Below are positions 1 through 64,000 of a DNA stretch of 64,000 bases, piece by piece; position 1 is the stretch's first letter, and every line of letters starts with the position of its first letter. The stretch comes from an uncultured Sterolibacterium sp. (GTDB taxonomy: Bacteria > Pseudomonadota > Gammaproteobacteria > Burkholderiales > Rhodocyclaceae): positions 1-64,000 of the forward strand of contig CAILCO010000120.1 of NCBI GenBank assembly GCA_903832735.1. Direction: 5' to 3'. Under the pieces are notes generated by a model, which was given only the letters and a program-made list of their open reading frames with translations, searched no databases and was not told where the DNA came from. A program made the translations under genes and the position numbers.

Positions 1-193
1 ATCCTTCGGCCTGGCTTAGACAAACTCTGGAAGCTTTGCCCACTTGCCTCAACAGCCAGATCGATTCGCTGCTACCACTGCGTGCGGAACCTCTATGCCA
101 AGTTCCATCGTAATCCAACGTGGGCGCGCTGAGCGCTTACACATAACTTAGGGTCCACATCGAATGAGCAGCGGTGACTTGGATCGTTCCCGA

Positions 194-655
194 TTAGTGT
201 GCACCCGCCGGTTCGCGCACAGCGAGCACGATCAAGGCTGCGAACGCGACCAGCAAGATGCTAACGGCTAAAAATCTAGCTTTGAGCGAGGTTGCCGCAA
301 ACATTGCCGCCGCGATGGGCCCGATCATAAACGCGACCGCCTGGGCTGCGCTCGCAATGCCGAAAGCTGTGCCTCTCCGGGTACGACAACGTTGAAGGCG
401 ATCAGCGAATTGATTACCGGCACCACCGCTGCGTTCAAGAACGAAGCGATAGTGAATGCAATAACATAAGGCCATACCTCATTGCTCAAAGCCAGGAGCA
501 CATGCGCCGCTGCGGAGAGCAGGGTGGTTAATACCAGGATCGTGCGCAAGCGCCACTCCCTGAACAATCGGCCCTCCGGCAGCCACACGCCCAGTAAACT
601 GGCGATGCCACCCAAGGTAGATGCGATGTAGTCAGCGGAGCGCACTGTTGGCTTC
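194..655 (-). pseudogene. Decayed MFS transporter, C-terminal half only
   Basis: Two overlapping minus-strand frames join into one major facilitator protein. From about 655 down to 371 the frame reads a transporter middle part (LGGIASLLGVWLPEGRLF, a basic loop, then hydrophobic helices ending in SLIAFNVVVPGE). The family-typical continuation RRGTAFGIASAAQ is in another frame, which runs to a TAA at 194-196. A single-base indel near 365-375 therefore breaks the gene. The N-terminal six helices are also missing, because nothing upstream of about 655 continues the protein before the hdr operon ends at 719. With two lesions this is a remnant rather than a sequencing error. The original substrate cannot be told. 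It marks the left boundary of the hdr operon. Positions 1-193 hold only an open frame (1-132) with no recognisable domain. Confidence 0.7.
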
Positions 656-718
656 GATGACTTGAAACTCCCAGCGGCGTCGACTTGAGATGCCCCTCGG
701 GGAAATTGGCCTTTAAAA

Positions 719-2038
719 TTACATGCCGAAGGCGCGCACCATGAGTTGAGTGGCGTGCACAATCGGAATCGACGCGTCCAGCCCGAGTCCGTCTTGGCGC
801 AGCTCCAGGTTCATGTGACACATCGGGCACATGGTCGCGACGATATCGGCGCCGCAATCACGGGCATTGCTGAGAACGCGCTTGGTCATGCCCTGCGCGA
901 CCGCTGTCTGGGTGACGCCGAGCGAACCGCCGCAGCAATCGGTCTTGCCCGACCAGGCCACCGGTTCGGCACCCAGGGCACGAACAAGATCATCCATCCG
1001 CATCGGGTATTCCGGATGCAGGGCGCCGGTGACCAGGCTGGGGCGGGTGATCAGACAGCCGTAGAAGCAGGCGACTTTGAGGCCGGTGAGCGGTTGCCTG
1101 ACGCGGGCTGCGATTCTCTCCGAACCGGCGTGCTCGATGAAAGTGTCGAGTAAATGTTGCACGCGCACCGTGCCGCCGTACTCGTAATCGAGTGAGGCTT
1201 TAACCAACCGGGCTTTGCCCGTGTCATTGGCCACTTCCTGTTCGGCGGCTTTCAGTCGCGAAAAACACGCGCTGCAGGGCGAGGTCAGCGTCGTGATGCG
1301 CATCCGCTCCAGGATGACGATCGCACGCAACGGCATCAGAGTCGCCAGTTCCGCGTCGCTCGCGTGTGCCGGGCTGGCGCCACAGCAGGTCCAGCCTTCC
1401 GGCTCGACCAAGTCGATGTCGAGCGCGCGCGCCGCAGCGCGCGCACTGCTATCGTATTCGGAGCCGCTGCCCGCCGAGGCGCAGCCGGGAAAATAGCCAA
1501 CCTTGTTGGCACCGTCCGCTACCGCCGTGATCTGAGTGGGCGATTTATTAACCCGGACGAATCTCGGCAACAACTTGAGTTGGCCGCGGCGCCAAAGTTG
1601 CCAGCCCAGGCGGGCGTCGTGAAAGGGCTTGCCGCGCGCGAGATTGAAGGCCAGCATCAAGAGCGCTTCAGGCACCCGCCCGAAAAAGCCGGCAAGGTGC
1701 ATGAAGATGACGTTGAATCTGGCTATTTCCGGAATGCCCGGCGGCACGCCGCGCAATTTGGCCTCTATGCGCAGCGCGTCCATCACACCGGTCACGTCGA
1801 TGCCGCGCGGACAGCGCGTGGCGCAGGTATAGCAGGAGGCGCAGAGCCAGATCGCGCGGCTTGCCAGGACGCTTTCGTCGTTCATCTGCAGCGAGCGCAT
1901 GACCTGGTTGGGCGTCAGATCGAACTGCTCAGCTAGAGGGCAGCCAGCGGTGCATTTGACGCACTGCCAGCAGCGCTCGACCTTGGCGCCAGTCTTCGCG
2001 TATATCGTCATCGCCAACGTTGTTGCCGACTCGCTCAT
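719..2038 (-). CDS. hdrCB: HdrC-HdrB fusion, heterodisulfide reductase-like iron-sulfur subunit
   Basis: This 439-residue cytoplasmic protein joins two normally separate subunits. The N-terminal third is HdrC-like, with two 4Fe-4S cysteine sets (CWQCVKCTAGCP and CASCYTCATRCP) and no membrane-anchor segment long enough to be convincing. The rest is HdrB-like with two complete CCG repeats: C...TCCG...CSAC, then CFYGC...DCCGG...CPMC. In methanogens and acetogens these cysteines hold the paired non-cubane clusters that do disulfide-type or other two-electron chemistry. The ATG at 2038 is chosen because it overlaps the metF stop in an ATGA junction; the frame is open further upstream but only through metF. 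It is the last gene of the operon. The HdrC-HdrB fusion is seen in several bacterial hdr clusters. The terminal acceptor here is unknown; with MetF adjacent, methylene-THF is the likely partner reaction. Confidence 0.88.
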   Translation of the reverse strand: MSESATTLAMTIYAKTGAKVERCWQCVKCTAGCPLAEQFDLTPNQVMRSLQMNDESVLASRAIWLCASCYTCATRCPRGIDVTGVMDALRIEAKLRGVPPGIPEIARFNVIFMHLAGFFGRVPEALLMLAFNLARGKPFHDARLGWQLWRRGQLKLLPRFVRVNKSPTQITAVADGANKVGYFPGCASAGSGSEYDSSARAAARALDIDLVEPEGWTCCGASPAHASDAELATLMPLRAIVILERMRITTLTSPCSACFSRLKAAEQEVANDTGKARLVKASLDYEYGGTVRVQHLLDTFIEHAGSERIAARVRQPLTGLKVACFYGCLITRPSLVTGALHPEYPMRMDDLVRALGAEPVAWSGKTDCCGGSLGVTQTAVAQGMTKRVLSNARDCGADIVATMCPMCHMNLELRQDGLGLDASIPIVHATQLMVRAFGM

Positions 2039-3036
2039 CCCTGCGACGCCTGACGCAATCCGGCCGCCTTGACGATCTCGGGTACTGCCTCCTCCCATTC
2101 GATCGCCATGATGTGCACCCCGGCGACACCTTCGATCTCGCGGATCTCCTGGATCAGCTCGACGCAGATGCGCTTGCCTTCTTCGCGCCAAGCGTAGCTT
2201 CTCTCAGCTTTATCGCGACCGTCGATGCCGTTCACGGCCGCCTCCAAGCGCGCGTCGTAGGACTCGGGCACGAGCATGCCGGGCACGTTCTGGCGCAGGT
2301 GGCGGGCCATGCCGGGGCTCTTCAAGGGACCGACGCCAGCCAGGATCGACACTTTTTCGTGTACGCCGAGATCGACGACCTTCTTCATAAACTCGCGAAA
2401 GCGCGCCACGTCGTAGACCAACTGGGTCTGGATGAAGTCGGCGCCGGCCTGCGCCTTCTTGCGCAAGCGATAGGGGCGCATGGCGGCGGGATCGGCGAAA
2501 GGATTCTCTGCGGCGCCTATTAGAAGGCGCGGGCCGCCGCCAGGAATTTCCTTGCCACTCTGGAAGCGGTTTTCATCGCGCATCGCGCGAACCATCGCCA
2601 CCATCTGGATCGAGTCAATGTCGTGCACGTTCTTGGCGCCCGGGTGATCGCCCATCGACTGGTGGTCGCCCGACAGACAGAGCAGGTTGTGCACGCCGTG
2701 GGCGGCGGCGCCGAGCAAGTCGCTCTGCATGGCGATCCGGTTACGGTCGCGGCAGGTCATCTGGATGATCGGCTCCAACCCCTCGCTGATCATCAACAGG
2801 CCGGTTGCGATGCTGCCCATGTGCACCACCGCGGCCTGGTTGTCGGTGACGTTGGCGGCATCGACCCAGCCTCTGAGTATCTGCGCCTTACGGCGTACCG
2901 CGGCGGCGTCGCAGCCGCGCGGTGGGCCGAGTTCGGCGGTCACGGCAAAGCGCCCCGCCGCCAGGACACGTTCGAGATTGCCGCCACTCTTGAAAGTCGC
3001 ATCCGTCGGCAGCACCGCGGCAGAGAGCTTGCTCAT
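2035..3036 (-). CDS. metF: Methylenetetrahydrofolate reductase, MetF-like
   Basis: A 333-residue TIM-barrel flavoprotein of the 5,10-methylene-THF reductase family. Family signs include VTAELGPPRG near the N terminus, LCLSGDHQSMGDHPGAKNV in the flavin region, GAAENPF, and AGADFIQTQLVYD followed by ILAGVGPLKS near the C terminus. It carries the DHQS-type loop of the bacterial and archaeal complex-associated MetF rather than E. coli MetF features. It overlaps metV upstream and hdrCB downstream by 4 bp each, so co-translation is likely. In Moorella thermoacetica MetF works only inside a MetFV-HdrABC-MvhD complex, and the same five functions are co-encoded here. The protein would interconvert methylene-THF and methyl-THF. 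The physiological direction cannot be read from the sequence. Confidence 0.9.
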   Translation of the reverse strand: MSKLSAAVLPTDATFKSGGNLERVLAAGRFAVTAELGPPRGCDAAAVRRKAQILRGWVDAANVTDNQAAVVHMGSIATGLLMISEGLEPIIQMTCRDRNRIAMQSDLLGAAAHGVHNLLCLSGDHQSMGDHPGAKNVHDIDSIQMVAMVRAMRDENRFQSGKEIPGGGPRLLIGAAENPFADPAAMRPYRLRKKAQAGADFIQTQLVYDVARFREFMKKVVDLGVHEKVSILAGVGPLKSPGMARHLRQNVPGMLVPESYDARLEAAVNGIDGRDKAERSYAWREEGKRICVELIQEIREIEGVAGVHIMAIEWEEAVPEIVKAAGLRQASQG

Positions 3037-3731
3037 TCGTTGCCCTCCTTGTCCTGGTCCTCAGGCAGGCGTAGATCGTTGCGCACCATGCGTCGCATGC
3101 CGCCGTCACGGCTCGTGCCCCAATCCTTCGGCGGCTCGATGCTCATCAGGTCTTCGCTCATGCCCAACGCCTCGGCGCGCTCCCAGATCATGTGCCAGGC
3201 GCAGGGAGTGGCCTCGTCGACTTCGCAGCGGCCATTCTGCGAGCCGCCGCAGGGGCCGTTGAAAAGTTGTTTGGCGCAGCGGCTCACCGGACAGATGCCG
3301 CCGGTCTTGTCCAGCACGCAACTGCCGCAGCCTTGGCAGCGCTCCTCCCATACCCCCTGGGCCGAGGGCAGTCCCATGAACAGGGTATTCAGGGCGGGAA
3401 GGATGCGCATGGTCGGAAAGCGTTCGGCGAGGGTCTGCACGCCGACGCCGCAACCGAGCGAGAGTACGGCGTCGACATTTTTCATCTGTTCGGCCAGCGG
3501 TTCGAGGTACTCCCATTCGCACTGGCGTTGCACCATGGCTTCGACCACCGCTAGCGGTCTGTCCTCGATGCTGCGCTTCATGCGCAGGCTGGCGGCGAGC
3601 GTGGCCACCTCCTTGGAGCCGCCCGAGAAGCAGACGGTGACGCAGGTGCCGCAGCCGACGGCGAGCACGCGCCCGCTGCCTTCGAGCATTCTTGCGATGG
3701 CTTCCAGGGGTTTCTTCTCCGCGACGATCAT
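3033..3731 (-). CDS. metV: MetV-like zinc/iron-sulfur subunit of methylene-THF reductase
   Basis: A 232-residue protein of the MTHFR C-terminal (MetV) family. Near the N terminus it has GCGTCVTVCFSGG, typical of this family. The C-terminal half carries a dense cysteine array: CQGCGSCVLDKTGGICPVSRCAKQ, then NGPCGGSQNGRCE and a final TPCAWH. Such arrays bind iron-sulfur clusters or zinc and connect MetF electronically to the Hdr-type subunits in acetogens. The start at 3731 overlaps the mvhD stop, and the stop overlaps the metF start. No signal peptide or membrane segment is seen, so it is cytoplasmic. It is diagnostic of the complex-forming MetF type, because E. coli-type MetF has no such partner. 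Confidence 0.87.
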   Translation of the reverse strand: MIVAEKKPLEAIARMLEGSGRVLAVGCGTCVTVCFSGGSKEVATLAASLRMKRSIEDRPLAVVEAMVQRQCEWEYLEPLAEQMKNVDAVLSLGCGVGVQTLAERFPTMRILPALNTLFMGLPSAQGVWEERCQGCGSCVLDKTGGICPVSRCAKQLFNGPCGGSQNGRCEVDEATPCAWHMIWERAEALGMSEDLMSIEPPKDWGTSRDGGMRRMVRNDLRLPEDQDKEGNE

Positions 3732-4162
3732 GTCGCTTCTCCTTGGTTTATCTTGCGCCGCAAGGGGCTGGGACCCAAGGCGCGCACTGTTTCGACATGC
3801 TCGCTGGCCAGTTCCGCGAACTGGACGCCCATCGCCGCGGAGATGTTGATCATGCGCGCTCGCCCGGGCTCCAGGCCGATCTCACAGAGCAGTCCGCGGA
3901 CATAGTCGAGCCGCTGGCGGGCATAGAGGTTGCCCTTGATGTAGTGGCAGCTGCCATCCAGGCAGCCGGCGATCAGCACACCGTCGGCGCCGTCCTCGAA
4001 GGCGTGGAGGATATTCACCACGTCGATGCGGCCGGTGCACGGCAACTCGACGATCTTGATCGCACTCGGATAGGGCTGGCGCTTGCCGCCTGCGAGGTCG
4101 GCCGCGGCGTAGGCGCAATGCCGGCAGCAGAAAGCGACCACCTCGGGATGGAAGTTATCCAT
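3728..4162 (-). CDS. mvhD: MvhD/FlpD-type iron-sulfur electron-transfer subunit
   Basis: A 144-residue protein matching the MvhD (hydrogenase delta, FlpD) family. Marks are VVAFCCRHCAYAAADLAG near the start, VELPCTGRIDVVNILHAFEDGADGV, and GCLDGSCHYIKGN followed by the conserved run to GLEPGRARMINISAAMG. These cysteines bind a 2Fe-2S cluster that hands electrons to HdrA. The ATG at 4162 is preferred: it lies 2 bp after the hdrA stop, while the open frame further upstream is only antisense-like sequence within hdrA. It overlaps metV by 4 bp. No hydrogenase or formate dehydrogenase subunit is adjacent, so the electron donor entering through MvhD or the HdrA insert is uncertain. Confidence 0.9.
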   Translation of the reverse strand: MDNFHPEVVAFCCRHCAYAAADLAGGKRQPYPSAIKIVELPCTGRIDVVNILHAFEDGADGVLIAGCLDGSCHYIKGNLYARQRLDYVRGLLCEIGLEPGRARMINISAAMGVQFAELASEHVETVRALGPSPLRRKINQGEAT

Positions 4163-4164
4163 GA

Positions 4165-7100
4165 CTATGCAATCTCGCGCGAAGCTGGAAACAGGGCATC
4201 GACCTTGGCCCGCACCTGCCGGTCTGTGTAGTGCTTGAGCTCGATCGCGTTGGCCGGGCACTGCGCGGCGCACAGTCCGCAGCCCTGGCAGAGCGCGGCC
4301 TCGATACGCGCAGCGCCGAGGATGCCACCGACGCCGGTGGTGGCGGCGCTCATCCTCGGCGCGGAATAAGAGCAGCTGCGAACGCAGGTGAGGCAACCCA
4401 CGCACAAGGCCGGATCGACTTCGGCGATGCCGCCGCCGACCGTGATCGAGTCATATGAGAGCAGCGCGCCGACGCGCGCGGCGGCCGCCCGGGCATGCAC
4501 CAGGGTCTCCTCGATAAGCTTCGGATAGTGCGCGGATCCGGCCATAAACAGGCCTTCGGAGAGAAAGTCCATCGGCCGCAATTTCACGTGCGCTTCCATG
4601 AAGAAGCCGTCCATGTCGATCGGCACTTTGAGGCAGCGCGACAACTCGCGCGCACCAGGGTCGGGCACCAGCGGCGAGGACAGGACCAGATAATCGGGGG
4701 CAAACTCGAGATCCTTGCCGAGAATTTCCTCGAACACGCGAACCACAGGCCGTCCCGTCCCTGTGTCGACCAGCGGCGGCCGGGTATCGTCGTAACGCAC
4801 GAAGAGCACGCCAGCCTCCAGCGCCTGGGCGTAGAGGCGCTCCTTGAAGCCGTAGGTGCGGATGTCCTTGTAGATCACCGTCACCTGCGCCGCAGGTTGC
4901 CGCTGCTTGAGGATCAGCGCGTTCTTCAATGCGGAAGTGCAGCAGATCCGCCCGCAGTAGCGCTCGGCGGGGCCGACGCATTGGATCATGACGACTCGGT
5001 TCGGGCTTTCGCCATCGCCCAGTTTTGCCTCGAACTGGCTCTGGGTGAGGATGCGCGGATCGCTGCCATAGCCGTATTCGTCGCCGCGGTATTCGACGCC
5101 GCCCGTGGCTAGCACGGCGGCACCGTGCGTCACGATCGCGCGCTCAAACGCACCGTCGGGTGAAGTCAGGGTCGAGGTGAAATTGCCCATGAAGCCCGCT
5201 GTCTTGGCCAGTACTGTTGCGCAATGGATGCTGATGCGCGGTTCGGCACGGACGGCCGCGATGAGTTCGGCGAGCAGTTGCCGCGGTGAGATCCTAGTCC
5301 CGGCGCCGTCGCGGCAGAGCGCATGGGTAATGCACGATCCGTCGATCCCGGTTATGTCATCCAAACCGAAGTGGCGGTCGCGTAGCGCACCGCCGAGTTC
5401 CTCCGCCCGTTCCAGCAAGTGCACCGGAAATCCCTGGTGCGCCAGGGACAGCGCCACGGTCATGCCGGCCGGACCGCCGCCGACCACCAGGGCGGTCTTG
5501 CTCATGGCCATCTGGCCGGTCTGCAGGGCTTGCAGTTCTACCGCGCGCGCCGCCGACATGCGCACCAGGTCCTTCGCCTTGTCGGTCGCTTCGGTCCGGT
5601 CGGTGGAATGCACCCAGGAACACTGGTTGCGGATGTTGGCCATGTCCACCAGAAAAGGATTGAGTCCCGCGTCACGGGCGCAATTGCGAAACACCGATTC
5701 GTGGGTCAGCGGCGTGCAGCTGGCGACGATTAAGCGGTTGGCGCCGATCTCCCGCGCTTTTGCGGAAATGTGTGCGATGCTATCGCGCGAACAGGCGTAC
5801 AGGGTCTCCTCGGCGTGGATCACCCCCGGCAGGTTCCTGGCGTACTCGGCGACCACGTCGCAATCGAGAAAGCCGGAGATATTGGTGCCGCAATGGCAGA
5901 CGAATACAGCAGTGCGGGCATCCTCGTCGCCGACATCGCGTTCTGCGGGGAACTCCTGTTTGCGGGTCAGCGTGCCGCGGCTACCGGCGAGGAGCTCGCC
6001 GACGCTGGCCGCAGCAGCGCTGGCGTCGACCAGCGACTCGGGAATGTCCTTGGGTTCGCGAAACGGCCCCGCCGCGAAAACGCCGGGCCGGCTGGTCTGC
6101 AGCGGATCGAACTGCACGGTGCGGCAGAAGCCGTAATCGTCGAGTTCAACGCCAAGACGCCGGCCGAGGTCTCGGACCTCGGGTGCGATTTCCATGCCGA
6201 CGGAGAGCACCACCATGTCGAATTCTTCCTCGACCATTTCGCGCGCACCGGCGCGGTCCCAGTACCGCAACAGCAGGTTCCGGGTCTTGGCATCCTCGCG
6301 CACGTTGGAGATGCGGCAGCGCGTGTAGGCGATGCCGTACTTCTCTTTCGCCGTGCGGTAGTAACTTTCGTAGCCCTTGGAGAAGGCGCGCATGTCCATC
6401 ATGAAAACGCGAACCCGCGTGTCCGGTTCGTGCTCGATCGCCTGGACCGCCTGCTTTGCGGCATACATGCAGCAAACTGCTGAACAGTAATCGTGCGACT
6501 GGTCGCGCGAACCGACGCATTGCAGGAAGGCGATGCGTTTGGGTGTGCGCCCATCCGACGGGCGCTGGACGTGACCGCTGTTAGGGCCAGAGGCGCTCAA
6601 CAGGCGCTCGAATTCGAGCGAGGTGAGGACGTTGGGATAACGCCCGTAACCGTACTCTTCGGACAGTTCAGCGCGGTAGGGTTGGAAGCCGGGCGCGAGC
6701 ACCACCGCGCCCACCTCGATCCTCCTCGTGCGATCGACCATGCCGTGGTCGATTGCCTTGACGCCGCAGGCGTCGACGCACTGGTTGCAGTCGCTGCAGA
6801 TGCCGCAGGACAGGCAGCGATTCGCCTCTGCACGCGCCTCTTCCTCCGAATAACCCAGTTCGACCTCGGCGAAATCGCCGCTGCGTGTTTCAATTGCCGC
6901 CTCGGGCATGGGTACACGCGGCGTCAGCAGGATCTGGCGCTGTTGTACCTTGGCGTCAAGCTCGGCCTGGCTCAATTTTGCGACGGGCTGCGCCGGCTTG
7001 TCCTCGACCCGTGCGCTGCCCTCGCGCAGGTAATGGTGGATGGTCTCGGCGCTGCGATGACCGCCGGCGATCGCTTCAATGACGAAGGCGGTGCCACTGG

Positions 7101-8778
7101 TGCAGTCGCCGGCGGCGAAGACACCGGCACGGCCGGTGGCCATAGTTAGGGCATCGATCGCCAACGTCTTGTCCGGACTGATCCTGATCTGCGAATCGGC
7201 GGGAGCGATACCCAGGCCGACCCGCTGGCCGATGGAGAAGATCAGGACTTCTCCGGGCATCACGAAGGTCGAATCGGGCGCAACGATTCCTATTTGCCGG
7301 CCCGTTTGATCGCTTTCAAAGCGCGCCACGCGCTCGCATTCGAGTCCGGCGACACGACCGGCGCCATCATCGACAACGCGCAGAAAGTTCAGACCGATCT
7401 CGATTTCGATGCCTTCCGCTCGCGCCGCCTTCTGTTCGTGCTCACTCGCTGGCATCCGCCCGGAGCTGCCGCGCACCGCCATGCGCACACGCCTCGCACC
7501 CAGGCGTATGGCGCTACGCGCCACGTCCACCGCGACGTCGCCGCCGCCGACGACGATCACGTCACGGCCCGCGATGCGCGTGCGCGGATCGATAAGTGAA
7601 GCCCCCTGCAGATCGCCTGCAGAACGCTTCATCTGCGCAAGCCGAACGTCGCGCAGAAAAGCGGTGTTGATCAGTACACCCTCCAGATCCTTGCCCGGAA
7701 TCGGCAGGCTGATGCCTTCCTGGGCGCCGACGGCGATCAGCACTGCATTGAAACCCTGGGCAAAAAGATCGTCCAGATTATTGACCTGTGCATTGAGACG
7801 GAGATCGACGCCGAGATCGAGGATGTCCTGAATCTCGCGGTCGATCAGTTCTGCCGGCAGGCGGTGCGCGGGAACGCCGAAGCGCAGCATGCCGCCCGGC
7901 GCCGGCAAGGCCTCGAACACCGTCACAGGGTAGCCGAGGCGCACTAAATCCTGTGCCGCGGTAAGCCCGCAGGGGCCGGCGCCGATGATCGCGATACGCT
8001 CCTCGAAATGACGAGCCTCAGGTTCGGACTTGAGGCGCGCTTGGTCACCCGATCTCGAGTACTCCTGATCCACTACGAAACGCTTTAGGCCGCGGATGTT
8101 CACCGGTTCGTCTACCTTGCCGCGGCTGCACGCGCTCTCGCAACGATGGTCGCAGATGCGTCCGCAGATCGCCGGAAACGGATTGTCCTTGCGTATGCTG
8201 AAGAGCGCGTCCTGGTATCGGCCTTCGCGAATCAGAGCGATGTAGCCCTGGGCGCGCTGGCCGGCCGGACAGGCATCACGGCAGGGCGCCACGCCGCGCT
8301 TCTCTATCGCGTAACTGTCCGGGGTGGCTTGGGGATACAGGCGGTAGGCAGCGCGTTGCGGGCGCAAACCCTCATCGAACTGGCTGGGCAACGATTCGGG
8401 ACAAACCTCAGCACACTTGCCGCAACCGTTGCAGATGTCACTGTCGATATAACGCGGACGGGTGCGGACGGTTGCGGTGAATTCGCCGACAGTTCCATCG
8501 AGCAGGGCCAGTTCGCTATCGACCAGGATCTCGAGATTGGGGTGTCCACCAGCATCAACCAGTCGTGGCGAGATGGTGCACATCGCGCAGTCGTTGGTGG
8601 GAAAAGTTTTGTCGAGCTTGGCCATATGCCCGCCGAGGGCAGAGCGCTTCTCGACTAAATAGACCTTATAGCCGGTTTCGGCTAGATCGAGCGAAGCCTG
8701 GATCCCCGCGATGCCGCCGCCGACCACCATCACGGCGCCGCTATAGTTACGACCGGAGTTTGATGCTGCTGCAGCCAT
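4165..8778 (-). CDS. hdrA: Giant HdrA with inserted GltD-like module and second HdrA half
   Basis: A 1537-residue flavo-iron-sulfur protein, more than twice a normal HdrA. Approximate layout: residues 15-75, first FAD fold (GGGIAG at 20-25) with the HdrA signature TNDCAMC; 116-126, a 4Fe-4S motif (CNGCGKCAEVC); about 158-600, a complete GltD-like unit comprising a Cys-rich domain (CRDACPAG, CGRICDHRCESAC), a second FAD fold (IIGAGPCGLTAAQ, about 260), an NAD(P)H fold (VVGGGDVAVDVARS, about 406) and the closing AAGDCTSG motif. HdrA sequence then resumes with CLSCGICSDCNQCVDAC (about 655) and CVGSRDQSHDYCSAVCC. From about 955 a second HdrA unit starts (CHCGTNISGF, GGGPAGM at about 1099, a further CVGPAERYCGRICC), ending in two ferredoxin motifs. 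Three flavins plus an NAD(P)H site suggest electron bifurcation or confurcation using a pyridine nucleotide. It is the first gene of the operon. Confidence 0.88.
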   Translation of the reverse strand: MAAAASNSGRNYSGAVMVVGGGIAGIQASLDLAETGYKVYLVEKRSALGGHMAKLDKTFPTNDCAMCTISPRLVDAGGHPNLEILVDSELALLDGTVGEFTATVRTRPRYIDSDICNGCGKCAEVCPESLPSQFDEGLRPQRAAYRLYPQATPDSYAIEKRGVAPCRDACPAGQRAQGYIALIREGRYQDALFSIRKDNPFPAICGRICDHRCESACSRGKVDEPVNIRGLKRFVVDQEYSRSGDQARLKSEPEARHFEERIAIIGAGPCGLTAAQDLVRLGYPVTVFEALPAPGGMLRFGVPAHRLPAELIDREIQDILDLGVDLRLNAQVNNLDDLFAQGFNAVLIAVGAQEGISLPIPGKDLEGVLINTAFLRDVRLAQMKRSAGDLQGASLIDPRTRIAGRDVIVVGGGDVAVDVARSAIRLGARRVRMAVRGSSGRMPASEHEQKAARAEGIEIEIGLNFLRVVDDGAGRVAGLECERVARFESDQTGRQIGIVAPDSTFVMPGEVLIFSIGQRVGLGIAPADSQIRISPDKTLAIDALTMATGRAGVFAAGDCTSGTAFVIEAIAGGHRSAETIHHYLREGSARVEDKPAQPVAKLSQAELDAKVQQRQILLTPRVPMPEAAIETRSGDFAEVELGYSEEEARAEANRCLSCGICSDCNQCVDACGVKAIDHGMVDRTRRIEVGAVVLAPGFQPYRAELSEEYGYGRYPNVLTSLEFERLLSASGPNSGHVQRPSDGRTPKRIAFLQCVGSRDQSHDYCSAVCCMYAAKQAVQAIEHEPDTRVRVFMMDMRAFSKGYESYYRTAKEKYGIAYTRCRISNVREDAKTRNLLLRYWDRAGAREMVEEEFDMVVLSVGMEIAPEVRDLGRRLGVELDDYGFCRTVQFDPLQTSRPGVFAAGPFREPKDIPESLVDASAAAASVGELLAGSRGTLTRKQEFPAERDVGDEDARTAVFVCHCGTNISGFLDCDVVAEYARNLPGVIHAEETLYACSRDSIAHISAKAREIGANRLIVASCTPLTHESVFRNCARDAGLNPFLVDMANIRNQCSWVHSTDRTEATDKAKDLVRMSAARAVELQALQTGQMAMSKTALVVGGGPAGMTVALSLAHQGFPVHLLERAEELGGALRDRHFGLDDITGIDGSCITHALCRDGAGTRISPRQLLAELIAAVRAEPRISIHCATVLAKTAGFMGNFTSTLTSPDGAFERAIVTHGAAVLATGGVEYRGDEYGYGSDPRILTQSQFEAKLGDGESPNRVVMIQCVGPAERYCGRICCTSALKNALILKQRQPAAQVTVIYKDIRTYGFKERLYAQALEAGVLFVRYDDTRPPLVDTGTGRPVVRVFEEILGKDLEFAPDYLVLSSPLVPDPGARELSRCLKVPIDMDGFFMEAHVKLRPMDFLSEGLFMAGSAHYPKLIEETLVHARAAAARVGALLSYDSITVGGGIAEVDPALCVGCLTCVRSCSYSAPRMSAATTGVGGILGAARIEAALCQGCGLCAAQCPANAIELKHYTDRQVRAKVDALFPASREIA

Positions 8779-8855
8779 TAAGATGGTTCTCGATTCCGTT
8801 GAAATGGCTTTTGTTTCGCCTCATTGGGTGGGGGATTACTGGGCATCGCCATCGA

Positions 8856-8873
8856 TGAATGATTGTTCATTCA
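8856..8873. promoter_or_regulatory. Palindromic operator candidate upstream of hdrA
   Basis: TGAATGATTGTTCATTCA is an almost perfect inverted repeat (arms TGAATGA and TCATTCA) lying 78-95 bp upstream of the hdrA start. Its size and symmetry resemble TetR-family operators. No regulator gene lies next to it in this window. The surrounding stretch (8860-8900) is clearly more A+T-rich than the rest, which fits a promoter for the leftward hdr operon. Confidence 0.45.
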
Positions 8874-10005
8874 GTGACAGTGTACAAATTATCCGTGGTA
8901 CTGTAAAGCGGTACCGCGGTAATCAGGAACAACAAACTGCCGACTGTTGGACTGCCGATGTGTAGTACCGCTGTGATAAGGATCAAGGACTGGTTCCTCG
9001 GATGCCTTGCGGACTCTGATAAGCAACTCGGCGAGTTCCTGACTCGGTAAGCTTTGAGACAGCAGAACGGCCTGCCCCCCAAGGGGTAAGAGGTGAGCAT
9101 CCCTTGGTCAGTGTCCGCTATCCCATAGCAACGTTTGATGAGCTGCCGGTATGGAGATAAGCATCGGGTGGCTGGTCATGCGTAGGTTTGTTCGATGCCC
9201 GCCGGGTCCATTCCGCAGGCTTTGGCAATCTCTCCGAGGCGTCGCCCCTCGCCATCCAGGTTTGCCGCGAACCTGCATGATCACCTATCGGCGGCCTCGT
9301 CGAACATGCTCGGCGGGAGCCCAGCCGTTCTGGAACAAACCGTGATCGGCGATGGTCTAACCTAATATTCGGTGGACGAACTGGCTATGCTCACTCGACG
9401 CCAGTGGGCCGATCGATCGCTGGAACTTTTCCGGTGTGCGAACCAGCTTTGCGAACAGGACAAGGGTACCGGAGAGCCTCTTCGCTTCCGGCTGGGTCAT
9501 TATTTCTACTCAATTCCTATTGCCGCTGCCAAGGTGCAGGACGAAGCATCAAAATCCGGGGACGGAGCATGACTACGAACATGTTCAAGCGAGTCTGGGC
9601 CGCGCTGATCATCGCCGGCCTGGCCGCCTGCGGCGGACTGCTCTCCAGAGTCGGCTCCGGGGGCACGGGGATCGCTGCTGGCACCGTCACCGGCTCGTCA
9701 GCGTAGCCAACCTCCAGGTCCGCGGCACGCTGGTCAATGGCGCAGCCGGCACTTAGGGTTTTGCCCCATGCCAAATACCTTGGCTCAAGTATTGTCGCCG
9801 TCGAACGGCAAGGGTAACTTTGTCTCGAATGAGCTGCTTGAGTCTTCCTGCAAGCAGCCTTCCGCTGTATCCCTACTATCTGCCACCGGACCCTGTTGTA
9901 TTCGGCTGCGCGCGACATGCCGCAACAGTACGGCGGGTTCGCCGTTGCCGCGCTAAGGCGTATGCGGCACCGCCTGTAAATGCCGCAATTGCAGGAGATG
10001 ATCAG
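8874..10005. other. Non-coding or decayed region between hdr operon and 10 kb genes
   Basis: About 1.1 kb without an intact gene. Open frames here are short, lack ribosome sites and resemble no family. A minus-strand patch around 9190-9270 reads DGEGRRLGEIAKACGMD, which looks protein-like but is closed by stops on both sides, so it may be a gene fragment. The only recognisable remnant is the lipoprotein start at 9569. Together with the broken MFS gene on the other side, this suggests that sequence around the hdr operon has been rearranged. Confidence 0.5.
9569..9706 (+). pseudogene. Remnant of a DUF5666-like lipoprotein gene
   Basis: The 45-residue frame starts MTTNMFKRVWAALIIAGLAACGG, a lipoprotein signal with lipobox LAAC. 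It continues RVGSGGTGIAAGTVTG and then stops. That G/S/T-rich segment after the lipobox is typical of the start of DUF5666-type secreted lipoproteins, which normally continue with GFGSVIVNG and several hundred residues. Downstream, the other frame reads LQVRGTLVNGAAGT and also stops, so only the 5' end plus scraps remain. The family assignment rests on a short match. Confidence 0.4.
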
Positions 10006-10311
10006 ATGAAAATGCTACTTACCGTCGAGTTTCCCCATGAGCCTTTCAACTCTCTCGTCAGAAGCGGAAGGGCGGGCGAGCTCATCGGACATATCCTCGA
10101 AACCATCAAGCCGGAGGCCGCCTACTTCACCGAGCAGGAGGGAAGGCGAGGCGGTATCTTCGTGGTCAATGTTCAAGCCCCATCGGATATTCCCGCCTTT
10201 GCCGAGCCGTTCTTTCTGAACTTCCAGGGAAACTGCAAATTCCGCATCGTGATGAACCCGGAGGAGTTGCAGAAGGCCAACCTGGGTGAACTAGGCAAGA
10301 AGTGGGCATGA
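10006..10311 (+). CDS. Small conserved protein of unknown function (DUF3303-like)
   Basis: A 101-residue soluble protein with no signal peptide. It reads VEFPHEPFNSLVRSGRAG, then a stretch of mixed helix, GGIFVVNVQAPSDIPAFAEPFFL, and an acidic-lysine tail ending LGELGKKWA. The alternating alpha/beta pattern with a central GGIFVVNV strand resembles small ferredoxin-fold proteins of the DUF3303 kind, which have no established function. The start is supported by GGAG about 10 bases upstream of the ATG; longer in-frame extensions lie in the decayed region. It is monocistronic and followed directly by a good terminator. Confidence 0.75.
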   Translation: MKMLLTVEFPHEPFNSLVRSGRAGELIGHILETIKPEAAYFTEQEGRRGGIFVVNVQAPSDIPAFAEPFFLNFQGNCKFRIVMNPEELQKANLGELGKKWA

Positions 10312-10340
10312 CTTCGGCATAGCAAGGCGGGTCATGCGGC

Positions 10341-10370
10341 AGGCGACGGCGGCAATCCCGTCGCCTTTCG
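10341..10370 (+). terminator. Rho-independent terminator after the small protein gene
   Basis: GGCGACGG (10342-10349) pairs with CCGTCGCC (10358-10365), an 8-bp G+C-rich stem with an 8-base loop, followed by TTTCGATT. It lies 30 bases after the stop codon and separates the small gene from the type I secretion operon. Confidence 0.7.
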
Positions 10371-10385
10371 ATTAAGGACATGCAG

Positions 10386-10415
10386 TTAGTCGAAATACCA
10401 ACTAACAGGTATCGG
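10386..10415 (+). promoter_or_regulatory. Bipartite motif, copy C (upstream of type I secretion operon)
   Basis: TTAGTCGAAATA, a 9-base spacer, then AGGTATCGG. The same two blocks with the same 9-base spacing occur upstream of the cytochrome-c fusion gene (38674) and the sco gene (42339). The copy is about 60-90 bp before the first ABC gene start, on the same strand. It could be an activator site or an unusual promoter; the factor is unknown. Confidence 0.55.
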
Positions 10416-10473
10416 TTTGCTGCGCTACGCGGTGGGAGAATCACTACCAAGAATCCAGGCGAGCGTGGCTTTA

Positions 10474-12213
10474 ATGAAGATTGCCCAGCAGAAGTCGGAG
10501 AAGTCGGAATTGAAAGAGGCGTTGGCCGGGCAGGTGGCCTATTTTCGCCATGCCGTCTTTTTCAGCTTCTTCACCAATCTGCTGATCATGGCGCCTACCC
10601 TGTACATGCTGGAGGTCTATGACCGCGTGGTCAACAGCCGCAGCGGCATGACTCTGGCGATGTTGACCGTGCTGGTGGTCGGTCTCTATGCGCTGATGGA
10701 AGTGCTCGAATGGGTGAGGGCGGAGGTCCTGCAAGCGGCCGGGCGCCGCTTTGACGCGACGCTTGCCGAGCGGCTGTTCGACTGTATCTTTGCGGCAAAC
10801 TTGCGCCGGATTCCGATCAACTCGATGCAAGTCCACAACGACTTGCGCAACCTCCGCGAATTCATCTCGAGTCCCGCTCTGTTGGCGATCATCGACGTGC
10901 CCATGGCGATGCTCTACATCCTGGCGATCTTCTTCATCAATGCCATCATGGGCTATATGGCTATCGCCGCCGCCTTGATCTCGGTCGTCCTGGCCTTGTT
11001 CACGGAACGCGACACCCAGCCTGCGCTGACCGAGGCTCATCGTTCCGCGATCGACGCCCAGAACTACGCAACCGGCAGCCTGAAGAACGCTCAGGTGATA
11101 GAGGCGATGGGCATGTTCGGCAGCATCCACGCCCGCTGGCTGAAGAAGCACCGGCAAAGCCTGTTCCGGCAAGCCTGCGCCTCCGACGCGGCTGGCAGTT
11201 ATTCGTCCGTCTCGAAATTCGTCCAGATGGCGCAATCTTCCTTGCTGCTCGGCGCTGGCTGCTGGCTGACCATCGAGGGAATGTTTCCCGGCGGCGGTGG
11301 CATGATGATCGTCGCTTCCATCCTCGGCGCTCGTGTGCTTTCGCCGCTTACGCAAGTGATTGCCATGTGGAAGCACGTCGTCAATGCGCGCGCCGCCTAT
11401 GCCAGCCTGAGCCACGTCCTGCAGGCCTTGCCGGCGAAAGCGCCGGGCATGGCCTTGCCCCCTCCCAAAGGCCAATTGAAGCTCGATGCGGTGATCGCAG
11501 CGGCGCCCAATTCTACGGCCATCGTCATCCGCGGCGTGTCCTTGGCCGTCTCTGCCGGACAGGCCCTTGCCGTGGTTGGCCCCACGGCCTCGGGCAAGAC
11601 GACCCTGGCCCGGTTGATCGTGGGCGTCTGGCCGGCGGTCAGCGGCAGCGTGCGTCTCGATGACGTGGATGTGTTCATGTGGGACAAGGCTGAGCTGGGT
11701 CCGCATATCGGCTATCTGCCCCAGGACGTGGAACTATTCGACGGCACCCTGGCGGAAAATATCGCGCGCTTCGGCGCCGTGGCTATGCCCGAGGTGGAAG
11801 CGGCAGCGCGGGCAGTGGGCGTGCATGAAACGATCATGAACCTGCCCGAGCAATACGACACCGCGATCGGCGACGAAGGCTGCTTTCTTTCCGGAGGCCT
11901 GCGTCAGCGTATCGGACTGGCGCGCGCCGTTTATCGCAGGCCGCGGCTGCTCGTGCTCGATGAACCCAATGCCAGCCTCGACAAGGAAGGCGAGCGGGCA
12001 CTCGTGCAAATGCTGCTCGCGCTCAAGGCCAGTGGCACCACGATCGTGGTCATTACCCACCTCAGCGGCGTGCTCGTTGCGGTCGACTCCATGCTGCTTC
12101 TGGTCGACGGACAGGTCAAAGCCTACGGCAGCCGCGACGATGTCCTGGCTAGCCTGCAGGGGAAGGCCGCCGCCCCGGCAACAAGCGCGACCGCGCAGAT
12201 CGCCGCCGCTTGA
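10474..12213 (+). CDS. Type I secretion ABC transporter (PrtD/LapB-like), first of pair
   Basis: A 579-residue inner-membrane ABC exporter with permease and ATPase in one chain. Residues about 25-300 hold the transmembrane domain, starting with the conserved LYMLEVYDRVVNSRS of the PrtD/HasD class. The ATPase half has Walker A GPTASGKTT, the YLPQDVELFDGTLAENIARFG Q-loop region, and Walker B LLVLDEPNASLD. The signature reads LSGGLRQR, where LSGGQRQR is usual, so the Q after LSGG is replaced by L. No N-terminal C39 peptidase domain is present. The ATG at 10474 is used; in-frame alternative starts extend to 10417. It is followed by a second ABC gene 30 bp downstream, so the two may form a heterodimer. 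The exported substrate is not encoded nearby. Confidence 0.87.
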   Translation: MKIAQQKSEKSELKEALAGQVAYFRHAVFFSFFTNLLIMAPTLYMLEVYDRVVNSRSGMTLAMLTVLVVGLYALMEVLEWVRAEVLQAAGRRFDATLAERLFDCIFAANLRRIPINSMQVHNDLRNLREFISSPALLAIIDVPMAMLYILAIFFINAIMGYMAIAAALISVVLALFTERDTQPALTEAHRSAIDAQNYATGSLKNAQVIEAMGMFGSIHARWLKKHRQSLFRQACASDAAGSYSSVSKFVQMAQSSLLLGAGCWLTIEGMFPGGGGMMIVASILGARVLSPLTQVIAMWKHVVNARAAYASLSHVLQALPAKAPGMALPPPKGQLKLDAVIAAAPNSTAIVIRGVSLAVSAGQALAVVGPTASGKTTLARLIVGVWPAVSGSVRLDDVDVFMWDKAELGPHIGYLPQDVELFDGTLAENIARFGAVAMPEVEAAARAVGVHETIMNLPEQYDTAIGDEGCFLSGGLRQRIGLARAVYRRPRLLVLDEPNASLDKEGERALVQMLLALKASGTTIVVITHLSGVLVAVDSMLLLVDGQVKAYGSRDDVLASLQGKAAAPATSATAQIAAA

Positions 12214-12243
12214 AGACGCGCCTCGCCGCGACCCTTACGCACC

Positions 12244-14004
12244 ATGAACCTCTCTTCCTTTTTCCAGCGCAACGAGTTGACCGAGACGCTGGGGCTGTTG
12301 CGCCGGGAATTCGTCGTCTGCGTGATCCTGACGATGGTCGTGAACCTCCTGATGCTCACGCCGCCGTGGTACATGCTGCAGGTATTCGACCGGGTGCTGC
12401 CGAGTCAGAATGAATTGACGCTGATCGCCTTGACCCTGGTGATGCTGTTCCTTTACGCGGTGATGGCCTTCGCCGAATGGTCCCGCACCCGTCTCCTGGT
12501 CCGCACCGGTGTCAAGCTCGACGAACAACTCAATTCGCGGGTTTTCAATGCCAGTTTCGAGGCCCATCTGATCCGTTACGGGGAGAATTCAGCCCAGCCG
12601 ATTTCCGACCTGACCAACCTGCGCCAGTTTCTCACCGGTCATGGCTTGTTTGCCATTCTGGATGCGCCCTGGACGCCGATCTATGTCGCCGTGCTGTTCC
12701 TGCTTCATCCCCTGTTGGGCTGGCTCTCGATCTTTTTTTCACTGCTGCTCGCGGCGTTGTCCTATCTCGGCCAGCGCCGCATGCTGGCACCGCTCGATAA
12801 GGCCATGGAACTGCTCAGCCAGTTGCAAGCCTATGTCCAGAGCAAGTTGAAAAACGCCGAAATCATCGAGTCCCTGGGCATGCTGGGGGACCTGCGCAGC
12901 CGCTGGCTGAGCCGTCATCAGCAATGCCTGCGCCAACATCATGAAGCGCAGGATGTGGGCAACCGGATGCAGGCCGTCAGCAAATTCCTCCGTTACACGC
13001 AGCAATCGCTGGCGCTGGGCGCCGGCGCGCTGCTGGTGATACAGGGTGAGCTGAGTCCCGGTGCCATGATCGCCGCCAATGTGCTGATGGGGCGCGCCAT
13101 GGCCCCGATAGACCAACTGGTGTCGACCTGGAAAGCCTACTTTTCGGCGCGCAAATCCTATCAGCGTCTGGCCGCCTTGCTCGCCCGACATCCGCAGCGC
13201 GACGCCGGTTCTGGCCATGCAGTACCGACCGGCCATTTGCGCATCGAAGATCTGGTGGCGAGCGTCCCCGGCCGTGCCGAGCCGATACTCAAAGGCTTGA
13301 ACGCCGAGATTCCCGCTGGCGCCGTGATCGTCGTGACCGGGCCTTCAGGGTCGGGCAAGACGACGCTGGCGCGCTGCCTGGTGGGGATCTGGCCGGATCT
13401 CGCGGGCACCGTGCTGCTCGACGGCGTAGCCATGCGGAGTTGGAATCGCGGAGAACTCGGGCCCTTCCTTGGCTATCTGCCACAGGACATCGAACTCTTC
13501 GACGGCACCATCGCCGAGAACATCGCGCGCTTCGGCAAGATCGATCCGGCCAAGGTGATCCAGGCAGCGGAACGCGCCGGCGTGCACCGCATGGTGCTGC
13601 GCCTGCCGCGCGGCTACGACACGCCAGTGGGTGACGGCGGCAGCCTGCTCTCCGGTGGGCAACGCCAGCGCATCGGCCTGGCCAGAGCCTTGTACGGCGA
13701 CCCCAGCGTGATCGTGCTCGATGAACCGAATTCCAATCTCGATGATGACGGCGAAGCGGCTTTGCTCGCCGCGCTGCAGGACCTGAAGGCACTAGGCAGG
13801 ACGGTCATCCTGATTACCCATAGGAGTCATATCATCGGCGTCGCCGACCGTCTCCTGACACTCGTCGGTGGGGCCCTGGTGCATGACGGCCCTGCCCGGG
13901 AGTACCGCGAGCACAGCGCTGTGCTCCCTGCCGGTGCCAATCCGGCTGCGGCCACCCGGCCGGATCCCGGCGCTGATGCCCGGCTTTCGCTCCAGCCCTT
14001 GTGA
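12244..14004 (+). CDS. Type I secretion ABC transporter (PrtD-like), second of pair
   Basis: A 586-residue paralogue of the preceding gene with the same architecture: a PrtD-class membrane domain (PPWYMLQVFDRVLPSQN at the start of helix 2) and a C-terminal ATPase. Walker A is GPSGSGKTT, the signature is canonical LSGGQRQR, Walker B is VIVLDEPNSNLD, and the H-loop is ITHRS. Both ATP-site motifs are intact, so in a heterodimer this would be the fully consensus partner. The gene ends 28 bp before the adaptor. A Pro/Ala-rich tail (about 35 residues) follows the ATPase domain. Confidence 0.87.
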   Translation: MNLSSFFQRNELTETLGLLRREFVVCVILTMVVNLLMLTPPWYMLQVFDRVLPSQNELTLIALTLVMLFLYAVMAFAEWSRTRLLVRTGVKLDEQLNSRVFNASFEAHLIRYGENSAQPISDLTNLRQFLTGHGLFAILDAPWTPIYVAVLFLLHPLLGWLSIFFSLLLAALSYLGQRRMLAPLDKAMELLSQLQAYVQSKLKNAEIIESLGMLGDLRSRWLSRHQQCLRQHHEAQDVGNRMQAVSKFLRYTQQSLALGAGALLVIQGELSPGAMIAANVLMGRAMAPIDQLVSTWKAYFSARKSYQRLAALLARHPQRDAGSGHAVPTGHLRIEDLVASVPGRAEPILKGLNAEIPAGAVIVVTGPSGSGKTTLARCLVGIWPDLAGTVLLDGVAMRSWNRGELGPFLGYLPQDIELFDGTIAENIARFGKIDPAKVIQAAERAGVHRMVLRLPRGYDTPVGDGGSLLSGGQRQRIGLARALYGDPSVIVLDEPNSNLDDDGEAALLAALQDLKALGRTVILITHRSHIIGVADRLLTLVGGALVHDGPAREYREHSAVLPAGANPAAATRPDPGADARLSLQPL

Positions 14005-14032
14005 GCATTTTTCCATCTTCGGGAATATCGCC

Positions 14033-15397
14033 ATGGCCAATTGGAATTTGTTGAGCCCTCTCAAAGCGGAACCTGTCCCGTCCAATGGCGCCGCTCTTGA
14101 GGCCGACTTCGTCATGCCTGCGGATACTTCCCGGACCTCGCGCTTCGGTCTTGGCGTACTCGGCATCGGCTTCGGCGGTTTCCTGCTTTGGGCCGCTCTT
14201 GCGCCGCTGGATGAGGGCGTGCCGACGCAGGGCATGGTCAGCCTCGATACCAAGCGCAAGGATGTGCAGCATATGTCAGGCGGACTGGTTCGGGAGGTCT
14301 ATGTCCGGGAAGGGCAGTTCGTCGCAAAGGATCAGCCCCTGATTCGTCTGGACGACGCCTCGGTGGCCGCCAGCCTGGAAGCGGTGCGCCAGCATTACTA
14401 CACCCTGAGAGCCATGGAAGGGCGTCTCGAGGCGGAACAGACGGGTCGCAACGGGATCATCTTCCATCCCGATCTGCTGCGCCAGGACGATCCCCGGCTG
14501 AATGAAATACGGATCAACCAGCAACAGTTGTTCCAGTCGCGGCGCCTGGCACTGCATGCCGACCTGCAGGCGATCGAGGAATCGATCCAGGGTCAGCAGG
14601 CGGCAATCCAGGGTCTTCAGGGCATGCTCGAAGCGCGCAGCAGCCAGCAGGAATTCGTCCAGGAAGAACTCCGCGGAGTCCGCGATCTGGTCAGGGAAGG
14701 CTATGCGCCGCGCAACAAGCAACTCGAACTGGAGCGCATGGCGGCCGAGACGATGGGCTCGATCAGCGACGTGCAGGCCAATATCCTCCGGGCGCGTCGC
14801 GCCATCGCCGAGATGAGGATGCGTGCCGTGCAGCGGGCTCAGGAATATCGCAAGGAAGTCGAGGGCATGCTCTCCGATGTGCGTCGCGAGGTTCAGGCCG
14901 ATGCGGAAAAATTCAAGGCTGCGAAAGAGGAAATGGACCGTACTTTCATTCGCGCACCTGCCGCTGGCCAAGTGCTCGGACTGACGGTGCAAACGGTGGG
15001 CGCGGTCATCGGACCCGGCCAGAGGCTGATGGAGATCGTGCCGCAGAACGAGCGGCTGCTGATGGAAGCCAGGGTGCCGCCGCATCTCATCGATCGCATC
15101 CACCCGGGCCTGGCGACCGATGTACGCTTTTCCGCGTTCGCCCATTCGCCATCGCTGGTGGTTCAAGGGAGCGTGGATTCGATCTCCTCGGATCTGATCA
15201 CCGATCCGAAGAGTAACGTCGCTTATTACCTCGCGCGCATCTCCCTGACTACGGCAGGCTTGAAGGAACTGGGCCAGCGCCAGATGCAGGCCGGCATGCC
15301 GGCCGAGGTGGTGATCAAGACCGGCGCACGCACGGTCATGGCCTACCTGCTGCACCCGTTCCTGAAGCGCATGGCGACCTCGATGAAAGAGGAATGA
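14033..15397 (+). CDS. HlyD-family membrane fusion protein of type I secretion
   Basis: A 454-residue periplasmic adaptor. A short cytoplasmic N terminus is followed by one transmembrane helix (FGLGVLGIGFGGFLLWAALA), then the barrel/lipoyl start LDEGVPTQGMVSLDTKRKDVQH and GGLVREVYVREGQFVAKDQPLIRLDD. A long coiled-coil hairpin (about 100-310, rich in Q, E, R and A) leads back to RAPAAGQVLGLTVQTVGAVIGPGQ and a C-terminal barrel. The order is that of HlyD/PrtE, linking the ABC pair to the TolC-like channel encoded next. The start at 14033 is the first Met that gives this layout; the frame is open earlier but inside the ABC gene tail. Confidence 0.88.
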   Translation: MANWNLLSPLKAEPVPSNGAALEADFVMPADTSRTSRFGLGVLGIGFGGFLLWAALAPLDEGVPTQGMVSLDTKRKDVQHMSGGLVREVYVREGQFVAKDQPLIRLDDASVAASLEAVRQHYYTLRAMEGRLEAEQTGRNGIIFHPDLLRQDDPRLNEIRINQQQLFQSRRLALHADLQAIEESIQGQQAAIQGLQGMLEARSSQQEFVQEELRGVRDLVREGYAPRNKQLELERMAAETMGSISDVQANILRARRAIAEMRMRAVQRAQEYRKEVEGMLSDVRREVQADAEKFKAAKEEMDRTFIRAPAAGQVLGLTVQTVGAVIGPGQRLMEIVPQNERLLMEARVPPHLIDRIHPGLATDVRFSAFAHSPSLVVQGSVDSISSDLITDPKSNVAYYLARISLTTAGLKELGQRQMQAGMPAEVVIKTGARTVMAYLLHPFLKRMATSMKEE

Positions 15398-15401
15398 TCC
15401 C

Positions 15402-16838
15402 GTGAATCCCGGATCGCCCGCCTGCAGGCGCCGCCTGATCATGACGATGAGCGCCTTGCTGCTGGCCGGTTCGTCCGCAGCCTACGGTCTTGATCTGCTC
15501 CAGAGCTATCATCTGGCGGTGCAGAAAGATGCCCGCTATCTTGCCGCTCGCGCCGATACGGCAGCCAGCCGCGAAGCAGTGCCTCAAGCCCTGGCTCAGC
15601 TATTGCCCAATCTTTCTGGCGGCCTGTCGCGCAGCAAGAACCACACCGACAGCGTGGTCCCCGGCAATTCGGGACAGCCGGTCGATAGCAGCTACGACTA
15701 TCAGAGCTCAACTTATGCGCTGAACCTGCGTCAGTCGCTGTATCGCAAATACGGCTACGCCCAGTACCAGCAGGCCAAGTCACAGGTGGTAAGTGCCGAA
15801 GCGTCCCTGGACAAGAGCCTGCAAGACCTGCTGGTGAGGCTCTGCGGCGCCTATTTCGAGGCCCTGATGGCCAATCAACAAATGGCCTTGATCCAGTCCC
15901 AGAAGGAAGCTTATGGGGCGCAACTGCAGTCCGCCAATCGGGCGTTTCAGGAGGGCCAGGGCACGCGTACCGACATCGACGACGCGCAAGCTCGTTACGA
16001 CTTGATTCTGTCACAGGAACTGGAAGCCGCCAACAACCTTGGCCACACGCGGCGCCAACTGGAAGCCATTATCGACAAGCCCGTCGGCCATCTCGCCCGC
16101 CTCGATCCGGGACGCATGGAACTGTTGCCGCCTGAGCCTGCCGATGCCGAACTCTGGGTCGCGCGCGGCGAGGCCGTGAATGCCGATTTGCGAGCGGCAC
16201 GGGCCAATATCGAGTCCGCCCGACAGGAACTGGAGAAGGCCAGGTCGGGCCATCTGCCGACGGTCGATCTGGTCGCCAGTCGCAGCCGGGATAACAGCGC
16301 GAATGTTGCGACGATCAACCAGCTCTATCTCACCACCTCGGTAGGCGTGCAAATCAACATTCCGATATTTTCCGGCGGCTACGTCAATTCCCAGGAGTTA
16401 CAGGCGCTGGCCAATCTGGAGAAATTCCAGCAGCAGTTCGAAGCTGGCCGGCGTGACACGGACCTGCAGATACGCAAGGAATTCCAGAACGTCAGCGAGG
16501 GCGTGTTCAAGGTCAGGGCCCTGGAACAGGCCGAGCGCTCGAGCGACCAGGCGGTCTTCTCGAATCAGAAAGGTTTTCAGGCCGGGACCCGCACCCTGGT
16601 CGATATCCTCAATGCCCAGCAGCAACGCCTGAACACCCGACGGGATCTGGCCTTGGCGCGCTATCAATACATCCTGGCCCGGGTGCGTCTGCAGGGCTTG
16701 GTCGGGGCTATCGACGAAAGCGAGATCACGGCCATCAACCACTGGCTGGCCGATGCCGGTCCTGAGGCCACTGCGACGGCCTGGCCTTCAGGTGTTGTAC
16801 TCGGTGCCCTGGGCGGCGGCGCTATGCCCGTTCGCTAG
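15402..16838 (+). CDS. TolC-family outer-membrane channel of type I secretion
   Basis: A 478-residue protein with an N-terminal signal sequence (hydrophobic MTMSALLLAGSSAAYG) and the two-fold repeated long-helix pattern of TolC. DLLQSYHLAVQKDARYLAARA, QALAQLLPNLSGGLS and LRQSLYRKYG mark repeat one; VGVQINIPIFSGGYVNSQ and LVDILNAQQQRLNTRRDLALARYQYILARVRL mark repeat two. It starts with GTG at 15402, four bases after the adaptor stop. It completes a four-gene exporter with the two ABC proteins and the adaptor. Confidence 0.88.
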   Translation: MNPGSPACRRRLIMTMSALLLAGSSAAYGLDLLQSYHLAVQKDARYLAARADTAASREAVPQALAQLLPNLSGGLSRSKNHTDSVVPGNSGQPVDSSYDYQSSTYALNLRQSLYRKYGYAQYQQAKSQVVSAEASLDKSLQDLLVRLCGAYFEALMANQQMALIQSQKEAYGAQLQSANRAFQEGQGTRTDIDDAQARYDLILSQELEAANNLGHTRRQLEAIIDKPVGHLARLDPGRMELLPPEPADAELWVARGEAVNADLRAARANIESARQELEKARSGHLPTVDLVASRSRDNSANVATINQLYLTTSVGVQINIPIFSGGYVNSQELQALANLEKFQQQFEAGRRDTDLQIRKEFQNVSEGVFKVRALEQAERSSDQAVFSNQKGFQAGTRTLVDILNAQQQRLNTRRDLALARYQYILARVRLQGLVGAIDESEITAINHWLADAGPEATATAWPSGVVLGALGGGAMPVR

Positions 16839-16840
16839 GT

Positions 16841-16870
16841 CCAGCCGGAATAGCGGTTATTGGGTATTGT
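16841..16870 (+). promoter_or_regulatory. Bipartite motif, weak copy F (upstream of cytochrome-b-like gene)
   Basis: CCAGCCGGAATA, 9 bases, GGGTATTGT. It matches the strong copies in the AATA end of block one, in GGTAT of block two and in exact spacing, but diverges elsewhere. It lies about 140 bp before the next gene start. Confidence 0.3.
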
Positions 16871-17010
16871 CCGCGATCCGGCAGCATCCTAGGATGGCAG
16901 CACAGTCTTCACCAAACGCTGACGTCTCTGCCTGCCATCGCACCAGACGTTGCCTTGACCGTCATGGCCGATTGCGAAATGGTTTGCTCTTACATAGGGT
17001 GATTTCGACC

Positions 17011-17910
17011 ATGCCTCTAGCCGCCACGATGAGCAAGGATAGCTTCGCCGCCCAGCCTTCCCGCGAACGGAAGAGTTTCTGGAGCAGCGATGCGGCGGTG
17101 TACCTGTTGCTCGCCGTATTGGTCCTGGCGGCCTGGCGCTTCAGTCGCCTGGGCCTGTTCAAGGCGGGCGACGATGTCGGCTATTGGGTAGGCGTGGCCG
17201 GTGCCGTCATAATGCTGCTGCTGCTCACCTACCCGCTACGCAAGCACTTTCGTTTCGCCCAGAATTGGGGCCGGATGAAGTGGTGGTTCTGGCTGCACAT
17301 GGCGTTGGGAATCGGCGGCCCTCTGCTGATCCTGCTCCATTCGACATTCCAGATCCACTCGCTCAATGCCGCCGTCGCGCTCTACAGCATGATCATCGTG
17401 GCGCTTAGCGGCGTGGTGGGGCGATTCATTTATCGTCATGTGCATAAGGGTCTGCGCGGCGAGGAGATCGGCCTGCGGGATCTGCAGCGGTTCGCCGGCA
17501 TGCACAAGGACAGCGCCCGCTCCAACTTGTCCTATGCGCCGGCGGTGGAAGCCCGGCTGAAGACCTTCGACGAGGATCAACTGAGCCTCCAGGGCGGATT
17601 GGGCACAGCCTTCCTGCAAGCATTCTGGCTGCCGATTCAACGTCGCCTGGCCTATCGGGATTGTCTTGCCGCCTTGCAGCAACCGTTGAAAATGTTGGCA
17701 TTGGAAAACAACTGGTCGGATGAGGATACGCGCAGGCACCACGGCCAGGCTGCGAAGCTGATCCGCAGTTATCTGGGCGCAGTCGTCGGCGTGGCGCAAT
17801 TCACAGCCTACGAGCGGCTGTTCGCGCTATGGCATGTGGCGCATATTCCCTTTGTCTATCTGCTGGCGATCAGTTCACTGGTGCATGTCGTCGCGGTTCA
17901 TGCTTATTGA
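17011..17910 (+). CDS. Cytochrome-b-like integral membrane protein
   Basis: A 299-residue membrane protein. The hydrophobic segments are AVYLLLAVLVLAAW, VAGAVIMLLLLTYPL, WFWLHMALGIGGPLLILLHSTF, AAVALYSMIIVALSGVVGRFIY and, after a long soluble middle part, HIPFVYLLAISSLVHVVAVHAY. Paired histidines on adjacent helices (H in WLHMALG, LLHSTFQIHS, WHVAHIPF, SLVHVVAVHAY) are spaced like the haem ligands of b-type cytochromes or ferric-reductase-like proteins. The gene stands alone between the exporter and the convergent hybrid kinase. Its likely role is transmembrane electron transfer, but the partner is unknown. The start at 17011 is chosen because the frame upstream has no family features; 17029 is an alternative. 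Confidence 0.65.
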   Translation: MPLAATMSKDSFAAQPSRERKSFWSSDAAVYLLLAVLVLAAWRFSRLGLFKAGDDVGYWVGVAGAVIMLLLLTYPLRKHFRFAQNWGRMKWWFWLHMALGIGGPLLILLHSTFQIHSLNAAVALYSMIIVALSGVVGRFIYRHVHKGLRGEEIGLRDLQRFAGMHKDSARSNLSYAPAVEARLKTFDEDQLSLQGGLGTAFLQAFWLPIQRRLAYRDCLAALQQPLKMLALENNWSDEDTRRHHGQAAKLIRSYLGAVVGVAQFTAYERLFALWHVAHIPFVYLLAISSLVHVVAVHAY

Positions 17911-17939
17911 CGCCGGATGTCCAACCAGCTTCAGACTGG

Positions 17940-20912
17940 CTATAGTCTCGCTGCAGGAAACGGCAGCGCAGTAACGGCTTGGGCCAAACTAACAAGCTCG
18001 GCATCGCAGGCTAAGAGCAAGGATTCCAGGTCGGCCCCGGCCGTTCCTGTATGGATTGCCTGCGAGATTTCACTCGCCAGCGTGGCGATGCGCCGGGCGC
18101 CCAGCAGTCCCGCGACGCCGTTGAGATTGTGCGCCAGCACGCGTGCGCCAGCGCGATCCCCGCTGGCCAGGCAGCCGTGCATTTGCTTCATGTCCTGGCC
18201 TTGCCGGGCCACGAAGGTGAGCAGTTGCGCGCAATATGCGGTCATGCGTTGCGGCGAACTACGCCAGTCCGCTGCGACCTCCAGCCCCGGAATTCCGGCC
18301 AGGGCGCGACTTATTTCATCGCTCCGCTGCGGCGCCGCAGAGACCGGTAGCTTGAGGTCGGGAAGCCATTTGCCCAGCGCGGCGGCGAGCGAGAATGGCG
18401 TGACGGGTTTCGCCAGGTGGTCGTTCATGCCCGCATCGAGGCAGCGCTGGCGGTCTTCGAAAAACGCATTGGCGGTAAGCGCCACGATAGGCGTTTCGCG
18501 GTAACCCGGAAGGGTGCGGATAACGCGCGTCGCCGTCATGCCATCCATGCCCGGCATCTGCATATCCATCAAAATAAGATCGTAATGGCGCGCCTTGGCG
18601 CAGACCACCGCCTCGATCCCGTCCCCTGCCACATCGGCTTCGCAGCCGATGCCTCCGAGCATGTCCAGGAGAATTTCCTGGCTTTGCTGATGATCCTCCG
18701 CGAACAGGATGCGCCTGCCCTGGAAGTGGAAAGCAGGCAGATCGGAGGCCTCGGTTTCGCTGCCTGGCAAGCCGGGCCCGCCGAGCGGCATTGCCAGTTC
18801 GAAGTGGAAGGTACTGCCTTCCCCCGGATGGCTGGCGACCTGGATCGATCCGCCCATCAGTTCCACTAGGCGCTGGCTGATGGTCAGGCCGAGGCCGGTG
18901 CCGCCGCGTGCGCGAGTCGTGGAATTATCCATCTGCTCGAAGGCCTGGAAGAGTCGCCGCTGATCCGTCGGCGAAATGCCCATCCCGGTATCCCGGACGG
19001 CGAAGCGCAGCTTGAGTAGGCTGTCGTCTCCCACGCTGGCCTCGATGGACAAGGTCACCGTGCCGCGGTCGGTAAACTTGATGGCGTTGTTGACCAGGTT
19101 GATCAACACCTGCGATAGGCGCAGCGCATCGCCATTGACGACCAGGCCGAGCAAAGCCGGCGCGATGTCCGCGCAGAGGATGATGCCACTTTCCTGTGCC
19201 AGGCTGCTCTCCATGCGCAGCACCCGATTCACCACGACGTCCAGTCTGAAGTCCTGATTGTCGAGGACGATACGCTGCGCTTCGATCTTCGACAGGTCGA
19301 GAATGTCGTTGATCAGGGCGAGCAGATGTTCCGAACTCGCGCAAAGCTGATCGAGCCGGCCGCGTTGCATGGGGTCGTCGAGGTCGCGGTGGATCAGGTG
19401 GCTGAGGCCGATGATGACGTTCAGCGGCGTCCGGATCTCGTGGCTCATGTTGGCGAGGAAGGCGCTCTTGGCCGTGGTCGCCTGTTCCGCGGCATCCCTC
19501 GCCTCGGCGATCTGCAGTTCGGCATCCTTTTGCAGCGAGATATCGGTGCAGCAGCCGATGAAGCCGCCGAAGTTGCCGCCGGGATCGAGAAACGGCACGC
19601 CCCGTGCGAGCACCCAGCGGTATTCCCCGGCGGCATGGCGCAAACGATAGGAAATTTCGAAGGCCTCCCGCCGCGCGATGCTCACTTCGTAGAGGGTCAG
19701 GTAGGTCTGCAGGTCTTCGCTATGGACCTCGGCATGCCAACCCATGCCGAGGTCCTGGTCCATGCCGCGGCCGGTAAAGTTGATCCAGCCCTTGTTGAAC
19801 CAGGTGCGCCGCCCTTGTGCGTCGGCCACCCAGATCAGGACAGGCGCCGAGTCGGCGAGGATATGGAAACGCGACTCGCTTTCCCGCAGCGCTTCGGCGG
19901 CGCGTTTGCTTTCGCTGATGTCTTCGCTGGAAATGATGATGCCGCCGATGCTGCCGTCGGGCGTGGTCCAGGGTACGACGGCCCAGCGCAGCCAGATCTT
20001 GCTGCCATCGCTTCTCAGCCAAAGGTCCTCGTCGTTGTTCACGGTCTTGCCCGCCAGTCCCTGGCGATGCGCCTGGATCCATTGTTGCGGCAGTTCGGGC
20101 ATGATCTCGTAATGGTTCAGACCGACCAGGTCGGCAGGACCGTGGCCGTAATGTGCGTATTGCGCGATCCAGCGGCCGCTGGCCGCCAGGTAGTTCATCT
20201 CGCGGTCGAACATCGCGATGCTGATCGGCGCATGCTTGATGAACAAGCGGGTATTCTCCGCAGCCTTGACGAGCTCGGCGGTACGATCGGCCACCTGCGC
20301 TTCGAGATTCAGTTTCGCGGAACGCAGCTCAAGCTCTACTTGCTTGCGCGAGCTGATGTCGGTCAAGACCACCTGCACGACCGACGGCGTCGCTGGCGGA
20401 TGCTCCGCCGCCTGGTCCGTACTGCTGGAGTCTCGCGCGCAATTCAGCTGGGCATGGAACTCCGTGCCATCGCCACGTTGCAGGCGCAGTTCGAGGCTGC
20501 CTTGCTCCCCGTCCTGGTTCAGGCGGAGGAAATATCGTTGCCAGCGATCCTGTTCGTCGTGTGCGACTTGGGCGGCGAAGGGCTGCAACTGCACTTGCAG
20601 CCGATCCACCCTTAGATAGTCGGCGGCCGTGACATTCATCTTCAAAATATTGCCCTCGGCGCTGAGGATCAGGTAGCCGATCGGCGCGTATTCGTAGAGA
20701 TCGGCGTAGCGGTCGCGCGATTCCTGCAAAGCTTCCTGGGTTTCGTGCAGCGCCTGATTCTGCATTTCGAGCTCGATCTGATGCACCTGCAACTCATGGA
20801 GCAAGCGTTGGTCATCGCCATCGGACGGAACTGGATTTTCCTGCACCCGCAACAGGTCTTCCGCGCGCCGGCGCAAGGATTTGCTCGTCGTCTCCATCTG
20901 CTTCCTGGTCAT
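17940..20912 (-). CDS. Cytoplasmic hybrid sensor histidine kinase (PAS-HK-REC-Hpt)
   Basis: A 990-residue kinase without membrane segments. A coiled N terminus (HQIELEMQNQALHETQ) leads into three PAS domains (about 70-195, 225-350 and 365-490; each closes with a PAC-like DIS segment such as LTDISSRKQ, SEDISESKR and CTDISLQKD). The kinase core has the H-box FLANMSHEIRTPLN, N-box LVNNAIKFTDRG, G1 DTGMGIS and G2 GGTGLGLTIS. A receiver domain follows with phospho-acceptor Asp in LILMDMQMPGMDG, and a C-terminal Hpt domain (LAHNLNGVAGLLGA) carries the relay His. It diverges from the multicopper oxidase operon across 292 bp and may sense a cytoplasmic redox or flavin signal through PAS. The start at 20912 has GGAAGG about 9 bases upstream. 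Confidence 0.85.
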   Translation of the reverse strand: MTRKQMETTSKSLRRRAEDLLRVQENPVPSDGDDQRLLHELQVHQIELEMQNQALHETQEALQESRDRYADLYEYAPIGYLILSAEGNILKMNVTAADYLRVDRLQVQLQPFAAQVAHDEQDRWQRYFLRLNQDGEQGSLELRLQRGDGTEFHAQLNCARDSSSTDQAAEHPPATPSVVQVVLTDISSRKQVELELRSAKLNLEAQVADRTAELVKAAENTRLFIKHAPISIAMFDREMNYLAASGRWIAQYAHYGHGPADLVGLNHYEIMPELPQQWIQAHRQGLAGKTVNNDEDLWLRSDGSKIWLRWAVVPWTTPDGSIGGIIISSEDISESKRAAEALRESESRFHILADSAPVLIWVADAQGRRTWFNKGWINFTGRGMDQDLGMGWHAEVHSEDLQTYLTLYEVSIARREAFEISYRLRHAAGEYRWVLARGVPFLDPGGNFGGFIGCCTDISLQKDAELQIAEARDAAEQATTAKSAFLANMSHEIRTPLNVIIGLSHLIHRDLDDPMQRGRLDQLCASSEHLLALINDILDLSKIEAQRIVLDNQDFRLDVVVNRVLRMESSLAQESGIILCADIAPALLGLVVNGDALRLSQVLINLVNNAIKFTDRGTVTLSIEASVGDDSLLKLRFAVRDTGMGISPTDQRRLFQAFEQMDNSTTRARGGTGLGLTISQRLVELMGGSIQVASHPGEGSTFHFELAMPLGGPGLPGSETEASDLPAFHFQGRRILFAEDHQQSQEILLDMLGGIGCEADVAGDGIEAVVCAKARHYDLILMDMQMPGMDGMTATRVIRTLPGYRETPIVALTANAFFEDRQRCLDAGMNDHLAKPVTPFSLAAALGKWLPDLKLPVSAAPQRSDEISRALAGIPGLEVAADWRSSPQRMTAYCAQLLTFVARQGQDMKQMHGCLASGDRAGARVLAHNLNGVAGLLGARRIATLASEISQAIHTGTAGADLESLLLACDAELVSLAQAVTALPFPAARL

Positions 20913-21204
20913 GATCGATACCTTCCGATTGCACCACGGCGGCTGAAGTGACGCGAGTTCAGACTGCCTGTGCATCACACTATATTTGTTCTGCAGCCAT
21001 GTCTCAAGCAGCGTGAATTTCGCAGCGCTGCGCTGAGTCGATGGGCAAAACCCCCCAGAAGAAGTAGTGGAATTTACGGCGAAATTAATCAGATCCGGGT
21101 AACTCGCGCAAAACGCGACTTAACTATTCTTGGCTCGTAAGTTTTCGCAATTGTTGATTTTAGTTCCGGCGCAGTTTCACCGGTAGACCAGCGCGGAGGT
21201 CGCC
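20913..21204. promoter_or_regulatory. Divergent intergenic region with weak bipartite motif, copy E
   Basis: This is the shared promoter region for the hybrid kinase (leftward) and the copper protein operon (rightward). At 21075-21104 it reads TACGGCGAAATT, 9 bases, CGGGTAACT, a distant match to the bipartite motif found elsewhere in the window, about 100 bp before the rightward gene. The stretch 21105-21175 contains an A/T-rich patch suited to a promoter. No clear dyad operator is seen. Confidence 0.3.
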
Positions 21205-22608
21205 ATGTTCCAGAGAATTCTTAGTTTGCGTCAGTGTTTGTATTCCTTGTTGTTCCTGCTCGTTTCCTTGCCAGCCGCAGCACAGTCGTTCAAGGTTCAG
21301 TGTCCGCCGACGACGACGCTGCATCCCGGCAAGAGCACGGATGTCGGTTCCATAAAATGCCAGGAGATTTCCGGCGGCGACGGCTACGCGACGATGGGCG
21401 ATGGTCACCAGATCTACCTCTTCGGCTTCGGCCCCTTGTCCGGCCTGGGCGCCATCACAGCCGGCCAGCCCGGGACCCAGTCCGCGGCGGTGTTCAATAC
21501 CGCGTACGACGCCACGAGCAATCCGAACGGGACCAACACTGATCCCTCGTCGATCATGAATACCGGCGTGCTCAATGCCAACCAGCCGGCTCCGCTGATG
21601 GCGATCGACGAGGACGACGAGTTCTTCCTCACCCTGAGCAATGTCGGCATGATCATGCGGCCCGACCTGTTCGAGCAGCACACCGTGCACTTCCACGGCT
21701 ATCCCAACGCCTCGTCCTACTTCGACGGCGTGCCCGATGCCTCGGTCGCCATCGGCATCTCCGGCAGCATGAGCTACTACTACACCGCGCCGGATGCCGG
21801 CACCTATTTCTGGCATTGCCACATCACGCCGCCCGAGCACCTGCAGATGGGCATGGTCGGTCAGCTCTATGTCCGGCCGCGGCAGAACCGGGTGCCGGTC
21901 GGCGTGAAGCTGAGCGACGCCCTGATTGCCCAGAACAAGCTGGCGCCGGGCGCAGCCACAAGCAATGGCATCGGCTGCACGGACATCCTGTGCACCGGTC
22001 AGACCCCGGTGCCGGCTGTCACCACAACGCAGAAGAAGGGTGCCCTGTATGCCTACAACGATGGCGACGGCTCGACGCGTTACGACGTCGAATACCCGAT
22101 CCAGATGATGGGCTTCGATCCGAACTTCCACTTCGTCGGCATGACCTTCAATCCGGAGCGGTTCGCCGACATGAAGGACAAGTATTTCATGTTGAACGGG
22201 CGCAGCTATCCCGATACGGTGAATACCACCGCCATCTCCACGGAAGCTTCCGACGGCGTCTCCCGCCCGTCTCAGCCCTTGCCCGCCAAGATCACCATTC
22301 CTCACGGGGGCAGGGCACTGTTGCGGGTATCCGACCTTAGCGTCACGGAGTTCACCACCCTGGCGACGATCGGCATCCCGATGCTGGTGATCGCCGACAA
22401 CGCCCGCCTGCTGCGCGACATGGCCGGCAACAACCTGTACTACAACTCCAACTCGATCACCCTGGGCGGCGGCGAATCCAAGGACGTGATCCTCGACGCC
22501 AATAACGTTCCCGCCGGCACGTACTTCCTGTACAGCACGAACCTCGATCATCTCTCGAATGACGCAGAAAACTTCGGCGGCATGATGACCGAGATCGTCG
22601 TTTTGTAG
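21205..22608 (+). CDS. Cupredoxin protein carrying the type 1 copper half of a split multicopper oxidase
   Basis: A 467-residue exported protein (signal LYSLLFLLVSLPAAAQS). The first cupredoxin domain (about 60-235) has His159-x-x-His162-x-His164 (HTVHFHG) and, 40 residues later, WHCHITPPEHLQMGM. That second motif supplies Cys205, flanking His204/His206, His212 and Met215 or Met217. These residues give a whole type 1 site plus two of the four His-x-His pairs of a trinuclear centre. The second domain (about 270-467, ending LYSTNLDHLSNDAENFGGMM) lacks copper ligands. A normal oxidase needs two more His-x-His pairs, and these are in the next gene. It has a strong GGAGG 5 bases before the ATG. 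It resembles pieces of the large MofA/MnxG-type and OmpB-type bacterial multicopper oxidases. The substrate (Mn, Fe, phenolics) cannot be told. Confidence 0.8.
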   Translation: MFQRILSLRQCLYSLLFLLVSLPAAAQSFKVQCPPTTTLHPGKSTDVGSIKCQEISGGDGYATMGDGHQIYLFGFGPLSGLGAITAGQPGTQSAAVFNTAYDATSNPNGTNTDPSSIMNTGVLNANQPAPLMAIDEDDEFFLTLSNVGMIMRPDLFEQHTVHFHGYPNASSYFDGVPDASVAIGISGSMSYYYTAPDAGTYFWHCHITPPEHLQMGMVGQLYVRPRQNRVPVGVKLSDALIAQNKLAPGAATSNGIGCTDILCTGQTPVPAVTTTQKKGALYAYNDGDGSTRYDVEYPIQMMGFDPNFHFVGMTFNPERFADMKDKYFMLNGRSYPDTVNTTAISTEASDGVSRPSQPLPAKITIPHGGRALLRVSDLSVTEFTTLATIGIPMLVIADNARLLRDMAGNNLYYNSNSITLGGGESKDVILDANNVPAGTYFLYSTNLDHLSNDAENFGGMMTEIVVL

Positions 22609-22617
22609 GAGCAAAAA

Positions 22618-24165
22618 ATGACATTCTCGACGAAGATGAAAGCGGCTGCTCTAGCCCTGGCGATCGCCGTGGCCAGCACCTCGTTCATGAAGCCCGCGGC
22701 CGCCGCCGTCCCCGGTATCAGCGGGGGTACCGCCGGCGCCGCGACTTTCAACCTGAGCGCGAGCGCCGACCTGATTTCGCAACCGGATGGAGCGATGATC
22801 TACTCCTGGGGCTACGGTTGCAGCAGCGGTTTCACTCCGGTCTTCCAGCCGTCGGGCACGGCGTCCAGCATACCGGGCGCCAACTGTCCGCTGATGCAGT
22901 TGCCGGGGCCGACCCTGATCGTTACCGAGGGACAAACCGTCACCGTCAACCTCACCAACAACCTGCCGGTCGCGGCTGGCAATACCTCGATCATCTTCGA
23001 AGGTTTTCCGCTCTGTGCCGTCACGCCGGCCACCGCGGCCACGCCGACCACGGCGGCCGTCCCGGCGTCCTGCGCCGTCACCGCCACCGGCGGCGTGGCC
23101 GGCCTGCTGACCCAGGAGGCGGCGCATGGCACCACGGTGGCTTACAGTTTCACCGCCGACAAGCCCGGCACCTATGCCTATCACAGCGGCAGCCAGGCCG
23201 ACCTGCAGGTCGAGATGGGCCTCTACGGCGCGCTGATCGTGCTGCCGAAGACACCGGCCAGTTGTACCAGCAACAATAGCGGTACGAACTATTCGCTGGC
23301 GAGTTCCGCCTATGATCATCCGGGCACCTGCTACGACCGGGAATACCTGTTCCAGTTCAGCGAAATGAACTCGACGATCCACCAGCAGGCCGAAGCCCAG
23401 GCCGGCGGTCCCGGGCCCATCCTGGTGACTACCGAGCCCTACCATCCGAACTACTTCCTGATCAACGGCCGTTCGATGCCCGACGACATGGATGGCCCGT
23501 ACTCGCCTGCCTATGCGCATCAGCCGTACAACGGCAATCCGCACATGCATCCGGGCGAGTTGATGCTGATGCGGGTGATCGGCCAGGGTCGCTGGCAGCA
23601 TCCCTTCCACTTCCACGGCAACCATGCCCGGGTGTTGGCCAATGACGGCAACCTGCTGCTGGCGCAGAACGATCCGCAACAGCATCTGGCCGGCCCCTTG
23701 AAGTTCACCATCGGCACGGTGCCCGGACAGACCGTCGACGCCGTCTTCACCTGGACCGGGCAGGGCCTCAACTGGGATGTCTACGGCCTGACCAATCCGC
23801 ATACCTGCAACACTAAGGCCCTTTCCACTACCCCTGGCGATCCGGCCGTGCAATCGGCTGGTTTCGATCCGGTGACGCACGAGTATTGCCCGGATCATGG
23901 CAAGCCCATCCCGGTGACGCCACCCGACCCGCAGATCGTCGCCAATGGCCTGTGGTACGGCGGCACGCCCTACCTCGGCCTGCAGGCGGCGAGTCTGACG
24001 CCGCTGCCGCCGGGACAGATCCGGCAGAACTTCGATGCCGGCTATGCCTACATGTGGCACTCGCACAACGAGCGCGAGATCACCACCAGCGATGTATTTC
24101 CGGGCGGGATGATGATGATGATGATCATCGATCCGCCGACTTCCCCCATAGACGAAACGCTGTAA
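22618..24165 (+). CDS. Cupredoxin protein carrying the type-1-less half of a split multicopper oxidase
   Basis: A 515-residue exported protein (signal ending FMKPAAAAV). The N-terminal cupredoxin (about 25-210) has no copper ligands (YHSGSQADLQVEMGLYG at the usual site). The C-terminal domain has His328-Pro-Phe-His331-x-His333 (HPFHFHGNH) and His481-Ser-His483 (YMWHSHNERE) followed by FPGGMMMMMI. Ser482 sits where a type 1 copper would need Cys, so this domain can only give type 2/3 ligands. Those two pairs plus the two in the preceding protein make exactly the eight histidines of a trinuclear cluster. The start has TAGGAG six bases upstream and the gene lies 9 bp after its partner, consistent with equal expression. 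WHSHNERE...GGMM is a hallmark of the large MofA/MnxG-like oxidases. Confidence 0.8.
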   Translation: MTFSTKMKAAALALAIAVASTSFMKPAAAAVPGISGGTAGAATFNLSASADLISQPDGAMIYSWGYGCSSGFTPVFQPSGTASSIPGANCPLMQLPGPTLIVTEGQTVTVNLTNNLPVAAGNTSIIFEGFPLCAVTPATAATPTTAAVPASCAVTATGGVAGLLTQEAAHGTTVAYSFTADKPGTYAYHSGSQADLQVEMGLYGALIVLPKTPASCTSNNSGTNYSLASSAYDHPGTCYDREYLFQFSEMNSTIHQQAEAQAGGPGPILVTTEPYHPNYFLINGRSMPDDMDGPYSPAYAHQPYNGNPHMHPGELMLMRVIGQGRWQHPFHFHGNHARVLANDGNLLLAQNDPQQHLAGPLKFTIGTVPGQTVDAVFTWTGQGLNWDVYGLTNPHTCNTKALSTTPGDPAVQSAGFDPVTHEYCPDHGKPIPVTPPDPQIVANGLWYGGTPYLGLQAASLTPLPPGQIRQNFDAGYAYMWHSHNEREITTSDVFPGGMMMMMIIDPPTSPIDETL

Positions 24166-24190
24166 GCGCGACTCTACTAGGAGTATGAAA

Positions 24191-27100
24191 ATGCCAGCCA
24201 CCACGATTGCCCAAAGCCTGCTGCGGAACCTGGCGCGGAGCATTGCGCTCAGCGCGGCCGTTCTCCTGACCTCGGCGGGAAGTTCCGCACCGGTGCAGGC
24301 GCAGGCTACGCCCACGGTCACGGTGAACCTGACGGCGCAGCGCATGAGCAAGATGCTGCCCGACGGTAAATCGGTGCCGATGTGGGGCTACTGCAGCACC
24401 GGTAGTTGTAGCGCGAACTGGACGCCGGGACCGACCATTACGGTGCCGACCGGCAGCGGGCTGACGATCAATCTGAGCAATAAGCTGCCGACGCCCACCT
24501 CCCTGGTGATCCTCGGCCAGATCGGCGGCAACCTGGGTAATCCAGCAAAATTCGCCAGCCCGGCGCACCAGGCGCAGACCACCACCACCTGGCCAAACAT
24601 CACCCCTTCGACATTCACGCCGCCGGCGCAAGGGCAACGCGCCCGCTCTTTCGGCACTGAAGCCCCGGTCGGTGGCGTTGCCGTGGCTTACACCTGGAGT
24701 GCCTTGAAACCCGGCACCTATCTCTACGCCACCGGCACCCATCCCTCGATTCAGCAGCCGATGGGACTCTATGGCCTGCTGGTGGTGACCGCCGCGCCGG
24801 TGACCACCAGCAGCGGCGTGCCGCTAGCGGTGACCGGCATTACCACCCCGGGGCTGGCCTATCCCACAGTGGCCTACGATGCCGACGCTGCCTTCCTGTT
24901 CAGCGAAATCGATCCGGTGCAGAACCAGGCCGTCGATGCCGTGGCCTCTCCGCTGTGTCCGGCGGGCATATGTACCGGCACACTCAATGAGAACCTCTAT
25001 CCGGCGGCGGTGAATTATGCGCCGACCTATTTTCTGATCAACGGCAATTCCTTCGACGTCTCGGCGCCGGGGAATTCCACCCAGCCCATTGCCGGTGTCT
25101 CGTCCACCGGCAACGTCCTGCTGCGCTTCGCCAATGCCGGATTGCGTACTCACGTTCCCGCAGTGGTCGGCGCGAAGATGGCGCTGGTCGCCATGGACGG
25201 CAATGTCCTGCCGGGCAACCCCGGCGTCCAGACCGAGGCGCTGCTCACCGCGGGCAAGACCTACGATGCAGTGATCATGCCGCCGGCTTCCGGTGGCGCC
25301 TATGTGCCCAATTATTTCCCCGTTTTCGATCGCCAGTTGAGCCTGTCGACCGGCAACATGCCCAATGGCGGGATGATCGCCTACCTGCAGATTGGCACGC
25401 CGCTAACGCTGCCGCCGACAGTCACCGCCAAGGTCGTCGATGATGTGTACTCTGCGCCTCTCCTGGGTGCCATGAACGGCAACGTGCGCAGCAACGACAT
25501 CGCCGTGCCGGCGGTGCTGGCCGCGAACATCGCGACGAAATACGGCAACGTGGTGCTCAATGCCGACGGCAGCTTCGTCTACACCAACACCAGCACCCCC
25601 GTGCCCTTGACTGCGACCGCATTCCAGGACAGCTTCACCTACAGCGCCAATCCCGCCGTTGCGAACGCGGCGAATGCGCTCATCAGCTACGCGACGGTCA
25701 CCCTCAACGTTGCCGGGAAAGGCTCGGCACCGACGGCCGCGGCCTATTCCTACACCACCAATGTCGCCGGCTTCGTCAAGGTACCCCGGCCCGGGGCGCT
25801 GACCAATGCCCATGACGGCAGCGTGCCGGGCTTTCCGCTGACCCCGGTGCTCGACACGACCAAGCCCAACACCTGCGGCGCCGTGTTCACCAGCGATAAG
25901 ACCGGCGCCTACGATGGCTCCTTCACCGCCACGTTGCCGACGACAGCCACCTCGTGCAGCTTCAACTACTTTGCCAAGAATTCCCAGGGCACTGTCAGCC
26001 CGACCTCGGCGACGGTCACCGTGCAACTGCCCGCCGGCCTCAAGGCCAGCGGCATCAAGCTGGCGGTGGTCGATGCGCAGAATCGCAGCCTGGTGATCAG
26101 CGACTACCGCTGGACGATAGAGGAAGACACCACCTTCCATACGCCTCCCGGTTTCACGCCGCCCCTGGTCGCCGGTACGCCGACGCCTAGCCTGGCCACC
26201 AGCTTCCACAAGAGCTACATGCCGGTCGTCGCGACCGGTTGCACCGGCCCGGTCAGTTGCGGCCAGGGCCAGACGATAGCCGGCGTGGCGGTGCCGCTGC
26301 AGCCGCAGACGACAATCGATCAGGTCGCGCTCGATCCGGCCAAGTACTACTTCGTCTCGGTCATGCCCGGCGACGGCGCCAACGCCTTCACCCCGACGAT
26401 GGTCGCGGCGAACAATAGCGGCGGACACACCATGGGCGGCGTGGCGATTCCCGCCGGCACGCTGGCCAATGCTACCGTCACCGCCCTGGTCGAGCCCAAC
26501 CCGCTGCAACCGGCGCAACTGAGCGTCTTTATCTTCGAGGACAACGCGCCGACCAACAACGATCCGGACTCCGGCGAACCGGGCCTGGGCGGCTTCGAGG
26601 TGATCATCGTCGACGTCGGCGGGCGCACCGGCGACCCGGTCGGGCAGATGACCTACGACGCCTTCAACATGCCGTTGACCAACGCCCTGCTAGGCATGCC
26701 CGGCTGTCCCGACCTGCTAAGCCAGAATCCGGTCCAGGATGCGGCCGACGGCCACAGCCTGATCGGCGTCATCTATACCTGTCCGGACGGCATCGACCCG
26801 GCCACCGGCGCGCAATACACCCTGGCCGGCCAGGCCCTGGTGAAGAACCTGATGCCGGGCCGCTTCGACGTCATCGCCCGGCCGGGCGCCGACCGGGCGG
26901 GCGAGACCTGGTACCAGGTGTCGACGCTGGAAGGCACGCCCGGCCAGGATGCCTTCGCCAAGTCGGGAGAGCCGGCCTACTTCCAGGAGTTCGGCCCGCC
27001 GGGCTTCCACACTTTCATCGGTTTCCTCAATCCCGACCACATCAATGCGGCCAACGCGGCGGCCAATGACAAGTCGCTCGGCGGACCGTTCAACAACTCG

Positions 27101-30100
27101 ATCACCGGCACGGTGACCAACCTGCACATGTCGCGGCCGGTCGAGGAAACCCTCTGGGATTCCGCTTCGCGCGCCCCGCTGGCGCACACCACCTGCCTGG
27201 TCGGCCTGAACCAGACGACCGGCAGCACCCAGAACATCGCCTTCGCGCAATGCGACCAGAACGGCAACTTCACCCTGAACAGCGTGCCCCCAGGCGACTA
27301 CCAGATCGTCGTCTGGGACGAGTGGCTGGACCAGATCATCGCCTTCAAGGCGGTCACCGTTCCGGCCGGCAAGGGCCGTGCGGTCTCGGTCGGCGACGTG
27401 CCGGTGTTCAGCTGGTTCACCCGCGTCGAGCAAAGCGCCTATCTCGATCTCAACAACAACGGCATCCGCGATCCCGGCGAGCCGGGCATCGCCCAGATCC
27501 CGATGGACATCCGCTTCCGCGACGGCAGCCTGTCCAATCTGACGCAAACCGATTCCAACGGCTACGGCACCTTCAACGAACTGTTCCCGTTGTTCAACTG
27601 GTACGTCACCGAGTCGGACACCACCCGCTTCAAGGGCACCGGCGTGAACGTCACCGTCGATGCCGGCGGCAAGCCCGATGCCAGCGGCCCCTATGCCGGC
27701 ATCCTCAATTCGACCTACGGCGCGGTGCCCACTCCCTATCTGCCGCCGTGCCCGGCGGCGCCGCCGCTGGCCACGGCCGCGACTTCGCCGAGCAACATCA
27801 CGACGCCGTGCAACCCGACGCTGAACCCCAACAGTACCAACCGCATCGACCCGGGTACGACGCTCTACGAGGGCCTGATGGGCTTCATCGGCCAGACCGC
27901 AAAAATCGACTGGGGCAAGCTGCCCTACAATCCCGGCGAGAACGGCGGCATCCAGGGCATCGTCGCCTACTATTCGACCCGTCCCTTCGACGACGTCCGC
28001 TTCGACCTGCAGAACCTCTGGGAGCCGCTGGTGCCGCGCGTCACGGTCAATCTCTACCAGGAGGTCACCCTGGCCGACGGGAGCCAGGGCCTGAGCTTCA
28101 TCGAGGCTACCCAGACCACCAGTTGGGACGACTTCGCCAACGGCAGCACCGGCGGCAAGCCGAACATGCAATGCCCGGGACAGTCGCCGACCGATCCCTA
28201 CCTGACCTATACCCTGGGCGTGGCCAACCAGTTCAAGTGCTATGACGGCTTCCACAACTGGAACCAGGTGCAGCCCGCGGTCTATGACGGCGCCTATACC
28301 TTCAAGACCCTGCCCGACGGCAAGACACCGCTGCCCGTCGGCAAGTACGTGGTCGAGATCATCCCGCCGCCCGGCTACATCATCACCAAGGAAGAGGATA
28401 AGAACATCCTCATCGGCGACGCCTGGGTCGCGCCGGTGACCCAGCAATTCGGCGCCCTCGCCAACATCTTCATCCTGCCCGACCAGGCGACCATCGGCAA
28501 CGCCAATCGCAACAACCCTGCTTACGCCTCGCTTGCCGCAAACGGCACGCCGCAGGTCGGCGCCGGCGGCGTGCAGAGCAATGCCACCAGCGATCTCGGT
28601 CGCACCAACGGCGGCCTGACCTTCCCGATCTGCGTCGGCGCCATCCACCGCGTGCCGGACTACCTCAGCCTGTTCCCGCTGGCGCAGCAGGTCGCGCCCT
28701 TCGCCGGCGCCGACAAGCCGCTGTGCGACCGCAAGGAGGTGACGCTGGAAGACCAGACGCAGGCGCAAGCCAACTTCTTCATCTACACCGAGGCGCATAT
28801 CGCCAGTCATTTCACCGGCATGATCCTCGACGATGCCGCTTCCGAGACCAATGCCGCGGCACCGGACTTCGGCGAGAAATTCGCCGTGCCCTACGTGCCG
28901 GTCTCGATCAAGGATTTCGCCGGCGTCGAGATCTCCCGCGTCTATGCCGACCAGTGGGGCACCTTCAACGGCCTGACGCCGTCCTCCTGGCAGGTCAATG
29001 TGCCCAACCCGGCCGGCTATTCGCCCAACATGCTGATCACCTGCATGAACGATCCCGGCCCGATCGCCGATCCCAAGGGCACGATCGATCCCAAGACCGG
29101 CAAGGTACAGCTGATCGTCGATCCGCAGTACAACCCGGCGTACAGCAACTTCTGCTACACCAATCCGTTCATGCCCGGCATGACCGACTATCTGGATACG
29201 CCGGTGCTGCCGGTCGCCGCCTTCGCCTCGGGCTACAACCCGGCCGACTGCGCCTATCCGGCGGCCACGCCGGCGATCAAGCGGGTCGATGGCAACGGCC
29301 TGTTCGGCCCCTATATCGACACCAGCCTGGTCGGCACCAAGACCCTGACCATCACCGGCCTGGGCGACGTGCAGGTCGATAATCCGGCCTATCAGGGGCC
29401 GAGCCAGCCCGGCACCTCGATCTACGGGCAGAAGAAGGTGACCCGCCACTACGGCTTCGGCACCTTCGCTACCGGCGCCTCGGTAGCGCTGATCGACGGC
29501 AACGGCGTCAGCCGCGCGCTGACCGTCACCGCCGCGACCTGGGCCGACCAGCTGATCACCGCCACCGTGCCGACCACCGGTGCGACCGCCATCCCGGCCG
29601 GCACCTATCAGCTGGTGATCACCACCGCCGCCGGCACCTCGTCGATCGACACCGCGACGGTGACCATCGAGAACTCCACGACGGCAGCGCTGGTCGTCGG
29701 CGCACCAGCGACCATTCCGGCCACCCGCAACACGGTGCGCTATGTTTCCCAGAGCAGCACGGCGGCTGGGGTGTTCACCAGCATCCAGGCCGCGATCAAC
29801 GCCGCCTATCCGGGCGACCTGATCATGGTCGATGAGGGCTACTATCCGGAACTGGTGGTGATGTGGAAGCCGGTGCGCCTGCAAGGCATCGGCGCCACCG
29901 CGGTGGTCATCAACGCCGCCAAGTACCCGACCAACAAGCTGGAGGCCTGGCGGCCGGTGATCAACAACCTGTTCGGCATCACGGTCACCGGGCCCAATGC
30001 CGGCAATCAGGCTGCGACCTGGCAGGTGGATCCCCTGCCGGGACAGGAAGTGACCGGCGGCATCGTGCTGCTCGAACCTTCCGTCCTGGCCACGGAAGAG

Positions 30101-33100
30101 GGCGCCGGCGTCACCGTCCTGGCCAAGGGCTATGCCGCCGACGGCGTCACGCCGCTGACCGGCAGCGTCGCCGACTGCGGCTTCAGCACGGCGAGTGTCG
30201 ATCCGGCCGTGGATCTCGATCCGACCAGCAGCGGCTATAACCCGCAACCCGGCCTGAGCAACTTCCTCTGCGCGGCTTCGCGCATCGACGGCGTCAGCGT
30301 CACCGGCGGCGATGCCGGCGGCGGCATCTTCGTCAATGGCTGGGCGCACAACCTCAATATTTCGAACAACCGCGTCTATGGCAATGCCGGCGCCTTCAAC
30401 GGCGGCATCCGCGTCGGCATCCCCAACCTGGAAGCCCTGGCCGGCGCGCCGCGCGCCGGCTATGGCTTCGACAACAACGTGCGGGTGCACCACAACGCCA
30501 TCACCAAGAATGCCACCGTCGAAGCCCCGGCCGTGGCCGTCCTGGCCGGCGGCGGCGCCGGCGGCGGCGTGTCGATGTGCTCCGGTTCGGACAACTACAT
30601 GATCGATCACAACTGGGTCTGCGGCAACTATAGCGCCAGCGACGGCGGCGGCATCGGCCACAGCGGCGTGAGCATGAACGGGCAGATCCTGAACAACGCG
30701 ATCCTGTTCAACCAGAGCTACAACCAGAGCTCGACCATCAACGGCGGCGGCCTGGTGATCAGCGGTGAAGCGCCGGCGGCCGGCACCCTGACCAACGGTA
30801 CCGGCAACGTCCTGGTCGACGCCAACCTGATCGTCGGCAACATGGCCGAGGCCGGCCACGGCGGCGGCATCCGGGTGCAGATGGCGAACGGCATCGAAGT
30901 GGCCAACAATCCTGCCAACGTGGCCGGCCTGATCGATGTCAATGGCATCGCGCTGCCGACCTGGTATCAGGTCACCGTGAGCAACAACATGATCGTGAAC
31001 AACGTCGCCGGCTGGTCCGGAGGCGGCATCTCGCTCGCCGATACGGTCAATGCGGTGATCGTGAATAACACCGTGGCCAACAACGACAGCACCGGCATCG
31101 TCGGCGCGCTGATGACCGTGGGTCCGACCACCGGCCAGCCCAGCCCCGCCGGCATCGTCTCGCAGACCAACAGCACGGCGCTGGGCGCTGCGTCCGGCAA
31201 GGTGATCGCCAGCCCGATTCTGGAGAACAACATCGTCTGGCACAACCGCTCGTTCTTCTTCGACACGCCGCTGGTGGCGGGCGTGGCGACGGCCTCCATG
31301 TGCTCCTCGAACAACGTCGCCGACGCCGCGGCACACCGTTGCGTCACCTTGCCGGCCCAGACCGCGGCGGGCAGTTGCACCGGCACGCCGGCCTACTGGG
31401 ACCTGGGCGTGCTCGGCGACAGTTCGGCCGCGCCTGGCGCGATGCGGCTCAGCCCGAGCTATTCGATCCTGTCCTCCCTGACCGGCTACACCGGTACCGG
31501 TCTGCTGGCCGCCGACCCGCTATTCACCAAGCCGTATTGCAACGGTTCGCGTTCCAATCCCGGTTTGCAGTTCGAGCCCGGCCAGCCCTTCCTGCTGGCC
31601 TTCCAGCTGGCCGCCTCGGCGACCCTGGATGAAGCCGGCAACTTCGTGGATGTCCGTTTCGGCCCGCTGTCGCAGACCGACCCGCTCAATCCCACGGCGG
31701 CCACGACCAACGTCTTCTTCGGCAACTACGGGATAGCCGCGACCTCGCCGGCGGTCAATGCCGGGTCGTTCACCAACAATGCCCCGAACCACGACTACTA
31801 CGGCACGCTGCGGCCGGATGGCGGGGTCTTCGACATCGGCGCCGTGGAACTGAGACAGGCCGGCGCCAGCCACAACTTGCGGCCGCAACTGCTAGCCTTC
31901 GGCGACGTGGTGCAAAACCTCAGCAGCACGGCGCAGACGGTGACCCTGACCAATTCCGGCACCACCACCTTCACCGCCCTGACCTACACCTTCAGCTCGG
32001 CCCGCTACGCCCGGCCCGCCGGCGTGGCCGGCGGCAGCTGCGCCGCTACCCTGGCGGCGCAGACGAGCTGCACCATCAACATCGTGTTCACCCCGACCGC
32101 GCTGGCCACAGTCAATGCCACGCTGACGGTCGGCGGTCTGGGCGGCGTCAACAATACGGTGACTCTGACCGGCACCGGCGTCGCCGGCGGCCTGGTGGTC
32201 GCGCCGACGGCCCTGGCCTTCGGCTCCGACCCGCTCGGCGCGCAAAGCCCGTTCCAGACGGTCACGGTGTCCAACGTCGGCACGGCGGCGATCCAGTTCG
32301 ATGCGCTCACCGGGATGCAGATCCTCGGCGCCAATCCTAGCCAGTACGCCATCGATCAGACCAGCACCTGCGCCAACGGCCTGGCCATCCTGCCGGGCAC
32401 CCGCTGCACTGTGGTGCTGAGCTACACGCCGACTCTGCTCGGTGCCCGCCCGGCCAATCTGGTTCTGCATACCTCGGTGCCGCCCTCGACCACGGTCACC
32501 ACCTCGACCGTGACCATGACCGGTACCGGCGTGGTCGCGACCTCGACCTTTGTCGATCCCACCGCCTTGCCCTACGGACCGGTGCAGATCGGCCAGGTGG
32601 CGACGCTGACGGTCACCGTGAGCAATCCGCTGGCGACGCCGCTGCAGTTGAACGGCTTCACGATCACCGGCGCCAATGCCAACAACTTCCTCCGCCCGGC
32701 CGGCGTCGCCGGCGGCACCTGTGCCGTCGGTGCGGCCAACGCGGTGGCTTCGGGAGGGACCTGCACCATCAACCTCACCTTCCGGCCGGCTCTCGCCGCC
32801 GGTGCCAAGGTCGCCACGCTGAACATCGCCCGCGCCGGCGGTGCGGCGCTGGCGGTGCCCTTGAGCGGGGTTGCCGTCAGCCCGGCGCTGAGCCTCACGC
32901 CGTCGCCGCTGGTGATCCCGCCGCAGGCCTTGAACGTGACCAGTGCAGCGCAAGTGGTGACCCTGACCAATACCGGCATTGGGCCGTTGGCGATCACCCG
33001 CATCACCATCAGCAACGGGCCGCTGTTCGCTGTCAGCAACACCTGCGGCACCAGCGTCGCCGCCGGCGCCAGCTGCCTGATCAACGTGACGGTGCACCCG

Positions 33101-35419
33101 ACCACGGTCGCCGCCGCCGCCGCGACCCTGACGGTGCTCGACGCCGCCGGGACGCAGACGGTCGCGGTCACCCTGCAGGCGACTTCGGCCGCCTCGGCCG
33201 CGGTGTTGCCGACTGCCCTGGTCTTCGCCGCGCAACAGGTCAGCACCAGCAGCGCAGCGCAGGTAGTGACCCTGAGCAACACCGGACTGGCGCCGCTGCC
33301 GGTCACCAGCATCGCGATCATCGGCGCCAATGCCGCTGACTTCAGCCAGAGCAACAGCTGCGGCACTACACTTCTGCCCGGCGTCAGCTGCCCGATCAGC
33401 GTCAGCTTCACGCCGTCGGCGGCCGGTGCCAGGACGGCATCGCTGCGCATCATCGATCAGGGCGGAACGCAACTGGTGCCGCTCACCGGCACCGGCCAGC
33501 TGCCCTCGGCGACCCTGTCCTCGACCAGCTTCGCGCCGACTGCGCTGTTGGCCAGCAGCGCGCCGCAGATCGTGACCCTGAGCAATACCGGCGTGGGCCC
33601 GCTGACGATCAACAGCATCGCCCTGAGCGGGGTCAATGCCGCGGACTACACGATGAGTAACAACTGCGGCAACACGCTGATCTTCGCCTCGTCCTGCCAG
33701 ATCAGCGTGGTGTTCACGCCCGCGGCAGCCGGCGTGAGGTCGGCGACGCTCACCGTGATCTATGGCGGCGCGCTGAATCTGCAGGTGCAGAGTGTCTTGA
33801 ACGGCAGCGGCGGGATTCCGGTCGCAGCGCTGAGCCCGACCACGCTGCCTGCCTTCGCCAACCAGACGATAGCCACCACCAGTCCGGTCAAGACGCTGAC
33901 CCTGAGCAACACCGGGACCGGTCCGCTGGGCATCAGCGGCATCGTCCTGGCCGGCGCCAATCCCGGCGACTTCGCCCAGAGCAGCACCTGCGGCGCCAGC
34001 CTGGCCGCCGGCGCGAACTGCGCGATCAATGTCACCTTCACGCCCAGCGCCGCCGGCGCCCGGGCCGCGACCCTGACGATCAGCGATAACGATGCCCTGC
34101 ATCCGCAGTTTGTCGTTGCCCTGAGCGGTACGGGGATCGGTCCGGTGGCCTCGGTCTCGCCCACCAGCCTGACCTTTGTCGGCCAGACCGGTACGGCCAG
34201 CGCGGCTCAGACGATCACCTTGTCGAACACCGGCACGGCGCCGATGACGGTGAATAGCTACACCATCGCCGGGACCAACGCCGCCCAGTTCGCGCAGAGC
34301 AACACCTGCCCCGCCAGCCTGGCAGCGGGCGGTTCGTGCGTGATCAGTGTGAGCTTCACTGCCGCCGCCGTCGGCGCCGCCGGCCCGGCGACCCTGACCG
34401 TGAATGTTGCCGCCCCGGCCATCGCCCAGGTGGTGACGCTGAGCGGCACAGGTCAGGCGCCCTCGGGCACCCTGGCACCGGCCGCCCTGGCGTTCGGCTT
34501 CCAGACGGTCGGGGTGAGCAGCGCCACGCAGCCGGTGACCCTGAGCAATACCGGCATCGGGCCGCTCACCGTGGCCATCGCCCTGGGCGGCACCAACCCG
34601 ACGCTGTTTGCGCAGAGCAACAACTGCGGGGCCAGCGTCGCGGTCGGGGCGAGCTGCACCATCAACGTCAGCTTCACGCCGAATGCCGTCGGTGCGATGT
34701 CAGCGACGCTCTCCGCCGCCAATGCCGGCAGCGTCAGCCTGAGCGGCACCGGCGCGGTGGCGACCGGCAGCGCGACGCCGACCACGCTGACCTTCGCGTC
34801 CGAGGCGCCGGGCAGCACCAGCGCTGCGCAGACGGTGACGGTGAGCAACACCGGCAACGTGCCGCTGCCGATCGCGCCCAGCATCACCGGCGCCAACGCC
34901 GCGATGTTCGCGCTGACCAATAATTGCGGCACCAGCCTGGCCGTCGGCACGGCGACCTGCACCATCAGCGTGACCTTCAAGCCCACTGCAGCGACCACCA
35001 ACGGCGCCAAGACCGCGACGCTGAATCTCGGCACGGCGGTGAATCTCGGCGTGGGGGTGGCGCTGACTGGAACGGCGACGCTGCCGACCGCGACGCCGAA
35101 CCCGCTGGCCTTCCCGACCAACCTCTCTAGGGCAGCTTCCGCAACGCGTCTGGTCACGGTGCGTAACGCGGCGACGAATGGCTCGGTGACCATCACCGGC
35201 ACCTCCATCGCCGGCGGCAACGATCCTGCGGGCTTCACGGTCGTCGCCGCAGGGACCACCTGCACGGCAGGGGCGGTCGTGCTGCCGGGTGCTACCTGCG
35301 TGGTCAATGTGCGCTTCACTTCGCCGAACACGGCGCTGCCCCCGGCCACCAACCGGACGAGCACCCTGACCATCGCCAATTCGGCGAGCGCGCTGAACGT
35401 CGCGATGACCGGGCGGTGA
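24191..35419 (+). CDS. Giant secreted protein: cupredoxin-like, SdrD-like, beta-helix and HYDIN-like repeats
   Basis: About 3742 residues. Approximate layout: 1-40, signal ([15 protein letters not shown]); 43-405, two cupredoxin-like domains homologous to the preceding protein but with no copper ligands ([18 protein letters not shown]); 415-515, cadherin/VCBS-like; 516-620, Ig-like; 620-1640, several SdrD B-like units ([38 protein letters not shown]); 1710-1830, IPT/TIG-like; 1850-2560, right-handed parallel beta-helix (many NN-x-V/I-x-N turns); 2565 to the end, eleven repeats of about 105 residues of the HYDIN/choice-of-anchor D kind. No C-terminal anchor, PEP-CTERM or RTX motif is seen. The ATG at 24191 is preferred, since AGGAG is 7 bases from it but only 1 base from the ATG at 24185. 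A Sec signal makes T2SS export plausible. The likely role is a surface scaffold for the oxidase. Confidence 0.82.
31879..35416 (+). repeat. Eleven tandem HYDIN-like (choice-of-anchor D) protein repeats
   Basis: Each unit runs about 100-115 residues: a P-x-x-L-x-F entry, VTLSNTGxxPLxI, a G-A-N-x-x-x-F/Y segment, a two-cysteine loop (NxCGxSLxxGxxC), xINVxFTP, then ATLxVxxx and closing LSGTG. Units diverge by point changes rather than being identical, so the array is old. The paired cysteines in each repeat likely form a disulfide after export. Codon use is like the rest of the gene. Confidence 0.8.
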
Positions 35420-35895
35420 TCGTGAAGGCACAGGCACTGATGGCGATGGGCAGCAGGCGGGCAGCGGCGACGCTGCTGCTCGCCGGCCTGCTCTCAGCCG
35501 TCATCTCGGCACCAGCCTACGCAACCCAGCAGTCCGGCAGCTGGCACGCCCGCGAGGGCATGTATTTCCAGCGTGCCTGGGGGGTGGACTTCACCGGGGT
35601 GAAGGCGGTGTCGTCCGGCTACATGCTCCGTCTGAGTTATCGCATCGTCGATCCGGGCAAGGCCAAGCCGCTCACCGATGTCCATAACCGCGCCTATCTG
35701 ATCGACGAGGCCAGCGGCGTGCGGCTAGCCGTGCCGGCGATGGAGAACGTCGGCGAACTCCGCCAGACCGGCAAGGCGCAGGCCAATCGCAGCTATTTCG
35801 TGATCTTCGGCAATCCCGGACGCCTGGTCAAGCCAGGCAGCCGCGTCAGTCTGGTCGTCGGCAATTTCCGGGCTGACGGACTGATCGTCGATTAG
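35416..35895 (+). CDS. Small exported protein of unknown function, coupled to the giant gene
   Basis: A protein of up to 159 residues with a signal peptide (ATLLLAGLLSAVISAPAYA) and a mature part of about 120 residues rich in beta strands: YMLRLSYRIVDPGKAKPL, RAYLIDEASGVRLAVPAMENVG, YFVIFGNPGRLVKPGSRVSLVVGNF. I do not recognise the family. The GTG at 35416 overlaps the giant gene's stop (GTGA); the ATGs at 35440 and 35446 also leave a workable signal. Overlap and export signal suggest it acts with the giant protein or the oxidase in the periplasm or outside. Confidence 0.7.
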   Translation: MIVKAQALMAMGSRRAAATLLLAGLLSAVISAPAYATQQSGSWHAREGMYFQRAWGVDFTGVKAVSSGYMLRLSYRIVDPGKAKPLTDVHNRAYLIDEASGVRLAVPAMENVGELRQTGKAQANRSYFVIFGNPGRLVKPGSRVSLVVGNFRADGLIVD

Positions 35896-35911
35896 TCGAT
35901 TAGTCGATTAG
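35888..35911 (+). repeat. Three perfect 8-bp repeats spanning a stop codon
   Basis: TCGATTAG is repeated three times in tandem. The first copy contains the TAG stop of the small exported protein. An 8-bp unit would shift frame on slippage; here it would alter only the 3' end of the gene or the spacing to the next ribosome site. Confidence 0.8.
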
Positions 35912-35950
35912 TTCTCGTTGCGCAAAATCATCATCGAGGAGGATGTTTTC

Positions 35951-36838
35951 ATGAAACGGAGAAACGCAATTTTGATCGGCCTGCTGGCTTCACTGCTGAA
36001 TCCCTTATCGCCCTTGCCGGCCTTTGCTGCGAGCGAGGCGGCGGCCAAGCTGACGGCGGAGCAGATCGTCGAACGCAATGTCGCCGCGCGTGGCGGCCTG
36101 GCCGCCTGGCGTGCCACCCGGACCATGAAGATGACCGGGCTGATGGACGCGGGACGGGTTAGGCCACAGTTGAAAAACCTCTACAACAATTCCCGCATGG
36201 ATGCCAAGACCGTCAAGGCCGAAATCAGGCAAGCCGTGCTCGCCCGCGACCGGGACGGCAAGGAGGGCAAGGATAGTGGACAACTGGTGCAACTGCCCTT
36301 CGTGCTGGAAATGAAGCGGCCGAACAAGTCCCGCCTGGAGCTGCAGTTCCAGAACCAGACCGCGGTGCAGACCTTCGACGGCGTCCATGGTTGGAAACTG
36401 CGCCCCTTCCTCGGGCGCATGGATGCCGATCCTTACACCGCCGAGGAAGTGAAGGCGGCCGAACAGCAACAGGCGCTCGACGGCCCGCTGATCGACTACG
36501 CCGCCAAGGGATCGCGGATCGCCCTGGAAGGTATCGAGAAGGTCGACGGACGCAGCGCCTACAAGATCAGGCTGACCCTGAAGACCGGTCAGGAACGCAA
36601 CATCTGGGTCGATGCGCAGAACTTCCTCGACGTCAAGACCGACGGCAGCCGCAAGCTGGACGGCAAGCCTCATGCGGTTGACACCCGCTTGCGCGACTAC
36701 CGTTCGGTTCATGGCCTGATGATTCCCCACTTGATCGAAACCAGCGTCGAGGGGGTCAGGGATAGCGAGCGGATCATCGTCGATCAGGTGGCGCTGAATC
36801 CGGAACTGGCGGATGCGCTATTCGGCAAACCCAACTGA
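35951..36838 (+). CDS. LolA-like periplasmic outer-membrane lipoprotein-sorting protein
   Basis: A 295-residue exported protein (signal LIGLLASLLNPLSPLPAFA). The mature part follows the LolA/LolB-like beta half-barrel pattern: AAKLTAEQIVERNVAARGGLAAWRATRT, KRPNKSRLELQFQNQTAVQTFDGVHGWKL, and ALEGIEKVDGRSAYKIRLTLKTGQERNIWVDAQNFLDVK, a typical closing segment of this superfamily. The ATG at 35951 has GAGGAGG 8 bases upstream, which decides it against the ATG at 35918. It lies 55 bp after the small exported gene, so it probably belongs to the copper-protein operon. Homologues of this type often sit beside secreted redox proteins; a role in lipid or lipoprotein handling is inference. Confidence 0.72.
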   Translation: MKRRNAILIGLLASLLNPLSPLPAFAASEAAAKLTAEQIVERNVAARGGLAAWRATRTMKMTGLMDAGRVRPQLKNLYNNSRMDAKTVKAEIRQAVLARDRDGKEGKDSGQLVQLPFVLEMKRPNKSRLELQFQNQTAVQTFDGVHGWKLRPFLGRMDADPYTAEEVKAAEQQQALDGPLIDYAAKGSRIALEGIEKVDGRSAYKIRLTLKTGQERNIWVDAQNFLDVKTDGSRKLDGKPHAVDTRLRDYRSVHGLMIPHLIETSVEGVRDSERIIVDQVALNPELADALFGKPN

Positions 36839-36929
36839 ACATGATCATTTGGTGCTGCACGTTGACATGGTGACCTGGGCAAATCATGACGCGAGAGCGA
36901 AGTAATCCACCTATACAAAGAGAGAAATC

Positions 36930-37367
36930 ATGGGGCAACTCCATCCCGCATCCCGCGTCAAGCTCAGCCCTGCTTCGAAAAAGCAGCTGGACGAGATCGT
37001 CCGCGCCCATCTGCGGATATTTTCCGCGGTCCGGAACTTTATCAGTTTGGCTCAGAGCGGCGCCGCCAAGGACACGCTCCTCCCCCTGATCGAGGTCATC
37101 CTGGAATCCTCGATTGCGCATTTCCGCGTCGAGGAGAATCTCGTCCATGATCTCAGGCATCCCAGCTACACCGCGCTCGCCGAGGCCCATTGCCAGATCG
37201 TGCTGGAACTGGTCAGGTTTCAGGACGCGGTGACGTCGGGGCGGGACATCTCCAGCAGCGAGTATCTCCATGTGCTGGACGATCTGATCATTCACGATAT
37301 CCTCGAAGTCCCGCTGTTCGACAAGTTCACCAAGCCGCCCCTGCGGCAATCGCCGTCTGCAAAATGA
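36930..37367 (+). CDS. Hemerythrin-like cation-binding protein
   Basis: A 145-residue four-helix-bundle protein. Candidate di-iron ligands follow hemerythrin order: H in VRAHLRIFSAV, H and E in SSIAHFRVEENLVHDL, H in LAEAHCQIVLEL, and H/D in LDDLIIHDILEVPL. The match to the HFxxEE motif is good, but the first motif lacks the usual IDxQH. Such proteins bind O2, NO or iron, or sense oxygen. A second, more canonical copy follows about 110 bp downstream. Confidence 0.7.
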   Translation: MGQLHPASRVKLSPASKKQLDEIVRAHLRIFSAVRNFISLAQSGAAKDTLLPLIEVILESSIAHFRVEENLVHDLRHPSYTALAEAHCQIVLELVRFQDAVTSGRDISSSEYLHVLDDLIIHDILEVPLFDKFTKPPLRQSPSAK

Positions 37368-37402
37368 CGGTCACTCCCACTATCGAGGTGCCGAGATGAA
37401 AC

Positions 37403-37470
37403 TACCCCCCCGCTCTCGTCGTTCGCTGCCCCCCGAGGGGGCTGGTCAGTACCTTGGGGCGGCCCGGCCG
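37403..37470 (+). repeat. G/C-run palindromic intergenic sequence
   Basis: Between the two hemerythrin genes lies a stretch with C-run, CGCTCTCGTCGTTCGCTG, CCCCCCGAGGGGG and then CTTGGGGCGGCCCGGCC. This style of intergenic filler is familiar from many betaproteobacterial genomes, where it recurs in dispersed copies. Only this copy is present in the window, so its repeat nature is from general knowledge. Confidence 0.4.
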
Positions 37471-37477
37471 TACTGAC

Positions 37478-37912
37478 ATGGCGATCATCTGGACCAGCGA
37501 CTTATATACCGGGATAGCTGCGATCGATCAGCAGCACCAGCAAATCGTCGACTACATCAACCAGCTGGAAGAAATCATCGGCGCGCGGCAGCACCACCGG
37601 GTAGGCCCGTTGCTCGACAAGCTGGTGGCCTATACCTTCGAGCACTTCGCCTTCGAGGAAAACCTGCTCGAGGATGCCGGTTACCGCTTCGCGAAACCGC
37701 ATAAGGTTGTCCATGCCATCTTCGCCGAACGTATCGCCGGCTACCGGCTGCGTTGCAACGCCGGAGAAGACATCGCCGAACCGCTACACCGCATGCTGAT
37801 CAGATGGTTGAACTTCCATATCAAGCGCGACGACATGGCCTATGTCAACGCGCTCAAGGCCTGGGGCGGGGAGGGCCTGCTGCTCAGTTCATTCGGGCGT
37901 ACCGTCAAGTAG
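37478..37912 (+). CDS. Bacteriohemerythrin
   Basis: A 144-residue protein with all canonical hemerythrin ligand motifs: TGIAAIDQQHQQIVDYIN, FEHFAFEENLLEDAGY, PHKVVHAIFAERI and LNFHIKRDDMAY. These supply the five His and two carboxylate ligands of the di-iron O2 site. It is cytoplasmic, with no signal. The ATG at 37478 gives the usual MAIIWTSDL start of the family; an earlier in-frame Met lies in the G/C-run filler. Bacteriohemerythrins store or deliver O2 or detoxify NO, useful for a microaerobic redox organism. Confidence 0.9.
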   Translation: MAIIWTSDLYTGIAAIDQQHQQIVDYINQLEEIIGARQHHRVGPLLDKLVAYTFEHFAFEENLLEDAGYRFAKPHKVVHAIFAERIAGYRLRCNAGEDIAEPLHRMLIRWLNFHIKRDDMAYVNALKAWGGEGLLLSSFGRTVK

Positions 37913-37956
37913 GCCAGCGCGACCGGCAAGAGTTATGACATCCGGGATCATTCATC

Positions 37957-38622
37957 GTGAGCGCAATCAGAGGAATCGTCGTATGGCTCGGGCTGTGCTC
38001 ACACATGCAAGGCGCAATGGCACTGGATGCGCTGGACGAAAATATCTTCATGCGTCTGGCCAGCAACGGCTCGGTCGAGTTGAGCAACTTCCCGGCAGAG
38101 GAGGGCTACAAGCTGCTGCTCCATTCGCCAACTGGGCCCGCTCCCGGCCTGGCGAACGCAGGCAGCCAGGCCACAGCGGAGCGCATCGAGGGGGCTACGC
38201 AATTACCGACCCTGATGGCCCATGCGGCCTATTACCGCGATCTGGTCGATGCGGCGGCGCGGAGCACCAAGCTCGACGCCCGACTGATCCACGCTGTCGT
38301 TGCCATCGAATCCGGTTACAACCCGCAAGCCGTTTCGACCAAGGGCGCCATCGGCCTGATGCAGCTCATGCCGGCCACGGCGCTGCGCTATGGCGTGAGC
38401 AATGCGCGCGACCCGAGGCAAAATATTCTCGGCGGCGCCACCTACCTGCGCGATCTGCTGAAGCTGTTCGATAACGATCTCAGCCTCGCCCTGGCCGCCT
38501 ATAACGCCGGCGAGAATGCCGTGCTGAGAAACGGCCGGCGCATCCCGAACAAGCGCGAAACCATCGCCTACGTCCCCAAGATACTGGCCCTCTACAAACA
38601 ACTGCAAAGCCTGGCAATCTGA
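37957..38622 (+). CDS. Lytic transglycosylase, SLT domain
   Basis: A 221-residue exported protein (short N-terminal hydrophobic stretch, GTG start at 37957). The SLT domain covers about 85-215: LDARLIHAVVAIESGYNPQAVSTKGAIGLMQLMPATALRYGV holds the catalytic Glu (AIESGYN) and the GLMQLMP motif, followed by NILGGATYLRDLL and LALAAYNAGENAV. It cleaves peptidoglycan with anhydro-muramic acid formation. Such small enzymes often accompany secretion systems to open the wall locally, and the T2SS locus begins shortly downstream. Confidence 0.88.
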   Translation: MSAIRGIVVWLGLCSHMQGAMALDALDENIFMRLASNGSVELSNFPAEEGYKLLLHSPTGPAPGLANAGSQATAERIEGATQLPTLMAHAAYYRDLVDAAARSTKLDARLIHAVVAIESGYNPQAVSTKGAIGLMQLMPATALRYGVSNARDPRQNILGGATYLRDLLKLFDNDLSLALAAYNAGENAVLRNGRRIPNKRETIAYVPKILALYKQLQSLAI

Positions 38623-38673
38623 CGCGTGGCGTAGCGCGGTGATTTCGTCGAGGCTGGGAATACAGGTTTCCCC

Positions 38674-38703
38674 TTAGTCGATATAAGCCCTGGACGGTAT
38701 CGG
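38674..38703 (+). promoter_or_regulatory. Bipartite motif, copy A (upstream of cytochrome-c fusion gene)
   Basis: TTAGTCGATATA, 9 bases, CGGTATCGG. It is identical or nearly identical in both blocks to copy B (42339) and copy C (10386), with the same 9-base gap. It lies 76-105 bp before the gene start on the same strand. Neither block pairs with the other, so it is not a simple dyad; CGRTAT-like cores repeat directly 16 bases apart. Confidence 0.6.
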
Positions 38704-38778
38704 AAACGACCGCCGGGAGGAGAAGAATAGCACCCGGAGTGCTGGCCCAATCGACGGCCGGCCGTTGCCGAGATTGCT

Positions 38779-40416
38779 ATGCGCGAGGGACATTTTCTGA
38801 AACCCGGCGTCTTCGTGATGCTGCTGCTGATCCTGGCGAGCCGGGGGATTTTCGCCGTGCCGCAGACGTTGCTCCCGTCTGTCGGCGAGTCGATCTACCG
38901 CGCCGGCAATCTGTCCGCCGCGTTGCCCCTGACCGGCCTGCGCGCAGGCGGTGCCAGCGTCGTGGGGGTTGCTGCGGCCTGCGTCAATTGCCACCGCCGG
39001 AGCGGACTGGGCACGGCGGAAGGCAGTACGGTCATTCCGCCGATCACCGGGAAATACCTGTACCGTCCCGACGTTGGGCATCTCGAGGACATGGACCTCC
39101 TCTACGCGCAAGGCAGGATCAGTCTCAGACGCGAAAGCTACGACGATCTCAGCCTGGCTCGGAGCATCCGTGAAGGTCTGGGGCGGGACGGGCGCAGGCT
39201 CGGTCCCTTGATGCCGCGCTACGCACTCGATGACGCCGCGATGGCGTCGCTGATCGCCTATCTGAAGACCCTGAGCAATGCTCCTGTGCCCGGGGTCAGC
39301 GACGATACCCTGCACTTCGCGACCATCATCACGCCCGACGCCGATCCGCTCGCCCGCCGCGGCATGATCGACGTGCTCGAGCGTTTCTTCGAGGACAAGA
39401 ACCAGTTCATCCGCGGCGGCAGGCGGGTCATGCAGGATCACAGAACGGTGGCATTCCGCGTCACCCGGCGCTGGCAATTGCATGTCTGGGAACTCAAGGG
39501 ACCGCCGGAATCCTGGCAAGCACAATTGCACAGCCGCCTGGCGGCCGAACCCGTGTTCGCCGTCATCTCCGGACTCGGCGGCAGGACCTGGGAACCGGTG
39601 CACCGCTTCTGCGAACAGGATGCCATTCCCTGCCTGTTTCCGAACGTGGATTTGCCGGTGGTGGCCGAGCGGGATTTTTACCCGGTGTATTTTTCCAGGG
39701 GCGTCCATCTCGAAGCCGATCTGATCGCGGCGGCCATCACCGGCAAAGAGCGCGCGCAGCGCGTGCTGCAAATCTTCAGGGAGGACGATATCGGCGCAGC
39801 GGCGGCGCAGTCCCTCGCCATCGCGGTCAACAAAGCCGGCTTGGTAAGCCTGAGCCGGCCGGTCAAGGCAGCCTCGGCCAAGGACGAACTGCTGCGGATC
39901 CTGCAGGAAGCCGGGCCGGACGATGTCCTGGTTTTCTGGTTGCGCCGCGACGATCTGCTGGCGCTGCCGGGGGCAGCGCCGACGGCCCGCCAGGTCTACA
40001 TCTCGGGCTTGATGGATGATTTTGCCGAGACCTCCTTGCCTGCGGCCTGGCGACCGCTGGTGCGCATGAGTTACCCGGTCGATCTGCCGAAACAAAGACA
40101 GTTCCGCACCACCTTCCCGCACGGCTGGTTCCGCATCCGCCACATCCCCGTGGTGGCCGACCGCGTCCAGTCGGACACCTATCTCGCCTGTGGAATACTG
40201 GCCGAGGCCTTGACCGACATGCTGGACATTTTCGAGCGCGATTTCCTCGTCGAGCGGATCGAGGACATGGTCAGCCGGCGCGTCTTGAGTGGCTACTACC
40301 CGCGGCTCGGCCTGGCACCGGGCCAGCGCTTTGCTTCCAAGGGCGGCTACATGGTTCATTTCGCAGACGCCGGCGGAGCGGATCTGGTTGCCGACGGCGA
40401 GTGGATCACGCCGTGA
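38779..40416 (+). CDS. Cytochrome c fused to ABC-type periplasmic ligand-binding protein
   Basis: A 545-residue exported protein. A signal segment (FVMLLLILASRGIFA) is followed by a mono-haem cytochrome c domain (about 35-175): CVNCH, then distal candidate Met in GPLMPRYALDD, and the closing helix MASLIAYLKTL. From about 180 to the end comes a type-1 periplasmic-binding fold like the branched-chain amino-acid or urea receptor family: LHFATIITPDADPLARRGMIDVLERFF, VFAVISGLGGRTWEPVHRFCEQDAIPCLFPNVDLPV, IFREDDIGAAAAQSLA, VRMSYPVDLP, DTYLACGILAEALTDMLD. No ABC permease is near, so a sensing or haem-gated role rather than uptake is likely; this is inference. A bipartite motif precedes it. Confidence 0.78.
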   Translation: MREGHFLKPGVFVMLLLILASRGIFAVPQTLLPSVGESIYRAGNLSAALPLTGLRAGGASVVGVAAACVNCHRRSGLGTAEGSTVIPPITGKYLYRPDVGHLEDMDLLYAQGRISLRRESYDDLSLARSIREGLGRDGRRLGPLMPRYALDDAAMASLIAYLKTLSNAPVPGVSDDTLHFATIITPDADPLARRGMIDVLERFFEDKNQFIRGGRRVMQDHRTVAFRVTRRWQLHVWELKGPPESWQAQLHSRLAAEPVFAVISGLGGRTWEPVHRFCEQDAIPCLFPNVDLPVVAERDFYPVYFSRGVHLEADLIAAAITGKERAQRVLQIFREDDIGAAAAQSLAIAVNKAGLVSLSRPVKAASAKDELLRILQEAGPDDVLVFWLRRDDLLALPGAAPTARQVYISGLMDDFAETSLPAAWRPLVRMSYPVDLPKQRQFRTTFPHGWFRIRHIPVVADRVQSDTYLACGILAEALTDMLDIFERDFLVERIEDMVSRRVLSGYYPRLGLAPGQRFASKGGYMVHFADAGGADLVADGEWITP

Positions 40417-40483
40417 ACCGCCAATCGCCGGTCGCGCGAAACGTCTGAATCGAATATTTGAATCCAAATCACGGCAAGCGATC

Positions 40484-41461
40484 ATGTACCTGGAACATTT
40501 CCGACTCACCGAACTGCCCTTCACGATCGCGCCTAATCCACGCTTCCTGTTCATGAGCGAGCGTTACAACGAGGCGATCGCCCACCTGCTCTACGGCGTC
40601 CATTGCGCAGGCGGGATCCTGCTCCTGACCGGCGAAGTCGGCACCGGCAAGACGACCCTTTGTCGCAGCCTGCTCGAACGCCTGCCCGACAATATCGATG
40701 TCGGCATCATTCTCAACCCGCGCATGAAAGTCGAGGAGCTGCTGCAGACCGTCTGCGAGGAATTCCACATCGCCATCGCTGCACCAGGCTCCGGCATCAA
40801 GGTCTATGTCGATGCCCTGTACCGGCACCTGCTCGAAGGCAATGCCCAGGGCCGCCGCGCCATCCTGATCATCGACGAAGCGCAGAACCTCGATCCGCAA
40901 GTGCTGGAACAGTTGCGTCTGCTGACCAATCTTGAAACCGACACGCGCAAGCTACTGCAAATATTCCTGATCGGCCAACCTGAACTGCAGGACATGCTGG
41001 CGCAACCTGAAATGCGCCAGGTTGCCCAGCGCATCGTGGCGCGCTTCCACCTGGGCCAACTCAGCCAGCGAGAAGTCGGCGCCTACGTGGCGCACCGGCT
41101 GCGGCTATCGGGCGCGCCGCCGAACCTTTTTCCCGAGGCGCTGATGAAACCGCTGTATCGCGCCAGCAAAGGCGTGCCGCGCTTGCTCAACCTGGTTTGC
41201 GACAGGGCGCTGCTGGGCACCTATGTGGAGGGACGGGAGCAGGTGACGGCGCAGACCCTGCGCCTCGCGGCCAGGGAAATCGGCTTGGGACGGACGCAGC
41301 GTCGGCCGCCGCTGCGCCGCTGGCCGGCCGCCGCCGGAGCGCTGTGCCTGCTGCTGCTAACGTTTCTTGTCATGTCCGGCATGGCGGGCGATGCGTACAC
41401 CGGTGTTTTGTCCGTGCTGCGCCACGCACAACTGCCGACGACTGCCGGAAAGGAAGCTTGA
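40484..41461 (+). CDS. gspA: GspA/ExeA-type AAA+ ATPase of type II secretion
   Basis: A 325-residue protein starting MYLEHFRLTELPFTIAPNPRFLFMSERY, the family hallmark. It has Walker A TGEVGTGKTTLCR and Walker B ILIIDEAQNLDP, sensor/arginine-finger region RIVARFHLGQLS, and GVPRLLNLVCDRALLGTY near the end. A single transmembrane helix (AAAGALCLLLLTFLVMSG) lies close to the C terminus. The usual long periplasmic peptidoglycan-binding part is absent, so the protein is shorter than ExeA (about 550). It is followed by GspB two bases later. ExeA and ExeB together help the secretin cross the wall. Confidence 0.88.
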   Translation: MYLEHFRLTELPFTIAPNPRFLFMSERYNEAIAHLLYGVHCAGGILLLTGEVGTGKTTLCRSLLERLPDNIDVGIILNPRMKVEELLQTVCEEFHIAIAAPGSGIKVYVDALYRHLLEGNAQGRRAILIIDEAQNLDPQVLEQLRLLTNLETDTRKLLQIFLIGQPELQDMLAQPEMRQVAQRIVARFHLGQLSQREVGAYVAHRLRLSGAPPNLFPEALMKPLYRASKGVPRLLNLVCDRALLGTYVEGREQVTAQTLRLAAREIGLGRTQRRPPLRRWPAAAGALCLLLLTFLVMSGMAGDAYTGVLSVLRHAQLPTTAGKEA

Positions 41462-41463
41462 CC

Positions 41464-42270
41464 ATGTCCTATATCCTCGAAGCCTTGCGCAAGTCCGAAC
41501 GGCAGCGCCAGATCGTTACCGTGCATGGCGGCGGCATGCTCTATCCGGCCATGGTCGAGCATCCACGGAGCGCAAGCGTATCACTGTGGCTGGGCAGCGC
41601 AGGCCTCACGGCGGTGATGCTGGCACTGCTGGTCTGGCTCTGGCCGAGATCCCCGGGGGCCGCTCAGATGGCTACTCAGATGGCTACTCAGATGGGTGCT
41701 CAGATGGGTGCTCAGGTGGCTTCTCAGATGGGTCCCCAGGTGGCTTCTCACGTGGCTGCTCAGGTATCTGCCGAGTTGCCAGGCCAAGCCACCGGGCTCG
41801 CCGAAGCCAGCGTAGCGCAGCCAAGCGCAGCAGGCAGCGTCGGCTATCCACGGCCGGCGCCGCCCATTCCCGTCGTGCCAGCGCCAAGAAGGCCTGCGGC
41901 CACGGCAGACGCCGCAGTGACGACGCCAGTGAGCAGGTCAGTGAGCAGGCCAACCCAGGCCGTTGCGGCAAAAGCCGTGGCCAGTGCGTCGCCGGGAAAC
42001 CAGGCGGTCGCCGTCCTGCCTATGGACCATGATCCGACGAACAGCATGGTCGAATCCGGCAAGAACGCTGCAAACGGCGAAACCTGGCAAGCGGAACTGC
42101 CGACGATAGCCATCGCCGGCTATATCCGCGACGAGCAGGGCACCAGTCTGGCGATGATCAATGAAAAGCTGGTACGCGAAGGCGAGGAGGTGGCGCCGAA
42201 CCTGCGTCTGGAAAAAATTCTCGGCGACGGCTCGATCTTCAACTACAAGGGCTATCGGTTCCGCCGCTGA
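41464..42270 (+). CDS. gspB: GspB-like type II secretion protein
   Basis: A 268-residue bitopic protein. MSYILEALRKSERQRQ is the GspB family start. One transmembrane helix (about 42-60) is followed by an in-frame array of four-residue repeats (66-101), a Pro/Ala-rich linker, and a C-terminal GspB domain: LPTIAIAGYIRDEQGTSLAMINEKLVREGEEVAPNLRLEKIL, then SIFNYKGYRFRR, which closely follows the C-terminal domain of GspB/OutB and MSHA-type relatives. It works with GspA in secretin placement. The linker repeats are unusual. Confidence 0.85.
   Translation: MSYILEALRKSERQRQIVTVHGGGMLYPAMVEHPRSASVSLWLGSAGLTAVMLALLVWLWPRSPGAAQMATQMATQMGAQMGAQVASQMGPQVASHVAAQVSAELPGQATGLAEASVAQPSAAGSVGYPRPAPPIPVVPAPRRPAATADAAVTTPVSRSVSRPTQAVAAKAVASASPGNQAVAVLPMDHDPTNSMVESGKNAANGETWQAELPTIAIAGYIRDEQGTSLAMINEKLVREGEEVAPNLRLEKILGDGSIFNYKGYRFRR
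41659..41766 (+). repeat. Nine 12-bp coding repeats in gspB
   Basis: The unit is close to GCTACTCAGATG, giving AAQM, ATQM, ATQM, GAQM, GAQV, ASQM, GPQV, ASHV, AAQV. Because 12 is divisible by 3, copy-number change alters linker length without frameshift. It lies just outside the membrane helix in the periplasmic linker. Confidence 0.85.
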
Positions 42271-42293
42271 ATGCCAGCAGTTGCAGCAGGGCA

Positions 42294-42322
42294 GGGCCGC
42301 CGTCCGGCAACTCAGGCGGCCG
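42294..42322 (+). terminator. G+C hairpin after gspB, possible terminator
   Basis: GGCCGCC pairs with GGCGGCC around a 13-base loop, 24 bases after the gspB stop. No T-run follows, so it may be a processing or stabilising hairpin rather than a strong terminator. Confidence 0.4.
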
Positions 42323-42338
42323 GGATAACGGCATCTGC

Positions 42339-42368
42339 TTAGTTGATATAGCAAGTAACCGGTATGGG
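42339..42368 (+). promoter_or_regulatory. Bipartite motif, copy B (upstream of sco gene)
   Basis: TTAGTTGATATA, 9 bases, CGGTATGGG. It differs from copy A by one base in each block. It is 134-163 bp before the sco start and follows the gspB hairpin, so a new transcript probably begins here. Confidence 0.6.
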
Positions 42369-42501
42369 CACTGCTGCTTCGGAGTGGAAAAATTACTCCT
42401 ACGCTGGTAGTTCGATTTCTGCTCTCCGGTAGGGTTTTCAGGTACGACAAGCGCCATGGATTTCAGGCACTACCGGGGCGCAGACAACAGGGAGAAAGCT
42501 G

Positions 42502-43188
42502 ATGGGCAATCGCCATATCCGTAACGATGAGCAAACCTGCGAACGGCGCCGCTTCCTGCGAGCCTGCATGACGCTCGCTGCGGCGACTCTCGCCGGCGGC
42601 CGCGTCGCTGTTGCCGATGCGGCTGACCAAGGCGATGCCGGGCATGCGGCTGATCATGAGCATCATCATCATCATGACATGCCCGTCGATCCGGTCGTCA
42701 AGCGTAGCGAAGCGGTCTACCAACTGCCCGCGCTCACCCTGGTCCGCAGCGACGGCAGCAGCGCCGCATTTCCCGGCGAGATCGACGACGGCCGCGCGGT
42801 GCTGCTGAATTTCATTTATACCTCCTGCACCACGGTCTGCCCGTTGACCAGCCAGGTTTTTTCTCAGGTGCAAGCCCTGTTGGCGCAGGGACACCATGGG
42901 GCGCACCTGATGTCGATCTCCATCGATCCGGAGTACGACACGCCTGCCCGATTGAGCCAGTACGCGAAGAAATTCCAGGCCAGCGGGCAGTGGCAGTTCT
43001 ATACCGGTACTGTCGGCGCCAGCGTCACGATGCAGCAGGCGTTCAATGTTTATCGCGGCGACAAGATGAATCATTTCCCGGTCACCTTCATGCGCGCCTC
43101 GCCCGGCAAACCCTGGCTGCGCCTGGACGGATTTGCCACTGCGGACGAATTGATCGGCGCCTTTCACAGCATGGCGAGCAGCGCATGA
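42502..43188 (+). CDS. Sco1/SenC-type copper chaperone
   Basis: A 228-residue exported protein. A twin-arginine-like start (CERRRFLRACMTLAAATLAGG) is followed by a His-rich segment (DHEHHHHHDM, about 52-61), then the thioredoxin-like Sco fold. Copper ligands are the CxxxC in YTSCTTVCPLTSQVF and the distal His in GDKMNHFPVTFM. LMSISIDPEYDTP is a family motif. Sco proteins deliver or reduce copper for oxidases. In this locus the split multicopper oxidase is a natural client, though cytochrome oxidase elsewhere is possible. GGGAGAAAG about 5 bases before the ATG is a good ribosome site. Confidence 0.9.
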   Translation: MGNRHIRNDEQTCERRRFLRACMTLAAATLAGGRVAVADAADQGDAGHAADHEHHHHHDMPVDPVVKRSEAVYQLPALTLVRSDGSSAAFPGEIDDGRAVLLNFIYTSCTTVCPLTSQVFSQVQALLAQGHHGAHLMSISIDPEYDTPARLSQYAKKFQASGQWQFYTGTVGASVTMQQAFNVYRGDKMNHFPVTFMRASPGKPWLRLDGFATADELIGAFHSMASSA

Positions 43189-43979
43189 GCACGGTCCTCG
43201 ATTCACTTCTGCCCAGGCCTGGGTCTGCGCCGGACAGGCTGGCCGATGCGCCATGCCTCACCCCCGCTGCGAAGCGCCAGAGGGGGGCGCAGCAGCGCCA
43301 GGCGAAGGCGCAGTCGCTGCTCTCCTCGACGGCCCTGCTGAGGATGCAGGAAACGGAGCGCAAGCGGATCGCCACGGATCTGCACGACAGCATCGGTCAA
43401 TCCTTGAGCGCCTTAAGCTGCGTCATCAACAAGGGGCTGGTCGGCATCAGCCAGGGCCGGACCCAGGTCGCAGGGGAGATGCTGGGCTGGGCAGCGGTCC
43501 AGGTCAAGGCGGCGATCCTCGAAATACAGCGGATCGCCATGGACCTGCGGCCGGCGATACTCGATGACATCGGCCTGATCGCCACGCTGACCTGGTTTTT
43601 CCGGGAATATCGCACGCTCCATCCCGATCTGGCACTGCTCAGCGAAATCGGCCTGGAAGAAGCGGAAGTTGCTCGGTCCCTGCGCAGCCACATCTTCCGC
43701 ATCGTCCAGGAAGCGCTGAACAACGTCATCAAGCATGCGCATGCCAGCGAGGTCCTGGTCCGCCTGTGGCGAACCAAGCGCGAGCTGCATCTCGAAGTGG
43801 CCGACAACGGTAGCGGCTTCGAGTTCAGGCACGACGAGTTGGCTCTGACCGACGGTTATGCGCTGGGCTTGAGCGGGATGCGCGATCGTGCGGAAATCAC
43901 CGGCGGCTGCTTCAGGATCGTCAGCGTCCCGGGCAAGGGCACGCGGATCTGCGTTGTCTGGCCCCTCCTGCTGCCATGA
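43185..43979 (+). CDS. Soluble NarX/DegS-type histidine kinase
   Basis: A 264-residue protein of the HisKA_3 class: H-box IATDLHDSIGQSLSALS, RIVQEALNNVIKHAHAS, DNGSGFEF, GLSGMRDRAEITGG and a closing GKGTRICVVWPL. It has no membrane helix or recognisable sensor domain; the first 55 residues are basic and Ala/Gln-rich. ATGA overlap with sco ties it to that gene. Its likely response regulator is the NarL-type protein at 53715, at the far end of the T2SS operon. Because the sensor part is missing, input may come from a partner protein. Confidence 0.83.
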   Translation: MSTVLDSLLPRPGSAPDRLADAPCLTPAAKRQRGAQQRQAKAQSLLSSTALLRMQETERKRIATDLHDSIGQSLSALSCVINKGLVGISQGRTQVAGEMLGWAAVQVKAAILEIQRIAMDLRPAILDDIGLIATLTWFFREYRTLHPDLALLSEIGLEEAEVARSLRSHIFRIVQEALNNVIKHAHASEVLVRLWRTKRELHLEVADNGSGFEFRHDELALTDGYALGLSGMRDRAEITGGCFRIVSVPGKGTRICVVWPLLLP

Positions 43980-43988
43980 GCCGCGCTC

Positions 43989-44070
43989 CGTCATCGCGAG
44001 CGCAGCGCGGCGATCCAGTTTTTGGGCTTGCCACCATGGATCGCCACGCCCTTCGGGCTCGCGATGACGG
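43989..44070 (+). repeat. REP-like palindromic element, copy 1
   Basis: About 82 bp. CGTCATCGCGAGC at the left end pairs with GCTCGCGATGACG at the right end, and inner GGCGATCCA pairs with TGGATCGCC. A closely similar element lies at 59054-59136, with the differences mostly in the loop. It sits between the kinase stop and the gspG ribosome site and could form a strong mRNA hairpin. Confidence 0.8.
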
Positions 44071-44082
44071 CTTGGAGGGTTC

Positions 44083-44514
44083 ATGGAAAGGACGCGCATG
44101 AAGCACCAACGAACTGCCGGATTCACGCTGCTGGAGTTGCTCGTGGTCATGGTCATCATCGGCCTTCTGGTCGGCTATGTCGGACCGATGTATTTCAAAC
44201 AGGTGGGCAAATCCGAAGTCAAGGCCGCGCGCGCGCAGATCGATTCCCTGGGCAAGGCACTGGCCCAGTATCGCCTCGATGTCGGCCATTATCCGAGCAG
44301 CGAGCAAGGCCTCGCATCGCTCGTCGAGAAACCGCCCAACGAAGCAAAATGGGATGGCCCATATTTGCAGAAGGCGGTGCCGCTCGATCCCTGGGGAACG
44401 CCTTATAGCTACAAATATCCTGGGGATCACGGCGAGTTCGACATCGTTTCCTATGGCAAGGATGGCCAGATCGGCGGCACCGGCGAAGCAGCCGATATCG
44501 GGAGCTGGCAATAG
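44083..44514 (+). CDS. gspG: Major pseudopilin GspG
   Basis: A 143-residue prepilin-like protein. RTAGFTLLELLVVMVIIGLLVGYV is the type III leader and helix, cleaved before Phe with Glu at mature position 5. The C-terminal half is the GspG calcium-binding part: YPSSEQGLASLVEKPP, WDGPYLQKAVPLDPWGTPYSYKYPG, FDIVSYGKDGQIGG. It forms the T2SS pseudopilus shaft. TTGGAGGG just before the ATG at 44083 supports that start over 44098. It is the first gene of the continuous T2SS operon. Confidence 0.93.
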   Translation: MERTRMKHQRTAGFTLLELLVVMVIIGLLVGYVGPMYFKQVGKSEVKAARAQIDSLGKALAQYRLDVGHYPSSEQGLASLVEKPPNEAKWDGPYLQKAVPLDPWGTPYSYKYPGDHGEFDIVSYGKDGQIGGTGEAADIGSWQ

Positions 44515-44542
44515 CCAGTGTCCGGACAACAGGTGAGATGGC

Positions 44543-45733
44543 ATGCTCTACGAAATTCGCATACTGCAGCCGAATGGCGGCGCATCGACGTTGAGGCTGG
44601 ACGCTGCCAACGTCGAAGCCGCCGCCGAGCATGCCCGCCGACAAGGCTATGGCGTCCTCAAGATCAGGGCGATGAACTCCTTCCTCGGCTGGGCATCAGC
44701 GGATGAGCGAAGCTTTTCCCTGGGGCTGTTCAGCCAGGAACTGCTGATGCTGCTGGAGGCGGGGCTGTCGGTGGTCGAGGCGATCGAAACCCTCAGTGAA
44801 AAAGAAAGCAAACCCGGACGTCGGCGACTGCTTGGGGAAATCGTCAGGCACCTCTATGAAGGACAATCGCTGTCCCAGGCACTGGAACAGTTTCCCTCGG
44901 TATTTCCGCCGCTCTACATCGCCACGGTCCATGCCAGCGAACAATCGGGCGATCTGCCGGTCGCCCTGGGGCGCTATGTGAGCTACCAGGCGCAGTTGGA
45001 TACGGTGAAGAAGAAGATCGTCAGTGCGGCGATCTATCCCCTGCTGCTCAGTACGGTCGGCCTGCTGGTGATGGTCTTTCTCCTGGCTTACGTGGTGCCG
45101 AGGTTCTCGCGCATCTTCGGCGAAATCGGCGGCCCCGTCCCGGTCATGTCGCGCCTGATGATACGCTGGGGAACGCTGGTTCATGATCATGGCTGGAGCC
45201 TGCTCCTGGCCCTCTCGGCGGGACTCGCCATCCTGGTTCTGTGGCTGCTGCAGGCCAGCACGCGGCAGTGGATCGTCGTGCAACTCGGTGCGCTTCCGGC
45301 CATCGGCGAGCGCCTGCGGATGTACCAACTGGCGCGGTTTTACCGCACTGTCGGGATGCTTCTCCTGGGCGGCACGGCGATCATGGCGGCGCTGCAGATG
45401 GCCTCCCATCTATTGCAAGGCGCGATGCGCCGGCAGTTGGCGGCGTCCACCCAGCGGATCCGCGAAGGCATGCCGATTTCGACGGCGATGGAATCCTGCG
45501 GCCTGACCACCTCGGTTTCGCTGCGCATGTTGCGCGTCGGCGAGAAGACCGGCCGGATGGGCGAAATGATGGAGCGCGTTGCGCATTTCTACGACGAGGA
45601 TATCGCCCGCTGGGTCGATTGGTTCCTACGCCTGTTCGAACCGCTGCTGATGGCTTTCATCGGCATCGTCATCGGGGCGATTGTAGTGATGATGTACTTC
45701 CCCATTTTCGAGCTGGCCGGGAGCATTCAATGA
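44543..45733 (+). CDS. gspF: Type II secretion inner-membrane platform protein GspF
   Basis: A 396-residue polytopic protein with two T2SSF domains: FSLGLFSQELLMLLEAGLSVVEAIETLSE...GQSLSQALEQFPSVFPPLYIATVHASEQSGDLP, and LARFYRTVGMLLLGGTAIMAALQMASHLL...LTTSVSLRMLRVGEKTGRMGEMMERVAHFYDED. Three long membrane helices are visible. The stop overlaps the gspE start (ATGA). Confidence 0.93.
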   Translation: MLYEIRILQPNGGASTLRLDAANVEAAAEHARRQGYGVLKIRAMNSFLGWASADERSFSLGLFSQELLMLLEAGLSVVEAIETLSEKESKPGRRRLLGEIVRHLYEGQSLSQALEQFPSVFPPLYIATVHASEQSGDLPVALGRYVSYQAQLDTVKKKIVSAAIYPLLLSTVGLLVMVFLLAYVVPRFSRIFGEIGGPVPVMSRLMIRWGTLVHDHGWSLLLALSAGLAILVLWLLQASTRQWIVVQLGALPAIGERLRMYQLARFYRTVGMLLLGGTAIMAALQMASHLLQGAMRRQLAASTQRIREGMPISTAMESCGLTTSVSLRMLRVGEKTGRMGEMMERVAHFYDEDIARWVDWFLRLFEPLLMAFIGIVIGAIVVMMYFPIFELAGSIQ

Positions 45734-47430
45734 CGACGATGATCGCCACCGCGGCGAAGCCGTTTGCCTATGCTGAACTGGCCCAGGCGAACTGCCTGGG
45801 ACGCTCGGCCGGGATTGCCATGGTCGAAGTGCTGGCAGAGCAGTCGGGCCCATCGAGTGACTCGGGCGACGAGTTCCTGGCCAGGCTCGGGGCGACGCTG
45901 GGCATGCCGGTGCTGAGTATCGACGAACTGCGCGGCATGACTCCTGCCTTCGACATCGTCGGCTTCAGCGAAGCCATGAGCCGGGAATGCCTGCTGTTGC
46001 GCGGCGACGAGGGCGGCTTGCGGCTGATCGTCGCTGACCCCTTCGACGCACGCCTGCAGACCTGGGCGGAGGCGCGGATCAGGGAGCCCTACCGGATCTG
46101 TCTCGCCGCTCGTGCCGATCTCTCCGCCTTGCTCTCGCGTCATGAGGAAGGGCTGCATGCCATCGACACGGCATTGCCCAACGCCGGCGCCGAACAGGGC
46201 GGCGACGACGCAGTCGTGGAGCTGTCTTTTCGCGGCATTGCCGAAGATTCCAGCCCGGTGGTGCGCCTGGTCAATTCGACCATCTACGATGCCCTGCGTG
46301 CCGATGCCAGCGACATCCACCTCGAGAGTGACGCCAAAGGCATCACCATCAAATATCGTATCGATGGCGTGCTCGGCATCGTCGGATCGGTTCCCTCGGT
46401 GGAGATGGCCGAGCAGACCATTTCCCGGATCAAGGTCTTGTCCGAACTCGATATCGCCGAGCGCCGCGTGCCGCAGGACGGCCGTTTCCGCGTGCGCATC
46501 CAGGGCCATGAAATCGATCTGCGGGTTTCGATCATGCCGAGCATTCACGGCGAGGATGCGGTGCTGCGCATCCTCGACAAGAGGACCCTCAGCGACCAGA
46601 TCAAGGGCCTGCAACTGGCCAGCCTGGGCTTCGACGAGCAGATCACGGCGTTCCTGCGCCGCCTGGCCGGCGAGCCTTACGGCATGCTGCTGGTGACCGG
46701 TCCGACCGGCAGCGGCAAGACGACCACGCTGTATGCCGCCATCGCCGAGATCAACCACGGACGGGACAAGATCATCACCATCGAGGATCCGGTCGAGTAT
46801 CAGTTGGCCGGCGTCCTGCAAATCCCCGTCAACGAACGCAAGGGTCTGACCTTCGCCCGGGGCCTGCGCTCGATCCTGCGCCACGATCCAGACAAGATCA
46901 TGGTGGGGGAAATCCGCGACGCCGAAACCGCGCAGATCGCCATCCAGTCGGCACTCACCGGTCACCTGGTATTCACCACGGTGCACGCCAACAATGTCCT
47001 CGACGTGATCAATCGTTTCACCAACATGGGCGTCGATCCCTACAGCTTTGTCTCGGCGTTGAACGGCGTTCTGGCGCAACGCCTGCTGCGCATCAATTGC
47101 CCGAATTGCAGCGCTGACGACCAGCCTACTGACAAGCTTCTGGCCGATTCCCGGTTGACCCGGGCGATGGTCGCCGACTTTGCTTTCCGTGCCGGCAGAG
47201 GTTGCGGCAGTTGCCGCGGCAGCGGCTATAAGGGTCGCCGCGCGATCGCGGAGATACTGCATCTGAGCGACAGCATCCGCGAACTGATCGTGGCCCGCGC
47301 GCCGATCCGCCAGATCAAGGAAGCGATCCGGGCAAATGGCACGCGCTTCCTCCGTGAATCGGCACTCGACCTCGTCCGCCAGGGCGAAACCACGCTAATG
47401 GAGATCAATCGTGTCACCTTTGTCGACTGA
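45730..47430 (+). CDS. gspE: Type II secretion ATPase GspE
   Basis: A 566-residue cytoplasmic ATPase. The N1 domain (about 1-150) is divergent; the core starts SPVVRLVNSTIYDALRADASDIHLE. Walker A is GPTGSGKTTTLY, the Asp box ITIEDPVEYQLAGVLQIPVN, Walker B ILRHDPDKIMVGEIRDAETA, and the His box TGHLVFTTVHAN. The zinc tetracysteine region (CPNC ... CGSC) is present, as in GspE/PilB. It powers pseudopilus assembly. It overlaps the next gene by 20 bp. Confidence 0.93.
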   Translation: MTTMIATAAKPFAYAELAQANCLGRSAGIAMVEVLAEQSGPSSDSGDEFLARLGATLGMPVLSIDELRGMTPAFDIVGFSEAMSRECLLLRGDEGGLRLIVADPFDARLQTWAEARIREPYRICLAARADLSALLSRHEEGLHAIDTALPNAGAEQGGDDAVVELSFRGIAEDSSPVVRLVNSTIYDALRADASDIHLESDAKGITIKYRIDGVLGIVGSVPSVEMAEQTISRIKVLSELDIAERRVPQDGRFRVRIQGHEIDLRVSIMPSIHGEDAVLRILDKRTLSDQIKGLQLASLGFDEQITAFLRRLAGEPYGMLLVTGPTGSGKTTTLYAAIAEINHGRDKIITIEDPVEYQLAGVLQIPVNERKGLTFARGLRSILRHDPDKIMVGEIRDAETAQIAIQSALTGHLVFTTVHANNVLDVINRFTNMGVDPYSFVSALNGVLAQRLLRINCPNCSADDQPTDKLLADSRLTRAMVADFAFRAGRGCGSCRGSGYKGRRAIAEILHLSDSIRELIVARAPIRQIKEAIRANGTRFLRESALDLVRQGETTLMEINRVTFVD

Positions 47431-48238
47431 GCATCTGGCGGTCTTTCTCGCGCCGAGCGAAGTGCTGGCAGTGCGCCGGCGCGGCATTCCCCGCCGTATC
47501 GTCGAGACGAAGAGCTGTCCTGTCCCTGCCCGCGAGGGCACCGACGGCGGCGACTGGTCCGGCGCCGTCGCGGCCCTGTCCGAGGTGTTGCGCGAGGGCG
47601 CATGTCGCCGGCTCGAGGTGATGCTCTCCGGCCATTTCATGCGCTATCAGCTGCTGCCGTGGCGCGACGATTTGCAAGACCCGGAAGAGGAACTCGCGGC
47701 CGCCAGGCTGGGCTTTGCCGATGTATTCGGCGACGTTGCCGCGACCTGGTCCATCCGCCTGAGTCACGACGCCCCCGGGATTCCACGCCTGGCCGCTGCG
47801 GTCGATGCCGGACTGGTGGAGGCCATCAGCGACGCGGCCCAGGCGGCCGGTGCGCTCCTGGTCTCGCTGCAACCCAGCCTGGTGGCGGTGGCCAATTGCT
47901 GGCGGCGACACTTCGACAGAAAATGCTCGGCCTGGCTGGTCGTGCACGAAGAGAATCGACTCAGCCTGGCCCTGCTCGAACACGGCCGCTGGCAGTGGCT
48001 GCGCAGCCTGCGCGTCGGCGCCGACTGGTGCGCAACGCTGCCGCAACTGATCGACTACGAGTGCCTGCTGGCGAATGCCGAAAGCGCAGCGACGGAGGTG
48101 CTGGTCTTTGCGCCGGACCAAGCCACGCTGTCGTTGCGCTCCGACACGCCACTGCGTTTTCGCCAGCTGAGTCCGAAGGCGTCCGGCGCTTATTCTCCCT
48201 TAAGCGACGGCCGCTTCGGCTTCGCCATGATCGGTTGA
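47411..48238 (+). CDS. GspL/PilM-like actin-fold platform protein
   Basis: A 275-residue protein beginning with GTG at 47411, inside gspE. The pattern HLAVFLAPSEVLAVRRRGIPRRIV, RRLEVMLSGHFMRYQLLPW and LLVSLQPSLVAVANCWRRHF is that of the cytoplasmic actin-like half of GspL or of MshI/PilM. No membrane helix is present, so the periplasmic half is a separate gene, as in PilM/PilN rather than GspL. Position between gspE and the small membrane proteins supports the role. Confidence 0.72.
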   Translation: MSPLSTEHLAVFLAPSEVLAVRRRGIPRRIVETKSCPVPAREGTDGGDWSGAVAALSEVLREGACRRLEVMLSGHFMRYQLLPWRDDLQDPEEELAAARLGFADVFGDVAATWSIRLSHDAPGIPRLAAAVDAGLVEAISDAAQAAGALLVSLQPSLVAVANCWRRHFDRKCSAWLVVHEENRLSLALLEHGRWQWLRSLRVGADWCATLPQLIDYECLLANAESAATEVLVFAPDQATLSLRSDTPLRFRQLSPKASGAYSPLSDGRFGFAMIG

Positions 48239-48243
48239 CGGCG

Positions 48244-48774
48244 ATGCAGCGCATATACCTGGATTTCGTCAAAGCAAGGCGGCCCCACTGGACCGGTTGG
48301 CTGGTGTTGCTGCTCGGGCTGCTCTGCGCGACTGCCGCAGTCGGCTGGCAGCAGTGGGTCTGGCAACCCGCCGATGGCGCTGCCGAGGAGCGCCTGCACA
48401 AGATCCAATCGGCCATCGAGGCTCGCCGAACGAGCGCGCACGGCAATGTAGATGCCCAGCTGCTGGCCGAATGGAAGCGGGCGATGATCATTGCCGAGCG
48501 CCTCAACCAGCCTTGGGAAACGCTCTTCGAAACCTTCGAAGCCGAGGCGAAGCAGCCGGTAGTCATCCTGTCGCTGGCGCCGGACGCCGGCAGCCATGAA
48601 ATCGTCGTCACCGGTGAAGCCCGAAACCTCGAAGCGATGCTCGACAACTTTCGCAAGTTGCAGCAGCAGGAGATTTTTTCCGGACTGATGCTGCATACCC
48701 ACCAGATCAATCAGCAGGACCGGGAGAAACCGATCCGCTTTCGCATCACGGCAAAATGGATGATCAAGTCATGA
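48244..48774 (+). CDS. PilN/GspL-C-like bitopic platform protein
   Basis: A 176-residue protein with one N-terminal transmembrane helix (WTGWLVLLLGLLCATAAVGW), a short coiled coil and a small ferredoxin-like periplasmic domain (VVILSLAPDAGSHEIVVTGEARNLEAMLDNFRKLQQQEIF). This is the PilN layout. The ATG at 48244 is 5 bp after the previous stop; the stop overlaps the next start (ATGA). Confidence 0.72.
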   Translation: MQRIYLDFVKARRPHWTGWLVLLLGLLCATAAVGWQQWVWQPADGAAEERLHKIQSAIEARRTSAHGNVDAQLLAEWKRAMIIAERLNQPWETLFETFEAEAKQPVVILSLAPDAGSHEIVVTGEARNLEAMLDNFRKLQQQEIFSGLMLHTHQINQQDREKPIRFRITAKWMIKS

Positions 48775-49325
48775 ACAGCGTCCTGCTCCGTCGCTCGCTG
48801 GTCTACTGGCTGATGCGCTGCGGCCTGCCCGGCGGAATCGGACTGGTCCTGATTGCCGCGGCGGCGGTCTACGCGCTGCTCGTGCTGGTGCCGGCGAACG
48901 CACGCAGCCATCAGCTCAGTGAGCAGATAGCGGCGGCCATGATCAGGTATCAGCACGACCAGCGCGGCGATCCAGGTGCGCTGTCGCCGGCGGAGCAGTT
49001 GCAGGCCTTCTATCGTGCATTCCCCAAGGAGACCACGATTCCCGACTGGCTGGGCAAAATTTACGCCTTGGCCGCCGCCCAGAACCTCGATCTGGAATTG
49101 GGCGAATACTCGCTCAATCAGGAAAAATTCGCGCACCTGGATCAATTCCGCATCGTCTTCCCGGTCAAGGGCAGTTATCCGCAAATCCGCAGATTCATCG
49201 GCGCCGCGCTGGCAACGGCACCGGCACTGGCGCTGGACAGCCTGTCCCTGAAGCGGGACAAGGTCGGCGATGCCACGGTCGAGGCGCACATCGTCTTCCT
49301 GCTCTTCCTGGAGAAGAGCTCATGA
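48771..49325 (+). CDS. PilO/GspM-like bitopic platform protein
   Basis: A 184-residue protein with one membrane helix (GGIGLVLIAAAAVYALLVLV), a coiled linker and a periplasmic ferredoxin-like domain (FRIVFPVKGSYPQIRRFIGAALATAPALALDSLSL). The last motif is typical of PilO/GspM. The start at 48771 is preferred because of the ATGA overlap with the previous gene. Confidence 0.72.
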   Translation: MNSVLLRRSLVYWLMRCGLPGGIGLVLIAAAAVYALLVLVPANARSHQLSEQIAAAMIRYQHDQRGDPGALSPAEQLQAFYRAFPKETTIPDWLGKIYALAAAQNLDLELGEYSLNQEKFAHLDQFRIVFPVKGSYPQIRRFIGAALATAPALALDSLSLKRDKVGDATVEAHIVFLLFLEKSS

Positions 49326-49921
49326 AGCTCAGTCGCGTGCACCTGGCATTGGTCCTGGGTCTGGCCGCGACCCTGGTCCTGATCCATTTCGCGCCGGACG
49401 AGGAGGGTGGTCTGGCATCGGCAAAATCACAGAGCAGCGCACCGAGCAGCGCACCGAGCGGCGCACTGAGCAGCGCGAATCGGAGCGCAGTACTCGCTCA
49501 GGCGCCGGCAATGGCTGCGGCGGGTGATAGGGAAAGTACGCGGGAAACTGCGCGGGAAGGCGCGCGGGAAACGCCGTTCAGCGGATTCCTGGCGGGCGCC
49601 GATCGTCCCGTCCCGCCCGCCGAGGTTCCCGATCTGTTCAAGAGTTTTTCCTGGTATGTGCCGCCGCCGCCACCGCCGCCTCCGCCTCCGGCCCCGCCGC
49701 CGAAGCCGACGGCGCCGCCGCTGCCATTTACCTACATCGGCCAGTACATCGAGGGCCAGCGCAGCCTATACCTCCTGGCGCGGGGCGAACTGCTGTTTAC
49801 CGTCGCCATCGGCGACATCATCGACAGGACCTACCAGGTTGAAAGCATAACGGGCGGACAACTGACTTTCGTCTATCTGCCGCTTGCCACCAAGCAGATG
49901 CTCAACACAGGAGTGCTGTAG
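49322..49921 (+). CDS. GspC/PilP-like periplasmic linker protein
   Basis: A 199-residue protein with an N-terminal helix (LALVLGLAATLVLIHF), a low-complexity S/A/P/G/R-rich segment containing 12-bp repeats around 49433-49480, a polyproline run (YVPPPPPPPPPPAPPPK, about 110-130), and a small beta domain FTYIGQYIEGQRSLYLLARGELLFTVAIGDIIDRTYQVESI typical of the GspC/PilP homology region that binds the secretin. It overlaps both neighbours. Confidence 0.72.
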   Translation: MKLSRVHLALVLGLAATLVLIHFAPDEEGGLASAKSQSSAPSSAPSGALSSANRSAVLAQAPAMAAAGDRESTRETAREGARETPFSGFLAGADRPVPPAEVPDLFKSFSWYVPPPPPPPPPPAPPPKPTAPPLPFTYIGQYIEGQRSLYLLARGELLFTVAIGDIIDRTYQVESITGGQLTFVYLPLATKQMLNTGVL

Positions 49922-52308
49922 TGAGATCCCAGCGCATAGTTCAGTTCAAGGTATCCGTCGTTACGGCGCCTCTCGTGACGACGCCTCTCTGGCACCGTCT
50001 GACCAGGCAACTGGTGAGCTTGACGGCCCTGGCGGCGGTCTTCCTGCTGGCCGCCTGCGCCAGCGAGACGCTGCGTCGCGACGGCCTGGCCATGGTCGGC
50101 GACGGCCGCTACGAAGAAGGTCTGGCCAAGATCGAGGAATCCGTCAAGGCCGATCCGAACAATGTCGCCGCCAGGCGCGATTACCTGCGCCAACGCGAAC
50201 AGGTCCTCACCCGCATCCTGGCCGTGGCCGGCAGCGAGTTGGCGCTGGAGCATTACGATGCCGCCGAAACCCAATATCGCCGGGTGCTGAGGATAGAGCC
50301 GAACAACAGGTCAGCAAGCAAGGGCCTGGTCGATCTCGACGCCAGCAAGCGTCACGGCAAGTGGCTGGCCGACGCGCAAGCGGCCGTCAAGAACGGCGAT
50401 AGCGCCGCTGCCCGATCGAGCATCGAAGCCATCCTGGTGGAAGATCCCAATAATGTGAAGGCCAATCAACTGCGCTTCGTACTGGCGGAATCCGCCCTGA
50501 AGGAAAACCTCAGCGGCCCGACGCTGAATATCAAGGGTCGCAAACCGGTCACCCTGCAATTCCGCGAGGCCAATCTGAAGATGGTGCTGGAAGCGATCGC
50601 CCGGACCACCGCGCTCAATATCCTGGTCGACAAGGATGTGCGCAACGACGTCAAGGTCACCATCTTCGTCAAGGACACGCCGGTCGAGGAAACGCTGGAC
50701 CTGATCCTGCTGCAGAACCAACTCGAAAAGCGCGTGCTCGGGGAGAACACGGTGCTGATCTACCCGCTCAATCAGGCCAAGACCAAGGATTATCAGGAGT
50801 TGAAAATCCGCCGCTTTGCTCTGACCAATGCGGATCCCAAGCAGGTGCAGAGCATGCTCAAGACCATCCTCAAGGCCAAGGACGTCTATGTCGATGAAAA
50901 AACCAATGCGGTCGTGGTCCGCGATACGCTGCAGGTCGTGCGCCTTGCCGAAAACCTGGTGGCGTCCATGGATCAGGCGGAAGCGGAGGTCATGATCGAA
51001 CTGGAACTGCTCGACATGAATCGCAATCGATCGCTGCAACTGGGCGTCAACTGGCCCAATTCGGTGAGCTGGATGTTGCCCAACTCGATGACTCTGGCGC
51101 AGTACAAGAACCGTACCTCCGCCGATGTCACGGTCACCGCGACGCCCTTCGGCGTGGCGCTGAGCGCGCTGGAAAGCGATGGCGATACCCGGGTGCTGGC
51201 CAATCCGCGGATCAGGGCGCGCAGCAAGGAGAAGGCGAAGATCATGATCGGCAGCCGCACGCCGATCATCTCCAGTGCAGCCGTGCCCAACACTACCGGC
51301 CAGGCATCGGTCTACAACACCAACATTCAGTACCTCGACACCGGGATCAAACTGGAGGTCGAACCGACGGTGCACCTGGACGGCGAAGTGGCCATCAAGC
51401 TGAACATGGAAGTGAGCGATCTGGGCGACAAGTACGAGAATATCCAGACCGGCACACTGGCCTATTCGACCACGACCAACAATGCCTCGACGATCCTGCG
51501 CCTGCACGATGGCGAAACCCAGGTTCTCGCCGGGTTGGTGCGGGCGTTCACCAGCAGTGGCGCAGCACAAAAGGTGCCCCTGCTCGGCGACATCCCCGTG
51601 CTCGGGCGGCTCTTCGGGATCAATGCCGACGATTGGCAGAACCGCGAAATCGTCCTGGCCGTGACGCCGCACATCATCCGCAACAATCAGGCAGCCGAGG
51701 CCGACTTGCTGGAGCTCTGGTCGGGCACCGAAACCAGTATCCGCTATGGCGAATCCAGCCTCAAGGCCGCCGGCACAGGCACTGTGCTCAGTCAAAGCGG
51801 CACCGGGTCGTCCGCTCCGCGGACAGGTCCGCAGCAGAGCGCGCAGCTCAGTCCGCAGCAGCGCCTCGCAGCGGCCGCCAGCCAGTCCCTGTCCGCCGTC
51901 CTGACCGGTCCGGCGCGGGCCAAGGTCGGCGACAAGATCACGGTCGCGGTGAATCTCCAGGGAGGCGCCGCGCTGACGGCCATCCATGCCGTGCTGCAAT
52001 ACGACAACGAAACCCTGAAAGCCCTGACTGTCACCGAGGGCGACCTGATCCGCCGCAACGGCGTCAAGTCGAACTTCGCCGGCCAGATCGACGAAAACGG
52101 CGGCACGCTGATCGCCGATCTCGCCAGCGAAGCCGGCAGCGTGACCAGCAATGGGGGCGGCGTGGCGACCATCCAGTTCGAAGTCTTGCGCAGCCAGAGT
52201 CCGGCGCTGGTGAGCGTATCCAGCATCGAGGCGAGCGGCGACAACAGCGCCGCGGTAACGGTCACCGTGCCGCAACCCCTGTCGATCAACATCCAGGCGT
52301 CGCCATGA
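49921..52308 (+). CDS. gspD: Secretin GspD with N-terminal TPRs and C-terminal cohesin-like domain
   Basis: A 795-residue outer-membrane secretin. A lipoprotein-like signal (ALAAVFLLAACASE) is followed by TPR-like repeats (about 55-190), N0/N1-type modules (LKMVLEAIARTTALNILVDKDV; FALTNADPKQVQSMLKTILKAKDVYVDEKTNAVVVRD) and the secretin core with LANPRIRARSKEKAKIMIGSRTPI and VPLLGDIPVLGRLFG. After the core, about 650-795 form a cohesin-like beta domain (AKVGDKITVAVNLQGGAALTAIHAVLQYDNETLKALTVTEGD). The cohesin part is absent from classical GspD but known from some T2SS/MSHA-like secretins. The GTG start overlaps the previous stop by one base. Confidence 0.9.
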   Translation: MRSQRIVQFKVSVVTAPLVTTPLWHRLTRQLVSLTALAAVFLLAACASETLRRDGLAMVGDGRYEEGLAKIEESVKADPNNVAARRDYLRQREQVLTRILAVAGSELALEHYDAAETQYRRVLRIEPNNRSASKGLVDLDASKRHGKWLADAQAAVKNGDSAAARSSIEAILVEDPNNVKANQLRFVLAESALKENLSGPTLNIKGRKPVTLQFREANLKMVLEAIARTTALNILVDKDVRNDVKVTIFVKDTPVEETLDLILLQNQLEKRVLGENTVLIYPLNQAKTKDYQELKIRRFALTNADPKQVQSMLKTILKAKDVYVDEKTNAVVVRDTLQVVRLAENLVASMDQAEAEVMIELELLDMNRNRSLQLGVNWPNSVSWMLPNSMTLAQYKNRTSADVTVTATPFGVALSALESDGDTRVLANPRIRARSKEKAKIMIGSRTPIISSAAVPNTTGQASVYNTNIQYLDTGIKLEVEPTVHLDGEVAIKLNMEVSDLGDKYENIQTGTLAYSTTTNNASTILRLHDGETQVLAGLVRAFTSSGAAQKVPLLGDIPVLGRLFGINADDWQNREIVLAVTPHIIRNNQAAEADLLELWSGTETSIRYGESSLKAAGTGTVLSQSGTGSSAPRTGPQQSAQLSPQQRLAAAASQSLSAVLTGPARAKVGDKITVAVNLQGGAALTAIHAVLQYDNETLKALTVTEGDLIRRNGVKSNFAGQIDENGGTLIADLASEAGSVTSNGGGVATIQFEVLRSQSPALVSVSSIEASGDNSAAVTVTVPQPLSINIQASP

Positions 52309-52799
52309 AAGCGCACAAATCATCGGCTCATCGATCGGGATTCACCCTGATCGAGATGGTGATCACGGTGGCCATTGTCGGCTTGCTGGCGAGCGCGGCC
52401 TTCCCGATGGCTGAAGTCGCCGTCCAGCGCAGCCGGGAAAGCGAGTTGCACGAGGCGCTGCGCCAGATCAGGAGCGCCATCGATGCCTACAAGCAGGCTG
52501 CGGATGAAGGGCGTGTCCTCGCCGAAGCCCAGAAGACCGGCTATCCGCCGACGCTGCAAGTCCTCGTGGATGGCGTCGCGGATGCGAAAAGCCCGAACAA
52601 GGATCAGAAGATCTATTTTCTCCGGCGCATCCCGCGTGACCCGTTGTCCACCGACGCCAGCCTGCCGGCGGAGGCCACCTGGGGCAAACGCAGTTATGCC
52701 AGTCCGCCCGACGCGCCGCAGGAAGGGGAAGACGTCTACGACGTCTACACGCTTGCTACGGGCGTCGCGCTGAACGGCATCCCTTATCGGCAATGGTGA
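52305..52799 (+). CDS. Type II secretion pseudopilin (minor)
   Basis: A 164-residue prepilin-like protein: HRSGFTLIEMVITVAIVGLLASAAFP leader and helix with Glu5, then ESELHEALRQIRSAIDAYKQAADEG, YPPTLQVLVDG and FLRRIPRDPLS, resembling GspG-like folds with an insert. It overlaps gspD (ATGA). Confidence 0.85.
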   Translation: MKAHKSSAHRSGFTLIEMVITVAIVGLLASAAFPMAEVAVQRSRESELHEALRQIRSAIDAYKQAADEGRVLAEAQKTGYPPTLQVLVDGVADAKSPNKDQKIYFLRRIPRDPLSTDASLPAEATWGKRSYASPPDAPQEGEDVYDVYTLATGVALNGIPYRQW

Positions 52800-52803
52800 G
52801 CCG

Positions 52804-53202
52804 GTGAGCGCCATGAATAGACTCCAGCCCAGGTCCAGCAACGGTTTCACGCTGATCGAACTGGTCATCGTCCTGGCCGTGATCTCGCTCCTGCTGACCA
52901 TCGCCATGCCGCGCTATTTCCATAGCGTCGATAAATCGAAACAGACGATACTCAAGTCCAACCTGGCCTCGACCCGCGATGCGCTCGACAAGTACTACAG
53001 CGACACCGGCAAATATCCCGAGCAACTGGCGGCTCTGGTGAGCCAGAAATACCTGCGCAGCCTGCCCTTCGATCCGCTCACCGAAAGCACCACGACCTGG
53101 ACCATCGTCCCCCCCGAGAACCTGGAAAAAGGAGGAGTTCTTGATATCCACAGCGGCGCGCCGGGCAACGGCAGTGATGGCACTCCTTACAGTGCGTGGT
53201 AG
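52804..53202 (+). CDS. Type II secretion pseudopilin (GspG-like, short)
   Basis: A 132-residue prepilin-like protein: SNGFTLIELVIVLAVISLLLTIAMP with Glu5, then STRDALDKYYSDTGKYPEQLAALVSQKYLRSLPFDPLTEST. It starts with GTG at 52804 or ATG at 52813. It overlaps the next gene by 26 bp. Confidence 0.85.
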   Translation: MSAMNRLQPRSSNGFTLIELVIVLAVISLLLTIAMPRYFHSVDKSKQTILKSNLASTRDALDKYYSDTGKYPEQLAALVSQKYLRSLPFDPLTESTTTWTIVPPENLEKGGVLDIHSGAPGNGSDGTPYSAW

Positions 53203-53701
53203 GCAAAGCGGTTTCACCTATCTTGCCGTACTGCTCGCGGTTGCCCTTGCCGGGGCCTCGCTCGCGGCGGTCGGTCAGGTCTGGCAAACGGTGGCGCAGC
53301 GCGAAAAGGAAAAGGAGTTACTGTTCGTCGGCAATCAGTTTCGGAGAGCGATCAACGGCTATTTCAAGTCCAACGGAAGATACCCGATGGCCCTGGAAGA
53401 TCTGGTGCTGGACCCGCGCTCGGCCGGGGTGAAACGATATTTGCGGAAAATATTTGTCGACCCGATGACCGGCAGTCCCGATTGGGGGACGCTCAAGTCG
53501 GCGGAGGGTCAAGTGTTCGGTGTGTACAGCCTTTCCGAGCGCGAGCCGTTGAAGAAGGCGAATTTCAGCTTGTTGAATTCCAGTTTTGAAAACAAGCTGA
53601 AGTACTCCGAGTGGATCTTCATGGCGACGGCGCGAGTTCTTCCCAGCAATCCGCCTGCGACCACTGCTGCGACAACGCCGCAGCGGGCTGGCAGCAAATG
53701 A
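53177..53701 (+). CDS. Type II secretion pseudopilin lacking Glu5
   Basis: A 174-residue prepilin-like protein: RQSGFTYLAVLLAVALAGASLAAVG. The mature start FTYLA has Ala at position 5, where the other three pseudopilins have Glu. The rest (FVGNQFRRAINGYFKSNGRYPMALEDLVLDPR, YLRKIFVDPMTGSPDWG) resembles the small GspG-type fold. Loss of Glu5 is usual for GspK, the tip pseudopilin, but that protein is larger. The start at 53177 is chosen since earlier in-frame codons fall within the preceding gene. Confidence 0.78.
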   Translation: MALLTVRGRQSGFTYLAVLLAVALAGASLAAVGQVWQTVAQREKEKELLFVGNQFRRAINGYFKSNGRYPMALEDLVLDPRSAGVKRYLRKIFVDPMTGSPDWGTLKSAEGQVFGVYSLSEREPLKKANFSLLNSSFENKLKYSEWIFMATARVLPSNPPATTAATTPQRAGSK

Positions 53702-53714
53702 CGAGGTGATGCAG

Positions 53715-54398
53715 ATGGGTATCAGGAACAGCATGCTGTTAGCCGACGATCACGCCATGATGCGCGAAGGCATCCGGGCCCTGTTGGCAGAAGAGGTGGA
53801 CCTGGAAATCGTCGGCGAGGTGGACAACGGTCTGGACGCGGTGCGCCTGGCCTGCTCGCTGCGGCCCAGACTGGTGATCATGGATATTTCGCTGCCCGGG
53901 ATCAACGGTATCGAAGCAATCGCCGAAATCAAGCGACGGGAGCCGGAGATCAAGGTGCTGGTGGTGACCCTGCACAAGTCCGACGAGTATGTTCAGGCGG
54001 CGCTGCGAGTCGGCGCCTCCGGCTATTTGATCAAGGAATCGGGCCAGGCGGAATTGTTGACGGCCATCCGCATGTTGCTCGCCGGCAAGGTTTATCTGAG
54101 TCGCGAAATTTCCGAACGCGTGGTCAATCGCTTTCTCTCCTTAGGCATGGTCGGCGTTGCCAACAGCGAAACATTGACGCTGCGCGAGCGGGAAGTGCTG
54201 AAACTGGTTGCCGAAGGCAACGCCAACAAGGACATTGCGCTGATTCTTTGCCTCAGCGTCAAAACCGTGGAGAAACATCGCGCCAGCCTGAGGCAGAAGC
54301 TCGGGCTGCGCAACGGATCGATGCTCACGGCCTATGCGATAGAGCACGGCTATGTGACGAAATCGGCAAGCCGAATCGGCATGACCTACGAGGAATAA
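53715..54398 (+). CDS. NarL/FixJ-type response regulator
   Basis: A 227-residue regulator: receiver domain (LLADDHAMMREGIRALLAEE; phospho-acceptor Asp in LVIMDISLPGING; GYLIKESGQAELL) and LuxR-type HTH (LTLREREVLKLVAEGNANKDIALILCLSVKTVEKHRASLRQKLGLR). It lies 13 bp after the last pseudopilin, so it is read with the T2SS operon. The natural partner is the soluble kinase at 43185. GACGAGG about 8 bases before 53715 favours that ATG; 53706 and 53709 are possible. Confidence 0.88.
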   Translation: MGIRNSMLLADDHAMMREGIRALLAEEVDLEIVGEVDNGLDAVRLACSLRPRLVIMDISLPGINGIEAIAEIKRREPEIKVLVVTLHKSDEYVQAALRVGASGYLIKESGQAELLTAIRMLLAGKVYLSREISERVVNRFLSLGMVGVANSETLTLREREVLKLVAEGNANKDIALILCLSVKTVEKHRASLRQKLGLRNGSMLTAYAIEHGYVTKSASRIGMTYEE

Positions 54399-54415
54399 CG
54401 GGAAACCGGTATTTG
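54386..54415 (+). promoter_or_regulatory. Bipartite motif, weak copy D (upstream of large kinase)
   Basis: CTACGAGGAATA, 9 bases, CGGTATTTG. Block two and the spacing fit the strong copies; block one keeps only part of the consensus. It overlaps the end of the regulator gene and lies 124-153 bp before the kinase GTG. Confidence 0.3.
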
Positions 54416-54538
54416 TACTGTTTTAGACTTAAAGATAGTATTTCGCCGTGGCATGAACGCAGCGATCGTTGCTCGCTGACCAAGCTTAACCAGGAGACGC
54501 GGGCGAGGGAGCAGTCTCGCCGACGAGGGATAGCTATC

Positions 54539-57500
54539 GTGAGACTTCCATTCAGCTTGGCCGAATCATTTCTCCCTGGCCCGAGTTCTCCCGCATTGCG
54601 CTTCAGCCTCACCTACTTGTTGCTCGGTGCCGCATGGTTCGCCTGTTCGCATCAATTGCGCGATCTGCTCGCCACCGGACAGGCGAACAGTACCCGGATC
54701 GACCTGCTCCTCGAAGCCGTCTTCGTCGGCGCCAGCGCACTGTCCCTGTTCGTGCGCAATAGCCGGCCAGTCCAGCACAGTCTGCCCCTGGGCGGTGCCG
54801 CTAAAGGCCGTGCCTGGATCGCCTCGCCGACTGTCGCAATGGGTCTGCTGCTCTTTCTGTTCGCGACCGCCAGCCTCGGCACAGGTTTGTACCTGTCGTT
54901 CAGGGATACCCTGGCGAGCAAGGCGAAGGAAAATCTGGAAGGCGCGGCCAGGCTCAAGGTAGCCCGGATCGAGACCTGGCTTGCCGATGCCCGCAACGAT
55001 ACGCTGCTTGCGCTCAACACGCCGGAATTCATCGCCGAACTCGGCCAATGGCAGGACAGCGGCAGGCGCGACGACGCGAGACGCGAGCGGCTATTGGCGC
55101 GCCTGCAGGCGCTGCAAAATGCCGGACATTTTCGCCACGTCGCCTTGTACGATGCGGCCGGTGCCCCGTTGCTGAGCACGGCGCTGGAGAGCCAGCGGCC
55201 ATTGCGCGGCAGCCTGGCGCAGGCAACCGCGCAAGGGGGCGAAGCGGTGCTGGAAGACTTCGCTGTCGACGATGCCGCAGGCGGGAGCGTCGTCAATGTC
55301 GGCTTTGTCATGCCGCTCAAGGCGGCTGCCGCCGGCCGCACCACGGCGCTGGCCCATGTCGCCCTGGATCCCGAGCGCCGGCTCTATCCGCAACTGCAGA
55401 ATTGGCCAGGCAGCAGTGCCAGCGCGGAAATCCTGCTGCTGCGCCGTGATCATGATGATTGGCTGATCCTCAACAGTTTGCGCCAGCGCAGCGATCCGCC
55501 GCTCAGCCTGCGCCTGCCGAGCGAGGCGCCCCGGCAGCTGGTGGCCAGGCTGCTCGGCGATCCGGGCAGCGGCGGTACCGGCTTCGATTACCGCAACCGG
55601 TCTTGCCTCGGCTACGCCCTGCAGGTGGCCGGGACTTCCTGGCAGGTGGTGGCCAAGGTCGATGAAGACGAGGTGTATGGCACGCTCAACGCCATCGCCA
55701 CGATCGCAGCGGCGCTCATCGCCATCAAACTCCTAGTGGTCGCGCTCTGGCTCAATGATCACTATCGTAGCCAAGCCGCGCGCTTGATGCTCTCCCAGCG
55801 CATCGAACTGCTGGTCAAGCATGCCAACGACAACATCATCCTGCTCGATGCCGGGAATCGCATCATCGACGTCAATGACCATTGCCTGCGCAGTTATGGC
55901 TATAGCCGGGCTGAGATGCTCGCCATGAACTGCACCAGCCTGCAGGCCGATGCGCGTGCCGGCGGCGATTCAATGGCTCCGCACCACGATCGCAGACGGG
56001 AAAACCGGCTGCCGCGCGGCAGCTACCACCGGCGCAAGGACGGCAGCGTCTTCCCCGTGGAAGTCAGCATGGTCACGGTGGATGTCGGCGGCGTCCTGTG
56101 CACCCAGCAGATCATCCGCGACATCAGCGAACAGGAACAGCGTAATGCCGATATCCTCAGTCTGTCCCGGCTCTCCGCCACGCTTTCCGCGGTCAGCCAG
56201 ATGGTCGCGCGCAGCAACGACATCGAGCAATTGTTCCGCACCGCATGCCGGGTCTGCGTCGAGCATGGCGGGCTGGTCATGGCCTGGATCGGCCTGGCCG
56301 ATCCGGATGGCGAGCATCTGCTGATCAACCATTGCTATGGCGACAGCTACGGCTACCTCGAGGGAACCAGGATCTGCACCCATCCGGATGCGCCGGAGGC
56401 ACAGAGCCCCGCGGGAATCGCATTTCTTCAACGGCGCAGCCAGATCAGCAACGACATCAGCAGCGATCCGGCCACGGCCCTGTGGCGAAATCAGGTTGCC
56501 GATTATGCCATTCGCGCCACGATTTCGCTGCCGATACTGCGCGACGGGGTCGCCGTCGGGGTGCTCTCGGCCTACAGCGACAAGGCAAATCTGTTCGACA
56601 CCGAGGTTGCGCAACTGCTCAAGGAAATTTCCAATGGCTTGTCCTTCGCGATGTGCCAATTCGCGGAACACGAAGCGAAACTCAAGATCGAAGCCGAACT
56701 CCGGCAAAGCGAAGAACTGCTCCACGAGGCCCAGGGCATCGCCAGGATCGGCCACTGGCAATACGATCTGGAGACGGAAGCCTGGTATTGGTCGCCGGAG
56801 ATGTACCGGTTGTTCGAGCGCGATCCGGCCTTGGGGCCGGCCGGGGTCGAGGAAATGGAAATCTACTATTCCCGGCGCAGCGCAAAACTGCTGCGTCACC
56901 AAACCCGCTATGCCATGGTCACCGGCAAGCGGATCGAACTGGAATTGCAGATTGCCCTGCCTGGCCAACGCGTCGGCCATCAGGCCGCCGTGCTGACGCC
57001 GGTCCGCGATGATCAGGGCAGGACGATCAAGTTACGTGGCACCTTCCAGGACATCACCGAGCGCAAGCTGAACGAACAGCGGATCGCCGACGCCAACAAG
57101 ACCATACGCGATTACGCCCGGGATCTCGAAGACTTGTACCAGAACGCCCCTTGTGGCTATCACTCGCTGGACAAGGCGGGTATCTTCCAGCGGATCAACG
57201 ACGAGGAACTGAAGTGGCTGGGTTACTCGCGGGACGAGGTCGTCGGCAAGAAGCATTTCCTCGATTTGCTGACGCCGGAATGCGCGCCGACATTTCACCA
57301 GACCTTTCCCCGGCCGATGAAATTCGGAGAAATTTACGATCTCGAAATGGAACTGGTCGGCAAGACAGGCAATATCGTTCCGGTGCTGCTGAGTGCCACA
57401 ACCATCCGCGACAGGGAAGGGGGCTTCATGATGACCCGCTCGACCTTGTTCAACATGACCGAGCGAAAGAAACTGGAAAAGGAGCGGGAAGAATACCTGC

Positions 57501-58156
57501 GGCGGCTCAGCGATCTGTCGCGTCGCCTGGTTTCCGCCCAGGAAAACGGCAGACGGATGCTGTCTGCCGCCCTGCATGACCAGACCAGCCCGAATCTGGC
57601 CGCCATCGACATCAACCTGAAAATGCTTTCCCAGCGCATGCCCCAGGAATGCCCGCTACATGAGGTCAACGAACTGCTGGCCGATACCAGCGCACTGCTC
57701 GAGGATACGACGATCAGGATTCGCGAAATCTGCGCCGAGCTGCGGCCTTCCCTGCTCGATTACGCCGGTCTGGTGCCGGCACTGGAAGGCTACCTGCAAC
57801 AGTACAGCCGCCGTACCGGCACCGCGGTGCACCTCAACTGCGCGTGCCAACCCGGCCGCCTCGGCACGGAGAAGGAAGCAATGCTGTTTCGCGTGGTCCA
57901 GGAAGCCGTGACCAATTGTGCCAAACATGCCCAGGCCAGCCTGATCGAAGTGGTGCTCAAGGAAGACGACGACGGAGCCATCGTCCTGAGCATCGTCGAT
58001 GACGGCCTCGGCTTCGATCCTGAATTGATCGGCAGGGACGGCGGCAGCGCCGGCCAGGGCGTCCTCAACATGAGGGAAATCAGCGAGTATATCGGGGGCA
58101 TGTTTTCCCTCGATTCCACGCTCGGCAAGGGCACCTCGGTAAGTGTTGCGCTGTGA
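54539..58156 (+). CDS. Membrane sensor histidine kinase with PAS and GAF domains, NarX/DegS type
   Basis: A 1205-residue kinase. Two hydrophobic stretches (about 18-40 and 52-70) and a helix at about 95-118 precede an extracytoplasmic sensor of about 260 residues, closed by a helix at about 385-406. A PAS follows (HANDNIILLDAGNRIIDVND, about 425-530), a GAF-like domain (about 555-705), two further PAS domains (about 720-840 and 860-975) and a HisKA_3 core: MLSAALHDQTSPNLAAIDINL, FRVVQEAVTNCAKHAQAS, DDGLGFD and GQGVLNMREISEYIGG. The GTG at 54539 is chosen because GAGGGA lies 8 bases upstream and the earlier open frame overlaps the regulator gene. Its likely partner is the regulator at 58313. 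Confidence 0.85.
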   Translation: MRLPFSLAESFLPGPSSPALRFSLTYLLLGAAWFACSHQLRDLLATGQANSTRIDLLLEAVFVGASALSLFVRNSRPVQHSLPLGGAAKGRAWIASPTVAMGLLLFLFATASLGTGLYLSFRDTLASKAKENLEGAARLKVARIETWLADARNDTLLALNTPEFIAELGQWQDSGRRDDARRERLLARLQALQNAGHFRHVALYDAAGAPLLSTALESQRPLRGSLAQATAQGGEAVLEDFAVDDAAGGSVVNVGFVMPLKAAAAGRTTALAHVALDPERRLYPQLQNWPGSSASAEILLLRRDHDDWLILNSLRQRSDPPLSLRLPSEAPRQLVARLLGDPGSGGTGFDYRNRSCLGYALQVAGTSWQVVAKVDEDEVYGTLNAIATIAAALIAIKLLVVALWLNDHYRSQAARLMLSQRIELLVKHANDNIILLDAGNRIIDVNDHCLRSYGYSRAEMLAMNCTSLQADARAGGDSMAPHHDRRRENRLPRGSYHRRKDGSVFPVEVSMVTVDVGGVLCTQQIIRDISEQEQRNADILSLSRLSATLSAVSQMVARSNDIEQLFRTACRVCVEHGGLVMAWIGLADPDGEHLLINHCYGDSYGYLEGTRICTHPDAPEAQSPAGIAFLQRRSQISNDISSDPATALWRNQVADYAIRATISLPILRDGVAVGVLSAYSDKANLFDTEVAQLLKEISNGLSFAMCQFAEHEAKLKIEAELRQSEELLHEAQGIARIGHWQYDLETEAWYWSPEMYRLFERDPALGPAGVEEMEIYYSRRSAKLLRHQTRYAMVTGKRIELELQIALPGQRVGHQAAVLTPVRDDQGRTIKLRGTFQDITERKLNEQRIADANKTIRDYARDLEDLYQNAPCGYHSLDKAGIFQRINDEELKWLGYSRDEVVGKKHFLDLLTPECAPTFHQTFPRPMKFGEIYDLEMELVGKTGNIVPVLLSATTIRDREGGFMMTRSTLFNMTERKKLEKEREEYLRRLSDLSRRLVSAQENGRRMLSAALHDQTSPNLAAIDINLKMLSQRMPQECPLHEVNELLADTSALLEDTTIRIREICAELRPSLLDYAGLVPALEGYLQQYSRRTGTAVHLNCACQPGRLGTEKEAMLFRVVQEAVTNCAKHAQASLIEVVLKEDDDGAIVLSIVDDGLGFDPELIGRDGGSAGQGVLNMREISEYIGGMFSLDSTLGKGTSVSVAL

Positions 58157-58199
58157 CGAATTATGCTGTAGATTTTTTTCACCTAAAGATTCATCGGCC

Positions 58200-58235
58200 C
58201 CCTTGCCGGGGTTTGCGCAAGGGTTTGTGTGATTT
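58200..58235 (+). terminator. Hairpin after the large kinase gene
   Basis: CCCTTGC (58200-58206) pairs with GCAAGGG (58217-58223), loop 10 bases, followed by TTTGTGTGATTTG. It lies about 45 bases after the kinase stop. It may end or attenuate transcription before the downstream regulator, which then needs its own promoter or readthrough. Confidence 0.55.
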
Positions 58236-58312
58236 GTCTGAAGATTGAGCCTTAGTTTGCGCCCTAGTCAACGAAGCTGCTACCGGACGGCTATCGCCGA
58301 AGGAGAAGAACC

Positions 58313-58960
58313 ATGAAAGTACGCGTGCTGCTTGCCGACGATCACCAGATTTTTGCCGAGTCCCTGCGCCTGATGCTCGAAATGGACACGGATATCGAGG
58401 TTCTGGGGATAGCCAACAATGGGCTTGATCTGTTCAAACTCGCCAAGGAACTCAAACCCGATATCGTCTGCATGGATGTCGGCATGCCGGGCATGAACGG
58501 CATCGAGACGACGCGGCGGCTGACCGCGTCCTGCCCGGAATTGAGGGTGATCGCGCTTTCCGCCTATTCGGAACGCCAGTATGTGCTCGATATGCTCGAT
58601 GCGGGCGCATACGGCTATGTCACCAAGTCCGAAGCCGCCGACGAATTGCAGCGCGCCATCCGGACGATCCGCCAGGGCCGGAAATATTTGTGCGCCGAAG
58701 TCGCCTCCACCCTGACCGATTCCCTGATTGCGCGCAATGACCGGGTGGCCATTTCGGCCGCGCCGCGCTTGGGCGCAAGGGAACGCCAGGTGCTCCAGTT
58801 GATCGCCGAGGGATCGACGTCGGCCGAGATTGCCGGCAATCTGCATATCGCTTATGCCACGGTCGAAGTGCATCGTCGCAACATCATGCGCAAACTGGAT
58901 CTGCATGGCGTGGCTTCCCTCACCAAGTACGCCATACGCGAAGGTATTACCTGCAGTTGA
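58313..58960 (+). CDS. NarL/FixJ-type response regulator
   Basis: A 215-residue regulator: receiver (VLLADDHQIFAESLRLMLE; Asp in IVCMDVGMPGMNG; GYVTKSEAADELQRAIRTI) and LuxR-type HTH (LGARERQVLQLIAEGSTSAEIAGNLHIAYATVEVHRRNIMRKLDL). GAAGGAGAAG 5 bases before the ATG is a strong ribosome site. It is placed as the partner of the large kinase just upstream. Confidence 0.9.
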   Translation: MKVRVLLADDHQIFAESLRLMLEMDTDIEVLGIANNGLDLFKLAKELKPDIVCMDVGMPGMNGIETTRRLTASCPELRVIALSAYSERQYVLDMLDAGAYGYVTKSEAADELQRAIRTIRQGRKYLCAEVASTLTDSLIARNDRVAISAAPRLGARERQVLQLIAEGSTSAEIAGNLHIAYATVEVHRRNIMRKLDLHGVASLTKYAIREGITCS

Positions 58961-58964
58961 TGCC

Positions 58965-59175
58965 AGCAGGCTGTCGGGCTTTCCCAGTGGATGCGTGGAA
59001 AGTCTCGTGTTTCGGCGTCGCCGAAACTGCACACGGGGTCATGAACCCTTCCTCGTCATCGCGAGCGCAGCGCGGCGATCCAGTTCTTTGGTATTGTTAC
59101 CATGGATCGCCACGGCCTTCGGCCTCGCGATGACGGAGGCGGAGGGCGGGTTCATCGACAGCCCGACAGGCTGCC
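58965..59175. repeat. Nested inverted-repeat element containing REP copy 2
   Basis: Outer arms AGCAGGCTGTCGGGCT (58965-58980) and AGCCCGACAGGCTGCC (59160-59175) match in 14 of 16 positions as an inverted repeat. Inside, 59054-59136 is the second copy of the REP-like palindrome seen at 43989 (CGTCATCGCGAGC ... CCTCGCGATGACG). The element fills the gap between the converging regulator and spoVR genes and could stop transcription from both sides. It has no coding capacity; it could be a MITE or a REP cluster. Confidence 0.65.
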
Positions 59176-59182
59176 AGGGCGG

Positions 59183-60652
59183 CTAGGCCGCTTGCTCGAC
59201 CTCGTAGATTTCTTCGATATTCACGGCAAAGCCCCACAAGCGCGTCAAATGCTTGAGGGTTTCGCTCGCTTCGTTCTCGGCGACCGGGCGCCCGCGGAAG
59301 ATACGATGCTGCAAGCTCAGCGAGCGGTCGCCGTCCTGCTCATAGCCCACGACCTGGATATCCGGCAGCCTGGCGTCGCGTGTCAGCTGCTCGGCCAGCA
59401 GGTGGCGCACCCGGCGGTAGCCCGCGTCGTCATGGATGCTGTCGATTTCGAGTTTCTCCTTGCGCTGATGGTCGGCAACGGCGAACAGGCGGAATTCACG
59501 AATGACACGCGGGCTCAGGTACTGGGCAATAAAGGATTCATCCTTGAAATTGCGCATGGCGAAATCGAGCGACTTCAGCCAGTCGCTACCGGCAAGTTTC
59601 GGGAACCAATGGCGATCCTCGTCGCTGGGTCGTTCGCAGATCCGCCTGATGTCGCGCATCATGGCAAAACCGAGTGCGTAAGGATTGATGCCGCTGTAGC
59701 CGCGCTCGTCGAATCCGGGCTGATAGATGGCATTGCTGTGGCTATGCATGAATTCCAGCATGAAGCCGTCGTTGACCAGGCCCTTTTCGTAAAGGCGGTT
59801 CACCAGCGTGTAATGCCAGAATGTCGCCCAGCCTTCGTTCATCACCTTGGTCTGGCTCTGGGGATAGAAGTACTGGGCGAGCTTCCTGACGATGCGCACC
59901 AGCTCGCGCTGCCATGGACCGAGTTTGGGCGAATGTTTTTCGATGAAGTAGAGGATGTTCTCTTCCGGCTCTGCCGGGTAGCGGGCTACCCTGGAGGCGC
60001 CCGCCGCATCCGTAGTCCGCGGCAGGGTACGCCACAGGTCGTTGAATTGCCTGCGCTGCTCTTCCTCCCGCTGCCTGGCGCGCGACGCTTCATCGCGCAG
60101 CGACAAGGGCGCAGGACGCTTGTAGCGATCGACGCCCTGGTGCATCAGGGCATGACAGGAATCGAGCACCTCTTCCACCGCTTCGATGCCGTGGCGCTCC
60201 TCGCACTCCATCACGTAGCGGCGGGCGAAGACCAGATAGTCGAGGATGCCGTCGGCGCAGGTCCACTGGCGGAACAGGTAGTTGCCCTTGAAGAACGAAT
60301 TGTGACCGTAGCAGGCGTGAGCGATGACCAGTGCCTGCATCATCATGGAATTCTCTTCCATCAGGTAGGCGATGCACGGATCCGAATTGATCACGATCTC
60401 GTAGGCCAGCCCCTGCATGCCGCTGCGGTAGGCGCGCTCGTTGCGGATGAATTCCTTGCCATAGCTCCAGTGCGGGTAGCCTACCGGCAAGCCGTTCGAG
60501 GCATAGGCATCGAGCATCTGCTCGGAGGTGATGATCTCGATCTGATTGGCATAGATGTCGAGTCCATACTCCTCCGCAACTGTGGCAATTGCCCTGTCGT
60601 AGCGTTCGATCAGCTCGAAATCCCAGTCGCTGCCGGTCGAGATCGGGTTCAT
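59183..60652 (-). CDS. SpoVR family protein (YcgB-like)
   Basis: A 489-residue soluble protein with SpoVR hallmarks: the His-rich QALVIAHACYGHNSFFKGNYLF, EGWATFWHYTLVNRLYEKG, FMLEFMHSHSNAIYQPGF, GINPYALGFAMMRDI and LRLF-type C-terminal sheet segments. The biochemical role is not established; in Proteobacteria it is encoded with yeaH and prkA and induced by starvation. It overlaps the yeaH stop by 4 bp. Confidence 0.92.
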   Translation of the reverse strand: MNPISTGSDWDFELIERYDRAIATVAEEYGLDIYANQIEIITSEQMLDAYASNGLPVGYPHWSYGKEFIRNERAYRSGMQGLAYEIVINSDPCIAYLMEENSMMMQALVIAHACYGHNSFFKGNYLFRQWTCADGILDYLVFARRYVMECEERHGIEAVEEVLDSCHALMHQGVDRYKRPAPLSLRDEASRARQREEEQRRQFNDLWRTLPRTTDAAGASRVARYPAEPEENILYFIEKHSPKLGPWQRELVRIVRKLAQYFYPQSQTKVMNEGWATFWHYTLVNRLYEKGLVNDGFMLEFMHSHSNAIYQPGFDERGYSGINPYALGFAMMRDIRRICERPSDEDRHWFPKLAGSDWLKSLDFAMRNFKDESFIAQYLSPRVIREFRLFAVADHQRKEKLEIDSIHDDAGYRRVRHLLAEQLTRDARLPDIQVVGYEQDGDRSLSLQHRIFRGRPVAENEASETLKHLTRLWGFAVNIEEIYEVEQAA

Positions 60653-61920
60653 GCGCTAGCCTCCTTGCGAAACAGTTCGCGAAACACCGGATAGATTTCG
60701 CTGCGTTCGCGAATCCGCTTCATGGCGAAGTTTTCCTGGCCCCGCCCGGCCTGTTCGTACTCCATCCACAGGGTGCTGGGTCGCTGCTCGGCACTATCGG
60801 GAATCTCGACATAGGCGAAGTAGCGTGCCAGCGGCAGCAGCGCTTCGCTGAGCAGGCGGCCGCTGCGGCTGACATCGGCGCCGAAGGCGTCGCCGTCGGA
60901 AGCTTGCGCGGCGTAGATGTTCCAGCCCGACACGGGATAGCGTTCGGCGCAGATGGTCTGCATCAATTCGAGGGCGCCATAGACGATGGTGCCGCCACTC
61001 TTGGTATCGTGAAAGAAGGTCTGCTCATCGACCTCCTCGGCGTCGTCGGTGTGGCGTATGAAGACCAGATCGACCTGCTCGTACTTGCGCGAGAGGAACA
61101 GATAGAGCAAGGTGAAGAAACGCTTGGCCAGGTCCTTTTTGGACCAGTCCATCGAGGCCGAGACATCCATCAGGCAGAACATCACCGCGCGCGCCTGGGG
61201 CTGCGGTACGCTGATCCGGTTGCGGTAGCGCAGGTCGATTTCGTCGATGAAGGGCAAACGAGCGAGATAGGCCTCGAGCTCCGAGACTTCCTGCCCGAGC
61301 GCGGCGACCACCGCCGCATCGGCTCCTTCCGCCGCGGCGCGACTGTGCTGTTCGCGCGCCAGTTCCAGGCAATCCCTGGCCGGCGCGCCCAGTGCGATGC
61401 GCCGGCCCAGAGAGGTTCTCAGGGTGCGCACGACGCAGAGGTTGCAGGGCGGCCCGGAACTGACGTAGCCCGCGCATTTCGGCTTGCTTCGCGTCACGTT
61501 GCCCAGATGGTTGGCAATCAGGCGCGGCAACTCCAGGCCATCGAAGAAGATCGCGAGGAATTCATCACGGGACAGGGTAAAAGTGAAATCATCCTCGGCT
61601 CCGCCGCGACCTGGTTCGCCCTCGGCACCGCCTCCTGAACCGCTGTTGGGCCGGTCGATCTGGTCGCCCCTGGCGAACTGGCGATTGCCGGGATGGACGA
61701 TCTCCCAGTCGCCGCCCTTGTCGTGGCGAAAGCTCGGCTCGGAGACATCCTTGGCCGGCACGTTGACGTCGCAACCCTGATCCATGTCGGTGATCGAGCG
61801 CGTGCTGATCTGCTCTTGCACGGCATGGCGGATGTGATGCTTGTAGCGGCGCAGAAAACGTTCGCGGTTGACCGCGCTTTTGTTGGGACTGTTCAAGCGC
61901 CGATCGATCAGTTGCAACAT
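60649..61920 (-). CDS. YeaH/DUF444 family protein, von Willebrand-like domain
   Basis: A 423-residue soluble protein: DRRLNSPNKSAVNRERFLRRYKHHIRHAV at the start, a Gly-rich linker (about 92-110), CxxC-like pairs in PPCNLCVVRTLRT, and a C-terminal VWA-like fold with the MIDAS start FCLMDVSASMDWSKKDLAKRFF. The ATG at 61920 is preferred to the TTG six bases earlier, since GGAG lies 6 bases before it. Middle gene of the prkA-yeaH-spoVR operon. Confidence 0.9.
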   Translation of the reverse strand: MLQLIDRRLNSPNKSAVNRERFLRRYKHHIRHAVQEQISTRSITDMDQGCDVNVPAKDVSEPSFRHDKGGDWEIVHPGNRQFARGDQIDRPNSGSGGGAEGEPGRGGAEDDFTFTLSRDEFLAIFFDGLELPRLIANHLGNVTRSKPKCAGYVSSGPPCNLCVVRTLRTSLGRRIALGAPARDCLELAREQHSRAAAEGADAAVVAALGQEVSELEAYLARLPFIDEIDLRYRNRISVPQPQARAVMFCLMDVSASMDWSKKDLAKRFFTLLYLFLSRKYEQVDLVFIRHTDDAEEVDEQTFFHDTKSGGTIVYGALELMQTICAERYPVSGWNIYAAQASDGDAFGADVSRSGRLLSEALLPLARYFAYVEIPDSAEQRPSTLWMEYEQAGRGQENFAMKRIRERSEIYPVFRELFRKEASA

Positions 61921-61948
61921 GGCCAACTCCTTGACTGGCGACAGTTAC

Positions 61949-63874
61949 TTACGAGGACTTACGCACCCGCAGGTACCACTCCGAAAGCAGCCGGACCTGT
62001 CTCTCCGTATAACCCTTGCCGACCATGCGATCGACGAAGTTCTGGTGCTTGTGCTGGTCATCCGCAGATGCCTTGGCGTTGAACGAGATCACCGGCAGCA
62101 GGTCTTCGGTGTTCGAGAACATTTTCTTTTCGATCACTTCGCGCAGCTTCTCGTAACTGTTCCACGCAGGATTCTTGCCGCCATGGCTGGCTCGGGCGCG
62201 CAACACGAAATTGACGATCTCGTTGCGGAAGTCCTTGGGATTGGCGATTCCCGCGGGTTTCTCGATCTTCTCCAGTTCGCTGTTGAGCGCCGCGCGGCTG
62301 AATATCTCGCCGGTGTCGGGATCGCGGAACTCCTCGTCCTGCATCCAGCAATCGGCGTAAATGACATAGCGGTCGAAGATATTCTGGCCATACTCGGAAT
62401 AGGATTCGAGATAAGCGGTCTGAATCTCCTTGCCGATGAATTCGGCGTAGCGCGGCGCCAGTTGTCCCTTGATGAATTCCTGGTAACGCCGCGCGACTTC
62501 CTCGGGCAGGTCCTCGCGGGCGATTTTCTGTTCCAGCACATACATCAGATGAACCGGATTGGCGGCGATCTCAGCCTGGTCGTTGTTGAACACGCTGGAG
62601 AGGATCTTGTAGGCAAAACGCGTCGAGACGCCGCTCATGCCTTCGTCGCTGCCGGCATATTCGCGGTATTCCTGCAGCGACTTGGCCTTGGTGTCGGTGT
62701 CCTTGAGGCTCTCACCGTCGTAGACGCGCATCTTTGAAAACAGGCTGGAATTCTCCGGTTCCTTGAGTCGCGTGAGCACCGAGAACTGCGCCATCATTTC
62801 CAGCGTGCCCGGTGCGCAGGGCGCCGCCGCGAGTGAACTCGAGCGCAGCAGCTTCTGATAGATATTCACCTCCTCCGAAACCTGCAGGCAGTAGGGCACC
62901 TTGACGATGTAGATGCGGTCCAGGAATGCCTCGTTGTGCTTGTTGTTGCGGAAGGTCTGCCATTCGGATTCATTGGAATGCGCGAGGATCACGCCGTTGA
63001 AGGGAATCGCCGAGAAGCCTTCGGTGCCCTTGAAGTTGCCTTCCTGGGTGGCCGTGAGCAGGGGATGGAGCATCTTGATCGGCGCCTTGAACATCTCCAC
63101 GAATTCGAGCAATCCCTGGTTGGCGAGGCAGAGTCCGCCGGAATAGTTGTAGGCATCGGGATCGCTTTGCGAATAGCGGTCAAGCTTGCGAATGTCCACC
63201 TTGCCGACCAGGGTGGAAATGTCCTGGTTATTCTCGTCGCCCGGTTCGGTCTTGGAGATGGCAACCTGGCGCAGCACCGATGGCTGCACCCGGACGACGG
63301 TGAATTGGGAAATATCCCCGGAGAATTCCTGCAGCCGCTTGATCGCCCACGGCGACATGATCCCGTTGAGGTAGCGGGGCGCAATGCCGTAATCGGCTTC
63401 GAGCACTTCTGCATACTGCTCGGGCGCAAACAGCGACAATGGCGACTCATTCACCGGCGAGCCCTTGAGTGCGTAGATCGGCTTGAGCTCCATCAGGCTT
63501 TTCAGACGTTCGGCGATCGACGACTTCCCGCCGCCGACCGGGCCGAGCAGATACAGGATCTGCTTGCGTTCCTCCAGTCCCTGGGCAGCGTGCCTGAAGA
63601 ACGCCACGATCTGCGCAATCACATCCTCCATGCCGTAGAACTCGCGGAATGCGGGGTAGCGCTTGATCACGCGATTGCCGAAGATCCGAGACAGCCGCGG
63701 ATCGTTGCGGCTGTCGATGATTTCCGGTTCTCCGATCGCGGCGAGCATCCGTTCCGCCGGGGTTGCGTAGGTTTCGGGTTGGCTCTTGCATTTCGCCAGA
63801 TATTGCAGCAGCGTCAGTTCTTCATCCTTCACCGCCGCATATTGGGTTTTGTAGCCTTCGATCAAAGACAACAT
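61949..63874 (-). CDS. prkA: PrkA-type serine protein kinase / AAA+ protein
   Basis: A 641-residue protein: N-terminal AAA+ part with Walker A LGPVGGGKSSIAERLK, the long central segment with GVILAHSNESEWQTFRNN, and the C-terminal PrkA-specific kinase-like domain (YVLEQKIAREDLPEEVARRYQEFIKGQLAPRY, NFVLRARASHGGKNPAW). PrkA/YeaG is a starvation- and nitrogen-stress-induced kinase or protease-like ATPase. The ATG at 63874 has GAGG about 8 bases upstream; the open frame further upstream has no family sequence. First gene of the leftward operon. Confidence 0.92.
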   Translation of the reverse strand: MLSLIEGYKTQYAAVKDEELTLLQYLAKCKSQPETYATPAERMLAAIGEPEIIDSRNDPRLSRIFGNRVIKRYPAFREFYGMEDVIAQIVAFFRHAAQGLEERKQILYLLGPVGGGKSSIAERLKSLMELKPIYALKGSPVNESPLSLFAPEQYAEVLEADYGIAPRYLNGIMSPWAIKRLQEFSGDISQFTVVRVQPSVLRQVAISKTEPGDENNQDISTLVGKVDIRKLDRYSQSDPDAYNYSGGLCLANQGLLEFVEMFKAPIKMLHPLLTATQEGNFKGTEGFSAIPFNGVILAHSNESEWQTFRNNKHNEAFLDRIYIVKVPYCLQVSEEVNIYQKLLRSSSLAAAPCAPGTLEMMAQFSVLTRLKEPENSSLFSKMRVYDGESLKDTDTKAKSLQEYREYAGSDEGMSGVSTRFAYKILSSVFNNDQAEIAANPVHLMYVLEQKIAREDLPEEVARRYQEFIKGQLAPRYAEFIGKEIQTAYLESYSEYGQNIFDRYVIYADCWMQDEEFRDPDTGEIFSRAALNSELEKIEKPAGIANPKDFRNEIVNFVLRARASHGGKNPAWNSYEKLREVIEKKMFSNTEDLLPVISFNAKASADDQHKHQNFVDRMVGKGYTERQVRLLSEWYLRVRKSS

Positions 63875-64000
63875 GGCAATGTCCTCATAATAGTTCCGGC
63901 CCGAGTCCGCGTTAGCGGTCCTGAATTGATTGCTCTCCCACCCGTCCTGCCGCCGGCTAAGCGCAGCAGGATTTGCTCTGCCCACGAGGGTCCTTTTTCA
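63875..64000 (-). promoter_or_regulatory. Region upstream of prkA, up to window edge
   Basis: 126 bp of non-coding sequence containing the prkA ribosome site and presumably its promoter. No clear sigma-54 or other consensus is complete within the window. Confidence 0.3.

Follow-up and report, generated by a model that had tools for sequence, protein, structure and literature searches.

A probable heterotrimeric multicopper oxidase with its active site divided over two gene products in an uncultured Sterolibacterium

Introduction

Whether the active site of a multicopper oxidase (MCO) can be assembled from the products of different genes is the question raised by two adjacent open reading frames (ORFs), A and B, in the window analysed here, a stretch of 64,000 nucleotides from contig CAILCO010000120.1 of an uncultured Sterolibacterium sp. 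As described in the accessible part of PMC13151041, the trinuclear centre of MCOs lies either within one chain (three- and six-domain enzymes) or between the protomers of a trimer (two-domain enzymes, 2dMCOs), the ligands in 2dMCO trimers coming from two protomers, and type C 2dMCOs carry the type 1 site in the N-terminal domain. A preliminary description of the locus proposed that one MCO active site is divided over two complementary polypeptides, A with a full type 1 site and two His-x-His pairs, B with two more pairs and a Ser for the type 1 Cys, and with the eight trinuclear histidines present only in the two together. All of this is borne out below by motif counts, invariant ligands and profile matches. 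The supposed assembly from just two polypeptides holds in that A and B would share the site, but homology and a structural proxy bring in a copper-free third module: it is probable that A, B and the next gene product, C, form a heterotrimeric ring derived from copies of a type C 2dMCO, with one active site shared by A and B. The features of the locus are listed in Table 1.

Table 1. Features of the A-B-C locus (positions in the window). Counts out of 96 loci include L041 and L047 (flank pieces) and L049 (compact pair).
Feature	Position	Strand	Evidence
Subunit A, cupredoxin protein of two domains; putative type 1 copper site and trinuclear half-site in domain 1, no copper ligands in domain 2	21205..22608	+	ORF; Pfam Cu-oxidase_2/_3; alignment A1; profile matches 3g5w domain 1
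A H159-T-V-H162-F-H164, type 1 His and one HxH pair	21679..21696	+	His invariant in 13 sequences; 80/80 loci
A H204-C205-H206...H212...M217, type 1 Cys, His and Met and second HxH pair	21814..21855	+	invariant in 13 sequences; 80/80 loci
Subunit B, cupredoxin protein of two domains; no ligands in domain 1, putative second trinuclear half-site in domain 2	22618..24165	+	ORF; Pfam; alignment A2; model matches 2zwn and 3g5w
B H328-P-F-H331-F-H333, HxH pair	23599..23616	+	H328, H331 and H333 invariant in 14 sequences; 79/79 loci
B H481-S482-H483, HxH pair with Ser at the type 1 Cys position	24058..24066	+	invariant in 14 sequences; HSH in 79/79 loci
Gene C, whole	24185..35419	+	
Subunit C module, N-terminal two-domain cupredoxin without copper ligands	24185..25399 (boundary approximate)	+	hhalign; alignment A7
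Rest of gene C, giant part	25400..35419	+	Pfam
Gene D, small protein	35416..35895	+	homologues in 17/96 loci (count limited by flank length)
Gene E, LolA_like protein (weak match, below curated cut-off)	35918..36838	+	PF17131 E 2.3e-4; homologues in 7/96 loci
Cytochrome c domain protein of the neighbourhood	38779..40416	+	PF00034 E 4.9e-5; homologues in 16/96 loci

Copper ligands of A and B

All ligands of A are invariant in 13 A homologues and all ligands of B in 14 B homologues (alignments A1 and A2). In named genomes, a relative is encoded by 442 stretches (tblastn E up to 1e-3); the best 80 were examined. The A motif is complete in 80/80 of these loci, partly by construction as regards HCH and the M-G-M end, since both belonged to the search patterns, unlike the HxxHxH motif of A and both motifs of B. 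B is complete in 79/79 loci, always with HSH, while at the 80th locus the contig ends before B. A second set of 13 loci, some of them on plasmids, overlaps the 80 named loci by two, because L036/L068 and L038/L062 appear, judging by length, to be identical contigs; the two sets are counted apart.

From 110 residues before its HxxHxH motif onwards, A has no further HxH pair in any of the 80 loci. In B, which was checked from 330 residues before the HxxHxH motif to the end, the only extra pairs, found in nearly all of the 79 proteins, sit 17-19 residues before that motif. The four noted pairs are thus the natural candidates for trinuclear ligands. The MCO ligand set, i.e., a type 1 His-Cys-His-Met and four His-x-His pairs, is complete in A and B jointly and in neither singly.

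The best sequence and structure matches are 3g5w (Nitrosomonas europaea blue copper oxidase) and 2zwn (metagenomic two-domain laccase), both of which are type-1-first. Aligned with both domains of 3g5w, the A profile retains the ligands of domain 1 and has lost those of domain 2; the B profile shows the reverse. At the level of sequence, A and B are the two halves which single-chain type C 2dMCOs combine; all four HxH pairs are found in one protein in the single-chain type C enzymes L163 and L164. As in type C 2dMCOs, there are two cupredoxin domains per chain and the type 1 motif occupies domain 1 (of A). Unlike in those enzymes, where each chain has both half-sites, neither A nor B carries both, the half-sites being on different gene products beside a copper-free third module. 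The type-1-first order seen in the preliminary description is real; it is the order of type C 2dMCOs, as the top matches indicate, and the MofA/MnxG arrangement invoked for it is not needed. A trinuclear site between subunits is less distinctive than was suggested, as 2dMCO trimers have one between identical subunits, and what is new is that its halves are on different gene products.

A third, copper-free module

Gene C begins with a domain pair homologous to B over 276 columns (hhalign probability 100, E 3.5e-46), and for A-B as for B-C the homology covers domain 1 together with some or all of domain 2. When rows of C alone were included, the alignment placed C onto B, and in-frame B-C rows were substituted for them. 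A, B and C adjoin in 78/80 named loci, the two exceptions being on contigs of 3,672 and 4,091 bases. Only 4/78 C proteins of the named loci contain an HxH pair. As far as homology can tell, A, B and the C N-terminus are each a 2dMCO module, that of C being free of copper ligands, and such a third module at the start of the next gene makes a heterotrimeric A-B-C ring probable. The two-domain nature of the three proteins was missed in the preliminary description.

A, B and C are encoded by separate ORFs in the loci examined, among which a search for a natural A-B fusion found none. Long B-frame ORFs in L059 and L120 resembled such fusions and were rejected, being merely an open frame that crosses A in another frame. 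In the window, the A and B ORFs each have their own start, a Shine-Dalgarno-like sequence and an N-terminal signal-like stretch, the signals being judged by eye. Pfam matches in the giant part of C comprise many Ig repeats of the ASH/HYDIN/Cep192-like kind, an SdrD-B-like region and, scoring under the curated cut-off, a right-handed beta-helix. In several relatives it is a separate upstream gene (own ORFs in L037, L039, L042, L044, L045 and L048).

Predicted structures and proposed enzyme

The B model superimposes on 2zwn with Z 29.8 (278 residues, rmsd 2.3) and on 3g5w with Z 29.5, and two-domain enzymes also match the L037 model in its A part, 3wia for instance with Z 27.5 over 259 residues. 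For the assembly, AlphaFold2 models of single-chain read-through proxies were used in place of a multimer, a method that can favour proximity; pTM was 0.82 for A-B and 0.80 for A-B-C. In the A-B model, pLDDT is below 50 for A150-A181, which holds H159, H162 and H164, so that this half-site loop of A is poorly modelled.

Among the 50 VIA alignments listed for the A-B-C model, with 2dMCO and nitrite reductase chains, 22 start in A and continue into C, against a single one that continues into B, each range being defined by its first and last aligned residue only. Alignments from A into C are expected if C follows A, and B domain 2 would therefore precede A domain 1. Eight of the 22 are with three-domain nitrite reductases and reach their end in the cytochrome part of these enzymes, leaving 14 that bear on the two-domain core. 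Ceruloplasmin and MnxG are absent from the 50 alignments listed, which counts as no evidence against them. Ceruloplasmin has one trinuclear site. Like the assembly proposed here, ceruloplasmin and MnxG (9bxa) have six cupredoxin domains and are Foldseek whole-chain matches to the models; they differ in being single chains rather than three, and the sequential superposition is poor (TM about 0.2 for ceruloplasmin). Such a result fits a ring order A-C-B, which is beyond a sequential aligner, and fits a non-ring arrangement as well. MnxG turned up solely as a Foldseek whole-chain match.

A, B and C probably form a ring with one centre where A domain 1 meets B domain 2. The three modules would be diverged copies of a type C 2dMCO. 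Their six cupredoxin domains would make up a ring that has just one active site and is assembled outside the cytoplasm, probably in the extracellular space. A type 1 copper would be bound in A domain 1 by H159, C205, H212 and M217, and the trinuclear cluster would lie between A domain 1 (H162, H164, H204, H206) and B domain 2 (H331, H333, H481, H483). Electrons from the substrate would enter at the type 1 copper and travel through the H-C-H motif, and the cluster would use them to reduce O2 to water. C, having lost its ligands, may close the ring and, in the many lineages where it is fused to the giant repeat protein, may hold the enzyme at the cell surface. The likeliest substrate would be Fe(II), perhaps mineral-bound, or Mn(II).

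Compact gene pairs and the place of C

The split is repeated, less cleanly than in A-B-C operons, by compact B'-A' gene pairs in 13/14 fetched loci. Additional HxH pairs occur in some A' and B' proteins, and HCH occurs in three B'. In 9/13 pairs a Tat motif is present on B' and no export signal on A', the type 1 half. The flanks that were fetched contained no third homologue, indicating that C is not universally needed or that a second B' takes its place.

These two-gene pairs lend some support to another arrangement, in which the site shared by A and B belongs to a heterodimer or to a ring of composition A:B:B (or A:A:B), with C as an anchor or adhesin outside the core, its fold kept by chance; that C is nearly devoid of HxH pairs and usually fused to a giant repeat protein points the same way. 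Nevertheless, C is the two-domain homologue closest to B, accompanies A and B in 78/80 named loci and folds with them in the A-B-C proxy (pTM 0.80), and an assembly without C is considered unlikely.

In a tree with single-chain outgroups (47 rows: 7/13 compact pairs, 9 each of A, B and C, 6 outgroups), a single clade (99/97) unites the subunits without a type 1 site, b, B and C, with B and C as sisters (100/97), and A and a are not separated from the outgroup. Without outgroups (61 rows: 11/13 compact pairs, 13 each of A, B and C), A and a group together (100/98). Degenerate domains may attract one another in such trees. A broader view of the heterotrimeric ring, for which the chances appear evenly balanced, is that it belongs to an ancient superfamily of obligate heteromeric MCOs, in which duplication of a two-domain homotrimer gave one half with the type 1 site and another with trinuclear ligands only, and the two have to come together for an active site to form. 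Compact pairs would represent the earlier stage, perhaps as A':B':B' rings in which the Tat signal of B' serves to export A' too, and in A-B-C operons a second B copy would have become the copper-free C, fused to a giant surface protein. Both would then be natural intermediate forms that link two-domain homotrimers with six-domain single-chain oxidases.

Comparison with other copper proteins

A could also be a type 1 electron-transfer cupredoxin and B a metal-binding protein, with neither a trinuclear site nor oxidase activity. The type 1 site is indeed complete in A, the trinuclear ligands are divided equally between the two proteins, and the model is poor for one ligand loop of A. However, a pure type 1 protein needs neither H162, H164, H204 and H206 nor the four histidines of B, all of which are invariant and together are exactly the MCO set. 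Much the same ligand complement recurs in the compact pairs as well, and this explanation seems very unlikely.

In copper nitrite reductases, His-Cys is followed by a residue other than histidine (His-Cys-Ala/Gly) and a single type 2 copper is held by three His. A was rejected as such an enzyme on its HCH, present in 80/80 A proteins of the named loci (partly owing to search design) and 13/13 of alignment A1. That A and B form homo-oligomers acting as separate enzymes, e.g., a nitrite-reductase-like trimer of A, is extremely improbable even though both halves match copper nitrite reductases strongly in structure, since A has His-Cys-His and the ligands lost from A domain 2 and B domain 1 would leave homotrimers of either without the second half-site.

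Distribution and relation to metal-oxidizing bacteria

The operon was found in 11/369 genomes of the class (E 1e-12; counting the window's genome and the G159 compact pair) and in 2/398 of the phylum (E 1e-30; own genome counted). Among 60 other genomes, including 36 of the window's own genus and family, there were only weak MCO-domain matches, the best with E 1.4e-8 in a genome of the same order, indicating that the operon is patchy.

A cluster of the same make-up, Slit_1812-1818 of Sideroxydans lithotrophicus ES-1, was expressed more highly in late magnetite cultures than with Fe(II)-citrate, according to the part of PMC12016527 covered. Like the present operon, it encodes two MCO-motif proteins, a larger motif-free protein with adhesin/lyase-like domains, an SCO1 and a cytochrome, the likeness being one of gene content, not of ES-1 sequence. 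Its products are treated in the covered parts as three cupredoxin proteins, with complementary half-sites or a joint enzyme absent from those parts (PMC12016527). As it is widespread and this cluster was raised on magnetite, the family bears on how bacteria may oxidise mineral iron. If the A-B-C enzyme exists as proposed, it would be misleading to label these proteins of iron oxidisers "two MCOs and a cupredoxin". With the halves supplied by different genes, neither product should be an oxidase alone, and assays of single genes would miss the enzyme. The proposed ring also offers a testable intermediate for the origin of six-domain oxidases such as ceruloplasmin. By title and start of abstract, no split, heterotrimeric, heteromeric or Tat hitch-hiking MCO with a shared site appeared in the literature searched, whose coverage leaves many subscription papers outside.

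The manganese oxidases MofA and MnxG resemble the present system in their MCO motifs and in having SCO or cytochrome genes nearby, and differ from the A/B split in that each holds all four motifs in one protein, MofA being set apart by its description (PMC8218464, accessible part). In the window itself, gene D has no Pfam match. In L051, an SCO1 copper chaperone gene lies close to the cluster.

Complementary copper half-sites in A and B

Both A and B, the successive genes carrying complementary half-sites, matched the Pfam families Cu-oxidase_2 and Cu-oxidase_3, and the start of C gave a weaker Cu-oxidase_3 match. The ligands assigned in the preliminary description, a complete type 1 site plus two His pairs in A (H159, H162, H164, H204, C205, H206, H212 and M217) and two further pairs with Ser in place of the type 1 Cys in B (H328, H331, H333, H481, S482 and H483), were all found as described and do not vary across the aligned sequences (13 of A, 14 of B). 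The split of the half-sites over two proteins is solid; the single active site that it was proposed to create, formed jointly by the A and B products, is well supported, with a predicted geometry. Among the two-domain multicopper oxidases (2dMCOs), A-B-C is most aptly called a heteromeric variant, and the assembly is probably heterotrimeric.

Positions of the operon genes and neighbouring features in the window
Feature	Position	Description
Type I secretion set (apparent)	10417-16838	two ABC transporters, HlyD-like, TolC-like; upstream of operon
A	21205-22608	467-aa ORF
B	22618-24165	515-aa ORF; 9 bases between A and B
C	start 24185	3744-aa ORF after B
C remainder	25400-35419	SdrD-B-like, beta-helix-like and ASH/HYDIN/Cep192-like Ig repeats
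D	start 35416	159-aa ORF after C
Hemerythrin-domain genes	36930-37912	two consecutive small genes, first weakly matched; between operon and cytochrome gene
Type II secretion genes GspG, GspE, GspD	44083-53701	downstream of operon

Profile comparison indicates which domain keeps which half-site. The best match of A was the type C two-domain oxidase 3g5w (E 8.6e-21), whose domain 1 motifs HTIHWHG and HCH...EH...GM align to the A ligands, while the domain 2 ligands are replaced in A. The same structure was the best match of B (E 5.2e-19) with the pattern reversed: domain 1 ligands are lost, and HAIHTHG and MIHDH of 3g5w domain 2 align to HPFH.HG and MWHSH. A and B are themselves homologous (hhalign 99.8%, E 4.2e-28), and the homology of B to C is stronger (100%, E 3.5e-46), its 276 columns taking in all of domain 1 but only the beginning of domain 2; at the position of HPFHFH, C has an HVPAVVG-like stretch, with one His retained in most. 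Deinococcus ficus and Halomarina encode relatives (L163, L164) that carry the domain 1 motifs of A and the domain 2 motifs of B on a single chain. According to the available sections of PMC13151041, type C 2dMCOs have the type 1 site in the N-terminal domain, and two protomers of a 2dMCO trimer supply the trinuclear ligands. Taken together, these domain matches, single chains and two-protomer sites point to A domain 1 and B domain 2 as one standard site, so that A domain 2, B domain 1 and both C domains would be retired faces.

Predicted structure

A and B share a reading frame, so reading through the sole TAG gives a single natural chain, for which AlphaFold2 (57 aligned rows) returned a mean pLDDT of 78.4 and pTM of 0.82. 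In genome G161 (locus L037), A, B and C share one frame, and with three stops read through a 1200-aa A-B-C stretch (52 rows) gave pLDDT 78.0 and pTM 0.80. Both pTM values are taken as confident relative placement of the modules in these single-chain read-through models. The weak point of the A-B model is A150-A181, including H159-H164, with pLDDT below 50; the ten-residue blocks with HPFHFH and HSH of B reached 83 and 77. The closest structures to B were 2zwn (Z 29.8, 278 residues, 2.3 A) and 3g5w (Z 29.5).

Of 50 structural alignments of the A-B-C model that begin in A, 22 extend into C, where they stop at residues 942-1076; one stops in B and the other 27 by residue 395, in A or the linker after it. 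Eight of the 22 C-ending alignments are to three-domain nitrite reductases and have their ends in the cytochrome part; the other 14 are not. Nitrite reductase tails reach across onto the neighbouring subunit. Together with this crossing, the A-to-C alignments suggest C as the module next after A in the proposed ring; B domain 2 would then lie beside A domain 1. Whole-chain Foldseek matches to ceruloplasmin, factors V/VIII and Mnx 9bxa combine excellent E-values with TM of about 0.2, as expected if ring order differs from gene order, which is no proof of a ring.

Conservation and distribution of the A-B-C operon

By tblastn and genome searches, homologues of the operon were found in relatives of the same class and on replicons of Cupriavidus metallidurans and Paraburkholderia. 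One contig scan with the A alignment yielded 442 stretches coding for a relative at a tblastn E of up to 1e-3; the 80 best of these were retained. These 80 include Paraburkholderia, Burkholderia, Cupriavidus, Collimonas, Trinickia, Pandoraea, Glaciimonas, Noviherbaspirillum, a Sideroxydans and a Gallionellaceae MAG, Granulicella, other Acidobacteria and Myxococcales-labelled MAGs. The A ligand set is complete in 80/80, where the search patterns contained the HCH and MGM stretches of A and none of the remaining A and B motifs. B lies on the same strand in 79, with ligands complete in all 79 and HSH every time, and C is present in 78; the two loci without C (L055, also without B, and L059) are on contigs of 3,672 and 4,091 bases. 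No further HxH pair occurs in any of the 80 A proteins from 110 residues before HxxHxH onwards. In nearly all of the 79 B proteins a single additional HxH site stands 17-19 residues ahead of HxxHxH, and HxH occurs in the first 430 residues of 4 of the 78 C proteins. An apparent second operon copy on a separate contig was seen in Burkholderia, Paraburkholderia, Acidobacteria and gammaproteobacterial MAG assemblies (L064/L101, L066/L084, L067/L072, L054/L114, L058/L129, L089/L107).

Compact B'-A' pairs

A second, compact family consists of a partner half B' and a type 1 half A', which in locus L049 are 312 and 336 aa long. Of 369 genomes of the class searched with B', 32 gave a match at E 1e-15, some of these matches being A' or A-B-C family members. 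Loci of 5-9 kb from 14 of the 32 were examined; the two genes are adjacent in 13, and L146 stops at its contig end. When the ORFs of these 14 loci were compared by BLAST with A, B, C, A' and B', no third homologue appeared beside the pair. H..HxH and HCH...H..MG are present in A' of all 13 pairs; in B' one HxH lies around residues 232-296 in 13/13, and a second was seen in 12/13 (not L147). The halves complement each other less cleanly than A and B do, with extra HxH pairs in A' of L145, L147, L152 and L156 and in B' of L155, L157 and L158. In L150, L152 and L156 the second pair of B' reads HCH, placing a Cys at the type 1 position, and no type 1 His or other part of that site occurs within the stretch seen.

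Signal assignments come from visual inspection and simple hydropathy scanning. B' bears a twin-arginine RRxFL motif in 11/13 pairs, and NCBIfam TAT_signal matched the L153 B', the sole RRxFL-type B' scanned. A' lacks a signal-like stretch in nine pairs (L150-L158), all nine with the Tat motif on B'; both proteins have Sec-like signals in L148 and L149, A' has its own Tat-like signal in L145, and its start is unclear in L147. The pairing of an oxidase half that lacks a signal with a partner that has a Tat signal suggests that A' may be co-exported with B' as a folded heteromer, hitch-hiking on the B' signal.

Origin of the halves

A tree of 61 rows sets each of A, B, C, A' and B' on one side of a branch, with A and A' grouped (100/98) and B and C grouped (98/96). 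When six single-chain outgroups are included, B', B and C stay together (99/97), B and C being sisters (100/97); A and A' are not resolved from the outgroup. The simplest reading, with long branches as a caveat, is that one ancient split may have produced a type 1 half and a trinuclear-only half, C probably being a later copy of B with its ligands lost.

Genomic neighbourhood and the Sideroxydans cluster

A search for the locus tags Slit_1812-1818 of Sideroxydans lithotrophicus ES-1 gave PMC12016527 alone. Its available sections describe a trio of cupredoxin proteins, with canonical MCO motifs in two of them but not in the larger third, which bears adhesin/lyase-like domains, together with SCO1 and a cytochrome; expression late in magnetite culture exceeded that on Fe(II)-citrate, and similar clusters were reported in Paraburkholderia, Ralstonia, Anaeromyxobacter and Steroidobacteraceae. 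Those sections make no mention of complementary half-sites. The cluster is equated here with the window operon via gene content, not direct alignment. Metal oxidation, after PMC12016527, is the favoured guess for the putative activity.

The giant repeat part is fused to C in some lineages and is its own gene upstream of A in several relatives; a SCO1 gene lies upstream in L051. Neighbours were counted in 96 loci (BLAST, E 1e-8), with flanks of at most 10-16 kb often filled by the giant gene. Under these limits no homologue of the hemerythrin-domain genes was found, and the type I set gave weak ABC matches in three loci and none for HlyD or TolC. The window cytochrome c protein has a homologue in 16 loci, the transglycosylase and GspE in 14 each, and GspD and GspG in 13 each; the weaker of the Gsp matches may represent different proteins of secretion or pilus systems. 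The window GspD carries a cohesin domain at residues 665-779 (PF00963, E 7.8e-12).
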